Source: Tribonema minus (taxonomy: Eukaryota; Sar; Xanthophyceae; Tribonematales; Tribonemataceae). From it: a stretch of 64,000 nt of DNA. The notes beneath the pieces were generated by a model, which ran no database searches, was not told where the DNA came from, and was given only the letters and a program-made list of their open reading frames with translations. The first letter of the stretch is position 1. The number at the start of each line of letters is the position of its first letter. This document shows, in pieces, positions 1 to 64,000 of the stretch. The position numbers and the translations under genes were made by a program. The DNA lies in the NCBI GenBank assembly GCA_017506865.1, contig JAFCMP010000552.1, positions 529,265 through 593,264 of the forward strand, written 5' to 3'.

Positions 1-167
1 CACCAGGAAAGCAAGCAACACCCATGGCGGCGGCAGTGGTGGCAGCCACATGCTGCCAACAGCGAGTTATAAAAAAAACGAACCCCAAGCAACTGGTTGA
101 GGTTTGAGGTTGAGAAGTTTGAACTTCCGATCATCATCTGGAGCAGAACAGGGGACTGCTGCTAGCG
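1..167. other. 5' flank of the carrier gene
   Basis: Left edge of the window. It holds a short A-run near 70-78 and an A/T-richer stretch just before the first ATG at 168. I see no convincing TATA box and no coding sequence. It probably contains the 5' UTR and part of the promoter of the carrier gene; that is inferred only from position. Confidence 0.4.
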
Positions 168-265
168 ATGTCTACTTGTGCATCAGACAGCAGTGCCGCT
201 GTGGATACGCATAGCTTCCAGCGCCAAGAGCCACAACAGGCCCTGCACCAGCAGCAAAGCCAGCA

Positions 266-296
<31 letters not shown>

Positions 297-2799
297 CAGC
301 AGCGCAATACGGTGCAGCACTTGATCGCGGGCACTGCTGCAGGCCTTGTATCCACCACTGCTTTCTACCCTCTCGACTTGGTCAAAACGCGATACCAGGC
401 ATACCATCAGGGTGCCTCGCCGTACGCCTCTCTGTCCTCGGCGTTTAAGACAATAGCGGAGCAGGAGGGGTGGAGAGCGCTGTATGCGGGCCTGGTGCCG
501 TCTGTATGGGGGGGAGGGCTGGCGTGGGGAGCCTACTTCTATCTCTATCAGATGTCCAAGGATGCTTTACAAACGGGCACCGGCGCGGAGCAGCTGAACG
601 TATCGCACCACCTCACGGCAGGTGTACTTCTCGAACTCTATACGCGTGAGCTGTCGCAAAGCCCAGTATCTCTAGCGCTGTCTGGGTCAGGGTGACTGTA
701 GTCGGTCAGCAGGTGCTTGGAGAGCATCTCTCACTGCATGCGGCATGACTCAGTGAATCATCGACTGTCAAATTGAAACCACGGCTCTTTCCAAACAAGA
801 CGTGTCTGTCGGCATTGGTGGAGGTGCGAGTGCACTGACTGCTGAGTACGATATGAGCGGTAGGCAGCAATTTCATTCTCAACGCTTCAGAGTCGCTCAG
901 ATTCACACAAATGCAACAACGCTTTGCAGTGCTCATGGACACAGCGCAGTTGTCACATTGCAACCATGTCGCACAAAGTTCTTGATTCCTTGAGGCCTAG
1001 TTGAGGCTGTGGTGCGCGGCATCAGTTTGCGGTCAGTCGCAGTTCCGCTGGTTGTGGCATCCATCGCGCCTTGTCCTCTTGCGCCTGTGCGCAGGTTTAA
1101 TGGCAGGCAACATTCTGGTCCTCCTGGGCAACCCCGTGTGGCTGGTCAAGACGCGCCTGCAGCTGCAGACGCGTGACAACACTCAGCGCCTGGGCCGGCG
1201 CCCTTACAGGTGCGAGGAGGGCCCGCTGGCGTTCAAAGCAGTTTTGTTGTTGAGCCTCGCTCTTTGGCCCCGCCCCCCCCCTTGCAAGGCCTTCACGGAC
1301 GAGCTGGCGACCATTACGCGAGATCAGGGCATGCTAGCACTGGAAGCAGTGGCCATTATCACAGGTCACTAATACTCCCCCCCCCTCCCCCCCGTGCAGG
1401 GGCTCCATGCTCTACGTCTTCTTGCTCCCTTGTCATTGGTCGGCTTGCTTATGCTTGCCAGCAGCGATACACTGCTGCTTCTCCACTTGCGGAGCACTGA
1501 CACTGTCCAGGGGTCCAGAAAAAGGCCTTCACGTTCCACGTTCTGTGAGCGCCAACCTAAACAGCCCCCCCCCTCCCCCCCCCCCCCCTTTGCAGGGGCT
1601 TCACGGACGCGCTGGTCACCATTGCGCGCGAGGAGGGCGCTCTGGCGCTCTACAAGGGCATCGTCCCCGCCATGCTGCTGAGCACGCAGGGCGCGCTGCA
1701 GTTTGCGGCGTACGAGTGGCTCAAGGGCTGGGTGCCGCGCGACCTGCAGCAGAGCAAGCCCGTGGAGAGCCTGGTCATGGGCGGCGGCTCCAAGATCTTT
1801 GCGTCCGTGGTGAGCGCTGCTGCTCCTGCTCAGCCCTGACAGACAGAACTGTGCACACACTCTCTCTGGGCGCGGGGTGGGGGGATGGGGGAGGGAGAGG
1901 GAAACCCATGGGGGGGGGGGGGGGGGGAGGGAGAACCCCATGGAGGCGCCTTGTTGTTTGGCCTGGCACGACCATGAGCGCCCTGCCACGATCAAGAGCC
2001 CGCTTGTATGCTGCAATAGACGAGGGTGGCCACAGTACCTCTCTTGTCATGCACTTGCGCGTCGCGGGTGACATTTCCCCCACATGAGCAGATCATTACC
2101 ACGTGTCAGCGCTCCGCGCCTCAGCGCTCAGCGCCGCATGTGCCACACCGCTCAGCGCCCCCCCCCCCCCCCCCCCCCTCCCCTGTCTGCAGGTGACGTA
2201 CCCCACGCAGGTCATAAAAACGCGGCTGCAGGACAGGGCAGCGGCAGCGGTGAGCGCTGCTGCCGCGGGCCGCTCCATCTACACGGGGACCGCGCAGTGC
2301 GCCGCGCTCATCTGGAGACAGGAGGGCGCGCGCGGGTTCTTCAGGTATGCGTCGCAACCTCAAACATGCCTGCATGCGTGCGTTTGTTGCCATGGCTCTT
2401 GTGGCTCGGTGAACGTCGCTGCATTCTTGACAGGGAGGTGGCTTACTATGGCATCAATGCTGCCGGCGGACGTCGGTCCTAGCTGCGCATACACAAACAC
2501 CGCTGTCTGTTTTTGCAGCGTTCGGCGCTCCCTTGGCACCAGGCGGGCGCGTGCGGGTTCCTGCGCCCCTGTTCCAATGCCCCTTGTTTCTGTACCTCGC
2601 AAGTACGACAGACTGCGCGCTGGTACATGCTTTGACATGATTAACACGTCACATTATCTCCGCTGCGTTGATCAATGCCAGGGGGTGCGTGCCCTATGCG
2701 CTGCGCGCGGCGCCGGCGTCCGCGGTCACTTTCGTCGTGTACGAGGAGGCCATGCGGCTGCAGCGCGACGCAGGCGGCAGTGGCGGCGGCTGGGGCTAG
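168..2799 (+). CDS. SLC25A32: Mitochondrial carrier family protein, SLC25A32 (folate/FAD carrier) type
   Basis: Five exons join in phase: 168-621, 1095-1209, 1596-1809, 2193-2344, 2682-2799, giving about 350 aa. The three carrier signatures are visible: PLDLVKTRY near residue 68, then NPVWLVKTRL, then YPTQVIKTRL in exon 4. Tryptophan replaces the acidic residue of the second signature, and SVWGGGLAWGAYFYLY follows the first repeat; both are typical of the SLC25A32/FLX1 branch that moves folate or FAD across the inner mitochondrial membrane. The last exon has TFVVYEEAMRL, the usual end of repeat 3. Residues about 26-45 are a CAG-encoded polyglutamine run not expected in the family. Acceptors of exons 3 and 4 follow poly-C tracts. 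Family assignment is firm; the exact substrate is inferred. A decayed copy of the exon 3 start lies in intron 2. Confidence 0.9.
1289..1425 (+). repeat. Decayed copies of the start of carrier exon 3
   Basis: Positions 1289-1345 resemble the first 55 bases or so of the true exon at 1596 (same GCTTCACGGACG core, then diverging) but lack a continuing frame. A second, weaker start follows a C-rich tract and GCAG at 1395. Only the copy at 1596 restores the carrier frame. A similar weak copy of the end of exon 4 lies near 2530-2565. Confidence 0.6.
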
Positions 2800-3803
2800 T
2801 GAGCCCGAGCCAGACGATGAGACTTAAAAGACAAGTGATTGGGCGCGAGTCGCGCGCGTTGACGCGGCGCGCTGCAGAGGCACGACAGTCCATCATGGCG
2901 ACGACGGGTTAAACCATGCACTGAGCTGAGCACCGAGGCCCTTGCAACCGTTGTGACGGACCTCGACGGGCCGGATTCAAGTTCGGTGCCCAGGCGCTGT
3001 GACGCGTGCGGCGCCGCGAGCGGGGGCTGCTGCTCTGGATTTGGAATGGGGACCAGGGTCAAAGTAAGGGCGGGGCCACCTCCACTCTTACACCCAGCAT
3101 GCGCCCCGCGCTGGCTCATGTCAAAGACGCGCTGCAGCTGCAGGAATGACATGTGCCGTCCCATGTCCTGTGGCACCACCAATGAGTCACTGAGTCAATA
3201 AGGGAAGGGAAATCTCAGTGAGGCTGTGCAGTCTCGGGCCTGGTGCTGAGACCCACACACATCCTGAGTATGTTCAAGGGCTGGGGAATCTGCAGGCAAG
3301 CAGTGAATTTGACATGGATGGCACACTGACCATCAAATTCAACGGTGACACAGCAGCATCTGTTGCTGCCTTTCATTTGTTTTTGTACACCTTTGCATGC
3401 TTTGCTTGCATGTGCTCCTCCCAGCATGTCTGTCAGCCATCATCGAGATGAAATTGCTTCGTGCTCGGATTGGAAGTTGTTGCTGCTGTGAGAGAGTGGC
3501 AATGGGTGATGTTCTTGTTGCCTTGAAAGCCTCGACCGTATCACCGATTTAACGCGTATGTATATGTTGAATATACTATGGTTAATACGCGTGACAATGT
3601 TATGCAGCACGCGGTTGCATGCTAACTTACTTGCCCAATGGGAACGGGGGCGGGAAAGGTCCCCGATTTGTGCAACCGTTGGCGCAACTGTAAACTTCTC
3701 TTGTTGAAGTTGTTGCTTGGAGCGTGGCAGCGTAGGTACCGCATAATGGCCCACATGATGGGCTATTACCCTAAACGAGAAAAATCTCTTTCAGGCAGGC
3801 CGC
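2800..3803. other. Intergenic region, carrier to IQ/PH gene
   Basis: About 1 kb between two genes in the same orientation. It should hold the 3' UTR of the carrier and the promoter of the next gene. ORFs on both strands are short and resemble no family I know. A GC-box-like GGGGGCGGG occurs near 3646-3654; nothing else is distinctive. Confidence 0.4.
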
Positions 3804-6800
3804 ATGCTGTCAAAAGCAGCGTTGCAACAGGCATCCGGCGATGACTCAACCTCCTGCATCCTACAGAACTCTACGATGACGGAGCGCGGGGGGGACTCCA
3901 TAGACTACGGCGAGCTATTCACGCCTCCTGTGACGCCTCCTCCGCAGAAGAGGTTCTTCGCAAAGCTGCTGGGAGATCTTGTAGGCTCGGCATCAGATGA
4001 GCAGCAAGCAGGCACCCCCAGAGCGGAGCAGAATCCGGTCGTCGCCAACTACTGGCAGAACTATGACCTCTCCACCAGCACAGAGCCAGATCTGTTCAAG
4101 CCAGAGGACCTGTCCTCCGTGATGATCCTGAAGAGCGGCCTGAATGCCATGCTGATGCGCTTGCATGTCCAGCGCCGCATTGACAGCAAGGACAGGAGGC
4201 ACCAGGACAGGGCCGCTACGAGGATACAGGCGCTGGCGAGGCAGTGGCTGGTGATGAGGAGGCTGCCGGAGCTTGCGGCTGCCATTGAGAAGCACATCAA
4301 GCTCACTGGCAACATCAGGTGCTCATCTTGATGTGGTTTTCAGGCTGCTTGCGCTGCTCTTACTGGTTCTCCCTGTGCCGCAGGCTGCAATCAGGCGCGT
4401 TCACCTGTTGCGGGCCTGCTTTAGATTAAGAATTCTCACGCGGCAGCGAGCTTCAAGTGCAGTCATGCAATGGCGGTGAGCCCTCGAGCTGCCGCTCATG
4501 CAGCACACGCCATACTCAGTGCCACTGGCAGCGGCCCGAGCCCTGCCACGTCCGACTGCATTTTTCATTCGCTGCACAGCAACGTGCAAGCTGTCCCTGG
4601 TCAGGTGTATATGCAGAGAACTGAGGCTCCCTATAGCACAGCACCAGCATTGTGTGTCAGGCAATCCACATGGGTGTCCTTGCCTGCAATGAGCACAACG
4701 CCATATGTGATGCGAAATACCTGCCACAGCCTGCGGCCGCAAAGTGCCAGCACGTAAAGCAGGGACTGCTGCAGAAGAGGCGTCCACAATCACAACTTCA
4801 AGTTGGGGAGCGTCAGCAAACAACCGATGGCGCTCCCGCCAAACCCACTCGATCTGCTCCTCCAAAGCGGACGCCGCTTCGCAATACATACGATGTCAGG
4901 TGTCGACACAGCGACAGAGGCGGACTGCAAAGACACGTGCCACAATGCACACCAAAGTTAGCAGCATCGCGTGGCACATCTTTACACTTTATCATATCTA
5001 GTAAGTCCCATTTTGAAATGACATTCATGCCATGCTGACAGAAATGAATGGTTTCCAAGGAAACGCCTATCACACTGCTGGTCTTGCCGTGATCTTACCC
5101 CTGCTTAGGCAATGAGAGTACTCATCTTAAAGGTGGCTTACTCGCTTGCGCAATGAGAGCTCTCAACTCAAAGTTGGCTTCCATACAAAAGCCCTATTCT
5201 GAGCTTGGAATAAAGTGATGAAGTTGAAGACTGCGACTCACGACTCACGCAGGCGCTTCAAGCGCGAGCTGCTGGAGCGCGGCGTCCCCCTGGGCGAGTT
5301 CAACTGCGAGAGCGGCGGCGTGCAGTCCGCGCTGCTGCGGCCGAACGCCAGCCGCAACGCGCTCATCTGGCGCAAGAACGCGCTCAGCAAAGACGCCTCC
5401 GTCCCCCTCATCAAGCTCAAGGTTAGTGCGTGCCTGCGCCGTGTGCGTCTTGCAGCAGGCGCGCATGCTTCCTACTCATGTACCCATGAGTGCACTGCGG
5501 GTTCTGTCGTTTGCCGGAACATTGTTTCGAAAGCGGGCTTTGGGTCTGCATTTGCAGACAGCGCAATTGTGGCTTTTGAGAAGACTCTTGCGTTTCAACA
5601 TGCCCACAGAAACTGCTTTAACGGTCAGCGTGCTGCTGCATTCGGCCTCTGCTCTCAAGAATACTCTGCACTATACCCCTATACCCTGTGCGGCAGGCAG
5701 GCACCGTCATGCCTGCCAGATCTTACATACCCTGCGCCTTATACTACCCTCCCCCCTTGCCTTGTATACGTGCTAACTCCTTCCCTACACACTCACGCAC
5801 ACCTCATGCCTTGCGTACATGCCCGCCCCCCCAGTATACATACCCCCCCCCCCCCTTGCCCAGATCATGCAGCCGCATGCGCCTGCCGCTTGCATCCTCA
5901 CACACTAACACGCCTCCATGTACTGCAGCTGCGCAGCGCTCCAGCTGCCGCACCCCCCCTTTTTCAGCACCCGCGCACAAGCACCAGCCAGCGCTGGCCA
6001 CCACCGCCCCTCTCAACGGCAGGCCTGTGCATTCGACGCACGCCGGCTACTTCAGGCCACCCCAGCCGGTCAAACACGCAGAGTGCTCTCCCTCTGCTAA
6101 ACCCCTACAGTACTTGGCAAGATCCCACACAGCGCCCACCGCCCCGCCCCCCCCCCCCAGTCTCGCTGACGTTCCGCTGCTCTCTCGTGCGCGCGCGCCG
6201 TCGCAAAGTGCAGGCCTGCTACGCGGGCTACCCGCGCACAGGGTTCCCGACGCCGGCCATGGTGGCGCGGCGCACGCGCCTGCCGGACGCGGAGCGCGCG
6301 TTCACGCTGCAGCGCGAGGACACGGGCGCGAGCGTCGTGTTCCTGGTGCGCGCCGCCAAGGACAGGGCCGCTGTAGTGCGAGGGCTGCAGGCGATCGTCA
6401 ACGAGGTGCGTATGTGGTTAACAACTGGTTGTGCGACGTGTTTATTAGGGTTAGGGTCAGTGTGCAGGGTTAGGATGAGGGTGAGAGCGTCGTGTTCCTG
6501 ATGCGCGCCGCCAAGGGCAGGGCTGCTGTTGTGCGCGGGCTGCAGGCGATCGTCAACGAGGTGCGCGTGAGTTTGCAACGCGCTACTAGGGTTAGGGTAA
6601 GGGTTCACGCTGCAGCGCCAGGACACGGGCGCCAGCGTTGTTTTTCTGGTGCGCGCCACAAAGGGCCGCACCGCCGTCGTGCGCGGGCTGCAGGCGATCC
6701 TTAACGAGGTATGTAGATATCGAGGTACGTAGGTATTCAACGCGCCTAGGGTTATGGGAGGGTGAGGGTTCAGCGTCAGGGTCAGGGTCAGGGACAGGGT

Positions 6801-9800
6801 CAGGCGATCGTCAATGAGGTACGTAGGTATCTGACACGCTTAGAGCTAGGTGTAGGGGCAGGGTTAGCCCTAACCCTAACCCTAACCATGGGGTCAGGGC
6901 TGGGGTTTGGGTTAGCATTGAAACAGGGGTAGGTCTAAGGTCAGGGGTGTAGGGATAGGGAGAGGGTTAGAGTTAGGGTCAGGGTGTGGGACGAGGGTCA
7001 GGGTTGAGCAGGCGGCGGTGCGCGAGGACAGCCCCCGCAGCGGTGCGGGCCTCGCAGGCATCAACGCGGAGCACTGCTGCCGCTCGATCGTACTGCGGGT
7101 TGGCGATGCTCAGCAATTACGCACGTCATGCGCCGTTTGATCACGTCATACTTGCAAACACGCTTCTTCCGCATGCCCGCTGCTCGTCTCGCTCGTCCAC
7201 CGGGTCCGCCGTGCTTCTGACTGTGTCAGGCACCAGCGCTCGACTGCCGCTCAATGACGTGCCTGCTGCGCAATGATGATCACAAGCTGGGTCTGGGTTG
7301 CTCTGAGCACTGATAGAGCATGCTGATCACTGCCATTTGGTTGCTCAACGCGCGCTGGGGTGGGGTTGACTCCAGCCCTGTTGTGGACCCTAACTGCCTG
7401 ACCCTGCGACATACGCACGTGATCGCATCAGCAGTAGCAGCACAGTTGGCGGCACTACGCTCGGCAGCAGCGCGCTCCGTGCACGAGGGCTAGGGTTAGG
7501 GCTAGATTTAGAGGCAGGGCTGAAGCTAGGGCTAGGGTTAGGGTTAGGGTTAGGTTTAAGACCGAACCGACGTGCGCTGCCAGGTCAGGGCTAGGTAGAC
7601 AGGCAGGGCCAGGGCTGGGGCTAGAATTGCGATCAGACGTCCAACAACCCATGTGTGCTGCCAATATCTGCAGGTGAGCAGCCCGGAGGCCTTCTACTTC
7701 GATGAGGGCGGCTGCGTACGACACGCCCCGCACTCCATCTTGGGGCTAGGGTTAGGGTTAGGGTTGGGGTTAGGGTTAGGGTTAGGACCAGGGTTAGGGT
7801 TAGGGTAACACTCAGGCGCCCAACAAATCACGCGTATGCTGCCAAAATCCACAGGTGAATAGCCCAGATGCCTTCTACTTTGATGAGGGCGGCTGCGTGC
7901 GGCGCGTCACGCGCTCCATCTTCGACCCCAGCGGCAACACGGCAGTGCGCGAGGCGCGGCGGCGCGCGCGCGCGGAGCGCATCGAGGCACGCCGGTGAGC
8001 ACTGGGCGCAATTCATATATTTACTTGAATACTACAAAGTATACATACACGAAAATGAATACTTCGAAGTATAAAGATCGTAGAGCTCTAGGTGACAAGG
8101 GGTGGTTGGCCGCAAGTGCCTTCCACCAATAACCGTGGTCGCCGCTGCTGCAGCAATTGGCCACGAGGCTATAGAAGTATGTGTGAAAGGAGGCGTGCTG
8201 ATAAGTATGCACGTGTACTTTATCATAGAGCGCATCGAGGCGCGCCGCTGAGCACCAAGTAGGCGTACTTTATGGGAAAGAGGAGTGCCTGTATGTATGC
8301 ACATCTACTTTATCGAGGCCGTGCGCGAGGCGCGGCGGCGCGCGCGCGCGGAGCGCATCGAGGCACGCCGGTGAGTACTGGGCGTACTTCATATATATGT
8401 ACTTCGAAGCATACACTTCTATGTATATATCAGGGCGCGCCGGTGAGTACTGGGCGCACTTCATGTAGAAGTATGCATGTATATGGGAGGAGGAGTGTTC
8501 ATATGTATGCACATGTACTTTATCGAGGCGCGCCGGTGAGTATTAAGCAGGCGTACTTAGGGTTAGGGTCAGGGTTAGGGTTAGGGTTAGGGTTAGGAGT
8601 GCATGTATGCGCAACTGATTTGAAGCGACGTATGTGTACAGGGGGGGGGGGGTCAGGATGTAAGAGCGCTTGATATGAGAGCAGTCATAAAATGAGAGCG
8701 ATTCGGCGGCTGGACACATATCTGGTGTATGCATGCATTGTTATTGTGAGCATGCACGTGAGAACACATTGGTCGTTGCGAATAACACCAAAAAGGACTC
8801 GTGTATATGTATATATACTTCGCAAAGAGCGCATGGAGGGGAGCACCTGGCGTTACATGTAGCTTGACTTGTAATGAGTGAATGCCTGTGTTGTCATGCA
8901 GGTAGACTATCGTACCATGAGCATATGAGTACAACATGAGGCAGCACACTTGTGTACGGCAGCAAGTACTGTGAATTGTGCCTGGAGCCATGCGCGTGCG
9001 TGGAGATGTACGGTAGCGGATGAGCGCTTTGCAAAATGCCACAACAAGACTGTTGTGGTGGTGCAAGGCCTGAGAATGGAGGGAAGCTGCCCATGGACTG
9101 CTATTTCTGATTGTTATCAGCGGCAGTGGGCCTCGTGTCCGTTCTCTGCTTCATCTCCGTTTTCTGCGAGCACAGAACGCGCGACAAACCACATGGACAA
9201 CCTCCGCGCTCTGCCGTGCTCCCTCGCAGGGCGCAGCTACTTGAGGAAGCGTGCTTTCAATCACCATAACATGATCACATCTGCCACGGATGCACATAGT
9301 ACAATGCGGTCAGCTGCGCTGAGCATGGATGCCCCGACCGCACTCCTGCAGGAAACAGCTGGAGGCGGCGGAGGCGGCGCGGCAGCAGCGCGCCGAGACG
9401 CTGCGCGCGCGCCGCGAGCGCGCCGCCGCGCACGGCAGCGGCAGCACCAGCGCTGCCGCCCCTGCCGCCAACGACAGCGGCGGCGGCGGCGACGGCGGCG
9501 ATGACGTGCTTGCAGCGCTCACGAGCAGCCTCGATGATGCCTGCAGCGCGTCGCCTGAGCGCCGCAACCGCACGCGCCACTGGAGCCAGCGGCTGTCGGG
9601 GCTGCGCAGCAACGGTGTGGTGTCGCCGCGCTCGCTGCGCCTGCGCGCGCCGTTGCTGTCGCTGCCGGGCCTGTTCAACCGCCGCCGTAGCCGCACGTCG
9701 GCGTCGGCGGCGGCGGCAGAAGCAGCTGCGGCGGAGGCAGCGGCAGCTGCGCCGCCGCCGCCGGCGCGCAGCGCAGCGGCGACGGGCCCGTTGCTCAGCA

Positions 9801-10167
9801 GCAGCGCGAACCTCGCGCTCAACGGCAGCGTGGACTTGGCGGCGGTGTACTTGAACGCCAGGCTGTCGCTTGCGTCGTCGTCATCGGCGTCGTCCGCAGC
9901 CGCACCCGAGCAGCAGCGCCGCGGCAGCGGGGCTCAGAGAGGGAGGGCTGTTGAGCATCCCAGCAGCGGCGGCGGCGGCGGCGGCGGCGGGGGCGTGATG
10001 CGCGAGGGCAGCAGCAGCAGCAGCAGCAGCGGCGGCAGCAATGGTAGCTATGCCAGCAGCAGCCTGTCTAGCGGTGAAGCCTCGTTTTGCAGCCAGGACT
10101 TTGATTACGGAATCAGAAATGAAGAAGCCGGCGGCAGCGTTTACGAGGGCGACGGCAGCGGCGCTGC

Positions 10168-10204
<37 letters not shown>

Positions 10205-10285
10205 ACGGAGACCTTGGAGGAGGACAAGTCAGAGTCAGAGTCTGAGTACGAGGAGGAAGGGGAGTACGGCGCGTCCGCCACGTGA
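3804..10285 (+). CDS. IQ-motif and PH-like domain protein, function unknown
   Basis: Five exons join in phase: 3804-4318, 5253-5421, 6214-6405, 7855-7994, 9352-10285, about 649 aa; an in-frame ATG at 3876 is an alternative start. Exon 1 ends with an IQ calmodulin-binding motif (AATRIQALARQWLVMRRL). Exons 2-3 read like a pleckstrin-homology fold: a basic N-terminal strand region, then AFTLQREDTGASVVFLVRAA and a helix ending VVRGLQAIV. Exon 4 is a short conserved-looking piece (DAFYFDEGGCVRR) running into an arginine-rich coiled coil that continues into exon 5. The rest of exon 5 is Ala/Gly/Ser low complexity with a polyglycine run and an acidic tail. This suggests a calmodulin- and membrane-linked adaptor; that role is inference. 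Both introns flanking exon 4 are full of exon-edge copies and TTAGGG-like runs. Confidence 0.72.
6406..7010 (+). repeat. Tandem copies of the exon 3 3' edge with TTAGGG-like repeats
   Basis: The end of exon 3 (core CTGCAGGCGATCGTCAACGAG then a donor) recurs at about 6490-6562, 6604-6712 and 6803-6830, each followed by a different GT donor (GTGCGC, GTATGT, GTACGT). Between and after the copies lie degenerate GGGTTAGGG and AGGGTCAGGG runs, densest from 6870 to 7000. The upstream copy (donor at 6406) is the one that joins exon 4 in phase, although copies 2 and 3 also encode close variants of the same peptide. Confidence 0.8.
7485..7565 (+). repeat. Interstitial TTAGGG-type run
   Basis: Degenerate GGGTTAGGG and GGGCTAGGG units inside intron 3 of the IQ/PH gene, ending just before a decayed copy of exon 4. 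Confidence 0.85.
7674..7745 (+). repeat. Decayed copy of the start of exon 4
   Basis: A GCAG acceptor followed by GTGAGCAGCCCGGAGGCCTT and on to about 7740 repeats the true exon start at 7855 (it encodes SPEAFYFDEGGCVR). It then breaks off into TTAGGG-like repeats instead of continuing. Confidence 0.8.
7741..7808 (+). repeat. Interstitial TTAGGG array
   Basis: Near-perfect GGGTTA units with few variants, lying between the decayed and the intact copy of exon 4. Confidence 0.9.
8072..8175 (-). repeat. Dispersed repeat, copy A (inverse of copy at 54510-54606)
   Basis: About 100 bases match 54510-54606 in inverse orientation with only a few differences. Both copies can be read as the same peptide ([10 protein letters not shown], then PCHLEL), here on the minus strand. 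Most likely a fragment of a mobile element; the family is not recognised. Confidence 0.75.
8228..8550 (+). repeat. Four copies of the exon 4 3' edge with donors
   Basis: The end of exon 4 (GCATCGAGGCACGCCG then GTGAGC) recurs at about 8228, 8316-8377, 8430-8447 and 8523-8540. Most have an intact GTGAGT donor; the first has CTGAGC. The linking sequence (ATGTATGCACATGTACTTTA and variants) is also repeated. The true donor is at 7995. Confidence 0.8.
8552..8600 (+). repeat. Interstitial TTAGGG array
   Basis: Several consecutive GGGTTA units directly after the last exon 4 edge copy in intron 4 of the IQ/PH gene. Confidence 0.9.
9952..10205 (+). repeat. GGC/AGC simple repeats inside the coding exon
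   Basis: In-frame GGC and AGC runs encode polyglycine and polyserine near 9965-10060 and again at 10165-10205. They keep the frame open on both strands, so antisense ORFs here are artefacts of composition. Confidence 0.85.
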
Positions 10286-12859
10286 GGGGAAGGGGCAGCT
10301 GAGCACTGATGCTTGACATCGAGGAATGTCTTACTTGACCATGGCGGAGTCGCGCGCTCCTCCGCTGTGCGAAGCGGTGCTGCGCGCAGCCAGGATGCAC
10401 AGCGCTCAGCGACGCTTTGCTGAGCTGCGGGCGCAGGGTCGCTCTGCCCGCCTGTCCCCACCAGACGTGAACAGCACCGGATCCACGGGCTGAGTCCGGG
10501 TGCCTGTACGTCTCGCGCAGATGGGGCGGTAGCATGGCGCATTCGTTGACAGTGCACTCAGCACCCACTGGAATCTCTACCTTCGCGCAAGGTGTGCTAC
10601 CGTGGCACTTGGGGTATTTTGGAGCGGAAGCAGGGTGGTTCCATGGGGTGGCGCCGGGGGGCGTCCTGCACCTCCTTCCGCTGCCGCACTGCCCAAGTTA
10701 CTCTGCTGCCGTGCCTGGCGCTCGGAGTGGATGCCGAACCCCCCATTAGGGTTAGGGGCCCTAACTTAGGGCTACATTTAGGGTTAGCGCTGCACCGGGC
10801 ACGCATCGCCAATAAGCGCGAATGCATATGTGCGGTACACTTCAAAATGAGCCTGTAATCTCAAGCAATGCGTAAGCGTTCAGCAGGTGCTCAGCACTCA
10901 CAAAGAGGCGGATTTGCCCAGCAGCAGCGCTCAAGCAGCGTGCGGGGGGTGCGGGCTTTGCATCAGAGTTGTTGCATCTGTTGTTGTTTCGGTTTGTTCA
11001 AGGCGGGAATCATTATTTGCTTCCGGACGCAATCCACAGAGCCTAATTCCAAGCACGTGACTATGATGGGCACCATGTCATCATGATGTCATCATGATGT
11101 GACTCATACATTTGACACTGTTCCGCTGCTGGCTGCAGGCACCTTGAGCCATAGTGCAATGTTGTGTCCGCCAAACCGAGGTGGGCGATCTCACCCAATG
11201 CTTCACGCAAGCGGAGCGATGAAGTTTGGCAGCTCAGATTGGCTGACACTGTGCTATGTTGTACGTTTGGCTATGACCAACAGTTCTCTTGCTTCCATCC
11301 GCTGTGCAACTTCAAGTTCATCGCCATGACGCATCACAATGTTGCATGCTGAACAGTAGGCGACGATGCATCACAGCAGTGCCAGGCACACTCTGACTCC
11401 TGCATGAGATTCATTGCATGATGCATTCCAGTTCAACAATACACAGCAGGGATAATGCGGATGCCCTTTGGTTCAATGCACCATGACACGGTATTATTTG
11501 TGCGCGCTTGCAGCCGTTCAGTGCAACGCTGGTTCCCTTCGACAGAATTGCGCACTTACAACTCTGGCATCAGTTTGAATGGCATTATCTCAGGGCAGCA
11601 ACTGGCCTGCATCAGATCTGTGTTTCCCTCAAACTGGCTGCACATTGGCTGCACCAGCATCTGAGGCGTGCCATCATGTGACTCCACGTGTGCGCAAACG
11701 TGCTTGCGCCGCACTGATGGCAGAGGCAAACGGTATTCTTGCGCAGATGCCTCTGACACAGCACCCCTGCCCTTGACTGCGGGGCTGAACATTTTCAAGT
11801 TGAACATTAGGGTCACGGTGGCTGTACCGAACATGTGTGTGGGGGGGGCGTGCAGCAAACCAAGAAGAGCGGTATTTCCGGATACGAAAGTTGTGGGCCT
11901 GCCTGCATGTGCCGAATGCTGCGACGCCTGACCGTGTCTGCCCATGTCGGAGAGGGGGTGGCGGCGTGCACATTGTGGCAACGCTCAGTGCCTATGCTGT
12001 AGCAGTGCTCAACTGCTGTAGCAGTGCTCAACTGCTGAACTTCGTGTAAGCGTCACTCGGTGGAGTCCTCGTCCGTCCCTGCGCACAGATGAGCACACAT
12101 GGGGGCGCAGACCGTCAGCAGGTGGAGACACGCGGCAATGCATGCGCGCACAGTGACACTGGCACGCGCCGCTTCTAAAAGCAGCACCTGAGACACGCGG
12201 CAATGCATGCGCGCACCGTGACACTGGCACGCGCCGCTTCTAAAAAGCAGCACCTGAATGCCTGACGCCGTGTACGCCATTGGCGCTGAACTGAATTCTG
12301 CGGTTTTCAGGCGTGCCGCATGAAGTCAGGGCAATGGTAGCTAGCGCATGGACACAAGGACTCCACTGGACAGCGGCGGCCAGTGCACAGACAGCAGCAC
12401 CCGGACTGAGCCAGCGCGCATTCATGCAGCACACCTACAGCATGTACCGGGACGGGGCACCACGAGACCACGGCATCGGCGTTGTGAAGAGCTACGCGGC
12501 AGCAGTGGCAGCCTGCTTGCAGTGCATCCGCAAAAAGCGGTGATGTTCAGCACAAAGCACTGCAGCTGCGCTCCCCGGCACTCGCTGAGCAATGCTTGGT
12601 GGCGCCCACTGAGAATCATTGACGGCACCTGCTGTGCCGCTGCTTTTTGTTCAAGCTGAGCAATGCCTCGCACGCGCCAAGAGCTGCTCGCCTGCGCTCT
12701 GTGTACACAGCTCAAACTCGTTGAAACTGGAAAGCGGAGGCCTAGCTGCACCACCTGGTGAAACTTATACGGCACCAACAGCGCGCAGATCCGCATGTTG
12801 ATTCATTGCATAGAGGAACTGAAAGTTGTGGGATACCTGGCAAGTGCGCCGCTTGAAGT
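10286..12859. other. Intergenic region between convergent genes
   Basis: About 2.6 kb between the ends of the IQ/PH gene (+) and the P450 (-). It holds a short GGGTTAGGG run near 10747, a direct repeat of TCATCATGATG near 11080-11100 and a 65-base tandem repeat at 12125. No ORF on either strand looks conserved. Confidence 0.5.
12125..12257. repeat. Two-copy tandem repeat, 65-base period
   Basis: The segment starting GAGACACGCGGCAATGCATG at 12125 is repeated at 12190 with one or two differences and a one-base change in the A-run before GCAGCACCTGA. It lies just beyond the P450 3' end. No coding sense is seen. Confidence 0.9.
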
Positions 12860-15800
12860 TTACACCGAGCAATGCTGCGCATCCGCTGAGCACTGCTCAC
12901 CTGCGCCATCGTTCGCGCCGCGCTCGGTGAACACGAGGCGCACCGGGGGCGGCCCGTAAGAGGAGCCTGCAGTGGGCACCGGCTCGTCCTGCCACTCGGC
13001 GAGCGAAATGGAGAAGCGCTGCAGCAGCGTCGCCACCGCCACCTGCGCGTGTCGATGTAAAAATGATAGGGTTTAAGTTCCTGAGTGGAAGAACAAGCTA
13101 AGATTTGCTTTCTGCCTGAACCAAAGTGTTTTTTTGTCTGCTGTACTTGGGAAGCAGTCGTGACATCGCCAAGCAGTGTGATTAGGCGACGGAGAGGTAC
13201 ATGGGCGAGAGCCTGATGTTGGGCCGGCTGTTGATGAGCAGCAGCGCGTGCCGTTGCGACATCTCTGGGTGCAAGTCATTACGCGCATAATTTCGTCAAG
13301 GGCTTCCAGCGATTGCCGTGAGAGAAGTGCAAATGGGGGATCGACCCCAACCCGCACATTCCACTTTCGCTCCACACTTCACAGCGCGGCACACGCCTTC
13401 AGCTGCGGCTCCGCCACCGCCCGCGAGGTCAACCACTACAAAGGCAGTATACACCCCACATACCCTAACCTGCTTATCGCACTTCCACACTCTGCGGCTC
13501 GACACTTGCCTTCAGCTGCAGCTCCGCCAGCACCTGCCACGCGCACGCAGCCGCGCCGTGGCCGAAGGGCATGGACGCGTCGCCGCGGTGCCGCTGCCGC
13601 CGCTGCCGCGCGCGCCGCGGCGGCTGCTCGGCAGCGGCGAGCCAGCGCTCAGGCAGGAACTCCGCCGCCTTGGTGAAGTTCTCTTCGCTCCTGCGCATAG
13701 GACAGGGGGGCACGACGGGGGGCGTGGCAGCGAGCGGCAGTCAGTAGAGTGCTCGGCAGTGCGGCAGCAGCGTGGGATGCGCGTCAGCGCTCGGGGCAGG
13801 GCGCCGCTGCGAGTTTTGACAGCGGCACTAGGTGCAGGGTGTAGCAGCGAGCAGCGCGATACCTACGGTAGAGTCGGTTAGAGCACAGCGTGGCGCAGAG
13901 CACTGCCGCCCTGTTGAGGTTTTCAGTGCTCCGGTAACTACACAGGTAATTAATCACGCAGCATGACGTCGCAACAGTCAACAGCAGTGCTCGGAATCCG
14001 TCAGAGCCGCCAAACTTCTCATGTGATGCGGTTCACCGCTTTGCAATGAGCAGATGAATCGCACAGGAAGGCCCCGGAAGCTGCTGCCTTCCACAGCCGC
14101 ACCGCATGCATCGCTTCCTTCTTGAACCTCTCTGTTGCATCATGCAGCTGGCAATCAATGCAGAAATCCCCTTCAAAACCCATGCCGCCAGTCCGCCCGA
14201 ACGCATTATGCACTCACGCGCGCCCGTCCCGTCTCAGCAGCACTCAGCAGCAGCAGCGCTCACCTTGCCGCCGCCCCCGTGAGCAGCACGACGTCGGTGC
14301 CGCGCGGAGCGCTGACATGGCCCACCGCGGCATCAGCGGTAGCAGCGCTCAGTGCGATGGCGCCGCCGCCGGGCGCGTGCAGCCGGAGCGACTCCTGCAC
14401 GACGGCGCTAAGGTAGGGCACGCCGCCGCTGACCTGAACAGCGCAACGGGCGGTGACGTATGAATTTGCGCAAAGTGGATGGTGCTGTTGCTGCTGCAAA
14501 TGCACGGTTAAAGCGGTTTCTTGTAATGGTTTCATGGATGCTGGTTTACTGAATACGGAGCCTGAGCGACTCCTGCACGGCGGCGTCCGGGTAGGGCACG
14601 CCGCCGCTGACCTGCACAGCGAAATGGGGGGTGACGTATGCGCGAGTGAGCGGCGCTGCTGCTGCAACTGCATGGCAAACCGGTTTCTTGTAGTGGCTTT
14701 ATGAATGCTGGTTTACTGAATGCAGAGCGTGAGCAACTCCTGCACAAAGGCGTCCAGGTAGGGCACACCGCCGCTGGCCTGGACAGCACAACGGGGGCAA
14801 CGCTTTTGTTGAACGGCGTAAGCAGGCGGCGCTGCTGCTGGCAACTCCCCTGCAAGTTTCATGAACGCTGGTCGACTGAATGCAAAGCCTGAGCGTCTCG
14901 CAGGGCGCGTTCTGGACAGCGCATGCTGATTCGCGCGTGGGCGGCGCTGCTGGTGGTGAATGCGCGGCAAGGCGGTTGCTTCAGCGTTGTGGTTCGTGAA
15001 TACTGGGTAACTGGATGTGGAGACCTTGAGTGACTCCTGCATGTTGGTGTTCGGGGCCGGCGCGCCGCGTGCATACATATGCGCAGGTGAGCGGTTCTGC
15101 TGTCTGTGATGGCAATGCAGTCTCTTGCCCTCAGCATAGGTGAATTTGCAATGCCATCTTTGCGCATTGCACAATCCCCCCCCCCCCCCCGGCCCAAGGT
15201 CATGGTTTCCTACATGCTTCGGTGCCGTATGGCCCAGCATGGGTGCTGCGCGCTCTACGCCTCTACTTTTAATATCACATGTAAGCATATTAGCCCAGCT
15301 ACACACAAAGGCACTGAGCAGTTGACGCGCAGGGGCTGAAGGAGAGCCATACACAGCCAGATCGGCCCTGGATTTCAGGTACTCCAACACCCTAACCGTG
15401 CACACAAATCCCACCTATCCACTGTGACTCTCCGTTGATCACAACTTCTAGTAAGCGTTCAAGTCAGCGCACAGGTAATCCGCAAGATGGCGTGCCCACT
15501 CGCCTGCTGCCAGAGCAGTGCGTCCGGTCCCGGCGGCGCGCTCGCGCCACCGCCGCCGCTGCTGCCGCTGCCGCTGTGCTCCGTCGTGACGCGCACGCCC
15601 CCCGCGCCGCCGCCCCCCCCGCCCCCCGTGCCCTCCGCGCTAATTACTGCCGTTGCGCGCACGGTGACGGCGTCGTGCACGATGGAGTCGCTCACGAGCG
15701 TGCGCGGCGGCGGCGGCGCGGCTTGTGCTGAGCGGTGAGCTGGCGGCAGCGACAGCAGCGCCGCAGCGCGTTCTCCGCTACAGCTGCTGTTGCCGCCGCC

Positions 15801-18800
15801 GCTGCCGGCAGTGGTGCCGCTCCGTGTAAGGCCTCTGTTGGTGGCGGCAAGGCTGGCGGTGCTGCTGCTGCCGTCGACGCCGACGCGGCTGGTGCCGCCG
15901 TTGCCGCTGCCAGAAACTTTGGTTGGGCCAGCATTGCCTGAAGTCAATTGAGCATCGTCACCGCTGATGCCGCGTGCGCCGTCACTGCTGCTAGCGCCAT
16001 TGCTGCCCTTGGTTTTTGCTCTCGGTGTAGCCTGAGCAGCAGCGTTGTTTGCGCCGCTGCTCTCAGCATTGCCTTGAGCATGGCCAGCTTGCGTGTCACG
16101 CGCAGCGGCAGCATCAGCGGCGTCAGCGGCGGCGGCGGCGGCAGCAGCGGGCACCTCACGCCGCTTCCTAGCGCTGTGCACCGTGTGAGACGGCGCCAGC
16201 TGCAAAGCGCCGCCAGTGCTTCTGCTGTTGCTGCTGCCGCTGCTGCCCCTGCTCGCATTCTCGGCAGTTGGCGCCGCAGCCGCGGTATCATGCGTGCCAG
16301 GCCTGCCACGTGCTTCCGGACTGTCAGGCTCAGGTTCGATCAACACCGGGGCGGACCCCCCCTCTCTGGCCGACTCCGCCCCCCACTTGCCCTGGTCTCG
16401 GGCAGTTTCCCTCTCGTGCTCGAGCAGGGGGTAGGGGGGGGTCTGGGGGACAGAAGGGGAGGGGGCAAGCGCTGCCTCAAGGGGGGGCTGGCACGTCTCT
16501 TGTGAAGTTGAGCGGCCGTACTCGTGGGTCACCACCAGGCTGGTCTGGATGCTGCAGTTGAGCGATGACATCGAACATCATCAGAAAGAGAGTAGGGCGG
16601 AGGTCAGCACTCGGAGGAAAAGGAAAGGGATTGGCGGGCAAAGCACGGCAGCGAAAGCAGTCGTCAGATTGAAAGCACGCGGCGCGCACGCACTGCGAAG
16701 TGAGTGTGCATGCGTGAGCAACGCTGCCAAGTCCTCATGAGGTAGTGTGCAGAATTGCCCTGAAAAGCGAGGCATGCTGGTTGGCGCATGCACATGCGGC
16801 CGCGAGTCGAGGTGGCTGAAGTGCACCGAGTTGCACTTGAACACTGTGTCGACTGGACACCGGCAGTGCACGCGCAGTTGCCGCTGCGGCAGCGGCTGAC
16901 TGTCTTTGGCGATATGACCACCTCAGAAGTACATAGCATTACGGTCAGGCTCCGTGCTAAGGCAAGAGACAGAAAGTGGGTCAGGGGCGGGGCCAGGTCT
17001 TCAACTCTCTCACCATGCCAGGCTCCGTCACCAGTGCTGATGTACACGCAACGGCTACCGCACACTCTCTAACCCCAATCCCAAAATAAGCCTGACCTAA
17101 CCCTACTCTAAACTTAACCCTAACCCTATCCCGCTCCAGCAGCGACACCCGCAAGACGTACAAGAGACGCACCTGAACCTGATGTCGCCGTGGTTGCTCG
17201 ATGCCAGTACGTGCCGCGCCGCCTCCGCCGCCGCCGCAGACGCCGCCGTCGCCAGCACCGCCGCGTCCGGCGCCTCCCTGGGTCCCCCCTCGCTGCCGCC
17301 GCCGCCGCGGCGGCTGCTGCGCTGCGCCGCTCGCCCCGCAGCAGCGGCAGCAGCAGTGGCGGCGGCGGCAGAAGGCTGCATCTGCTGAGCATCCGGCGCT
17401 TCCCCGCCGCCGCGGCTGCGCGCCGCCGCCGCCGCTGCTGTCGCGCGCGGCCGAACTTCAAGCGGCGGCGTAACTGCCGACGGCACAACTGCCGCGGCGC
17501 GGGGGTCGCGCAGCGCGCCCGCGAGCCGCTGCTGCGCCTCCGGGTGCGCCGCCAGGTCGTACAGGACCCACGCGAGCGCGCCGCCGGCTGCGGCGGCAGT
17601 TCCGGATGGCGAAACGTTGTTTTGGCAGGTGATGGCATGGACGCACTATGTGGAGATATATCGGTCAGATGTGGTGGTATTCGGGGCAGAATGCGGTCCG
17701 AGCGGCGCTGTGACAGCTGTTTAAGCACACGAGGCGATTGCAGCATACCGTATGCTGCATTTGTGAAGCATGCTATAGCTTCAGGGAGACGCGGCTACCA
17801 ATGGCCTACCATCACTGGCAGATACATGACTACGAATAGCTGCCTGGCTCTGTGGTTTTCTTGCGAGTGCCCCCTTGTAACTTGCACTAACGGTCACACA
17901 TAGGCCTCATGTCAGAGTGCGCCAGAGTGAAGTTGAAGTTTGACTGCCGCGAGTGCCGGAATGAAGTTTGTCGCCACTTTCAGTACCTTACCGTGTAGTG
18001 TTCAAATTCTGGCGTGCGCATGACAACTGTACCGAAGGGAACGCGCAGCGATCGACTACTGAGGCTCTGCTGAACATGCCAACACCAGCCAGCAAGCAAG
18101 CAACGTGCGCGTGCGCTGGGGAAGATGGCGCATATTTTTTCAAGTTGTGAGCGGGAGTGTCACCTGTCCACCAGCCAAGCGCCAGCACGGCCATCAGCGC
18201 ATCCGTGAGCTGAGTCGCAGCAGCGCTCAGGTCATCCTCCGTCTGCAGCAGACGCAACGAAGGGGAGCACTGTCCGTTTAGTGGGCGCTCCTGGCGCCAT
18301 GAAAAAAAAAAAAGCGGTCATGTGATTGCTCCTGCGCCAAGCGTGAGGGCTAGTACTGCAGCGCGCCGCTCATGAAACAGCGCAGGTGGCAAACCGATCG
18401 GTGATCGCTGTTCAGCGTTCCGTGGATGGCGCGGGGCTGCCCCAACGAGACTCAGCCTGCGAATCGGGGAACGTGATGAACGCACCGCACCCGAGGGACA
18501 GAGTTCATGCTACCTCGCTGTTCATGCTGCAGCGCGGCACTGGCAAGTTGCCAGAATCATGGTTCAGGTTTGTGATTGGCCAACGCGCTGCCGTCGCAGT
18601 GCGGCACAGGCGCCGCAGCTGCTCATTGAAGCACTCTTACTGGTGGCAGCAGCCAGGTGCCATGTAACGACTTTGCTGCCGCCGCCACCGCTGCTCCGCC
18701 GCCGCTGCTACTGCTACTGCTGCTGCTGCAGCGGCTGCGCTGCCGCCACCTGCAGCTGCTGCGCTGCCGCCACTGCCGCTGCTACTGCTGCTGGTGCTAC

Positions 18801-19079
18801 AGCGTCGGCAGCAGCTGCTACTACTGCTGGTGGTGTAGCTGCTGCTGCCGTCTCGCACTCGAGGTGCTGCCTACGCAGCACTTGCTGTCTGAACCTCTGC
18901 GTGCTGCCGCACCGCAACCCCACTTCAACCACAGCATCATGTAGCCGCAACACCAGCAGGCCGCAGGAGACAACGCATCTCCTGCCACTCATCACCTTCA
19001 CTGCGCGACAGAGGCGCCGCTGCTGCTCCTCCAGCAGACACGAAGCGCTGTCACCTCGCGCGGCCAGCATGTGCTGAGC

Positions 19080-19110
<31 letters not shown>

Positions 19111-22100
19111 CTGCCGTCATCGCTGTGGCGCTCGTCGTCCGAGCCGGCTTCATCCTCGCTGTCGGCGCAGGGATGCTGGACGCTGCTTACAGCGTGATCG
19201 TAGCCACTGGCGTCATCAGACGCGTGCCTGCGGCAGTACGCGCAGGGGCAATGTACTGTGGGGTTGATGCTTCTATGACATACATACTTGGGGGGAAAAA
19301 TGAAAACCATGTTGCCTGACTTCTCCAGCTGCGGGGACCAGACGGTGTCCTGCGTGAAGTGATGGATGAGGGCTGCGCAGCAGAAGAAGATGAAAAAAGT
19401 AGATACGCTTCGCGTCGCTCTGACTCTGCCCACCACAGCCAGTGCAAACCGTTGCTGCTCACTGCAAAATGCAGGCCTGACACAGATTGCGACAGATTGC
19501 GATACTATTTGACCAACGCGACTCCACACCCTGCGTGCGGGCATAGTCAAAGGTGGGGGACCGCCCTAACGGCGCATACATCATGCGTGCATCGCCTCAC
19601 AAGCCCCCTATGACTTGGCGTATGACTCCTGTATCACATGACACCTGCCTGTTGCTCACAAACCTGTCCTCCTCTAATCTCTGGCCCTCACATATACATA
19701 TACATACACATACATTCAGAAGTACATAGGCAGTTGCAAGTACGCAACAGCTGCCATGCTTCAGAACGGTACGTGCTACATGCAAGTACATGCTGTGGCA
19801 CGCATGCAACAGCTGCCATAGTAAGTAAAAGTACGGAACGGCTGCCATGCCCAACAAACAATACGTACCATCCTCCGTTGAGCGCTGCCGCCGGCAGCAG
19901 CTCGTCCGCGGCAGCCAGCAGCGTGCGCGCCACAAACTCCCGGGCCTGCCGAGCCGTGTCACGCGCGCCGCCGCCGCCGCCGCCGCGCAGCCGCAGCAGC
20001 TGCCACCACCGGCGCCGCTGCTGCCGCTGCTGCCGCTGCTGCTGCTGCACTGTGCCAGGCTGGAGCAGCACGGCAAGGCTGGTGCTGAGGCGGTCGGCTA
20101 TGGATGGTTTCAGGCGCCAGCCGAATGCCGCCACGAGGGCGGTGGCGAGGCCGTAGGTGCCGGCGTCGTGGGTTACGGAGATTGCGTCTGCAAGAGAGGG
20201 GTGATGTAGGGGGGACAGCCGCGCAGCGTGGGGTAGGTGGTGTGTGTTGGTATGTATGTAGAGATACATAAACATGCTCAGAGGTGCGCTATCAACCGCC
20301 TAGGCTTTTCGCGCCCTCGGTGAGAAATAAAGACAAAAAGTACCTGAAGCACTGACGACGCTCTCGCAGCGATGGAACTTCCCTCCGCCACGTGAAAGAT
20401 GCCGCACAAGACGCAATGACAAGGCGCTAACATTGAATCAAATGGAATATTGACACATTGATGAGCGGTAGCAGAGGTTAGTCTAGGCTTGTGGTGCGCT
20501 GGCACCCGGCGAGGTACGAGGTTGCAGAGCACTGTGACACCTGGAGCGTCACCTGCGCCATGCGCCTACTGCAAGATTGCAACTCCTAAGACAAAGACCT
20601 ACCTTCACTCTGGACACAAGGCGAACACGCGGTGAATGCATGAACAAGTGGGGCAGTACTACGATGTGTATTGTGCGCACTGTATGGTTGTCACCTAAGG
20701 AGTCACTAGGGAGGCATGGGGTTGCAGGGAGCGCTGTGTCACCTGGAGCGTCGCCCGTCCACTCACTCACTTCAAGATCAACATGCTGTGCAGACCTCCC
20801 GTAGTACAGTACGGGTATGGACTGACCCTGACCCTGACAGCAAGCTATCTTGGGTTTGTGCACCGCGTGCTTGTCACCTGGCGAGACATGGCGTTGCGAA
20901 GAGCGCTGCAGCACCTTACGTTTGTGCCTGCATGCTTGTCTCTGTGCAAAAGTAGGCTGCGGAGCGCTGACTCACCTGGAGTGTCACCTGTGGCGTGCGC
21001 CGCCTGCAACACGCACTTGTTGGCGAACGCCGCGGCGGCGTGGTGCAGCGCTGGCAGCACAGCCTTCAGTCTTGACGCCCTGGAAGGAGACGCGCACACA
21101 AACGGTGGAGAGAGACGCACGTTCATATCGTGAGTTTCCGTGAGATGACATGAAACGACTCAGCACGTGTGAAGGTTGCGCGTCCTACCGTGAGTCTTTG
21201 TGAGATGACACGAAGGGATTCAGCATTCGACGTGCCCTGTCGTGAGTCCATGCGTGATGACATGAAGCGGCTGGGCTCTCATGATGGAGTCATACAGGTT
21301 GCGCGTCTTATTGTGAGTCTCTGTGAGATGGCACGCGCAGTGGCTTGGCGCTCATCAGTGCTCAGGCGTCATAGGTAGGCAAGCACTGACGTATCTGGCA
21401 TGCACTCGCGGACAAGCATCGAAGTGTGGTTGTGGTGCGTGTGCCAAGGCCAAGCAGGAAGGGCGCACACAAAGATCGGGCAAGTGCTGAGATGTCCGCA
21501 GCGGCTTGCGCCTCAGCTGCTGGTGTGCTTTGGAGCTAACAGTGCCCATGACAGTGTGTGTGGTGCCTTGAGCACTTGCGCAAGGTGAGTGTGCGCTTGA
21601 GGACGCTTGCGTGCGCGCGCAGCACCTCCGCAAAGGGGAGTGTGGGCCTGGGGCGGCTTGCACTCACCCGCAGCCACCACCTACCACTCACCGAGTGCGT
21701 TCATGCTGGTGATGTAACGAGCACGCGATGCTCAGTGTCATTCAGGCAGCTGTACTCTAACGAAGTGTGTCATCGCGGTGCCAGCAGCAACATCATTGCT
21801 CACAATTGCAACATTCTGCACGAAGTTGCGCTTGCAATTGTTGGCGCATTCGTGCGTGGTCTGCCGGACCTTGGCACGCATGGGGAAGAGACGCTCCCAC
21901 CTTGGACGCATACCTCAATTCCTTCGTGTCCTGCATGCTCATGAGACTAATGTGCACTCACTGGCATTGCGGCTGTCCCAAATTGACTTGCTTGAAGTCG
22001 GCGCTGGTCACTGCTGAATGCTTGGGGCGCGTGCGTCCGAGGCAGTGCCGCAGCGCAGATGTAGGGCTTGACCCAAGCCCTATGTGGTCTGCGGGCACGA

Positions 22101-23173
22101 ATGCGCCGGGTTGCTCCAGCACTGCCTGCACCCGCAGAGCAGTTAATATGCAGCATCAAGCACTTGTATATGCGCACCGCTAAACCTGGTGGTACTGTGT
22201 GGCAGCCACGCATGGGGTATGCATGTATGTGAAGCATGGGGATACAGCGCTCAGCAAAAGGGGGGACACACAAGGCGGTTGTGCGTTGCGGGTCGGCATC
22301 ATCCGGCTTTTGTACTCGGTTCTGCTTGCTGTTTTGACAAGCACCAGCTTCTTTGCGCAGTAGCAGCCACTGAGCATGCGCTGTTTGGTGCGCCGTCACC
22401 CTGTGTGCGCACATCAGGTGTGCGCAGCGGCGCCCGCTTCAGCCGCTCAGCAGCTGGCTACCTTGAGCAGAGGTGAGACATATATGCAAAAAGTGCGTTG
22501 CTTATCCAGCGCGTCCGTGCAGGCGCATGCGACGAGCGCGCCGCTGAGTGTGGACTGAGCACACTTGATGGCCTGCACCACCTCCAAGTTGAAGTTGTGA
22601 CTGCGCATATCTGGTACCTTTATGGCCGCAACGTCGGTGATGACGATGGTGTTGCGCTGCAGCTTGACTCTGTACGGGCAGCTCAGGGTCTCCGCCCATG
22701 CCTCGAGTTGCGCTACAGTCTGCAAGCAGCGACAGGACGGCGCAGACGGTGGGTGATGGGCACGGCAGCACAGCATGCTTTTGCAGCAGACAAGGCGACA
22801 TGTGTGGTGCATGGGCGATGGCGAGCCTCTGCAATGCGATGTAGCGCCCGCGAGTGTGCGTTTGGCCGGATCACGCACGCTCGTGTACGAAGCTGAACAT
22901 TGTTCTAGCGAACTAGCAACAGCGAGCGCGTTAACTCACTTTCGTTCCTGCTGTACGGTACCGTCGGAGTCTGCGCGTAGCCCACCAGCCAGGTGACGGC
23001 AGGCTCGATAATGGTTTTAATGCAGTCTGCCGAGCCCCACGCAGCTTCCAAGTTGCCAGCAGCACAACCAGCACGAATCCAGCGAGACTCGCAAGCAGTA
23101 CCAGGTCCTCGGTAGCAAGTGCTTCGGCCGCCGCCGCCGCCGCATCGTGCGTGTCGCCCGCCACCACCGGCAT
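12860..23173 (-). CDS. Divergent cytochrome P450 with very large low-complexity insert
   Basis: Minus-strand exons I can support: 23173-22940, 22719-22618, 21079-20988, 20187-19869, 18242-18164, 17587-17173, 16551-15504, 14433-14264, 13690-13510, 13042-12860; one or more exons are missing between 22618 and 21079 and around 19550-18700. The start has a hydrophobic anchor (LVLLASLAGFVLVVLLATW) and LPSPGW, as in ER-bound P450s. Exon 2 has VITDVAAIK. J helix: ALAWVLYDLAAHPEAQQRL. K helix: ESLRLHAPG (ExxR). Then PRGTDVVLL, FLPERWL (PERF region), heme loop FGHGAAACAW and C-terminal LLQRFSISLAEW. Oddities: the I-helix acid-alcohol pair reads W-W, the heme loop lacks the usual Arg and the Gly after Cys, and roughly 450 residues of Ala/Gly/Ser sequence lie between the J and K helices. 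At least two introns use GC donors. P450 membership is firm; the activity is unknown. Confidence 0.8.
13388..13425 (-). repeat. Copy of the 3' edge of the P450 heme exon
   Basis: On the minus strand the end of the heme exon (GCTGCAGCTGAAG followed by a GC donor at 13509) recurs here as GCCGCAGCTGAAG followed by GCGTGT. The copied exon edge therefore keeps the unusual GC donor. Confidence 0.65.
14420..15065 (-). repeat. Tandem copies of the P450 K-helix exon 5' edge
   Basis: The start of exon 14433-14264, with its acceptor, is repeated upstream on the minus strand. The shared core (GACTCCTGCA on the plus strand) falls at about 14391 (true exon), 14570, 14738 and 15033, with a worn copy near 14898. 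Spacing is 135-180 bases. The linking sequence (GGTTTACTGAAT, GGCGCTGCTGCTG) is also repeated. Copies 2 and 3 still encode close variants of SGGVPYLSAVVQESLRL, then run into stops. Confidence 0.85.
17083..17127 (-). repeat. Interstitial CCCTAA-type run
   Basis: Degenerate CCCTAACCCTA units on the plus strand, so TTAGGG in the direction of the P450 transcript. They lie immediately after the donor of exon 17587-17173. Confidence 0.8.
20303..20340 (+). repeat. Short dispersed element GGCTTTTCGCGCCCTC
   Basis: The string GGCTTTTCGCGCCCTCGGTG followed by AGAAATAAAGACA resembles sequences at 49522-49558 and 49915-49950 and, more weakly, the ends of the fold-back element at 31166 and 31740. It may be the terminus of a mobile-element family. 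Confidence 0.5.
20515..20987 (-). repeat. Copies of the 3' edge and donor of P450 exon 21079-20988
   Basis: The true exon end (GCCACAG then GTGACACTCCAG) is echoed on the minus strand near 20760-20720 and 20565-20530, each with a CTCCAGGTG core and a following GCGCTC or GTGCTC stretch. The pattern matches the exon-edge duplications in the other genes. Confidence 0.6.
21125..21350. repeat. Minisatellite, about four copies
   Basis: The unit GTGAGTNTNTGTGAGATGAC (N marks variable bases) recurs at about 21131, 21190, 21243 and 21312, with GTTGCGCGTC shared by two spacers. It lies in a P450 intron. Confidence 0.75.
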
Positions 23174-23357
23174 CGCTAGAATCGCAGTGTGTGCAGCCAC
23201 CAGCAGCCTGCATGTCAATCTGGTCACGGGGGAACATCCATCACATCACATCAACGTTTGATGGTCGAAGAACATCAAAACGGTGACACTCCACAATTTT
23301 TTAACGGTTGCAGTTTGGTTTCAAGTGTTTGTGTTGAGGAAGGAGTGAGGAGGAGTG

Positions 23358-25374
23358 ATGGCAGAGCTGACGAGAGAGAGTCTGCGCAAGCTCTGCAAGG
23401 AGCACAAGCTCTACCTGACACCCAGCCTCAATGACAAGCTTTACCTGCACTACAAGGTGAATCACCAGCGCTGAGATGTAGCAAGCACTCAATCGCTGAC
23501 GGCAGTCAACGACATCACCACTCGTGATGCCAAAGTTTGTCAATCTCAACAAACTACCCAATTTTTTGCTGCTGCTGTGCTTTGCTTTGCGTTGTCAACG
23601 CTCTCAGGGTTTTCGCGAGATCCAGAACCTCGAGGCCTACACGGGCCTGCGGGTGCTGTGGCTGGAGGGCAATGGCATAGCGCGGATACAGGGCCTGGAG
23701 AGCCAGACCGAGATGCGCACCCTCTACCTGCAGGAGAACCTCATCGAGAAGATTGAGGGGCTGGAGGCCATGACCCACCTCGACACCCTCAACCTCTCCA
23801 AGAACTTCATCAAGACCCTCAGCGGCGTGTCCCACCTCAAGCACCTCACCACGCTGCTGCTCGCGCACAACCAGCTGCGCAGCGCGGACGACGTGCGCGC
23901 CGTCCTCGACCTCCCCGCGCTGCAGACGCTCGACCTGCAGCACAACAGGATCGCGGACGCCGCCATCGTCGACGTCGTCGCCGCCATCCCCGGCCTGCGC
24001 GTCCTGTACCTTCAGGGCAACCCCGCGGTGAACGACGTGCCGCACTACCGCAAGACCGTCGTGTCGCGCTGCCGCGATCTGCGCTACCTAGACGACAGGC
24101 CCGTCTTCGAGGACGAGCGCGCGCGCTGCGACGCGTGGGCGGCGGGCTTCGCGCGCGGCGGCGCGGACGCGGCGGCGGCGGCGGAGCGCGCCGCCATCGC
24201 GCGCCGCCGCGACGAGAAGCGCGCCGCCGAGGAGCGCCAGCACCTCGCGTTCGAGCGCATGATGCGCGAGGGCATGGAGTTCCGCGCGCGCAAGGACGCG
24301 GAGCTCGCTGCCGCCGCCACGGCCGGCAGCAGCGCTCCGGCGGTGGCGCCTGCCAGCGGCGAGTTCGCATCTCCCAGGAACAGCGGCGATGGGGCTGTGG
24401 CAGCGGCGCCGGAAGGAGCAGCGGCGGAGGCGGCTGTGGCAGCAACGGCATCGGCGGCGGCGGCACCCACAGCGGCGGTCGCCGCAGCGGCGGCGGCGGC
24501 TGCGGCGGTGGCGGAGGTCAGCGAGTTCAGCGGCGAACCCATTGTGCCTGCCGAAGAGTCGGCGGTTGCGCGACAGGCGCGGGAGGCGCGCGCCGCAGCG
24601 ATCATGAGCGGAGCGCCCACCACGGAGTCGCTGCCGCCGCCGCCGCCGCCGAGCCAGCGTTTGAACGGCGCGGCCGCGGCTGTGTCGCCGCCAGTGCCAG
24701 CGCTCCCGGTGTCGGCGCCGCCATCGGCTGCTGCTGCAGGCACGGACATATGGCCGGAGCAGGAGGTGGAGACATTTGAGGAAGCGGAGCGCGCGTTGGA
24801 TGCCGAGATCAGCTCGGCGATGACGAAGCGCGACGGCATCATGGCAGCACGCGCGGATTCGATCGCGGCGGAGCAGGAGGAGACGCGCAGAAAAAAGGAG
24901 GCGTTCGCTGCGCAGGTGTTTGAACCGCTTCCGCCGACACCGCCGGCGGTGCCGACAGCTGCGGACGAATGCGCTGCTGCTGCCGCTGTTGCCACTGCTG
25001 CTGTCGGCGCTGCCACTGCTGTCGCTGCCCATGCGCCGGCTGCTGAGGTCAACGATGAGGGCGCTGATGCTGCTGCTGGCGCGGATGATGCACCCATTGA
25101 GAACGGAGGTGCGGCAGTCAATGTTCAGCAAGCAGAGTTTGGCGGCGAGGCACAGCATGCAGTGCATAGTGATGCCGCAAATTCGCAAGCTCAGGCAGCG
25201 GGGCCTGACCAGCAGCAGGGGGATATCGCCGACATGTCGAACGGATTGGCAGGTGTTACAATCACAAGCAAGCCATCACCAGAGCCCAAGCAGGCTGCTG
25301 GAGATGTAAGTACAGAGGTGGTGCATGACATTGCGGCTATGGAAGAGGCCACAGATGTGTGTGAGCTCGACTAG
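23358..25374 (+). CDS. DNAAF1: Dynein axonemal assembly factor 1 (LRRC50/ODA7)
   Basis: Two exons, 23358-23456 and 23608-25374, join in phase 0 to give 621 aa. The start [20 protein letters not shown] and [12 protein letters not shown] matches the DNAAF1 N-terminus. About six SDS22-like leucine-rich repeats follow (residues about 40-180; examples [18 protein letters not shown] and [11 protein letters not shown]), then the LRR cap with [20 protein letters not shown], diagnostic of this family. A charged helix follows, and the last 340 residues are Ala-rich low complexity. DNAAF1 acts in the cytoplasm to preassemble axonemal dynein arms, so its presence implies motile cilia at some life stage. 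The start lies only 184 bases from the P450 start on the other strand, so the two probably share a promoter region. Confidence 0.96.
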
Positions 25375-25681
25375 CTCCATGCTTGTGTATGTTGGTTGTT
25401 GAATGTGACTGTGAGGGTTCACCCATCAAAGCATATGCAACTATCGGTTCTTCTCCTCTGTGTTTGATCTCGTGTACTGCATGTCGGGGCTACGCTGCAA
25501 TGATTCACCAATGCAGTGTGTTCTGGTGGTATGAATATGTGTTGTACGAAACAGACCAAAGGAGCAAAGGATTTCAGGTCAGCGCTCAGCCCACAGTCCA
25601 CAGTGCCACGTGTCGACTCGCCGAAAGTTGCCAAAAGCAGCAGGACGCGCAGCAGCTGTGGCCAGGCGGCCTTGCCTGCAT
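25375..25681. other. Intergenic region, DNAAF1 to Mpv17-like gene
   Basis: About 300 bases of lower GC content between two genes on the same strand. It presumably carries the DNAAF1 3' UTR and the next promoter. No clear signals. Confidence 0.4.
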
Positions 25682-28553
25682 ATGCGACGGCTGTGGCTCC
25701 TGCTGTGGTCCCTGGCTGCAGTGGTGGCGGCTGCAGAGACAGCTGACGCTCAGGAGCCTGTGGCAGACTCCAATAAAGCAGTTGAAGGAAATCAACAAGG
25801 AGCACAGGAGCAGGTGGCTGAGGGGATAGAGGACGCTCTTGCAGCTGCTGGGGACGCCGATGTAATCGCTGCGGAGGGGCTGGTTGCAGAAACTGCGGAC
25901 GATGTCGCTGCTGGGACTCCAAAGCAGGTCCCAGTGGAAGCGACATCTGAAGACGAGGGCAGCGCTGGCGATGCTGGCGTAGCCGCGGGCCAGACTGCTG
26001 GCAGCGAAGATGGAGAACCTGGCGGCGGGCCCTCGCTCGTCGAAGTTGCTGCAATTGTTGCTGACGACTTGGCAGAACAACAGCATCTGCTGCAACAGAA
26101 AGCAGCAGTTACAGATCCTGCACCCGCGGGAGTGCCGAAGCAGCAGCCGACGGAACCGCCGCCTCTGGTGCACCGCTCGCGCGGCGGCGCTTTGGACAAG
26201 GCAGCCTCCATCAACGGCGATCGCGACGCCTACAACGCCGCTGTGGAGGCGAACGCGGCGAAGTTGGCCATTGCAGAGGTCGATGATGACGGCGACATCG
26301 CAAGGGCAGCCACGGAGCTGGCGCCGCAACCACCGACCATATTCCGGCGCGCCTTCAGGCGCTACAACGACCTCCTGAAGCGGCACTACCTGACGCTGTC
26401 CTTCGTTCAGGCGACGGTGCTGGGGACCCTGGGGGACGTCCTGGCGCAGGCGATAGAGCGGTGGGCGGGGGGGAGCCTGGGGGGGGTGGGGGGGCGGGGG
26501 GGCGCATGCGCGGGTGGCTCGACGTGCGGCGCATGGTCGACGTGGGCCTGCTGACGATGGCAATCGACGGCGTGATCACGCCGCGCTGGTACGCGATACT
26601 CGAGCGCACGAGCACGAGCAAGGCGCTGCCGGTGGTCGTCGCCAAGACGGTGGCGAGCAGCCTCATCTATGGGCCCTTCGCGAACGGCGTGTTTCTCGCG
26701 GGCGTGCCGGTGCTGCGCTACGGGCGCGCGGTGCTGGGGCGCGGGTTTGACTGGGTGGCGTGGCGGCGGCAGCTGCTCATCGCGACGATCCGCGACCTGC
26801 AGGTGAGCGCTGCTGCTTTGAGATTGGTGGCTTGGGCAGCACATACTGTTTCTACGCAATCGGCGTCGTCATATAATCGGTGCTGGTGTACTAGCTTGTC
26901 TCTCTTGGCTCTGTTGTGGTGAAGTGGAGTAGGTAGGTATGATCTGCTGCGGCAGCGCTCATCCCCCGCATGCGCCCCGCAGTGAGGGAGCTGCGAGCAA
27001 GTGGCACGGGGAAGAGATATCACATGAGCACATGCAGATACTGCGCGAGTGCCCTTGCTGCGCCCTGTTCTGCAGCGGTGCAGCCGGTGCATGACCTTAG
27101 GTGGCCATGTGCCGAAATGCGGAAACAGCAGCACTCTGATGCAGTAATTGTCGCGCTCCAGCAGACGATGGGCCCCGCAGCGCTCCCGGGTGGCAAACTC
27201 TCAAGCATGAACCATTATTCTTTTTCAGCAATTTGTTGGTCTTGTGTCACTCCAATTCATGTAGGCAGCCTGTTTGAGAGCTGAGTTGAAGTACAAGTTA
27301 AGTTCAAGTGGGAAGAGCTGAGTTGAAGTAGAAGTACATAGTCTCAACAAAACCGTGAGACCGTGAGGTCGGACAAGCCAAGCCTTACACTGACAGTTTC
27401 TCATCACGCCGTCTCCGCGCGCTCCTAAGCCGTCAAATCCAAAGTCGGATCGGACATGACAATGTTGAGCACTGCGCTCAGGGGCGGCCGACCGACGCTC
27501 ACGCAGACACTGGCATTTCGAAGGGTATTGATGCACACTGTGCCTCGATGGCTTGTGGCGACAATGAGCAACCAAGTACAGCGGACCACGCCGTGGTTGG
27601 GCACCGCTCTTCTGTGGATGGCATGCGAGACGTGCAGGAGCCTATGGCGGTTACCACAGTTACATCCGCAGTGTTGAGTTTGTGGTACCTTGCAAGCGGC
27701 GCATGTTCGCAGCTGTAGCGCAACACCTCTACCACAGCGTGCCGCGATGTGCTTGCATTGTTGGCTCCAAGGCAGTGCAATGACCCGCACTTCCGCTGCG
27801 CACAGTACATGCGCTGCATATTCTTGCAGAAATGCACCTCGCGCTGCCTGAGCGAGTGCTTTTGGCAGCAGTGAGGCTCAGAGCAGATTTTCTCCATACG
27901 TGGCGTCTGTTGTCCATATTTGCAGAAGCAGTCTGCCTCTGCTGAGTGCCTGCGCACGAACAGAGATGCTAGCAAGGCTCCGGCTCTATTTTAGATGCCG
28001 GGCGTGAGCGAGCGCAGTAAGCACAAACACACATGAAACACGTGTCTGTGCTATGTAGACACAGTACAGTACAGTGGCGGCAGGGGCCGGGGGGGGGGGG
28101 GAGGGGGGAAGGGGGGCAGGGGCATGGCCAAGCCATCTGCTTTGTGCACTGCCACCGCTGCAGCTGCGGCTGCTGCTGCCCCCTCGCCCCCCGCCCCCCC
28201 GACCCCCCGTGCCGGTGCGGCGGAGGCGCAGCAACCGTAGCAGCAGCAGCAGCAGCAGCAGTGGTGGCGGTGCACAGAGCAGGCGGCTGACCCCCCCCCC
28301 CCCCTTCCCCCCCCCTCCCCCGCCCCCCCGCGCGCAGATGTGGCCCCCATTCACCATGCTCAACCTCATGCTGGTGCCGCTGCACTGGCGCCCGCTCGCG
28401 GCGAACGCGCTCGGCTGCGCTTTCGTCGTCGTCCTGAGCTTCACGGCGCTCACGGACGACACGGTGCCGTGGGGCGCGGAGGCGGCGCGCGTCGTGCGCG
28501 CCTGGCTCGCCTCGCTGACGCGCCGCCTGCCGCGGCCGTCGCGGCGCGCGTGA
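25682..28553 (+). CDS. Mpv17/PMP22 family membrane protein, with a reading-frame break
   Basis: Exons 25682-26802 and 28338-28553. The ATG at 25682 opens a hydrophobic signal (MRRLWLLLWSLAAVVAAAE), then an acidic Ala-rich region of about 200 residues. The family domain starts at YNDLLKRHYLTLSFVQATVL and GDVLAQAIER, continues as WLDVRRMVDVG, ITPRWYAILE and VAKTVASSLIYGPFANG, and ends in exon 2 with MWPPFTMLNLMLVPLHWRPL, the WPxxQxxNFxxVP-type C-terminal signature. Mpv17 proteins sit in mitochondrial or peroxisomal membranes. Between AIER and WLDV the frame must shift within the G-rich tract at 26461-26505, and no GT-AG intron fits. That could be a homopolymer sequencing error or a real mutation. 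Exon 2 follows a long C tract. Confidence 0.85.
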
Positions 28554-30064
28554 GGCGCGCGCGCGGTTGTTCACGCGCAGCGGGGCGTGGGGCAAGCATT
28601 AACGCGGGGAGGGGGGGGGGGGCGGGGGGGAGTTTCGGGGGAGACACGAGTGCAGAGGCGCTTGCAGCTACTTACCCCCCCCCCTTCTCGAAGGGGTTAT
28701 TTGTGGCAAACATGAGGCGTGCAGTACAGTGTTGCTGCACCGCCGTGAGTCCGCTGAAGGTGAAGGGGGGGGAGAGCGGTGTGCAAGCAGCTTGCGAACT
28801 GCGTGCGGTATTGCCCTTTTACCTACCAGTAGTAGCAGCAGACCTGAGACGCATCCGTGCGTCGATGCATACGTACCCCCCCCCCCCCCCTTCATCCCCC
28901 TATCCCAGTCCCCCTGTCCCTCTCTCTTACGTGCACTTACGTGGCTCTCTTGAGCGGGGGTTGCTCTCAGCAAGTGACGAGGCACAATTAGTGGTGAACA
29001 TTCAGTGGTTGACTGGGCGGTCCAGACGTTTCTCTCCAGCGCACACACGGATGTTCCGGCTCTTGCACTGCCTGCAGTGCGACGCACGTGGCCGTGGGAC
29101 TGCAAGCGGTAGTTGCTTGCCCCGACCCCCCCATCCCTCCCCTCGTCTGGCAAAGTGGGGTGTGTGCGAATGCTTCACGCATTGTCGTCGTGGCCTCAAT
29201 CGGTTGAGTGCATAGCTGTGTACAAACCTGACATTACATGTAATATGCAGCACATTACACCATGACTGGCGCCATGGCTGTCATTGCCTTGCATGGGTGC
29301 CGATGCCTGAACAGCTGGCCTCATCACATGTCAAAGATGTCACCCGTTGGCCTATTGTGCACGAAGGGACGAGGTAGCAAACCGCTTCAAGTAGACAGGG
29401 GCGGTTGCACTTGAATGCACCACTGCGGTACTTGATTAGTTTCCTCAGTGCAGTGCAGAAATGTTATGTGACGGCTGCTGGCCTTCAAACAGCAGAGTGA
29501 AGTCAAGGCAATAAGAGAATAATACCATGCTTCAGTTGCCGCTTACAGAAGCTTTGCAATGCTGGCCGGGTGCTACTGTAAGTCATCTGGGGCAAAAGTT
29601 TGTGTTGTGCGCATGGCCGCTCACCAACCACACTTCAAAGCCGCAACCATGAGTAACACTGATGCCATTTCAGGTGCTGTCACCTGCTGGACGGCCCAAG
29701 ACCTTAATGGTCATGACATCGCAGTTGACCTAGGTCTGCATTCAAATGTAGAAGTATGAGACTGTACCAAGCTCAAAAGGCTGTGGCACATGCAGTCATC
29801 AGCAAACGCCTGAGCTGCGTACGGCCTGTAAGAACAGCCACAGCACTCGTGCCATTGCTACTAGTACAGTCTCAAGGTCTCCCTTGGCAATGCACTCGTG
29901 CAGTCCACGCGTGCGCGCGCTGAGGCATCTTGTCAAGTACGTTTTGATGCTAGGAGAAGCAGCACGTGCAGAGCATGCCCACAACGAGTTCAAACTTGAA
30001 GGTGCGTCAAACTTAAAGTATGCAATGCAAGACACGTTGCCAGCTCTCAGTCTCATTCTCACAT

Positions 30065-30098
<34 letters not shown>

Positions 30099-30118
30099 CC
30101 CGTGTGCCTGTGTTTGCA
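28554..30118. other. Intergenic region or unassigned intron
   Basis: About 1.5 kb with G-runs near 28608-28630, C-runs near 28676-28684 and 28876-28890, and an unusually long pure C tract (about 31 bases) at 30067-30097. Any upstream exons of the piece at 30119 must lie here. A stretch at 29884-30009 can be read as a plausible helix (VRALRHLVKYVLMLGEAARA) but its donor phase does not fit that exon. Confidence 0.4.
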
Positions 30119-30428
30119 GTTGGTGACGCCCTGCGAGTTCTTCAACCAGCTGCTGGTCCCCTTCAAGTACCAGCCGCTGGGGTACCAGTTCTCCGAGATC
30201 GGCTTCCACATCGTGCTGAGCCTCATCGCGCACAACGAGATGGAGCTGCCCATGAAGTGGTTCTTCCGTGGCCTAGACAACGTCGCCGGCACCAACACGC
30301 TGACGCGCCTGCAGCAGATGATGTACGCGGTGGCCGCGGACGAAGGGGCGGCGGCTGGTGCGATAGACGCGGTGGCAGCAGCGGCGGCAGCGGCAGTGGC
30401 GGCGCCACACCTGGGGGCGCAGCCGTAG
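30119..30428 (+). CDS. Isolated 3' exon of an unrecognised gene
   Basis: A GTTTGCAG acceptor follows the 31-base C tract and opens an ORF beginning LVTPCEFFNQLLVPFKYQP, then FSEIGFHIVLSLIAHNEMEL and PMKWFFRGLDN, ending in an Ala-rich tail with a stop at 30428. The non-repetitive composition and good acceptor argue for a real terminal exon, phase 0 at its start. I do not recognise the family and cannot find the preceding exon with confidence. It could also be a truncated remnant. Confidence 0.5.
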
Positions 30429-31165
30429 AGCGCGCGCGTGTGCCTTGACAATGTCTGCGAAGGTTCAGCTGTAATCTGCAAAGGTTCAGCTGTAATCAGT
30501 CGTGTCGTTCTGCCAGAGCACACGAGCACAGATTACACAGGTTACAGCATAGGATCATTGGCGCCCCACGAATGCTTGACACTTGGGAACTCGGTTTTGT
30601 CTGGCTTTGTGTGTCATCTGCTTTGCATTGTGATTGATTGTCACTGTGGCATGGACGCATCGGGCTGTAGCTTTAGCTTGCGTGATACCCAGGAATTGCA
30701 GTGGTATAGAGCAATGCTTGCTGTACTGCCTCCTTCCTTGCCAAACGAACAGTGCGCAGCATTTTTCAACGCGCAAAGCCACAATTGTGCTAGGAGAAGC
30801 CTACCGTCCCCACTTGCTGCTGCGTGCGGCATGCGTTCGCGCTGCCCGTCAGGTCGAGCAAGTTATACGACATGATCGTCCACATTCTTGCCCCACACAT
30901 CGACGCATGTCGACTATGAAGGTGGCGAACATATACTGTGGGTCTCCAGATGGCCTTCGCGTTTCGTGACCGGCCACGCAAGGCGCTGGGACGTCGCAGC
31001 GGCGGCTGGCGCGAGGGGTGCACGCGTCAGCTCAAGCGCGAAATGCCCTCACGTGCTGGGTGTGGTGGCGGCACGAGAAGGCAAAGGGCACCCCAATAAT
31101 GAAGGAGCGGACGCGGTAGCGGGGCCCACGGCGGGTGATATCGATGCCATCACAGAGAGAGAGAT
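30429..31165. other. Intergenic region
   Basis: About 740 bases with a small direct repeat of AAGGTTCAGCTGTAATC near 30461-30497. No conserved ORF seen. It ends at the fold-back element. Confidence 0.4.
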
Positions 31166-31740
31166 GAAAGTGGGTGACGTTTTTCGCCCTCGCTAAGGGC
31201 CTGGCTTTCGTGAGGCCAAAACTGCCACCAAGTTTTGCCTAGGGCAGCCATCCAAGCCCTAACCCTAACCGCCGAAACCGCCACTCACGTGCCTTGAATC
31301 AGCTTTACTGGAAGATGATTAGGCATGCTGGGTGTTCTGGAACAAAATGAGAGGTGCACACATACATCTGAGATATTGGACGTGCGTGCAGGTCTGGCCA
31401 TTTATTTTCCCAACCCTGAAGCATCAGAGTGTACACACAGAGTGGCGAGATGACCATCGCACCCAGAGGCAGCAGCAGCAGCAGCAGCAGCATCAGCAAG
31501 AGCAAGAGGCAGCACATGGAAACATCACTCCCCTTGCTGCCGGAAGTGATTACAGCAGCCCTCAAATTGTTCCAGAACACCCCCAGCCATGTCACCGTGT
31601 TCCAGAAAGCTGAATCAAACGTGAGTGGCCGTTTCGGCGGTTAGGGTTAGGGCTTGTACTAGGCAAAACTTAGTGGCAGTTTTGGCCTCTGGAAAGCCAG
31701 GCCCTTAGCGAGGGCGAAAAACGTCACACACTCTACAATG
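31166..31740. mobile_element. Fold-back / MITE-like element with about 185-base inverted arms
   Basis: The left arm (31166-31351) and right arm (about 31558-31740) are inverse copies. Both contain TGACGTTTTTCGCCCTCGCT at the outer end, then CCAAAACTGCCA, GTTTTGCCTAG, CCCTAACCCTAACCG, CACTCACGT, TTCAGCTTT and, innermost, GGGTGTTCTGGAACAA. The centre is about 205 bases and includes a CAG repeat at 31472-31492. There is no transposase, so it would be non-autonomous. A target-site duplication is not obvious. TTAGGG-type units are part of the arms themselves. Confidence 0.85.
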
Positions 31741-32146
31741 AGCGCCGAACTTCAACGGTCAATTCAAAATTGAATTTCCCGATTCAAAAATACTTGCCGC
31801 CCACACTGGAAAACGGCACTACAGCACACTGGAAGACGGCACTACAGTAGAGGCTAGCTACAGGCCAGCTAGTAAATTGCCGTGATATGATCGATGGCAT
31901 GGTGTCTACCGCCACAAACCGGGGAGCTCAGCTGCGTGAAATCCATGCGGACATGACAGCGACAACGCAGGAGCAGCAGCCGCAGAGGAGGCAAAACCGA
32001 GGCGGGAGCCAGCTCGTCGGATTCCTGGTCGTAGACGTGTTCAAAGCCGTTGCAGCGCTGAAGATGCTGCCCCGTCGCGCTTGGAACCTCAACAGGAAGC
32101 TTCGTCGCGACGTAAAACCCATCGCCATGCTGGAATTCACACATCG
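31741..32146. other. Region upstream of the FNIP gene
   Basis: About 400 bases. A GGAANACGGCACTACAG motif (N variable) is directly repeated at about 31808-31846. Open frames exist on both strands at 31870-32190, but neither resembles a known family. A first exon of the FNIP gene could lie here. Confidence 0.4.
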
Positions 32147-33744
32147 ATGCCTGCCTACGTGCTGACGGGCGCGCTGGCCACCAAAACAATCACAGTTATT
32201 CCCGTCGATCATGGCCTGCCCAGAGGGCCTGTGCCTGATTTCCCCGACACCATTCGTTCAATGACCCTGTTTAAAGTCCGCAGCAACATCGGACCCTTGC
32301 CCAAGCAGCTCGACTCCCTCACTTTTACAGCAGCGCTGGTATGGGACGGCACACCCCTGACGTCGGCCCTCGACTCACTGCCGGAGAGCCTGCGCGTCCT
32401 CAAGCTCGACGCCGTAAGCGACCTAATGGACATCGCGCTGCTGCCACGGCTGGCGACGCTGCGGCTCTGCGGTGTCAGGAGGCTGGGGCCGCTGCCCGCG
32501 TCGCTCACCAGCATCTTGCTGGAGCACTGCTGGCTGCCGGCGGCGCTGCAGCTGCCGCGGCGCTGACCCACGCGCACTTCGGCATCAACCACTGCCTCGA
32601 TGATGCGCTTCCCCGCATGGCGCTCGACGCGCTGCCCCTCGAGGCGCGGCGGCACGTCCCCCGCTACCTGCCGCCGGGCCTCGCGACGCTGTCCCTGCTG
32701 CTGGACCCGGCGCAGGCGCTGCCGCCGCTGCCGCCCGCGCTGCTCAGCCTGGACCTCAGCTACGACACGCGCGGGGACGAGGCGCCCGGCCGCGCGCCGC
32801 CGCCCCCCCTGCCGCCGCTGCCCGCGCGCCTCGAGACGCTCAAGGTGGCGTACGTGAGCCGCGACCCGTCCGAGCCGCAGCCCGCGCTGGGCGCGCTACC
32901 GTGCAGCCTCACGTCGCTCGACCTGCAGGGCAGCTTCGGCTTCGACGCCGCGCTCGGCGCGCTGCCGCCGCGCCTCGCGCGCCTGGCGCTGGGCGGCCGC
33001 TTCACGCGCGCTCTCGGAGCGCTGCCGCGCGGCCTGCGCGAGCTGCGCATCTGCGGCACGCGCTTCGGGCGCCTCTGCGTCTACAGGCAGCCGCTGGGGG
33101 CGCTGCCGCCGGCGCTGGAGGTGCTCGACCTGGGCCTCTGCCTGCACTTCAACAGCGCGCTCGGCGCGCTGCCGGACGCGCTGCGCGAGCTGCGGCTTGG
33201 CGACAGCTTCAACCAGCCGCTGGCGGCGCTCCCCGACGGCCTGGAGGTCCTCGACCTGGGGAACAACTTCGCGCAGGTGCTGCCGCGCGCGCTGCCGGCG
33301 GCGCTGCGCGAGTTCAGGATGGGGGACAGCTTCACGCAGCCCGTCGTGCTGCCTGAGGGCCTTCAGGTCTTGACCATAGGCCTCAACTACGAGCACGCGC
33401 TGCGCCTGACGGCGAACCTGCGCGAGCTGCGCATCGGCGAGAGCTACACGCACGCGGTGCCGCCGCTGCCGCTGGCGCGCGTCGTGCGCGCGCGCGCGTA
33501 TCCGTTTGACGTGGTCTGCAAGTCCATGGAGACCGCTGGCGGATCCGACACGGAGGACAGCGAAGACGGTGGCGGCGGCCACGGTCACTGTGATTGTGGC
33601 CTGTGCGGTCGCCTCGATAGCGACAGCGATGATGGCGAGGACAGCGGTGGCGGCGGTGACGGCGATGGTGTCGGTGACGATGACGATAATATATCGTGGA
33701 CCTCAGGCTACTGGTCAGGCAAGGACGACGAGGCGGCCGCCTAG
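32147..33744 (+). pseudogene. FNIP-repeat (leucine-rich) protein, interrupted by a one-base frameshift
   Basis: From the ATG at 32147 one frame runs to a stop at 32566 (ending PASLTSILLEHCW and on). The downstream frame runs to 33744. Repeat logic shows they belong together: a one-base deletion near 32555 breaks an LPAALTHAHFGINH-like unit. The second part has textbook FNIP units such as LGALPDALRELRLGDSFNQP and LEVLDLGNNFAQ, each about 20-22 residues, then a His/Cys patch and an acidic Gly-rich tail. FNIP repeats are leucine-rich-type solenoids expanded in Dictyostelium and some large DNA viruses; no enzymatic role is known. Either a recent pseudogene or a sequencing error. Confidence 0.8.
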
Positions 33745-35027
33745 TCGGCAGTGCGTTGCTGATTAGGTGAGACTGAGCGTATGCTCAGCGGTTGATTTTG
33801 CACGCAACAAGCAGCAGCGCAGCTTGACGCTGCAGAGCATTAATGGACGACGCATTGCCCAGCTCTGATTTGCTTTGCGACTTTGTTGTGCTGCTGCTTG
33901 CACCAGCTGCGCATGACAGCAATGTCCAACTATGGCCAGCAATCACTTGTGCTTCAGAAGGATGCAATGTGTAGTGCCACATAAGAAGCGCGACGCTTCC
34001 AGTGTTGCATTGAGTAGTGCCATGCGTGCCGCACTGCCTTGCCATTGCCATCTGTGATGAATTTTGGAACACAGGTGCAAAGTGTCCAGAATCACAGTCG
34101 ACAACAGCGCTGCGCGCTGCAGGTTCTTTTGTGTCGTTGCCAGCGGTTCACGTGCCAATGTCCTGGTAAGCAGGCCCTCGTAGTGGCATTTGATGTTTGT
34201 CACAGTTGGTGTGAGTTGTCAAGCTTCAGGCAATAACGATAAGAGACATTTTCAGTCTGCGTGGAAGAGCGTTGATGGCACGCATGCCTGTGCAATGCAC
34301 CAGGACGGTTTCAGCGGTCTTCTGCAGCTTCAGCGAATGTACAACGGCCACAGAAATGCTGGCACCACGCCCAGCCAGTACTGTTGCCATGCAATAATCG
34401 CTTGGCTGGTTCTTTGCCTTGATGATGTCAAGTTTGTATACCGTGCTGCTACTTGAGCAGTTATTGCAGCTTTGGTCGCAAGCATTGATGCACACAAAGA
34501 ATAGTATTCTGGCTGGAACCTGTGCTTTCTGGATATCCACATGTGGGAAAGCTAGTGCATGATATTCCCTGGGGCCAAACGGGGTGCGTCGGTGGTCCTT
34601 GTTTCAAGCTGAGATGACGACTCGAGAGACTGCTGATGTGGTTATGTCAACTTCAACACGACAAGGCATGTGGCTGCAATGGTCGACCTTCTCGTTGGAT
34701 ACCTGGGTGACCAGCCTTGCATCATAGCCACGGACATGAGATGATGGCTTATATTCTGCAACTGTTGAGACAAGTGGTGTGTTTCTCCGTTAGCACCCAA
34801 AGTTGCGGATAAAATGTCATGACTATTATAATACTAGTGAGATTATTATTTATTTTCTTAGTTATAAATAAATAAATAATCTCACCAACACGGAATTTTT
34901 CAACTTCAACTTTGGGGAACTTCAAGAGCCGAAAGTTGAAGTCTAAAACTTTCTCGAAGATCCTGAGAGCGCACCACTGGCTAGCGAACAGGTGATCGAC
35001 GCTTGTGCGCGGCTTGGCAGCGTCTCG
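33745..35027. other. Intergenic region, FNIP gene to CDC37
   Basis: About 1.3 kb, lower in GC than the genes, presumably with the CDC37 promoter at its right end. It contains the AT-rich hairpin at 34837. ORFs are short and unconvincing. Confidence 0.4.
34837..34885. repeat. AT-rich perfect-ended inverted repeat
   Basis: GTGAGATTATTATTTATT at the left pairs with AATAAATAATCTCAC at the right around a TTAG centre, making a 49-base near-palindrome in otherwise GC-rich DNA, about 140 bases upstream of the CDC37 ATG. It could be a hairpin-forming regulatory site or a small element; the role is unknown. Confidence 0.75.
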
Positions 35028-38000
35028 ATGGCGGCATTCAACTACTCGAAATGGGACCACATTGAGGTAAGTTGGATCACTGATCTCAACAGTTTGTAAC
35101 TGTGCCAGCATCTTGACGCTCTTTGACCTTAACTCGTCCTGCTGTCACGCCTGAAGCTGTCGGACGACGAGTCCGACTGTCACCCGAACATCGACAAGGA
35201 GTCATGGTTCCGCATGAAGCACCGCAGCAGAGTGGAGCGGGAGGAGCGGGAGGAGGCTGAAAAACAGGAGCTTGAGAAGAGCAACTCTACCGATCTTAAG
35301 CGAGCTATGAAACTGAAGGAGCTGCTGCATGCGGTGAAGTCGGGGGAAGCTCAGGACGAAACAGAAGATCCGATTGCCATCTCGAACGAACTCAAAGCGC
35401 TGGAGGAGGCAATGGAGAAGCGGCATAAACGCCTGCAAGAGATAGAGAAGAACAAGAAGTGGAATTGGGAGAACATGTGCCATGTCGTAGGTGAGTTGCT
35501 GCTGCAAAATGATATGTTAGCTGCTGATCTGTTGTCAGTGAACGACTAAACCACCCCCCTCCATATAATGGATTGCCATCAAGTGCGCCAAGGTCTACAG
35601 CACGCAGACAGTGCACCAATAGCTGGCGTAGCCAGGTGTAGCTGCACCTGTTTGTCAGTCCCACCTGCAGCTTGCAGGTTGAGTGCACTTTGCACACAGT
35701 CCGGTGCTGCAGTTCACAAACTGCTCGGCTGCAGTGTGTGCTTGGCTCATGGAGCTCTGCTAATGAGCCAGGCGCGACGAGGTGGCGCGCAAGCGCCCTG
35801 TCTTACAGGTCTTTCCACTGCAATTGAGGATCAAAGTTTGAGTATATGCTTCGGTATATATAAGCCGGCCCTGAATTGCTGGCCCGAAGCCCAAATATTG
35901 GGTGCAGCTGGCCTGGCACAAGCTGCTGTTCGTGTCCAGAACCCCGTCAGCGCTTAGCTCCGGTTGCGTTTTTGACAGGGGTGTTTGGTTGCTGCCGCAC
36001 ACGCGCGCGCCCATCACACAAAGCGGTGTGGTGGTTGCTCAGATCCATCGCCACCGCCAACGCTGACTACTGCTTGTTCGGTACACCTGCGTGGAGCGCC
36101 CACCGTAAACCAGTTAATGGCGACCCCAGATCATCTGCCCCTTGCGCTCGCAGCTGCCCTAACTGAAGTCGTGCTGCTCACACACTAAGGCGGTCAGGCG
36201 ACATACACGCCTCCGTCCGCACCTCAACTTGACCTCATGTTGATCACGCTTCAATTGCGCATGTTCGCAGAGGAGCGGACGATAGTGTCTGCCGAGAAAG
36301 CGGGCGACGGCAAGGACAACACGGTGCACAGCGAGCTGCCGCCGAAGCTGGCGGCGGCGATAGCGGGGGGAAAGGCGGCGGTCAAGCCGGTGCCGGGGCC
36401 AGCGTCCGTGAAGCAGGAGGTCACGAGCTACTCGCAGTTTGTGGAGGCGTATGAGGAGCTGCTGGAGCGGTTCAGCGAGATTGCGAGCATGGAGAAGACG
36501 CAGGCGAGTCATAACTCGAGTTTTGACTCAGATTTTGTGCAGGTTTTTGAGTCGCTCACGAGTCACTCGTGCAGGGCATGGTCACTTGTGTGTTCTTCAG
36601 TCCTCTGGGGGTGACAGTAGGCACTACGAGGAGCTGCTGGAGTGGTTCAGCGAGATTGCGAGCATGGAAAAGACGCAGGCAAGTCTTGACTCAGTTCTTC
36701 GTGCAGTTTTCTGACTTGCCAGTGAGTGCAGGTGACTTCCGACTTCATTCGTGCAGCACGACGTGCTAGTGCTGAATCAGTGCGTGCAGGCTTCTGACTC
36801 GCCAGTGAGTCACCTCGTGCAGGCGAGTTCTGATTCAGTGCGTGCAGGCTTCTGACTTGCCAATGCGTCACTCGTGCAGGCGAGTGCTGAATCAAATCAT
36901 GCAGTTTTATGACCTGTCAATGAGCTGGTTGTGCAAGGCATACGAACTCATGCTTTTGCAGTTTGTGTTTCTTCATTTGCTGGGGTCTGGAGGTGCTGCG
37001 AGTGTAGGCATTGTGTCATGGGCACTTTTGTGACAAGTGAGGAATGCCCCACAAGGAGCAGGTTGAGTTTGAACTTCAAGGATGCACAGCTGCTGTAGCT
37101 TGCGTCTGCCCGCAGCTGCATTCCTGTTTGCTCCGACACCGAACCTGACACTTGGAAGTACTTGCCTTGTTGGTGTATCAATGATACATAGGTAAATGAA
37201 ACATAAGTGCAAGACCGCACACAACCCTCTATCGATGAGCTGCTGTCTGATGACCACCCTACACACTTGCACGCACAACCCGACTCTATTGTGAGTCGTG
37301 AGTCGGGCCTGCACCTCCAAATGGGCGCGTCTGCCCCGCGCGCGCGGCGCTTGCTGCTGCTGCATGTTCCCGACGGCCACCGCCTGCACAGAGTGCTGTT
37401 TCGACATGTGTAACTGTGCACACGGGCGTGCGCATGTGCATACCCGCAGGCCGGCACCATCAGCTGAGCACTGTGAAACTGCCCCCCCCCCCCCCCGCCT
37501 TCCGTGGCTGCGTGCCCGCGGGAGTTTTTGCTGTAAATGGCGGCGAGATCCTGTGTACTTTGACAACAGTTTTGACAACAGTTTTGTACCGACAGTGCAT
37601 CATCAACAGACAGTGTTGACGATAGGAATCAGCGGTCAAGTTTTTGACAGAAGGGCAGGCATTGACCATTGACCGAAGTGCACCTGTTTTTTGCTGACGT
37701 GCACGCGCAGGAGTTCTTGCTGAAGGACGGGCAGGTCCTGTTTGCGGAGCACGCGCAGAACTATCTGCTGCTGAGCTGCCTGGAGGATGAGATGAACGGG
37801 AAGCACACGCGCGCGCAGCTCGTGGCCCGCCAGAGTCAGGTTCGCCATGTACCTGTCACCAAATATAACACTTCTAGAAGCGAGGGTGTGGGGGGGGGCG
37901 CAGGGGGTCTGAGCATGATCCGTGCTTCCACGAATACGCGGCATGTTTGTATACCACCACCAAGCCACGAGAGCACTACTGTATTGATCAAGGGGAAGGA

Positions 38001-40409
38001 GGGTCTGGCCTCAGCGCCGAGCCAGGAGTGTGAAATGGCACATCTGGGCACGCAGCGTCCACGTTCATTTAGCACCAGCGGCAATAGGCAGAGCGGATGC
38101 AGGAGCGCACTCCAAGAGGATGGGAGTTTGTCGACTTCAACACATGCCTATGAAGTACGGGCTGAGCGCTGATTTGCCTCCCCTCCCCCCTCCCCCCCCC
38201 CCCTCCTGTTATGAGAAGTCGCTCGCATGCCAGGCGGATCATTCACAGTCTGTCGTCGCTGTAGCACGGTTCACCCAGCTACGTTTTTGGACTTACTTTT
38301 CTGCGCCGCATCCATGATGCATGTTGCCTCCAATGCGTGTCGGTCACACGGAGCGGTGCTCTTACTGCACCTGCCACCACCGCGTCTGCAGTCAGCACGG
38401 TCAGTGCTCACCCCCCCCCCCCCCCCCTTTCTCGCCACGATGGCGCGTTGCAGCATGCACTGGCACATGTGCCTGATGCCGTAAATTTGTACTGACTATG
38501 TGTCGTGCTTACATATGGTGTACTACACGATACGCTGGTGACCCGATCTCTGTCCAGTCTTGAGCATCTGCCGCTGCCTGGTGTGATGATACGTCAGACC
38601 ATATAGTGCTCCCCGCCCCCCCCCCCCTCCCCCCCGCCATTCACGTCTGCCCAAATCCTGTGCAACATGGCTGGTGGAGTACACCATAGAACATGACCTC
38701 GATGTCTCGACAAAAGTGACATAGACAAAACAATGGTGACCCAACCTTTGATCCGCCATGCGCATCCGCTGCTGCTTGTTGACGAAAATAACCCAGTCCA
38801 GGCAGTGCTCAGCCCCCCCCCCCCCCCCCCCTTGAGCATCTGCTGCCGCTTGTTGACAAACATAAACCAGTTCAGGCAATGCTCAGCCGCCCCCCCCCCC
38901 CCCCTCCTTGCTGCCCCAGATGCTGTCCAACATCACGGAGCTGGCGGTGGGGCTGCGGCGGCCGCCGCAAGACGTCGTGATACCGTTCTTCCGCAGGCTC
39001 TCGGAGAAGGTCCACGGCGACGCCTTTGAGGAGGCGGTGCGAGACTTCTACGCGCGCGTGCAGGCACGCGCCAAGGAGAAGCGGCGGGAGATGGCGGCGG
39101 AGGAGGCGGCGGCGGCGCGCGGCGGCGGCGGCGGCGGCGACGGCGACACAGAGGTGAGAGGAGGAGCCATCAGGTGTTGCGAGTGAGTGGTGAGTGAAGT
39201 GTTTTGGCGCATAACCAGCGGCTACGGTTGTGGCAGTCATGTATGTGCGCCAAGGAGAACCGGCGGGAGATGGCGGCAGAGGAGGCGGCGGCGGCGCGCG
39301 GCGGCGGCGGCGGCGGCGGCGACACCGAGGTGAGAGAGCTGTTGCGAGTTATAACAGTACCCAGTGCAAGTAGAGTGAAGTGTTATGGCGTACGACGAGT
39401 GGTTCTGGTCATGGCGGTCGTGTATGCGCGCCAAGGACAAGCGGCGGGAGATGGCGGCGGAGGAAGCTGCGTCGTGCGCGCGCGGCGGCAGCAGCGGCGA
39501 TGACAGCGACACTGAGGTGAGGCGAGGGATTGGGTCTGTCATTGGCAACTAGAAATGTGATACCGAATGAGATGTAGTTGCGAGCGCATACCTTAGGGTT
39601 AGGGTTAGGGCCTAACCCTAACCCTAAGCCACACGCAGTGAGGTGTGTGTATAGATTGAGGACGGCAGTGCGCGGGGGCGGCGGCAACGGCGGCTGCGGC
39701 GGCGGCGGCGATTCCGGAGTGAGTTCAGGAGACATTTGCGCGAATGGCGACTCGTATGCAGTCGTGTGTGATGACTGTGACTGGGGCCATGCGCGCGGCG
39801 GCGATGTGGTAAAAGAGGCATAGTCGCCATGTTGTGGTGCACACTCTGCGCCGCCGCTCGGCAGTCTGCGCGGCACTCACGCGAGCCCCCGCACGCACCC
39901 CTGCGCGCGCGCGCGCACGGCAGCAGCGCATAAGTCTAAGGTAGTCGGGATACAACCTTGCCCAAGAGCATTGCGAAGGCACCAAGATAGTAGAGCCACA
40001 CTACACACCGGAGGCGCACCACACCGCACCACGCAATCGAAAAGCATAGGAGAACCTTATCACCGTGTGTGCGCATGTGCATCAGGTTGTGGAGCTGAGC
40101 AAGGAGGAGCGGCTCGGCCCCGGCGGCCTCGACCCTCTCGAGGTCTTCGAGTCGCTCCCCGAGCCCATGCAGACGGCGTTCGAGAGCAAGAGCGTGGAGG
40201 CGCTCAAGGCAGCGCTCGCCGCGCTGCCGCCGAAGGAGCGCGCATACCACATGAAGCGCTGTGAGGACAGCGGGCTGTGGGTGCCGGGGCCAGGGGACGG
40301 CGGCGGCGGCGACGACGATGACGACGATGATGAAGATGAAGACGAAGTTGGTGAAAGGGGCGAGGGGGAGGCTGGCGAGCAGCGGCCGGCGGGGGAGGAG
40401 GGGGCGTGA
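35028..40409 (+). CDS. CDC37: Hsp90 co-chaperone Cdc37
   Basis: Six exons join in phase: 35028-35066, 35157-35490, 36271-36503, 37711-37839, 38920-39153, 40086-40409, about 430 aa. The N-terminus AAFNYSKWDHIELSDDESD with HPNIDKESWFRMKHRSR is the kinase-binding start of Cdc37, followed by a charged coiled coil. The middle (FVEAYEELLERF, then NYLLLSCLEDEM) matches the Hsp90-binding region. The C-terminal exon ERLGPGGLDPLEVFESLPEP and YHMKRCEDSGLWVP is diagnostic. It adds a polyaspartate/glutamate tail. Cdc37 loads protein kinases onto cytosolic Hsp90. Exon 3 ends at a GC donor (CAG then GCGAGT), which the phase requires. Introns 3 and 5 carry repeated copies of the preceding exon ends. Confidence 0.97.
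36504..36910 (+). repeat. Copy of the CDC37 exon 3 3' edge plus minisatellite
   Basis: Positions 36628-36677 repeat the exon 3 end (GAGGAGCTGCTGGAG, then GAAAAGACGCAG) and keep a GC donor (GCAAGT). From 36680 to 36905 a unit of about 55-60 bases with GTGCAGGCTTCTGACT and GCCAGTGAGTCAC recurs about four times, a decayed echo of the sequence just after the first donor (GAGTCACTCGTGCAGG). Confidence 0.8.
39154..39725 (+). repeat. Tandem copies of the CDC37 exon 5 3' edge
   Basis: The end of exon 5 (GCCAAGGAGAAGCGGCGGGA, GCG/GGC runs, GACACAGAG then GTGAGAG) recurs at 39247-39335 and 39428-39520 with donors GTGAGAG and GTGAGGC, and as a worn copy at 39665-39720 with GTGAGT. All could splice. The linking sequence GCGAGT...GTGAAGTGTT is also repeated. 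Confidence 0.85.
39593..39630. repeat. Head-to-head TTAGGG/CCCTAA run
   Basis: TTAGGGTTAGGGTTAGGG is followed at once by CCTAACCCTAACCCTAA, so the two telomere-type runs face each other. It sits between the third and fourth exon 5 copies. Confidence 0.9.
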
Positions 40410-42102
40410 CGGCGGCGGGAGGGCGGGGGGTGGTGAGCGCTGCTTGGATGCGCGGTTATGTGCGTGACGGAAGAGGGGGGGGGGGGCAGGGGGCAGCCGA
40501 ACCTCGTGTTCTGGCACCCCCTCACAATCGCAGAGGCAAGTGATGCGAGCGCGCCATGGAGCGCTGCCGCCCCTCCGTTGGCCACGAGCGGCGTGCAGTG
40601 GCAGCGCTGTGCGCATATGCGCCGCCGTGCGCGTGTGCGTACGCTGAGGATGCGGCCGCCCCGCGCGAGCCCATTGTCTGCTTGACGCCGCGTTGCGTGA
40701 CAGCGCGTTTGCAGCAGCCTTTTGCTGTCACCGCCGCGCGTGTGCTGCAGTGCTCCGCTGCCTGAGCGTCGCTGCAGCGGATGCTTAAGGGCGCCGCCGC
40801 ATGCGCGCCGCTCGCACCTTTCATGAGCCGGACGTATATTGTGTGGCGTGCTGCACTGCGCGTGTACATGTGGTCTATCTGTGGGCGCGCATGACGGTGC
40901 TCGTGCGCGCACTGAATAAATACATATATGAATGTGGTTTACATTGTGTGTGTCAGCGGGTGCGCAAACGTGCCGTGCGCGGCTGTCCGCGTGCACTGCT
41001 CTTGATGGCGGTGTGCGTATGTGTACACTTCATTTGTTCAGCAGCGGCGGCGAATGCATGCCTCGATGAGGGCTGGTGCCTCTCACTGTTACACATGCCA
41101 GTGCATGATGATTTGCTCCCTACCGGAACATGTGATCTTGTACTCATCATTGAAGTGACTCACTTGAACCAGCGATGTGTGTATACAAACCCCCCTGGAA
41201 TCTGTTCCTGCTGACAGTGCTGCCCCCGCATAATCTCATGATGGGGTACCTGTGAATCTATTGTTGGCGAGTCAACGGTGACAACCTGTATTTGCCTTGT
41301 GTACTGCTGCAGTGAAGTGCTTCATAGCCAAGCAACATCGCCTGGTCAACAGAGTTGAAATACTTGAAGTAGTTCTAAGCATTTGTTGGTCCAGTGTACT
41401 GGTCACCGCTTGTTCATAGGGCTTTAAACTTTAAGAAGGTGCAGTGTGAAAGGGGTTTGGATCAAAGCGCATCACAATGGCTCTGTAGAGAACCACAAGG
41501 CATGAAGTCAAGGTGTCATGAATTTTCACGACGCCTTGCAAGCGCTGCACATCACCACTCGCTTCATGCACCGTACAAGCCCTGCGTACGCATCACAGCA
41601 GGCTGCCAGGGAATGCTTTTACGCAGAGGCACACAACAAGGGGCACTATCACCACCACTGCTCAGCTTTGGGACCTTCCAGGGGATACCATGTGTACATT
41701 CATAAATGAACTCCGCTCCCAAAAACAACAGAGATCGCACGACCGAAGTGCTTGCGGCACGCACGAGCGCAGCAGCAGCCGATGCCTTGGACGTATTTTG
41801 CAGCAGCGGCCGCTTGCTGAGCGTTGCCCCCCATGCGTCAAGCCCCCTCCTGAGCACCGCCGCGCCGCGCGCACCGCACGCGCCCGTGCAGGGCCGCCGT
41901 GCCCGGGGCTGCGCCGGCCACACGCGCCGCAAACGCGCGTACCGACCGGGAGATGGCATTGCATTGCATCGATGTCGTCCAGCAGTACCGCCGCGCCGCA
42001 GCGCTGCGGTCGACACCACCGTGACCTGCCAGCGGGGGCGACTTCCAGGTACCGGCTCGGAGATGCAGCAATGGTGGCGTCGATGGCACCTAGGCACAGG
42101 GA
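40410..42102. other. Intergenic region between convergent genes
   Basis: About 1.7 kb between the ends of CDC37 (+) and the PPIL6-like gene (-). A G-run lies at 40477-40487. An AATAAA follows at 40916, too far to be a clear CDC37 poly-A signal. No ORF is convincing. Confidence 0.45.
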
Positions 42103-44061
42103 TCACAGGTCCTCCGGCGCGAGCTCGCCGCAGGCGACGACGCGCGCGTCGCGCAGCGGCCGCTGGTTGAGCGTCGCGACGTCCTCCAGCGCCCGCAGCG
42201 CGCGCATCCCGCGCGCGACGCGCCCGAATGCGACGGCGCGGCGGTCGAGCCACGGCAGCTGCGCGAGCGCGACGAGGAACTGCGACGCGTTCGTGTGCGG
42301 CCCGGCGTTGGCCATGGCGAGCACGCCGGCGGCGTCGAACTTGACGTCGAACGTCTCGTCTTCGAACGTGCCGCTGGCGCAGTTGTCGAGCGCGCAGGAG
42401 CCGCGGTCGCCCGCGCCCCCCGCGACGTCGCCCCCCTGCACCCACCCCCCGGGGACGACCCTGTGGAAGGGGGTGCCGAGGTACGTCTGGCCCGCGCGGC
42501 GCGACGTGCACAGCCTTCGGAAGTTCTCGCAGGCGCGCGGGCAGACGTCACTGCGCGGGGAGGGGGCGCGAAGGGAGGGGGGGGGCGGGGGGGGGGGGGG
42601 GGGCGGTGCAAGCAGGGGTTGCGTCTGCTGTGAATAGTTGTAAAGGTGGTAAGGCATTGGACGTCATATTGAGGCGACGCCAGGTGGCGATGGCGTGTGG
42701 CGCTGTCGAGCAGAGTGCGGCATATTGCGGCAGAAAACAGTGCATACTCCTGTAGCTACCGTCACGGTGATCAGCTGAGCTTTCTCACGCCGCAAGCGAG
42801 AGTTGACGCGAAGTACAGCGGTGCGACGGCGCGAGGGGAACGGCGGGGCGGGGTCGCACTTCAAGACCGGGGAGACACAGCACAAGCACGCGTGACAGGA
42901 CGTGAGCGCAGTGTTGGCGCTTGCGGCGAGAGACGCTCATGATGAGGGTGCGGAAACGCTGAATTTAGACCAACGATTTGTGCATACAAATGCATCATGA
43001 CGATGCTGTACGAGAAGGGTCTAATTGAAGAAACTGATATGTGCAGTGCCCAGGCCTGTCACTGCCAACGCCAGCTTCGCGAGGTGGGATGTAGACCCGT
43101 GTTTAAACATGAGTTGAGAAGTTTCAAACTGTTCGACACAGATGTCATGGGGCCAGGTTGAACCTGGAGCTTGCATAATTGAGCCATCGGCCGGACCGTT
43201 GGCTGCAGGTCCATTTCCGCATGCATTTCGCCACAGCCTAGTTTCAAAACCGTAAAATGCAAAGATGGTCAGAGCAGGAAAATGTCCTCTCAGGTGAGCA
43301 TGAGGATAACTCAGACGTTGCTGCGTCCGCCGTCGAAACGCTTGCTTCCGTTTGTCCACAGTCTGGCTGCTTTGGCCGTTCACGTCTGGTCCTGTGGCTC
43401 AAGGTTGACCACTGGCAAGGTTGACTAGCACTCTTCTTTGACCTCATGCACAGTTTGGTGGCCACCACTGACCTGTACAGCTCAAACACCACACGCTGCG
43501 GTTTGCCACCGACGTCCACGTCCATATAGACGAGGGGGTTGCGTACAGCTGCTTTTAACGCGTGCCGCGCTGCGGCTTGCCAGTCCTGCGGAATGCGCTC
43601 AATGGTGTGCTGAGGAAATCGCGCTTGCAGAAGTGCTTGCAAATCGCTCTGCACGCCTGTGTAGGCTCCGTCGACAAGCACCACGTAACGTGCTGTGTGC
43701 TGCGCGCCACCCGGCAAGATACAGTTGATCAGGAGCGATAGCATCTGCAAGTGTCACAAACAGCTATGAGAAGGAGTCCGATGCTCACCTTGTGCCCTAC
43801 ATCTACGGCATCAACAGCGCAGTAGGATTGAAGAATCTGCAAGCATCACAGGTCAGCAATCAAACTAGCGGTGCTCGCACTCACCTTATAGTACTGCCCT
43901 CCATCTTGCTGCTGCTTGCGTACTACGTATGCCTCCCAGTCGATCTCAAGCAGCGCTTTAATATCCACATCCGTTTGCAAGACGAGTGCGGCCTCATTGG
44001 TATAGCTGCAACATTGGTGGAACTCAGGAGCGCTGATGTCGCCAGCGACAGTGATCCGCAT
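42103..44061 (-). CDS. PPIL6: Cyclophilin-type protein, PPIL6-like
   Basis: Four minus-strand exons join in phase: 44061-43885, 43836-43789, 43744-43473, 42550-42103, about 314 aa, matching the roughly 311 aa of human PPIL6. The first 165 residues form the N-terminal region peculiar to PPIL6 (start MRITVAGDISAPEF, later DWEAYVV). The cyclophilin domain begins at FELYRSDVCPRACENFRRLC and has FHRVVPGGWVQGGD, FEDETFDVKFDAAGVLAMAN, NASQFLVAL and WLDRRAVAFGRV. FHR and the QGGD are kept, but in the active-site loop GSQFF reads ASQFL, so isomerase activity may be weak. PPIL6 is associated with motile cilia, which fits DNAAF1 nearby. The last acceptor follows a poly-C tract (poly-G on the plus strand). 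Confidence 0.93.
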
Positions 44062-45648
44062 TTTTTTTTTACCAAGTAGAGCGCTCTCTCGAAACTCTCT
44101 CAACCTCAACCGTTTCTTCATCGACTTCAACTTCAAATAACGTCCCGGGCCCTGAAGGAGGCGGCGCCTTTGGGCGCGCTTGTCGAGACCAACGACGATG
44201 ACTAGTTGTTGTTGACTGTTGACTGTTGGTGCTAGCGGCTTCCACGCGCTATCTCGCTTAGCCACGGTCACAGCAACTCGAAGTCACATGGTGGCGGCCC
44301 CCTCTGCCGCTGACTCCGCTAACCCCGCTGACTCCACTGCCCCCACTGCCCCCACTGTCTGGGTTGGTCTCGCTGACCTCATGACCGCGCTGCCCCCGCT
44401 GGCCTCACTGACAGGCTCACTGACCTTGCTGGCCTTGCTACCCCGCTGTCGTCGCTGACCTCGCTGATTGCTGCCGGGAGTCGGCCGCGCTGTCCCGCTG
44501 GGGAATGGGGGAGCGCTGACTCGCCATCCATGATTGGGGGCCTACACAAAATCCGAGTCAAGGTGCCTGAACCCCTGCACGTTGGGTGGCTGGCTGCGCG
44601 TATGTATGTATACCCAAATAGGTTGTGCCGGCTGCCCCCTCACATACAGTAATTGTATTGCCTCTGGCATGGTATTTATGGTGTCTGTGCTACTGGCTCA
44701 ACCCATCATGATTGCAGATGTTGTATGCTGCCATTCCTTCATCCAGGCATGCCAACCATCGAGCTATTCCACTGGACCTTGCGGCTGGCGTGAAGGTGTG
44801 ATCAACATCTGCACACCTGATGACGCGTCGACTTGCTGCCACATGAAGTGACGTGACGCCTGTTGACCTGCGTACTGCCAAGGATTGGCATATGCTGCTT
44901 GACACCTAAAAAAAGGTCACGCATCATCGTCGATGAGTGATCCGCCGACGTCGCTTCGTGTGCTGGTTCGACAAGAAAGCGGTTGGTTTTAGAAGCGGAG
45001 TGGCCAGTGGTGGGTGGGCGTGGCGCACAGTAAACTAAAAGGTTACGCACGGCTGCGCCTGAACACACATACCTCTAGTGCGAGGAATGTACACATGACG
45101 CGGTGTAGGCAGCCAGCCAGTGGAGCGGTGATCTTTCAGTGGCTCACAGACGCGGAGTGGGAATATCACTGAGTATATACGGCAGCTGGATAAAAAGGCG
45201 CACCGAATGAAGAGGTAGAGGCAGCAGCGGACGAGTCACCGCCACAGGCCTGTCAAATGATACCAATACTACGTCTGCGTACACTTACCATATGCACTGA
45301 CTTTCGTTGCAGCTTGCGCACCTCAGGCGGGCAGCCTGGTACTGCTTGTTTTGGGGGGGGGTGTAAAAACTTGTAGGTGTGTGAAGAAAAATCCCCCTTT
45401 GAATTCCCCCCTCTCGAAGAGGCTGGTGATTTACATGAAAGGTTGGCTATATGGACAGATTCTCACAAGATCCACCTTTTCGAACCAAATCAAGTCGCAA
45501 CGTCACTGGCAGTGTCGATATCAGGACGTGCGTGTGAACTCCCGGCGCTGTCTCCTTGCACAATGCAACGAGCGCAAACAGGCAGGCAGCAGGCACCAGA
45601 TAACACGCCGCTATATGGCAAGCGCTGCAATCAGGCGCTTGGGGCACG
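44062..45648. other. Divergent intergenic region, PPIL6-like to kinase
   Basis: About 1.6 kb that must hold both promoters. It contains a minisatellite at 44300-44470 and a TATATA-containing stretch followed by GGATAAAAAGG at about 45172-45199, a possible TATA region some 460 bases before the kinase ATG (weak). Other ORFs are short. Confidence 0.45.
44300..44472. repeat. Degenerate 9-base minisatellite (CGCTGACCT/CACTGCCCC)
   Basis: Units of about 9 bases such as CCGCTGACT, CACTGCCCC, CGCTGACCT and CACTGACAG repeat with variations, lying in the shared upstream region of two divergent genes. Confidence 0.75.
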
Positions 45649-47996
45649 ATGACCAGGGCTCGTGCGCCAGCAGATGGCATAAGCAGACTGCATGTGGAGG
45701 ACGCGCAGTTTGGATGGCAGTGCGACTCGGAGAGGCCCTTTTGCGGCTCCCCGATCCTCTCCGTGAGATCGGTGGTCCCTGAGCTGGGGCAGGACTGCCT
45801 CAAGCTGCAGCGGCTAGGCAAGGGCGCCAGCAGCAGCGTATACATGGCTGTCTGCGTCCGCACACTGGCGGTTGTCGCGCTCAAGGAGAGCCCGATCCGC
45901 ACAGCTGCTGACAGGGACGCCGTGCGGAGTGAACTTCAAGCATTGCGAACGCAGCGCAGGTGCGTGCTGGCGGGAGGCAGCAGCGTTGCATCTGCGCTCT
46001 GCATTATTTTGACTTGAGCGCAGCGCCTGCTCTGGAGTGGTGCAATGCTCACTCTCGTGTATCCACGTCGTTCTGTGCCCGCAGCCCGCTGATGGACCGA
46101 AGCTTCGTAGGCGATGATACAGCTTCCCCGCACATAGTACGCTTCTACGGGGGCGTCATGCTGCAGGAGCGCACAGCCGTCCTTGCTGTGGAGCTCGTGG
46201 CCGGAGGCAGCCTTCAGGCCTTCATCGACCGCGGCAGCCCGGCGCCGGAGCCCTGGCTCGCGCACGTCGCCCATAGCTGCTTGCTGGCGTTGCAGACGCT
46301 GCACGAAAACGGCCGCACGCACCGCGACATCAAGCCAGCCAACTGTTTGATCACGTGCGAGGGCGATGCAAAACTTGCGGACTTCGGCTGCGCGAGTGGC
46401 GATCTGGGTCGCCGGATGGTTGGAACGCGGCGATATTTGCCGCCTGAGGTACTAAAGGGGGAGGCCGTCCTTCCCAAGTCCGATGTCTGGAGCTTTGGCC
46501 TCACCATGGCTGCAGCCGCCTGCGCAGACCCTCCCGTCGCGCAGGCGCAGAACGAGTTCGAGCAGCTACAAGCCGCGGAGCGTGTGCGAACTACCATCGC
46601 ACAATTGCACAACATATCCCCCCAGCTTCGTGACTTCCTGAGCCTTTGCCTCGTGGTCAACCCATCCGAGCGCGCCAGCATCGCAGAGCTGCTGGAGCAC
46701 CCCTTCCTGCAGCGCCGCCGGGGCTGGTGCGCGTCGTGCGCGGACGTGCTCGCCGCCATCCGCGCGCACCGCCTGCGCGTGTGGATGCCCGTGGCGGAGG
46801 TCATCGCGGAGGTCGCCGCCGCGCGCGCCGACCGCGGCCTCGACAACACCAACATCCTCCCGAGCGCGCTGCGCCCGCTGTCCCTCGCGCTGGACGCCCC
46901 CGTTGCGGAGCTCGCCGCGGCCTTCCGCCTCGCAGCGGCGCTGCAGGCGCGCGCGTCCCCCGGCAGCGCGGCGTCGTCGTACAACTACGCGGGCCTCGGC
47001 GCGCCCGCGCTGCGCCGCCCGCACTCCTCGCAGGCGCTCTCGCGCAAGTGGAGCCAGTCCAGCGAGCTCGACGGCTCGTGCTCGGACAGCGTCGCGTCGT
47101 CCTCGCCGCGCGGCGCCGACGGTGGCAGCGGCGGCGGCGGCGACGGCTGCGCCTTCACGCGCCACGCCGCCGCCGCGTGGGACCCGGCGCGCGACGGCCT
47201 CGGCTACACCGACGCCGAGATCTGCGCGCTCGCGGACCGCATGATCGGCGCGCTCGACGTGCGCCACCGCGTCTCGCGCCTGCGCCGCTACCGCAGCTGC
47301 TTCGTCGGCCGCGAGGCAGTGCGCTGGTTGCGCGCCGCGGGCGCCGCCGCGAGCACCGCGCACGCGCTCGCGCTCGGCAACGAGATGCTCCGCATGGGCG
47401 TCTTCAGCCACGTCACCGCAGAGCACGTCTTCGAGGACGAGGCCCTGTTCTACCGCTTCTCGGATGACATGGTCGCGCGCCACGAAGCGCGGCGGCAGCG
47501 CCGCGCGCGCCGCAGCAGCGGCGGCGGCGCCACTGCGGGCGACGCTCGAGGCGCCGCCGCCGCCGGTGTATGCCAGCGCAGCCGCAGCAGCGGCGCGCTG
47601 CCGACGCCCGCCGCCGCGCGCGGCAGCCCTGTGCCGCTGCGCTTCAAGACCCTGCGCTCGCTGAGCAGCCGCCTGCTGTGGCAGCGCTCGAGCATGGACG
47701 GCTCCCCTGCCGACGCCCCCCGCCGCGGCCGCGCCGCGGGCGGAGACGGCCGCAGCAGCGCCCCTCCCGGTGCCTGCAAATGCTCCGACAGCAGCAGCGG
47801 CGGCGGCGGCGGCATGGTGCTGCCGTGTCACGACAAGGGGAGCCCGCCGCCGCCCTCGGACCTGAGCACTGCTGCTCTGTCCTCCCGCAGGTCGATTGGG
47901 GAGCGGCGCTGGCCCAGCTGCTTCTCGCTGGCCAACGACAGCGCCGACAGCGCGGCGTCCGCGTTCCCCAGCGCCAGCGCCCCCGCGTGCGAATAG
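45649..47996 (+). CDS. Serine/threonine kinase (MAP3K-like) fused to a DEP domain
   Basis: Two exons, 45649-45959 and 46085-47996, join in phase to about 740 aa. The kinase domain has the Gly loop LGKGASSSVY (residues 56-65), VALK (Lys79), HRDIKPAN (catalytic Asp185), DFG (203-205), GTRRYLPPEV and SDVWSFGL. All catalytic residues are present, so it should be active. The subfamily resembles STE/MAP3K kinases. Residues about 479-566 form a DEP domain (YRSCFVGREAVRWL, LGNEMLRMGVFSHV, DEALFYRFSDD), which binds membranes or G-protein-linked receptors. The rest is Ser/Ala/Gly-rich linker. A kinase-DEP order suggests membrane-recruited signalling; that is inference. The long antisense ORF across this gene is a GC-composition shadow. 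C- and G-runs follow the stop. Confidence 0.9.
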
Positions 47997-50900
47997 TGTA
48001 CCCCCCCCCCCCCCCCCCCTGCCATCTAAAATCGTGCGCGGCACGGTGAAGAAGCCACATTCCACTCACAGCCGCGCCGCTGTTCCATGTCGCCAACCCC
48101 CCCCTCAAATCAGTTCTTTGTACTGCCTTCACGCCTCACATGGGGGAGCCGTGCCCCCCCCGTGGCGCACCCCCCCCGCCCCCTGTTCAATAGTGTGTCT
48201 TAGTGTGTGCATCGCGTCGCTAGACCCCCTCCCTTTGTCCGGAGGGGGCGCTTTCGTCGGCACGGAGAAAGCCCCGTGCCCAGCAGGTTCCGCTTAGATC
48301 AGAGATTGTGTGATTTGGCGGCGGTGCTGCCAGAGTGCTAGCTACTTAGTGCGCTGTTTGTGTGTCGTGCGTATCGTGATAGGGCGGCGTTTCAAACACA
48401 CAGAGAGCGGAGGCTCCGCCCCTTAGCCGCGGTGGTGATGTGGTGCCATCGCCACTCCGTCATACCCTGCATACCCGACGCGCGTGTGTGTGAGTGTGTA
48501 GTTCTACACAGTCTTGTGTGTGAGCGGGTAGGGCCCCGGGGGTCCTCAGTTCAGGTCTGAAGTTGCCCCCGGTCGCCCCCGCCTTTAACCTTGCCAGTTT
48601 ATCGCCCAGCGCACAGTTTGCGGAGCGCATTACTTCCGTATCGGTATCGCCAATAACGCCCCACCACGTGGGATTTTCGCTTGCACACACCATGCTCTCC
48701 AGTGTTGCGTCCCCTGCTCTTCTGCGCTTGTGCTGCCTCCCGCGTTTCGCCTGCTGGAGGCCTGAGTGTTTGCCGTTGCAGCCGCAGCATATGAGTACAA
48801 CCTCATTGGTAGCCACTGTCTCATTTCAGCAGTTCTTGCATATTGCACGAAAAAGTTCATCTGCATGCATGTCATGTATGTTTTCAGTAGTCGTGCTTGG
48901 GGCAGCAAAAAGGCCAGATGTGTTGGATGTCAAGCTTGCTACCAGAGTCCATGTAGACTCCATGAACCTTGTGACAAACATTTCCAATATGCATCGACGA
49001 TCACTTCTAGATGGTTACCGCGTGCACTTCAAAGACTGATGAAGCAGCTTCAAAGATTGCCTTTGCCCATTTCGTGCCCATTGGGTTCGTGAAGCAGCAG
49101 GCCGCGGCACGCCATGCGCCAGGCTGAGCAGGCCACCTGCCGACTGTATGTTGCAGTATATGCGCGGGGCGCATCCCCAATGCCAGTGCATACAAGCCAT
49201 GACGCCCCTCTTTGCGTGTTAAACAACTTGAAGTGCATAGCACTGTGAGTGTCTGCTCAGAATGCGATGCCATTGGCATGCATTGCACTCCTGGCACACA
49301 GTGCTGCGTCTGTCACGCCTGGCTGTATATGTGACCGAACAACTGGTACAGACAACACACATGGCGGAGTCCAGAGGGGGTGGGCAGATGGACGAGGATG
49401 TAGTGGGGGGGGGATGCCATTGGGGATGTGGTTCAGAGGCGATTGGCAATCAATGAGACACTTTCACGTTGTCACAAGAAGATGTATGTAGAATTTGGTG
49501 GCAAGTCTGACATAATCATCTGGGCTTTTTCGCGCCCTCTGCGAGAATGAAAGACAACACATTGCTGCTGTGTCTGCACCCCCCCCATTAGTGTAGTACA
49601 CGTTTGCAACACACAGAACCCAAGGACGCGCCCAATGTTAGTTTTTTTGTGTGTGGTCCCTCAAATCAAGCTTGCCAACCTTCATGTTGCTAGGGCCATA
49701 CATACAAGACGAAAATTACAGAGGCAATGTCATTCTCAGAGATCGTCGATGAGCAATGATTACCTGTAACAATGTACAGACTCGAGTAGCAAGCTTCACA
49801 ACCTTCATCTGCGCTACTTTGCGCCCAATTGAACAGTACATTATCATTGAGACACTTGCATATTGTCACATGACATATAGACTACCTACAAGCAACTGAT
49901 ATTATATGTCACATCTGGGCTTTTTCACGCCCTGAGCGAGACTTGAAATAGGGAAGTACCTGTGCATGCACTACCTGCATCCATCCACCCTCCAGGGCCT
50001 GTGTGCCTGGCTATGAGTGGAAGTTTGAGCGGATGTCTGCACATGTGCAGGTCAGGCCAGGCATGCGCAACAAGCGGTTCTTACATGTCTGTGCGAGCAA
50101 AACTGACGCGCCGCTGAAGGTGCAGAGTCACCCGCTCTTCAAGACCAGCCCCTGAGCTGAAGCCTGTGCAGTGAGGCTCTGCCAACTTCAAACGGTGCTC
50201 TTGCCATCAAGGTGGGATGTGTGCTCACGAACTGGCGTGAATGAAGACCGCAAGAGAGAGGGTGGCGGTGAAGCTGCGTGGAAGCAGCAAAGGACGCGCG
50301 CTCCAGCTGCATCCGCGCAAATTGGAATTTTCAGGTGCTTTCATACGTAGAACAAAGATTGGGTGGTGGCTGTGGCTGCTGCCCAAAGCTGCTGTGATTC
50401 GGTTTTCGCAGACATGATCTTAATCCTGCTCCAATTCGGGTTAACGCCCATCACAATACACGCTGCGCGCGTACAGGCGTGCACGCATTACACAAAAGCA
50501 CAACGTACAAACCTCAGAATGAACCAACACTTCGCAGTGGACGCTCCCCCACATGCTCGTAACCCCAATGCAATGCTTTCCCCCCGGTGTCACAACACGA
50601 ATGAAGAGGCCTCTGTGAAGGCTACAGCTGCTGATTAGGCTCAGAAATTCCCTGGCTCGGGGTCAACACCAGATGGTCACCAAATGCGTTGCCTCGACGA
50701 CGCTGAGTTGAATGGGCGCAGCACAGCGCAAGCGGGTGCCACGTTGCGCAGGCAGAAGAACTTACACCCTGGCCTGACTGCAAGGGGCAAGAGATTGGGT
50801 GCTGCGCTGGCACAGCTGAGGCTGTTGTATGTCAGACTAATTTTTCCGACAACAAGTCACGACCATATCAGATCAGTAGGCTGTATTTGTACCCTTGCCC

Positions 50901-51047
50901 ACGCATTGAAACCTGGCGCGACTCAGCTGCCACACGACCTACAATTCTTGAACAAAGTGGAGTGCAAAGTCAGCATCAGGCTGGGCATACAGAGCAATGG
51001 CAGCGAATTATCCAGAAATCGCATCCGCTCTGATTGTTCAAACTGTG
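47997..51047. other. Intergenic region between convergent genes
   Basis: About 3 kb between the kinase (+) and the FMC1-like gene (-). It begins with a C tract (48001-48018) and contains the direct repeat at 49452/49854. I see no conserved ORF, tRNA or other RNA gene. Confidence 0.5.
49452..49950. repeat. Direct repeat pair ending in GGGCTTTTTCGCGCCCT
   Basis: Segments 49452-49558 and 49854-49950 share TGAGACACTTNCANNTTGTC (N variable), an AGACTA/TGTA stretch and the end CATCTGGGCTTTTTC-GCCCT-GCGAGA. The same end motif occurs at 20303. Likely two copies of a short non-autonomous element. Confidence 0.65.
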
Positions 51048-51422
51048 CTATTGTTTTTGCCGTGCGGATTCTTCAGAATCCTTACCAAGGAGAACTTCGT
51101 CTTCGTCTTGATAAGACTCGGGCATCCGCAGACCCACCCTGTAAGCACTGAGGTTCATCCGCTCCGCTTGCGTCATCTTCTCCCCGGCATAGATGTCGAT
51201 GAGCTCTCTCCTCTCAGCTGTGGCTTTAACCATCTGCGCTGCATCGTGGGCCTGCCACCGCAAAGCTTTCACAGCATCCCTGTTTCCTGCGTGCATGCCA
51301 TCCCTGAACTTGCCAACTATAAATGTTGCTAGACCACAGTTGCTGGTACTGGGAAGCGCTTTGACATGTCGTAGCAGCACCCTCAGGTCTCCCCTGACCC
51401 TGGCAGCCGCCTTGGTCGACAT
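51048..51422 (-). CDS. FMC1: FMC1-like LYR-family protein
   Basis: A single-exon ORF of 124 aa starting at ATG 51422. After a basic start it reads LRVLLRHVKALPS, an LYR-type helix, then FIVGKFRDGMHAGNRDAVKA, a helix with LRWQAHDAAQMVKATAERRE and LIDIYAGEKMT, and ends ERMNLSAYRVGLRMPES. The closing (E)xxxxxAxxVGLxxP pattern and overall length match FMC1, the mitochondrial matrix factor that helps assemble ATP synthase F1 with Atp12. The assignment rests on pattern only; another LYR protein is possible. Its start faces the methyltransferase gene 124 bases away. Confidence 0.72.
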   Translation of the reverse strand: MSTKAAARVRGDLRVLLRHVKALPSTSNCGLATFIVGKFRDGMHAGNRDAVKALRWQAHDAAQMVKATAERRELIDIYAGEKMTQAERMNLSAYRVGLRMPESYQDEDEVLLGKDSEESARQKQ

Positions 51423-51468
51423 GACTGTCACTTTCTCCCCAAGTATGACTGTCACTTTCTCCCCAAGT
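51421..51468. repeat. Two-copy 24-base tandem repeat
   Basis: ATGACTGTCACTTTCTCCCC plus AAGT occurs twice in a row. It lies in the short gap between the two divergent starts, so it may be part of the 5' UTR or promoter of the FMC1-like gene. Confidence 0.9.
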
Positions 51469-51545
51469 CCTCAATTGCAATTTCAACGCGAACATGAACT
51501 TCGAACGGCACCACCGACGCGTACAGCCCCACGTGATACGGCAGC
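51423..51545. promoter_or_regulatory. Compact bidirectional promoter region
   Basis: Only 123 bases separate the start codons of the FMC1-like gene (-) and the methyltransferase (+). The gap contains the 24-base tandem repeat and no clear TATA box. Co-expression of the two genes is inferred from the layout alone. Confidence 0.5.
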
Positions 51546-54500
51546 ATGGCTTTCCTCTTGAACAAGTTGGCCTCCATGGCGGAGCCCTACGTGATGCCGA
51601 TAGTGGAGAAGAACGTGGTGCCAGACGCCCTGGTCAGATTTGGTACGCATCGAAAGTGGATCGCGCGCCAATTCAGCCAGCGGCACAGTTGCCCGCTCAG
51701 TAAGCCTGTGCCCTTCCGCTATGTGCTGCTGATGCGTTGAAGTGCATTGATGTCTGCTGCAGGGGTCAGGCGGCAGTGTGCTGATAGGCTGCAGCAGATT
51801 TCCGCGGGCACTCCTGAGGAGCAGGCAGCAGCTAAGGAAGCGATGGTGAAGGAGCTTCAGAGCATGCCGATAGCTGTGCAAACAGGTGAACAAGTGATCT
51901 ACATCATCGACTGCTTTCGTTGCAGCTGCAACTGACACACGCAATTGGGTGCACATCCAGCTTGTGTCATCATGTACGGTCGCCACGTGTGGCAGGATGG
52001 ACCCCCCAGAGGTCTGTGCTTGTGGCAAACCATCGCAGATAGGAGGTTTTATGAGTGAGATATGCGCATGTTGCTCTGTCTACTGTCGTGCAAGAGCCCG
52101 GCGTTCATGGGTGTGAACCATGCATCTGCCTTGAGGGCTATCTGAACTTGGCAGAAGGCTGCACAGGGAGCTGGCATGCCTGTTACAGCAGTCACTGTTG
52201 CACAACGGCATTTCCGTGACGTCGTGAGCATACACGCCAGGTGCATCACACACGGGCATCCCTTAAAGAGGCATATGGCGGGCTGCACCGAATAGTGCGC
52301 CAGGGCCGCTCTACATAGAGCCGCAGAGATGCAGCACGGCAAGCATGCGCCAGCTCTATCGGACCGTGTGCATGTCAGCCGGCAGCGCCGCGGATCTGGA
52401 CAAGCTGCAAGTGCACTGCGTGCAACACGAGTGCATTGACACTCACTTGTACATGAGTGAGCCATCAGGCGAGTCATCACTGACCAGCGCTGCGGCGGCG
52501 CGCTCCCCCCCCGCGCCGCCGCGCCCGGTTGCCCTTCGACTCTCAGTGCACTCAAAGGCGGCACTCATGTTCAGCAGACCTGTAAGGGCTGGCTGATGAC
52601 CTCTAGCCTGCACGTCCCTCACTGATGGTCTCAGTGCGCAGCTGACGCAAGCATCGCTCGCACGCCACGCGACCTCCGGCGCTGGGAGGTATGGGCCTCA
52701 CGATTGCTCACCGCACGGCTCCTCGCACATACAGTGGTGTTCGAGCAGCGCCACCCAGTGAAACTCAGCATGGGGGACGTTGTAGGGCTAGGGTTAGGGT
52801 AAGCGGGGCACGGTCTATTCATGCGTCGTGTGTATTCGTAGTGCTCCTGTGCTCCCAGCGCGCGTCGGCGAGTGGCACAAGCGCCTGCCGCGGTGACGTA
52901 TGGGCCATGGCCACCGGCAGTCAGCGCATAACACCTGCGCGCTTCACTGCGAAGTCGCTGCGTATGCGCGCATGCAGCTCCGCTCAACACCTTGCTGAGC
53001 GTTAGGCGCGCACATGCAGCAGCGCTCTGGAGTCCGCTGCGCCACCGATCCTCAGGAAATGGCAGCGATTCACCCCTCCTGGCCAGGTGCAGCAGTTGCC
53101 AAGGCCTCAGACTCATTGAACCGCCATGCTCCGTGCACGCCTTGTGCAAACACGGCGCACATGCCCTGTATGCCCCCACCGCCACCCCACGCGTGCGCGC
53201 GCTGTTGTGGGCACTGCGCAGCACCAAGAGGTCGGCGCCGCCTTCAGCAGCGCTCCACGGTTTGCTGCCCCTCACCCGGCACACCAGCGGCGGTGTGCAC
53301 CCGCAGCAAGGCTCCACGCTTTGTGCTGACCTCATGTCGCACACGCCCCCCCCCCCCCTCCCCCCCCCCTGCGCGCGCGCCGCGCAGACGCCGCCAACGC
53401 GCAGCACCACGAGGAGGTCAGCGCTGCCTTCATCCGCAGGTTGCTGCCCTCGCCCGGTAACACACTGGCCGTGCGCACACGCAGCAGTGCTCCATGTGTG
53501 TGCTGACCCCACGGGGCACACACACCCTCCCCCCCCCCCCCCCCCCGCGCTGCATTCGTATGCTGACCCCATGGCGCACACGCCCCACCTACTCCCCCCC
53601 GCCCCCCCGCGCGTGCGCTGCAGACGCCGCCAACGCGCAGCACTACGAGGTCAGCGCGGCCTTCTACAAGATCGTCCTGGGGCCGCGCCTCAAGTACTCG
53701 AGCGGCCTGTGGCCGCGCCCCGACACGACCTTCGCCGAGAGCGAGACCGCCATGCTCGAGTGCTACTGCGAGCGCGCGCAGCTCGCGGACGGCATGCGCA
53801 TCGTGGACCTTGGCTGCGGCTGGGGCAGCCTCACGCTGTTCCTCGCGGCGCGCTACCCCGCGGCGCGCGTCACCGCCATCAGCAACAGCGCGAGCCAGAA
53901 GGCGTTCATTGACGCCGCGTGCGCGGAGCGCGGCCTCGCGAACGTCACGGTCATCACGGGGAACATCAACACGTGAGTGCGCATTCGCGTGCAGCGAGGA
54001 GACGTGCGGCGCGTAGGCGCGTACCCTGTACTGCCAAGCACCGCCTGTGTACTGTGTGTGTACTCCTGAGCAGCGTCGACCGCACCTGTGCTGCACAGTG
54101 CGCCATGGGTGGCGCGCGAGCGCGTGCGTCTCCGCTCGTGCGGATGCAAATTTGCAGTGGGTTCGGTCCTGCGTGCGCGTCGTGATTGTCTGGATGCGCG
54201 CGAGGGTCGCGTGAGCGACTGTCGATGTTTGCTGGTGCTTGTGGCGCGGCGTGTCTGCATGATGTGCGCACAGAACAGCAGCAGCTCGTGTGTGTAGGCT
54301 ATATTTCTGCAGGCTTCACATGCAGTACATACATGTGCATGTTCAGGCAGCAGCAGCATGTACTTCGAAGTACGTATCGTTTGCGAGTGGGTGCATCGAC
54401 TTCCGTAACGCCTTAGACTAACTGCTGTCAAGTGCAGGTCTGAATGCCACTTGATGTGGTGCGGGAAGCGGGGCCAGCACTGCACCTGCGCTATATGGTG

Positions 54501-55569
54501 GCACTGTTTGACTCGTGGCCAATGACTGCAGCAGCGGCGACCACGGTTATTGGTGGAAGGCACTTGCGGCTAACCATCCCTTGTCACTTAGAGCTCAACG
54601 ATCTTTTTGATTCGTTTTTCATTACCTTCTTGAATGCACATTTCATCAACAAAAGTGTAATCGCAACAATGGTTTGTGACAGAGCTGCATGCCTGGCATG
54701 GTGGGCCAGGCAGGTATCATCAGGCAGCACTTGTCCACCAACAGAACACAAGTAGAATGGAGCTGTAGCCTCAATGCCAACTGCCACAGCTGTTCGCGCC
54801 CCGGCTGCATGTGGCAATGGATGCACTCGAGGCACATGAAATTATATGCTCCCTACATACATCCGCCCATTGCCTTTCTTTTTACCTGCAGCTAGGCTGA
54901 TAAGTGTGCATGTACAATGTGCCCACAAGCTCCTTCATTGCTATTATGCGGCGCTACTGTGTACCCCAGCCCGCACGCCTGGAAAGACTGGACTGCTAAT
55001 GGTTAAAGTGTGGCCCTGCATCCCCCTCCCCCCCCCCCTTCCCCCCCCCTCACCCCCCCAGCTTTGACCTGCCCGACGACGTCAAGGGCACGTTCGACCG
55101 CGTGTGCTCCATCGAAATGTTTGAGCACATGAAGAACTACAAGCTGCTCATGGCCAAGGTCGCGGGCTGGCTGCGCTCTGGCGGCAAGCTCTTTGTGCAC
55201 ATCTTCGTGCACAAGGACCATCCGTACCACTTCCGCGCGGAGACGGACGGCTTCATGGCGCAGTACTTCTTCACGGGGGGGACCATGCCGAGCGATGACC
55301 TGCTGCTCTACTTCCAGGACGACCTGAGGATAGAGGGGCACTGGCGCGTCAATGGCACGCACTACGCGCGCACGAGCGAGGCGTGGCTGCGCCAGATGGA
55401 CGACAACAAGGCGGCGCTGCTGCCGCTGCTCGCTGATATCTACGGCGCCGGCAGTGAGACCAAATGGTTCGTATACTGGCGCCTGTTCTTCATTGCGTGC
55501 GCGGAGCTCTTCAACTACGAGAACGGCCAGCAGTGGATGGTCTCGCACTACCTATTCAACAAGCCGTAG
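51546..55569 (+). CDS. Cyclopropane-fatty-acid-synthase-family SAM methyltransferase (coclaurine N-methyltransferase-like)
   Basis: Four exons join in phase: 51546-51642, 51763-51885, 53624-53972, 55062-55569, about 358 aa. The start [19 protein letters not shown] and the segment [20 protein letters not shown] match the plant and algal CFAS/CNMT-like branch. Motif I is VDLGCGWGS (about residues 135-143), followed by [26 protein letters not shown], then [20 protein letters not shown] and [15 protein letters not shown] in exon 4. The SAM-binding residues are present, so it should be active. Its acceptor may be an unsaturated lipid or an amine; the sequence does not decide. Intron 2 holds earlier copies of the exon 3 start. 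Exon 4 follows a C-rich tract of about 40 bases. Confidence 0.93.
53195..53445 (+). repeat. Copies of the methyltransferase exon 3 5' edge
   Basis: The true exon start at 53624 (GACGCCGCCAACGCGCAGCA and on) is repeated at 53388-53440 with acceptor GCGCAG and an extra GAG, and in worn form at 53213-53260. Linking sequence (GCTGACCNCA, GGCACACAC, then a C tract; N variable) recurs between copies, including near 53500-53590. Confidence 0.8.
54510..54606 (+). repeat. Dispersed repeat, copy B (inverse of copy at 8072-8175)
   Basis: Here the shared peptide-like reading ([14 protein letters not shown], then PCHLEL) runs on the plus strand inside intron 3 of the methyltransferase. A wider ORF at 54444-54755 surrounds it. 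It probably marks a fragment of a mobile element or a dispersed gene family. Confidence 0.75.
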
Positions 55570-57319
55570 CGCGCGTGCGATGTGTGCATATCAGCGCTGC
55601 TCGGCGGTCTCAAACCCTAGGTCTAGGGTTAGGGTTAGCTCGAACCCCCCCCTACCTACCGTCGCTGCTGATACTGCACGCACCGATATCTGCACAAGGT
55701 TGCAGGTGATACGGCAGTGAACGCCACATTGCTGAGCGCAAGTGCACACACGCAACTTGAAGTTGGCCGGCCACCCACTGGATTGGGTGGCAGCTCTGGG
55801 TGGCGCTGCTGCTGCTGCTGCTGCTGCTGCGTCTGTACGTATCCAATTTTTGGCATATTCATGTGTGTGCGTCCTGAAGCGGCGGTTGGTTGCACACATT
55901 ACGCGTTGCAGTGGTTGGCGCTGCTGTGGTTGCGCTTCAAATTTACGTACGTGTATCACTTGGCATCATCTCTCACGCATCTCCTTTGCTGGTGACTGCA
56001 GAACACGCATATCTCGATGAATCATGGAATCATCGTCCGCATGTGCACCTCTCGTGTTGTTTGTAGTTGGCCAGTCCTGTTGTTTTGGTGCCGTGTGAGG
56101 CTCTGTGCCACAGTGGGCGCCGCACAATCATCATGTTGCTGTTCCTGTCAAAGCGTGAGTGGCGTGGCTTGATGGGACCCTCTGTGAATAGTACTTTCAG
56201 ATTCATCAAACATCCCCACACTTGCCACTACTAAAAACGGCTTTTGACAGTGGATGCCCAGCAGCACAACAACAAAAGCATCAACAGTCCATCATGCCAC
56301 GGCACCCGCACAGTGGACTTTTCACACACCATGGTGTGCATACATAGCCGGATCCTGAACCCATGCATGCAGCGCAGAAAGTGGCTGCATCAGTTCTGGT
56401 TGGGTGCCAGTGGTGCGTCACATAACTTCAACTATCCGTTGCGCGCCAATGGCAACTGCCGGCCCTGGAATGTGGGCCGGCCCATGGGAGGACCAATCCA
56501 GGGGCTCTACTGTAGTGACCCCAGGCGTGGGATTTACGCCCCTCCCTGGCATCATGATATCAGTCAGTGCGCACGGCGCACCCCCCCCATTGCAGCAGCT
56601 GCTCAGCACCATCATCAGCAGCAGCCGCTCGTGGTTGCAGCGGCTGCATCACAGCGGCCGCAGCGATTGCATAAAAATTACTGCTGCAGCAGCGCCAGCG
56701 ACCGTTGCGTACGCAACACCAGCACCATGGACGCTGCAGCTGCAGCGGTGCGCGTTGAACGCGCCGCTGTCGCCACATGATGTTGAGTAAATCGTGATTG
56801 ATGTGCGCGCGGCGGCCGAGACACTTGAGGCGCCTGGAGCCCGCAACAGCGCACTTCAAGATTGTAGACTTCAACCAAGGCCAGGCTCGCGGGCCCCAAT
56901 GATGATGTGCAAATCTCAAAGCGTGCTTGTGTGAACGCGGGGGACAAGCGAGACCGTGCCTCAGAGGTCGCGCTGTGCAACGCAGTTTCGCATGTCATCA
57001 GCAGCGGCAGCTGGTGCCGCGCTCAATTTTCGGGCTGTCAATGGGACAAAAGTGGATGATCGGCATGATGATGCCAGCACTGGAAATTGCCATGGCAAAT
57101 GGCTTGTATTGGCTGTGCTCAGGACAGAGAACTGGCTGCTGGAAGAAGATTGAACCATCAGCACAGTGACAATCTGAAGCCGCTGCTGCAGAAGCAGGAG
57201 CAGCATGCTGCTGCTGCCGTTGGTAATTGCTTTGGAGTGATTTATTGCTGGAGCATATGGCAGTTACATGCTCATTGCCGTCTGCGCCACTCATGTGCTG
57301 TTGCGCAAGGGCAACAACC
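55570..57319. other. Intergenic region
   Basis: About 1.75 kb after the methyltransferase. It has a short GGGTTAGGG run near 55620-55636 and a CTG repeat (about eight units) at 55806-55830. Exons of the minus-strand ORF ending at 57320 could extend in here. Nothing else is recognised. Confidence 0.4.
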
Positions 57320-57877
57320 TCATCCTGCACGCCAGCGACATTGCGCTGGGCACGCTGCGAGCAGGATGTCAAAGACAAAGGCTTCATCACCAGTGTTTCG
57401 GGCAGCAAACACACTCGCGCAACGCAGCTTTCTGTTAACTTCGTTGTTCATCAATTTACAGAGGTGGTGTACATGTGCCACTGGCGGCAATGCAGCCTGA
57501 AACTTGCTCGCCAAACGCGCGCCGTAGTGCAGGATGATCCAGCACGCGTGCCCGCAGCGCGCCTGCACCTCGGGTTTTGAGGCCATGTGGACGTGATCAG
57601 CCACGGCGGCATCAAGCTCCGGCAGGGAGGTGATGACGTAGCTGTCCTCGTCCATGCGCCTCTCTATGAGTGCATCCGATGCGTCCAAGCATTGCTGACC
57701 CGTCATGTCAGCGGCCGTGCCGCACAGCGCGGCGACGCCGGGGTCTTGAGTCCCCATCACTTTGAAGTAGTCGCAAGCGGTCGGGGGCGGCCGGTGCTGG
57801 CCGCTTGCCATGAGAAGCACAGGTGCAGCGGTGCGAATGATCTGTGGCACTACTAGTGGTAACATCAGCGGTACCAT
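57320..57877 (-). CDS. Unrecognised 185-codon ORF
   Basis: Minus-strand ORF starting MVPLMLPLVVPQIIRTAAPV with a hydrophobic first 25 residues, then a mixed-composition body (ACDYFKVMGTQDPGVAALCG, CWIILHYGARL, CKLMNNEVNRKLRC). Balanced composition and the absence of simple repeats suggest a real product, perhaps with a signal anchor. Its ATG overlaps the last codons of the ORF ending at 57865, in a different frame. Family unknown; it could instead be a later exon of the same gene. Confidence 0.4.
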   Translation of the reverse strand: MVPLMLPLVVPQIIRTAAPVLLMASGQHRPPPTACDYFKVMGTQDPGVAALCGTAADMTGQQCLDASDALIERRMDEDSYVITSLPELDAAVADHVHMASKPEVQARCGHACWIILHYGARLASKFQAALPPVAHVHHLCKLMNNEVNRKLRCASVFAARNTGDEAFVFDILLAACPAQCRWRAG

Positions 57878-58432
57878 TGTGCTCCTAAGGCTCGATGGTC
57901 TGCCTCCAGAAGCGCCAGCCTGCTCTCAATGGCCCTCATCCTGCCGAGGAAGCCCTTTTCCACATCAGACTCCTCCCCGCTGACGAACACTGTGGCAGGC
58001 TGCTTGCCAACCGGGTTCTGACCTGGCCTGTCTGGATCTAACTCAGCATTGCCACGATAGTCTATCAGCGGTGAGCTCGCCTGTGGCGGGGGCATCAAGC
58101 AACGGCGCGGCGCAATGGAATACACAGTTGCTTGTCACTGAAGCCTGAAGTAGCACAGTGGATTACCACAGCTTTTTTGACAAGTCAGCTGAGTCGAGGA
58201 AAGTGCCTGCTAGTAGATGAAGCAGCAGTGTCGACGCAACCCCCACCGCCCCTGCACACGCCTCTGGCGTCAGCCGTAGCGGTAACAGGAGCAGCGGCGC
58301 CAGTAGGGCAAGTCCTGCATTCAGAAAGCAGCGACAACGACGCCGCACCTGCTGCGCTGAGCCCTCCTCCGTGACCTGCTTGAGCTTCTTCGTGGGCGGA
58401 ACGGTGTCCTGTCCGAGCGGCGGCATGCTCAT
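57865..58432 (-). CDS. Small coiled-coil protein, unrecognised
   Basis: Two minus-strand exons, 58432-58349 and 58080-57865, join in phase 0 to 99 aa. It starts MSMPPLGQDTVPPTKKLKQ and ends in a short amphipathic helix (FLGRMRAIESRLALLEADHR). The donor (GTGCGG) and the acceptor (CCACAG) are reasonable. It faces the eIF2-alpha gene 446 bases away, as a divergent pair. I do not recognise the family. Confidence 0.5.
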
Positions 58433-58878
58433 GATGGTGATGGTGGTGTCTTGACTATCTCAGTAGCTGAAGCACGGTTCAAGGCATCTATCTGTATCTA
58501 CACTTGTCTAGTTGCTGCAGAAGCGGTGTGTCGCAACTTTTAGGGCACAAATCTCAAGCAGCTGACATCACTCACGGCTCTGGTACGAGTTCCTGCGGCA
58601 GTATGTTATCTGCTTACTGAGCTTGTCGAGGTGGGGGGGGTCGGTCATCCACCATCTGCTGATGATGTTGCAGGGGGTTTATTCCGGCTACCCGGACTTG
58701 TTTGACTCGTCGACTCAAAAGGCATTGCAATGAGGGGCAGAGGCAGAGCCAAGCAGACCAGGACGCAAGCGCCTGCAGGAGTTTAGTAGAGAGACAATAC
58801 TTCTGGCCGTATTGCAGGAGCAGGCGCAGCGGAGCGAGACAGAGAGCAGTGGAGGAAGCCACTGGGGGGGCAGCCAAC
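58433..58878. promoter_or_regulatory. Divergent upstream region of the small ORF and eIF2-alpha
   Basis: 446 bases between opposed starts. An open frame continues upstream of the eIF2-alpha ATG from 58702, but the family start and the context CCAACATGG at 58874-58882 favour 58879. No clear TATA box. Confidence 0.45.
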
Positions 58879-61800
58879 ATGGCTGTGGAAGAGGGAGAAA
58901 CGCGGCGCGTATACCTGCCAGAGGAGAGGGCGCGGCTTGAATGTCGCTTCTACGAGGCGCAGTTTCCTGAGATAGAGGACGTCGTCATGGTCAACGTCCG
59001 CAACATCGCGGACATGGGTGCCTATGTGGTGCTGCTGGAGTACAACAACATCGAGGGCATGATCTTGCTGTCGGAGCTGTCCCGCAGACGCATACGGTCC
59101 ATCAACAGGCTGATCCGAGTCAACAGGAATGAGGTGGCCATGGTGCTGAGGGTGGACAGGGAGAAGGGGTACATTGACTTGTCCAAGAGGCGTGTGTCGC
59201 CTGAGGACATCGCCAAGTGCGAGGACAGATACAACAAGGTGAGTTCTGCAAAAGGATTTCCATGTGGCAAGCATAATATGGCCACCATCGTACCCTCATT
59301 TGCCAAACAACAATATGTCAACATCACCATCGCCATACCTAGATGGCCATTGTTGCTGCTGTCCAGATTTCCCTTCCCTGCGCACCTTGTGGTTGCACTT
59401 CAAGTGCACTTCCTCCAAGCGCACAAAGGCCTCTGCAAATAGGAAAATGAGGGTGCATTGCTGCGGACATGATTGTGTGTCCCCTATAGCATCGGAGTCT
59501 CTCTTGATGCTGTTGCTGCCGCTGCTGCGGTGGCTGAAAACCCTAGGATTTCAGTGCGGCTCAGGGGCACATATCATACCAGACGATCTGCCTAGCAAGC
59601 CAAGCAGCGACGTCGCGCCGCACTGCTCCTCAGGCTCTCAATGGCCTCACGTGTTGCCGGCCCGCCCTGCAAGACTCATGTAATGACTCACCTGCTGCTG
59701 TGCGCCTCCACCCGAGCGCTGACCACATGGTGCAATGATGTCTGGCGGGTGCGACGCACTTCAAGTAGTAGTTGTGAAAAGGTTCCGGCAAACAAGGAGC
59801 TGCGGGTGCTATGTAGGGGTCGGACGCGCAGCGCGCGCGGCACTCGGCGGCACGAGCTGCGGGGGGGCGCGCTGTCGCAGCAGCCGCGCAAGCGCCGCAG
59901 TTGCTTGCATGCGCATAAGATGACATTTACCTCATGACTTGAGAAGTCGTGGATGTATTTGTCGCTCGACAGTGCCCTGCGTTCATATGGGGACTGCTGT
60001 TACACTCACGTGTGCGCATCGGTGCGCCTTCGTGCCGCAGTTCCTGTCCTTGCGCTGCCAAACTCTAGCAGCGACCCTGACTGGTCCGATAGACGTGAGA
60101 CACAAACTGCACTATGTATCGCTGCCAAAAAGCTGCTTACCTGACAGAGAGGCAGTTCGAAACCTTGATGGCACTGCCATCACTTCTTTGATACTTGCAG
60201 TTCACAGCTGCACCGAGGACAAGTGCCCTTCATCGTGTGCAGGGCTGGCCGCTGTCATTCACTTAACGTCTCCACAAGCAAAAGGCCTGTCATATGAGAT
60301 GTTACTTCTACTGCTGACCTGACGTCAGGCTAGATGGTCAGGCTGAGTCAAGGCTTGAATCAGAGTCACGTTGAAGAAGCATAGAGTATGTAGTTACCAC
60401 ACAGGTCAGTGTCTAAAACATCAGACATGCGACATACCGAACACGGCAGTAGTGCAGACTGAAACGCTCAACAGCACGACGCGCTTGTCCCCGCCTCCAC
60501 GCCTGCCTCAAGAACCCTGCGAAGCGCGCTCATGTGCAACAACGTAGTGTCGCTGTCCGCCGCTGCTGATGGGGGGAGGGGGGGGGGGGGGGGGGGGGGG
60601 TCCAACGGCCAGTATCAGTGCCCTGCAGCCTGCGGCACGTCACACGCCGGCGCCGCCGCACTTCTTTAGCTTCACTGCATGTCACGTTGGCGCTGAACCC
60701 GCCCAGCCCTCTTCCTTGTGCTGTGCCACGCCATATCAGCCCCGCTGAGTTTGCACCGAAAGTGCCGTATGATCTCTGGCGAAGAGTCATTGTGCAAAGC
60801 GGTTGCTGCGGCAATCGCCCCCACTGGCATGGGGCCAGGCGAGCTACGCATTGCGGCAGCGGCGACAAGCTGAGCACTACTGCGCTTGCTCCGCCCTGGT
60901 CGTCCCGTCGCAGGCTGCGCGGTAGGGTCAAGGGTTTGATCATGGCCTGAGCGGTGTTGGCCTAAGCGGTGCTGCGCCGCATTTGCTGGCCCGCGACAGT
61001 GCGGCAGCAGCGCGTGACGCGCCGCGCAACGGCGACTGCCAGCTCACCGGCCGCGGCGCCATCGCTCTGTACACCCAAGAGCCCCTCGTGGAAGGAACGT
61101 CACTTGGCGCTGACCTTGCCCCATGTTGACGCTGATTTCTGGCGTCCCCTTGTCGTACTCATCAGCTCACATCCGCCGCTGCTGCAGGCCGAGGCGGTGC
61201 GTGACATCCTGCAGCACGTCGCTTGAGCGCTGCCACCACGTCTCGCTTACATGATGTTTAGCACTGTTTTCACGCACCCCGCGCTGACGCTCCCGGTTTT
61301 TCCCCCCACACGCCCCCTTCCGCAATGCGCCGCAGGCCAAGGCAGTGCACAGCATCCTGCGGCACGTGGCAGAGCTGCGCGGCGCGTCGGTTGAGCGCTG
61401 CCACCACGTCTCCCTTACATGACATTTACCGCTGTTTCCACGCACCCCGCGCTGACGCCGCCATTTTCGGCTCCTGCATTTGCCGCTGCCGCAGGCCAAG
61501 GCAGTGCACAGCATCCTGCGACACGTCGCCGAGCTGCGCGGCGCGTCGGTGGAGGACCTCTACACGCGCGTCGGCTGGCCGCTGCAGCGGCGCTACGGCT
61601 CCGCGCACGACGCCTTCAAGCTGTGCCTCGCGGGCGGCGAGGAGGAGGAGAACGACGTCTTTGCGGGGCTCGACGTCGACGACAACACGCGCGCGTCGCT
61701 CATCACGTACGTGTGGTGCAACTTCAACTTTTTGATGCAAGTTCAACTTTGGACTTCCATGTGTGGTGATGCGTGCAGCGCCCTATGCCGACTAAATTGT

Positions 61801-62480
61801 AAAAGAAGTACGTGCGGTCGGCGCCCGGCTGGATCTCGACTGCTAGATGGTAACACAACTTGAATATCAACTTCCATGCGTGGTGTCAATAATGTCAACG
61901 TTCAAGTCTCACCGGTGCGGTCGCACGGGTGACTTTGCGCAGGTACATCCGCCGGCGCCTCGCGCCGCAGCCCATCAAGATCCGCGGCGACATTGAGATC
62001 ACGTGCTACACGTACGAGGGCGTGGACGCCATCCGCGAGTCGCTGCAGGCGGGCATCGACGTCGGCAATGAGGTGAGCTAGGGCTAGGTTTAGGATTAGG
62101 ATTAGGGTTTGGGCAAGAGGGGCTAGCTTCAGGAGGCGATTCGTAGGGTCAGGGTCAGAGGGGCTAAAGTCAAGAGTTGCTGCAGGCGGGCATCGACGTC
62201 GGCAACGAGGTGAGCTAGGGCTAGGGTTAGGGGAGCTAGGTGTAGGGTTAAAGTTAGGGTTAGGGGGGCTAGGGTTAGGAGTTGCTGGAGGCAGGCATCG
62301 GCATCTGCTGCAGGCGGGCATCAACGTCGGCAACGAGGTGAGCTAGGGTTAGGGTTAGGGGGGGGGGGCTAGGTTGAGGAGTCACTGTAGGCGGGCATCC
62401 ACGTCGGCAATACCGTGAGCTAGGGCAAGGGTTAGGGCTATGTTTAGGGTCAGCAGACCCCAAACCTATTTGAGTGTGTG

Positions 62481-62511
<31 letters not shown>

Positions 62512-63479
62512 GGGTTGACATAGCTGCAACGGCGTGCAGCGCCGCGCAGCAGAGTGGGACGCGCGAACGCTAGCGTTCCCCACACAGATGGATTCAAATG
62601 TGCCCTGTGCTGCGGACTAGTGGTTGTTTCTGCCAGGCGGCAGCGGCGAAGCGGCGTTCGGCGCCGTGCAGCTGCGCAACAAGGACAGTGGCGACACCGG
62701 CATCTCGAGAGTGCATGTACGGCGCTGATGCGGCAGCACGGCTCGGCACAGCTGGTGCGCCGTGACTGGATAAAGTATGTCTTCCAAGTAAGCATGTTGT
62801 GTTGTACTTCAGAAGTATTGTGATTTCCGACAAGGTCAATAGAATGCACTCATCGCTAGTTTTTGAAAGCGCGGCGCGTGAGATGGCATCACGACATCTT
62901 GAAGGCACCTGGCCGGTGGCCTGGCAACCACCAGCACCACCATGACACCGCAGCGCCGCGCGTGTGTCTCCCAGTCTGCGCGAATGCATGATCCTGCTCT
63001 GTTGTGCTTGGAGCACACTGCTGTACACAAGGTGGCGCGCAACCCTGACCGCTATCCATCATTTCCATCGGCCACTTCAAGCACTCCTCTCGACGTCAAC
63101 GCTTCCGCTTCCGCCTCTGCTGCCCTCGGGACCACTGATGTTCATCAGCAAACTTCAAGTGCTCATCTCCAACTTCAACTTGCCATCCCCCCCCCCCCAC
63201 CACCCCGCCGCGCAGGACATGGTCATCAAGATCAAGCTCATCGCGCCGCCGCGCTACACCATCGACACCATGACGCTCGACAAGGACGCGGGCAAGGCGG
63301 CGCTGGAGAAGGCGATTGAGGTCATCACCGCCAGGATCGCGGAGAAGGGGGGGCGCCTCGAGGTCAAGCTCGCGCCCAAAGCGGTCTCGCAGCGCGAGGA
63401 GTCGGAGCTGGCGGCCATGATGGAGCGGCTCGCGCTGGAGAATGAGGAAATCGATGGCGACGCGCCGGAGGACGTCTAG
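58879..63479 (+). CDS. EIF2S1: Translation initiation factor eIF2 subunit alpha
   Basis: Four exons join in phase: 58879-59238, 61495-61706, 61943-62072, 63216-63479, 321 aa (human 315). The S1 domain has [20 protein letters not shown] and [20 protein letters not shown]; the regulated serine (Ser51 in human numbering) is present as Ser68 in SELSRRR, so control by eIF2 kinases should be possible. The helical domain follows ([28 protein letters not shown]), then the C-terminal domain [20 protein letters not shown] and [14 protein letters not shown]. It lacks the long acidic tail of animals. eIF2-alpha is part of the factor that brings initiator tRNA to the ribosome. Introns 1 and 3 and the 3' flank all carry copies of neighbouring exon edges. 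Confidence 0.98.
61180..61494 (+). repeat. Tandem copies of the eIF2-alpha exon 2 5' edge
   Basis: The acceptor and exon start (CCGCAG then GCCAAGGCAGTGCACAGCAT) occur at 61188 (worn), 61337 (nearly intact for about 60 bases) and 61495 (true). Periods are about 149 and 158 bases. After GGTTGAGCGCTGCCACCACG the copies share a linker through CGCACCCCGCGCTGACGC. The copy at 61337 still encodes [20 protein letters not shown], then reads out of register. Confidence 0.9.
62073..62460 (+). repeat. Copies of the eIF2-alpha exon 3 3' edge, each followed by TTAGGG-like runs
   Basis: The exon end (GCGGGCATCGACGTCGGCAA, GAG, then GTGAGCTAGG) recurs at about 62177-62212, 62283-62345 and 62380-62422. In each copy the donor runs directly into GGGCTAGGG and GGGTTAGGG units, so exon edge, donor and telomere-type repeat form one unit of about 105 bases. 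The last copy has a changed edge (ATACC then GTGAGC). Confidence 0.9.
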
Positions 63480-63700
63480 GGGGGGTTAGGCGGTGGGGGG
63501 GGGGGGGGGGGGGGGGGTCTCACTGCCCGGCGCGGTGCATGCCAGTTTTGGCGCCCACTTGCGCGCTGTGACGTGATTTGGAAGGTAGAATTGGGGATGT
63601 CTAGGGGGGTTGGGGTGGGGGGGGGGCACGGTGCATGCCATTTTTGGTGCTACTATGCGCTGTGACGCGATGCGGGGCAGGATTGGGGGGACTGTTTCAC
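63474..63700 (+). repeat. Duplicated eIF2-alpha stop-codon region and 3' flank
   Basis: GACGTCTAGGGGGG at 63474 is repeated as GATGTCTAGGGGGG at 63596, each followed by a G tract, GCACGGTGCATGCC or close to it, a TTTTTGG/TTTTGG stretch and CGCTGTGACG. The period is about 121 bases, so the 3' end of the gene is duplicated in the same way as internal exon edges. Confidence 0.8.
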
Positions 63701-64000
63701 AGCGGGGCGTGACCGTTGGTTATGCATGCGCCCAGGGGATGAGCTAGAGGGCTCACCAGCGCGGAATCAGGATGGTTTGGGGGGGGAGGGGGGGGGGGGG
63801 GGGGGGTTGAAGGCAGAGCTCTGCTTCATCAGGGGGTAGCGGGGCCTGCACTGGGGCGGCCCTGGATGATCACATCATAGCTGCTGCTGCAGCAGCAGCC
63901 GCAGCAGAGCGCTTCTGCGCTCTTTGGACAAATGCAAACTGCCACACACACTTGGCTTTTGTGCGAGCAGTTTCCTGCTTAAATTGCACCGTCTGCGTTG
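63701..64000. other. Right-edge flank
   Basis: A G tract lies at 63778-63807, and a palindrome, GCTGCTGCTGCAGCAGCAGC, at about 63881-63900. No coding sequence is recognised. Confidence 0.5.

Follow-up and report, generated by a model that had tools for sequence, protein, structure and literature searches.

Exon-edge copies in the eIF2-alpha gene and its neighbours

The window analysed in this study, a 64-kb stretch of the genome of the yellow-green alga Tribonema minus (Xanthophyceae), holds near its end a gene for eIF2-alpha whose four plus-strand exons (58879–59238, with the S1 domain; 61495–61706; 61943–62072; and 63216–63479, with the stop codon) yield a clean protein of 319 amino acids in spliced translation. 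This spliced frame, together with Pfam matches to S1 in the open reading frame 58666–59439 and to EIF_2_alpha in exon 2 (positions 1–48) and exon 4 (positions 90–114; E = 0.00049, alone below the curated cut-off), indicates at the sequence level that the gene is real. The segment 61180–62460 runs from the end of intron 1 through exons 2 and 3 into the first part of intron 3, and the gene ends at 63479.

A preliminary description of this DNA held that both of these introns carry serial copies of the adjoining exon edges, splice sites included, and the alignments bear this out. Intron 1 ends with two upstream copies of its acceptor and the start of exon 2, a near one at 61330–61395 (62/66 positions identical) and a far one at 61184–61222 (31/39), at spacings of 168 and 159; a weak additional match lies at 60616–60641 (22/26), and Tandem Repeats Finder reports an array at 61217–61554 (period 168, 2.1 copies) whose last unit ends in exon 2. 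Intron 3 begins with three copies of the exon 3 end and donor, at 62174–62217 (42/44), 62307–62345 (37/39) and 62379–62422 (38/44, the last exonic codon altered and the GT kept), plus a truncated copy of the exon end alone at 62279–62300 (19/22); all of these copies are on the plus strand. At the stop region, likewise described as duplicated, the edge with the stop codon recurs as a short plus-strand copy in the 3′ flank (63595–63609, 14/15 nt identical), adjoining a 68-nt repeat of 78% identity (63529–63596 and 63625–63688). At a score of at least 30, the remaining four splice edges of the gene gave no copy.

Two of the intron 3 copies were called as 24-nt exons by the gene finder (62186–62209 and 62314–62337), with CTGCAG in the copied exon end as acceptor. 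Such calls would be expected if the copies were functional alternative or tandem exons, used as microexons in some transcripts, yet the eIF2-alpha frame reads through without them. Decoy copies can be called as microexons, and automated annotation of the T. minus genome may hold such false exons. Telomere-like GGGTTA/TTAGGG runs also occur in introns of the window (7743–7806, 8557–8597 and a degenerate stretch at 62080–62450).

Similar copies had been claimed for at least five other genes of the window; besides eIF2-alpha, three show them clearly and two more possibly. On the plus strand, a mitochondrial carrier gene has an intronic copy of its exon start at 1596 (1288–1330; offset 308, 35/43 identical), and a gene with a weak IQ match has copies of an exon end at 6405 (6463–6560; offset 155, 85/98), of an exon start at 7868 (7687–7741; offset 181, 47/55) and of an exon end with its donor at 7994 (8317–8396; 95%, with smaller copies between 8224 and 8558). 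The array at 6405 includes a further unit, ending at 6708, that the gene finder called as exon. A minus-strand gene repeats the acceptor edge of its exon 14264–14433 at 14559–14611 (minus strand; offset 178, 47/53), with more copies to 15068, and has another edge copy at edge 20975. The two possible cases are a Cdc37 gene, in which exon sequence (36450–36522) near an exon end at 36542 recurs on the plus strand at 36625–36696 (90% over 73 nt) and which is touched by less tidy repeats at 36450–36696 and 39068–39521, and the region before a CMAS-like domain, with less tidy repeats at 53151–53664; some of the repeat copies at both places may be real exons. A young 65-bp tandem duplication (97%) at 12125–12257 lies inside a predicted intron, off any edge.

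Frequency of edge copies against controls

For counts we used 264 kb, comprising the 64-kb window and 200 kb of two contigs (C549 and C334), with gene models from a self-trained gene-finding HMM run without transcripts. Exon edges of 40 nt were compared with their adjoining introns, setting aside introns shorter than 150 nt (28/176) and edges on exons shorter than 60 nt (14/296); internal predicted exons below 60 nt and genes with less than 240 nt of coding sequence were left out of the edge and cluster counts in this set. Predicted acceptors in the sample tend to read YGCAG, approximately 72% having G at −4, and donors favour GTGAG or GTGCG.

A copy was present in the adjoining intron at 34 of 282 exon edges, about one in eight, and at both kinds of edge (donor 18/138, acceptor 16/144), in agreement with the proposal that existing introns have been extended recurrently, at both ends and in many genes. 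This frequency is far above that of composition controls, with 1/282 in reversed introns and 0/282 in other introns, and exon segments 100–140 nt from the edge had a copy in 1 of 180 cases. Two other accounts were rejected: the copies are not concentrated in a few genes (P = 0.44), and GC content is not the driver (0.58–0.62 in non-exonic copies, 0.57–0.60 in introns). Among introns of at least 150 nt, 33 of 148 have an edge copy, so that the wording of the preliminary description, in which introns are 'built from' such copies, goes too far. Copy-bearing introns are longer (median 909 nt, n = 33, versus 641 nt, n = 115; P = 0.002), although longer introns also give copies more room.

Small samples of coding-sequence ends gave copies at 3/41 stop edges by the same threshold (reversed control 0/41; P = 0.60 against splice edges) and at 1/35 start edges. 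These few stop-codon cases suggest the same process there and, if stop edges do resemble splice edges, the boundary between coding and non-coding constraint, not splicing, would be what matters.

That edge copies exceed the general repeat density of the introns holds in the main comparison but not in every control. Intron-internal segments had a copy in 25/372 cases in a first sampling; with denser sampling the contrast was 34/282 edges to 139/1880 internal segments (P = 0.0095). It was 29/194 to 84/1019 for longer, better-scoring exons (P = 0.0065), and the adjoining 40-base stretch on the intron side had a copy in 16/263 (P = 0.017). A complexity filter weakened the excess (16/148 versus 63/948, P = 0.085), and in five tubulin introns supported by profile matches on both sides 3/10 edges compared with 36/159 internal segments, with no clear excess.

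We also clustered repeat pairs irrespective of edges, disregarding low-complexity pairs and those that were shorter than 28 nt, scored below 34 bits or were separated by more than 1 kb, in a survey totalling approximately 319 kb (264.0 + 34.0 + 20.6 kb) of the 158-Mb assembly of 554 contigs. Under a rotation control, 43 of 83 clusters lay at edges against 21.7 expected, intron and intergenic clusters were not above expectation, and clusters confined to exons numbered 3 against 11.4 expected, a depletion of exon-internal duplication. By our reasoning the rotation overstates the edge expectation, since either copy may hit an edge, and a single-unit null was used instead in the placement test given below. 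Two arrays of approximately 126–129-bp units (L017:6483–8164 and L018:986–1890) look largely coding and are possible in-frame exonic tandem duplications.

Self-trained gene models and the proneness of short repeats to mis-assembly could in principle create such patterns as artefacts. This we regard as very improbable: the exon parts of the copies differ from their exon by 0–20%, the copies of the 264-kb set lie in contigs of 0.6–2 Mb, and copies recur in an HSP70 gene whose exons are anchored exactly by a protein.

Anatomy and decay of the copies

That gene, on contig C190, has nine exons which, joined without the copies, reproduce protein P0134 (named T. minus) exactly up to the end of the locus, while four of its eight introns hold 11 edge copies. 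In its two paralogues on contig C522, none of 14 introns holds a copy. At five intron positions, matched by us through exon lengths, the C190 introns measure 786–1726 nt and those of C522 198–531 nt, shorter by a factor of 1.8 to 4; for one more matching intron, the sixth, the lengths are 733 nt against 444 and 468 nt. The two C522 genes (L033 and L034; C522:953501–959000 and 980501–986000) lie in opposite orientation approximately 24 kb apart, and their introns are largely alignable (pieces of 75–89%) with no local duplications found, unlike the C190 paralogue.

Across the edge copies of the 264-kb set, the distance from exon to copy has a median of 168 (quartiles 145–199). In 27 of 34 cases the duplication also takes in the stretch of intron that separates exon end and copy, and the unit is therefore usually a tandem duplication spanning the edge; by the test used, this stretch is not duplicated in the other seven. 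In 20/34 cases the 40 intron bases beside the junction fail to align with those of the copy (score below 10) though the exon part aligns, so that simple tandem units may not account for every event. In the preliminary description the arrays grow away from the exon into the intron, but any copy left out of the mRNA must fall on the intronic side of the splice site being used, which makes this polarity a tautology and no evidence of directed growth.

The presence of splice-site sequence in the units recalls the gain of introns by duplication of an AGGT-bearing exon segment (the Rogers model), an event of the same type known in other eukaryotes (PMC3443670). Under that model the start of the downstream exon is copied at the 5′ end of the intron and the end of the upstream exon at its 3′ end (Ei|iE). 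Such gain resembles the T. minus pattern in being a local, in-gene tandem duplication that carries splice-site sequence; it differs in that the unit there is exonic and makes an intron, whereas the T. minus unit lies across an edge that already exists and lengthens the intron. Among 184 local pairs, classified without resolving those that involve several exons, the plain Ei|iE form occurs 0 times, compared with 21 Ei|i and 21 i|iE; the copies mostly include the intron flank too, and the copy-bearing introns of the C190 HSP70 gene share their positions with short introns of its paralogues. We therefore consider it very unlikely that the copies are remains of intron gain.

The copies do decay, as had been noted, although the supposed trend with distance is loose: at edges with at least two copies the nearest is the best match in 10 of 15. 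Pooled differences between exon and copy amount to 54/741, 56/742 and 95/739 at codon positions 1, 2 and 3 (0.073, 0.075 and 0.129), and the additional difference at position 3 fits silent change in the exon itself. Of 49 copies, 41 retain the GT or AG at the junction; given 365/392 identical bases in the flanking 8 nt, our arithmetic predicts approximately 0.87 intact dinucleotides, and there is accordingly nothing special in the intactness of the phase-keeping edge that the preliminary description had stressed. Since positions 1 and 2 differ equally and the dinucleotides are near free decay, the pooled copies are not coding, and their splice sites are neither preserved nor selected against. 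Together with the HSP70 protein, which lacks any copies, these observations make it improbable that the copies function as exons, the gene-finder calls in eIF2-alpha notwithstanding.

Gene conversion keeping the copies alike was considered and rejected: the exon parts are 9.5% diverged and the aligned spacers, with indels, mostly approximately 20%, near the two-fold difference expected from a pinned exon, with the caveat that alignment is often lost in the spacers beside the junction.

Origin of the edge excess

The best explanation, to which we give a probability of about 0.7, is that tandem duplications spanning an exon boundary are tolerated at edges, with the exon copy pinned and the intron copy decaying. 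Short duplications (units of approximately 100–200 bp, median spacing approximately 165 bp) would arise repeatedly in the T. minus genome, the mutational step presumably being replication slippage or unequal exchange. Those wholly within exons would alter the protein and mostly be removed, while those spanning an edge would be tolerated, since splicing would go on at the outer site and the additional exon end with its splice site would join the intron, where the copies would go unused in RNA. With its exonic member held by protein selection and its intronic member decaying neutrally, such a pair should stay recognisable for longer than one lying entirely in an intron, and repeated events would build up arrays with two to five units, lengthening the introns and leaving decoy splice sites that go unused. 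The unit structure in most cases, the neutral decay of the copies, their absence from the HSP70 protein and the depletion in exon interiors support this explanation.

Survivorship of this kind has a limit. If duplication were uniform, we argue, an exon-edge pair would be recognisable at most approximately twice as long as an intron-internal pair. A neutral simulation with pinned exons gave edge-to-internal ratios of 0.70–0.95 (0.60–1.30 in a smaller earlier run) against 1.63 observed, whereas a three-fold edge boost gave 1.62, with simulated internal rates somewhat above those observed. When single units were placed at random in genes, with the outer ends of each gene excluded as edges, 14.9 edge clusters were expected, or 23.0 at doubled odds; 44 of 66 non-exonic clusters were seen (P = 2 × 10−8), a count in which 65 distinct clusters occupy 67 rows, two being counted twice.

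The loci anchored by homology point the same way. In these, the tubulin exon ends and two HSP70 exon ends were set by hand from the gene finder and profile matches. With an edge cluster required to cover 8 nt or more on both sides of the edge, the HSP70 loci have eight edge and seven other clusters and the tubulin loci, seven in number and picked by profile match alone, nine and five. Edge clusters occur in 3/5 HSP70 and 4/7 tubulin loci, with six each in L038 and L035; in tubulin loci L042 and L043 the sole repeat comes within approximately 10 nt of an exon end and fails the 8-nt rule, and L044 has none. Jointly, 4.9 edge clusters are expected, or 8.2 at doubled odds, and 17 of 29 were seen (P = 0.0004). 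At doubled odds the tubulin loci taken alone give P = 0.0015 and HSP70 alone is marginal (8/15 versus 4.6 expected, P = 0.052).

Some preference for exon-proximal DNA thus probably remains after survivorship, though not every control shows the excess, and the counts are reproduced only if such DNA is favoured a further two to three times. In the HMM-based set this residue would reflect either a mutational hot spot or gene-model error, and the anchored loci argue against the latter. A tentative reading, which we hold possible but doubtful, is that duplication is itself targeted, with exon boundaries or exon DNA acting as hot spots, for example through nucleosome-sized re-replication. Border-straddling segments of approximately 165 bp, about one nucleosome repeat, might then be duplicated several times oftener than intron interiors or intergenic DNA, and introns might grow chiefly from their ends. 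The residual excess and the fit of a boost of about three speak for it, as do the unremarkable intron and intergenic clusters and a concentration of spacings at 130–185 bp (25/43 edge versus 9/37 intron and intergenic clusters), a range chosen after seeing the data. It is weakened by the similar stop-codon edges, which suggest that splicing may not be needed, by the marginal HSP70 result, by the filtered contrast with introns, by the five supported tubulin introns and by the possibility that gene-model errors inflate the excess. Were duplication favoured at edges, introns would be growing by a recurrent route that has gone unrecognised, with decoy splice sites as a by-product; whether the phenomenon is new depends on this residual excess, which the simplest neutral model leaves unexplained.

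Intron lengthening is mostly attributed to transposons. Boundary-spanning tandem duplication, as the preferred source of the T. minus copies, makes some intron sequence traceable to its source, the neighbouring exon edge, adding intron length and leaving decoy splice sites behind. Selection at codon positions 1 and 2 holds the exon copy, which makes every pair of exon and copy a natural experiment on the neutral decay of a splice site with a known original state, and the pairs raise the question of how often the spliceosome ignores a near-perfect decoy 100–300 nt away.

Tandem exon duplication also places exon-derived copies with splice sites beside the parent exon; the T. minus copies differ in being partial, neutrally decaying and missing from the HSP70 protein. 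A close likeness is a potato RdRp gene (PMC4974935), where a tandem duplication is reported to take in the 3′ portion of one intron together with the 5′ portion of the exon that follows, including the splice signals, and to have given rise to a new intron and an insertion of exon sequence through a cryptic donor. The T. minus unit similarly spans an exon end and the adjoining intron; by contrast, the eIF2-alpha and C190 HSP70 proteins are unchanged, an existing intron absorbs the copy with no new intron in either gene, and about an eighth of tested edges are involved rather than one gene. Introner elements (PMC9860276), which are copies of one element in many genes, likewise supply intronic sequence of recent origin to many genes, but the T. 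minus copies are gene-specific. Introners were rejected here: a 641-bp eIF2-alpha query against its own genome gave nine matches, five in the same gene and four short ones elsewhere (36–42 nt, all to the telomere-like start of intron 3), in a search that skips simple repeats. Boundary-spanning tandem duplication itself is known; what is unusual here is its frequency, the lengthening of introns already present from either end and the remaining excess at edges. Among the papers listed by literature searches, judged by title and the beginning of the abstract and with most subscription papers outside the scope, none reported recurrent exon-edge copies in existing introns.

One intron of the C190 HSP70 gene (L035 7369–7870) lies 42 nt upstream, in coding terms, of where the C522 paralogues have theirs (L034 4322–4621), a site at which C190 has none; either loss plus gain or a moved intron would account for the displacement.
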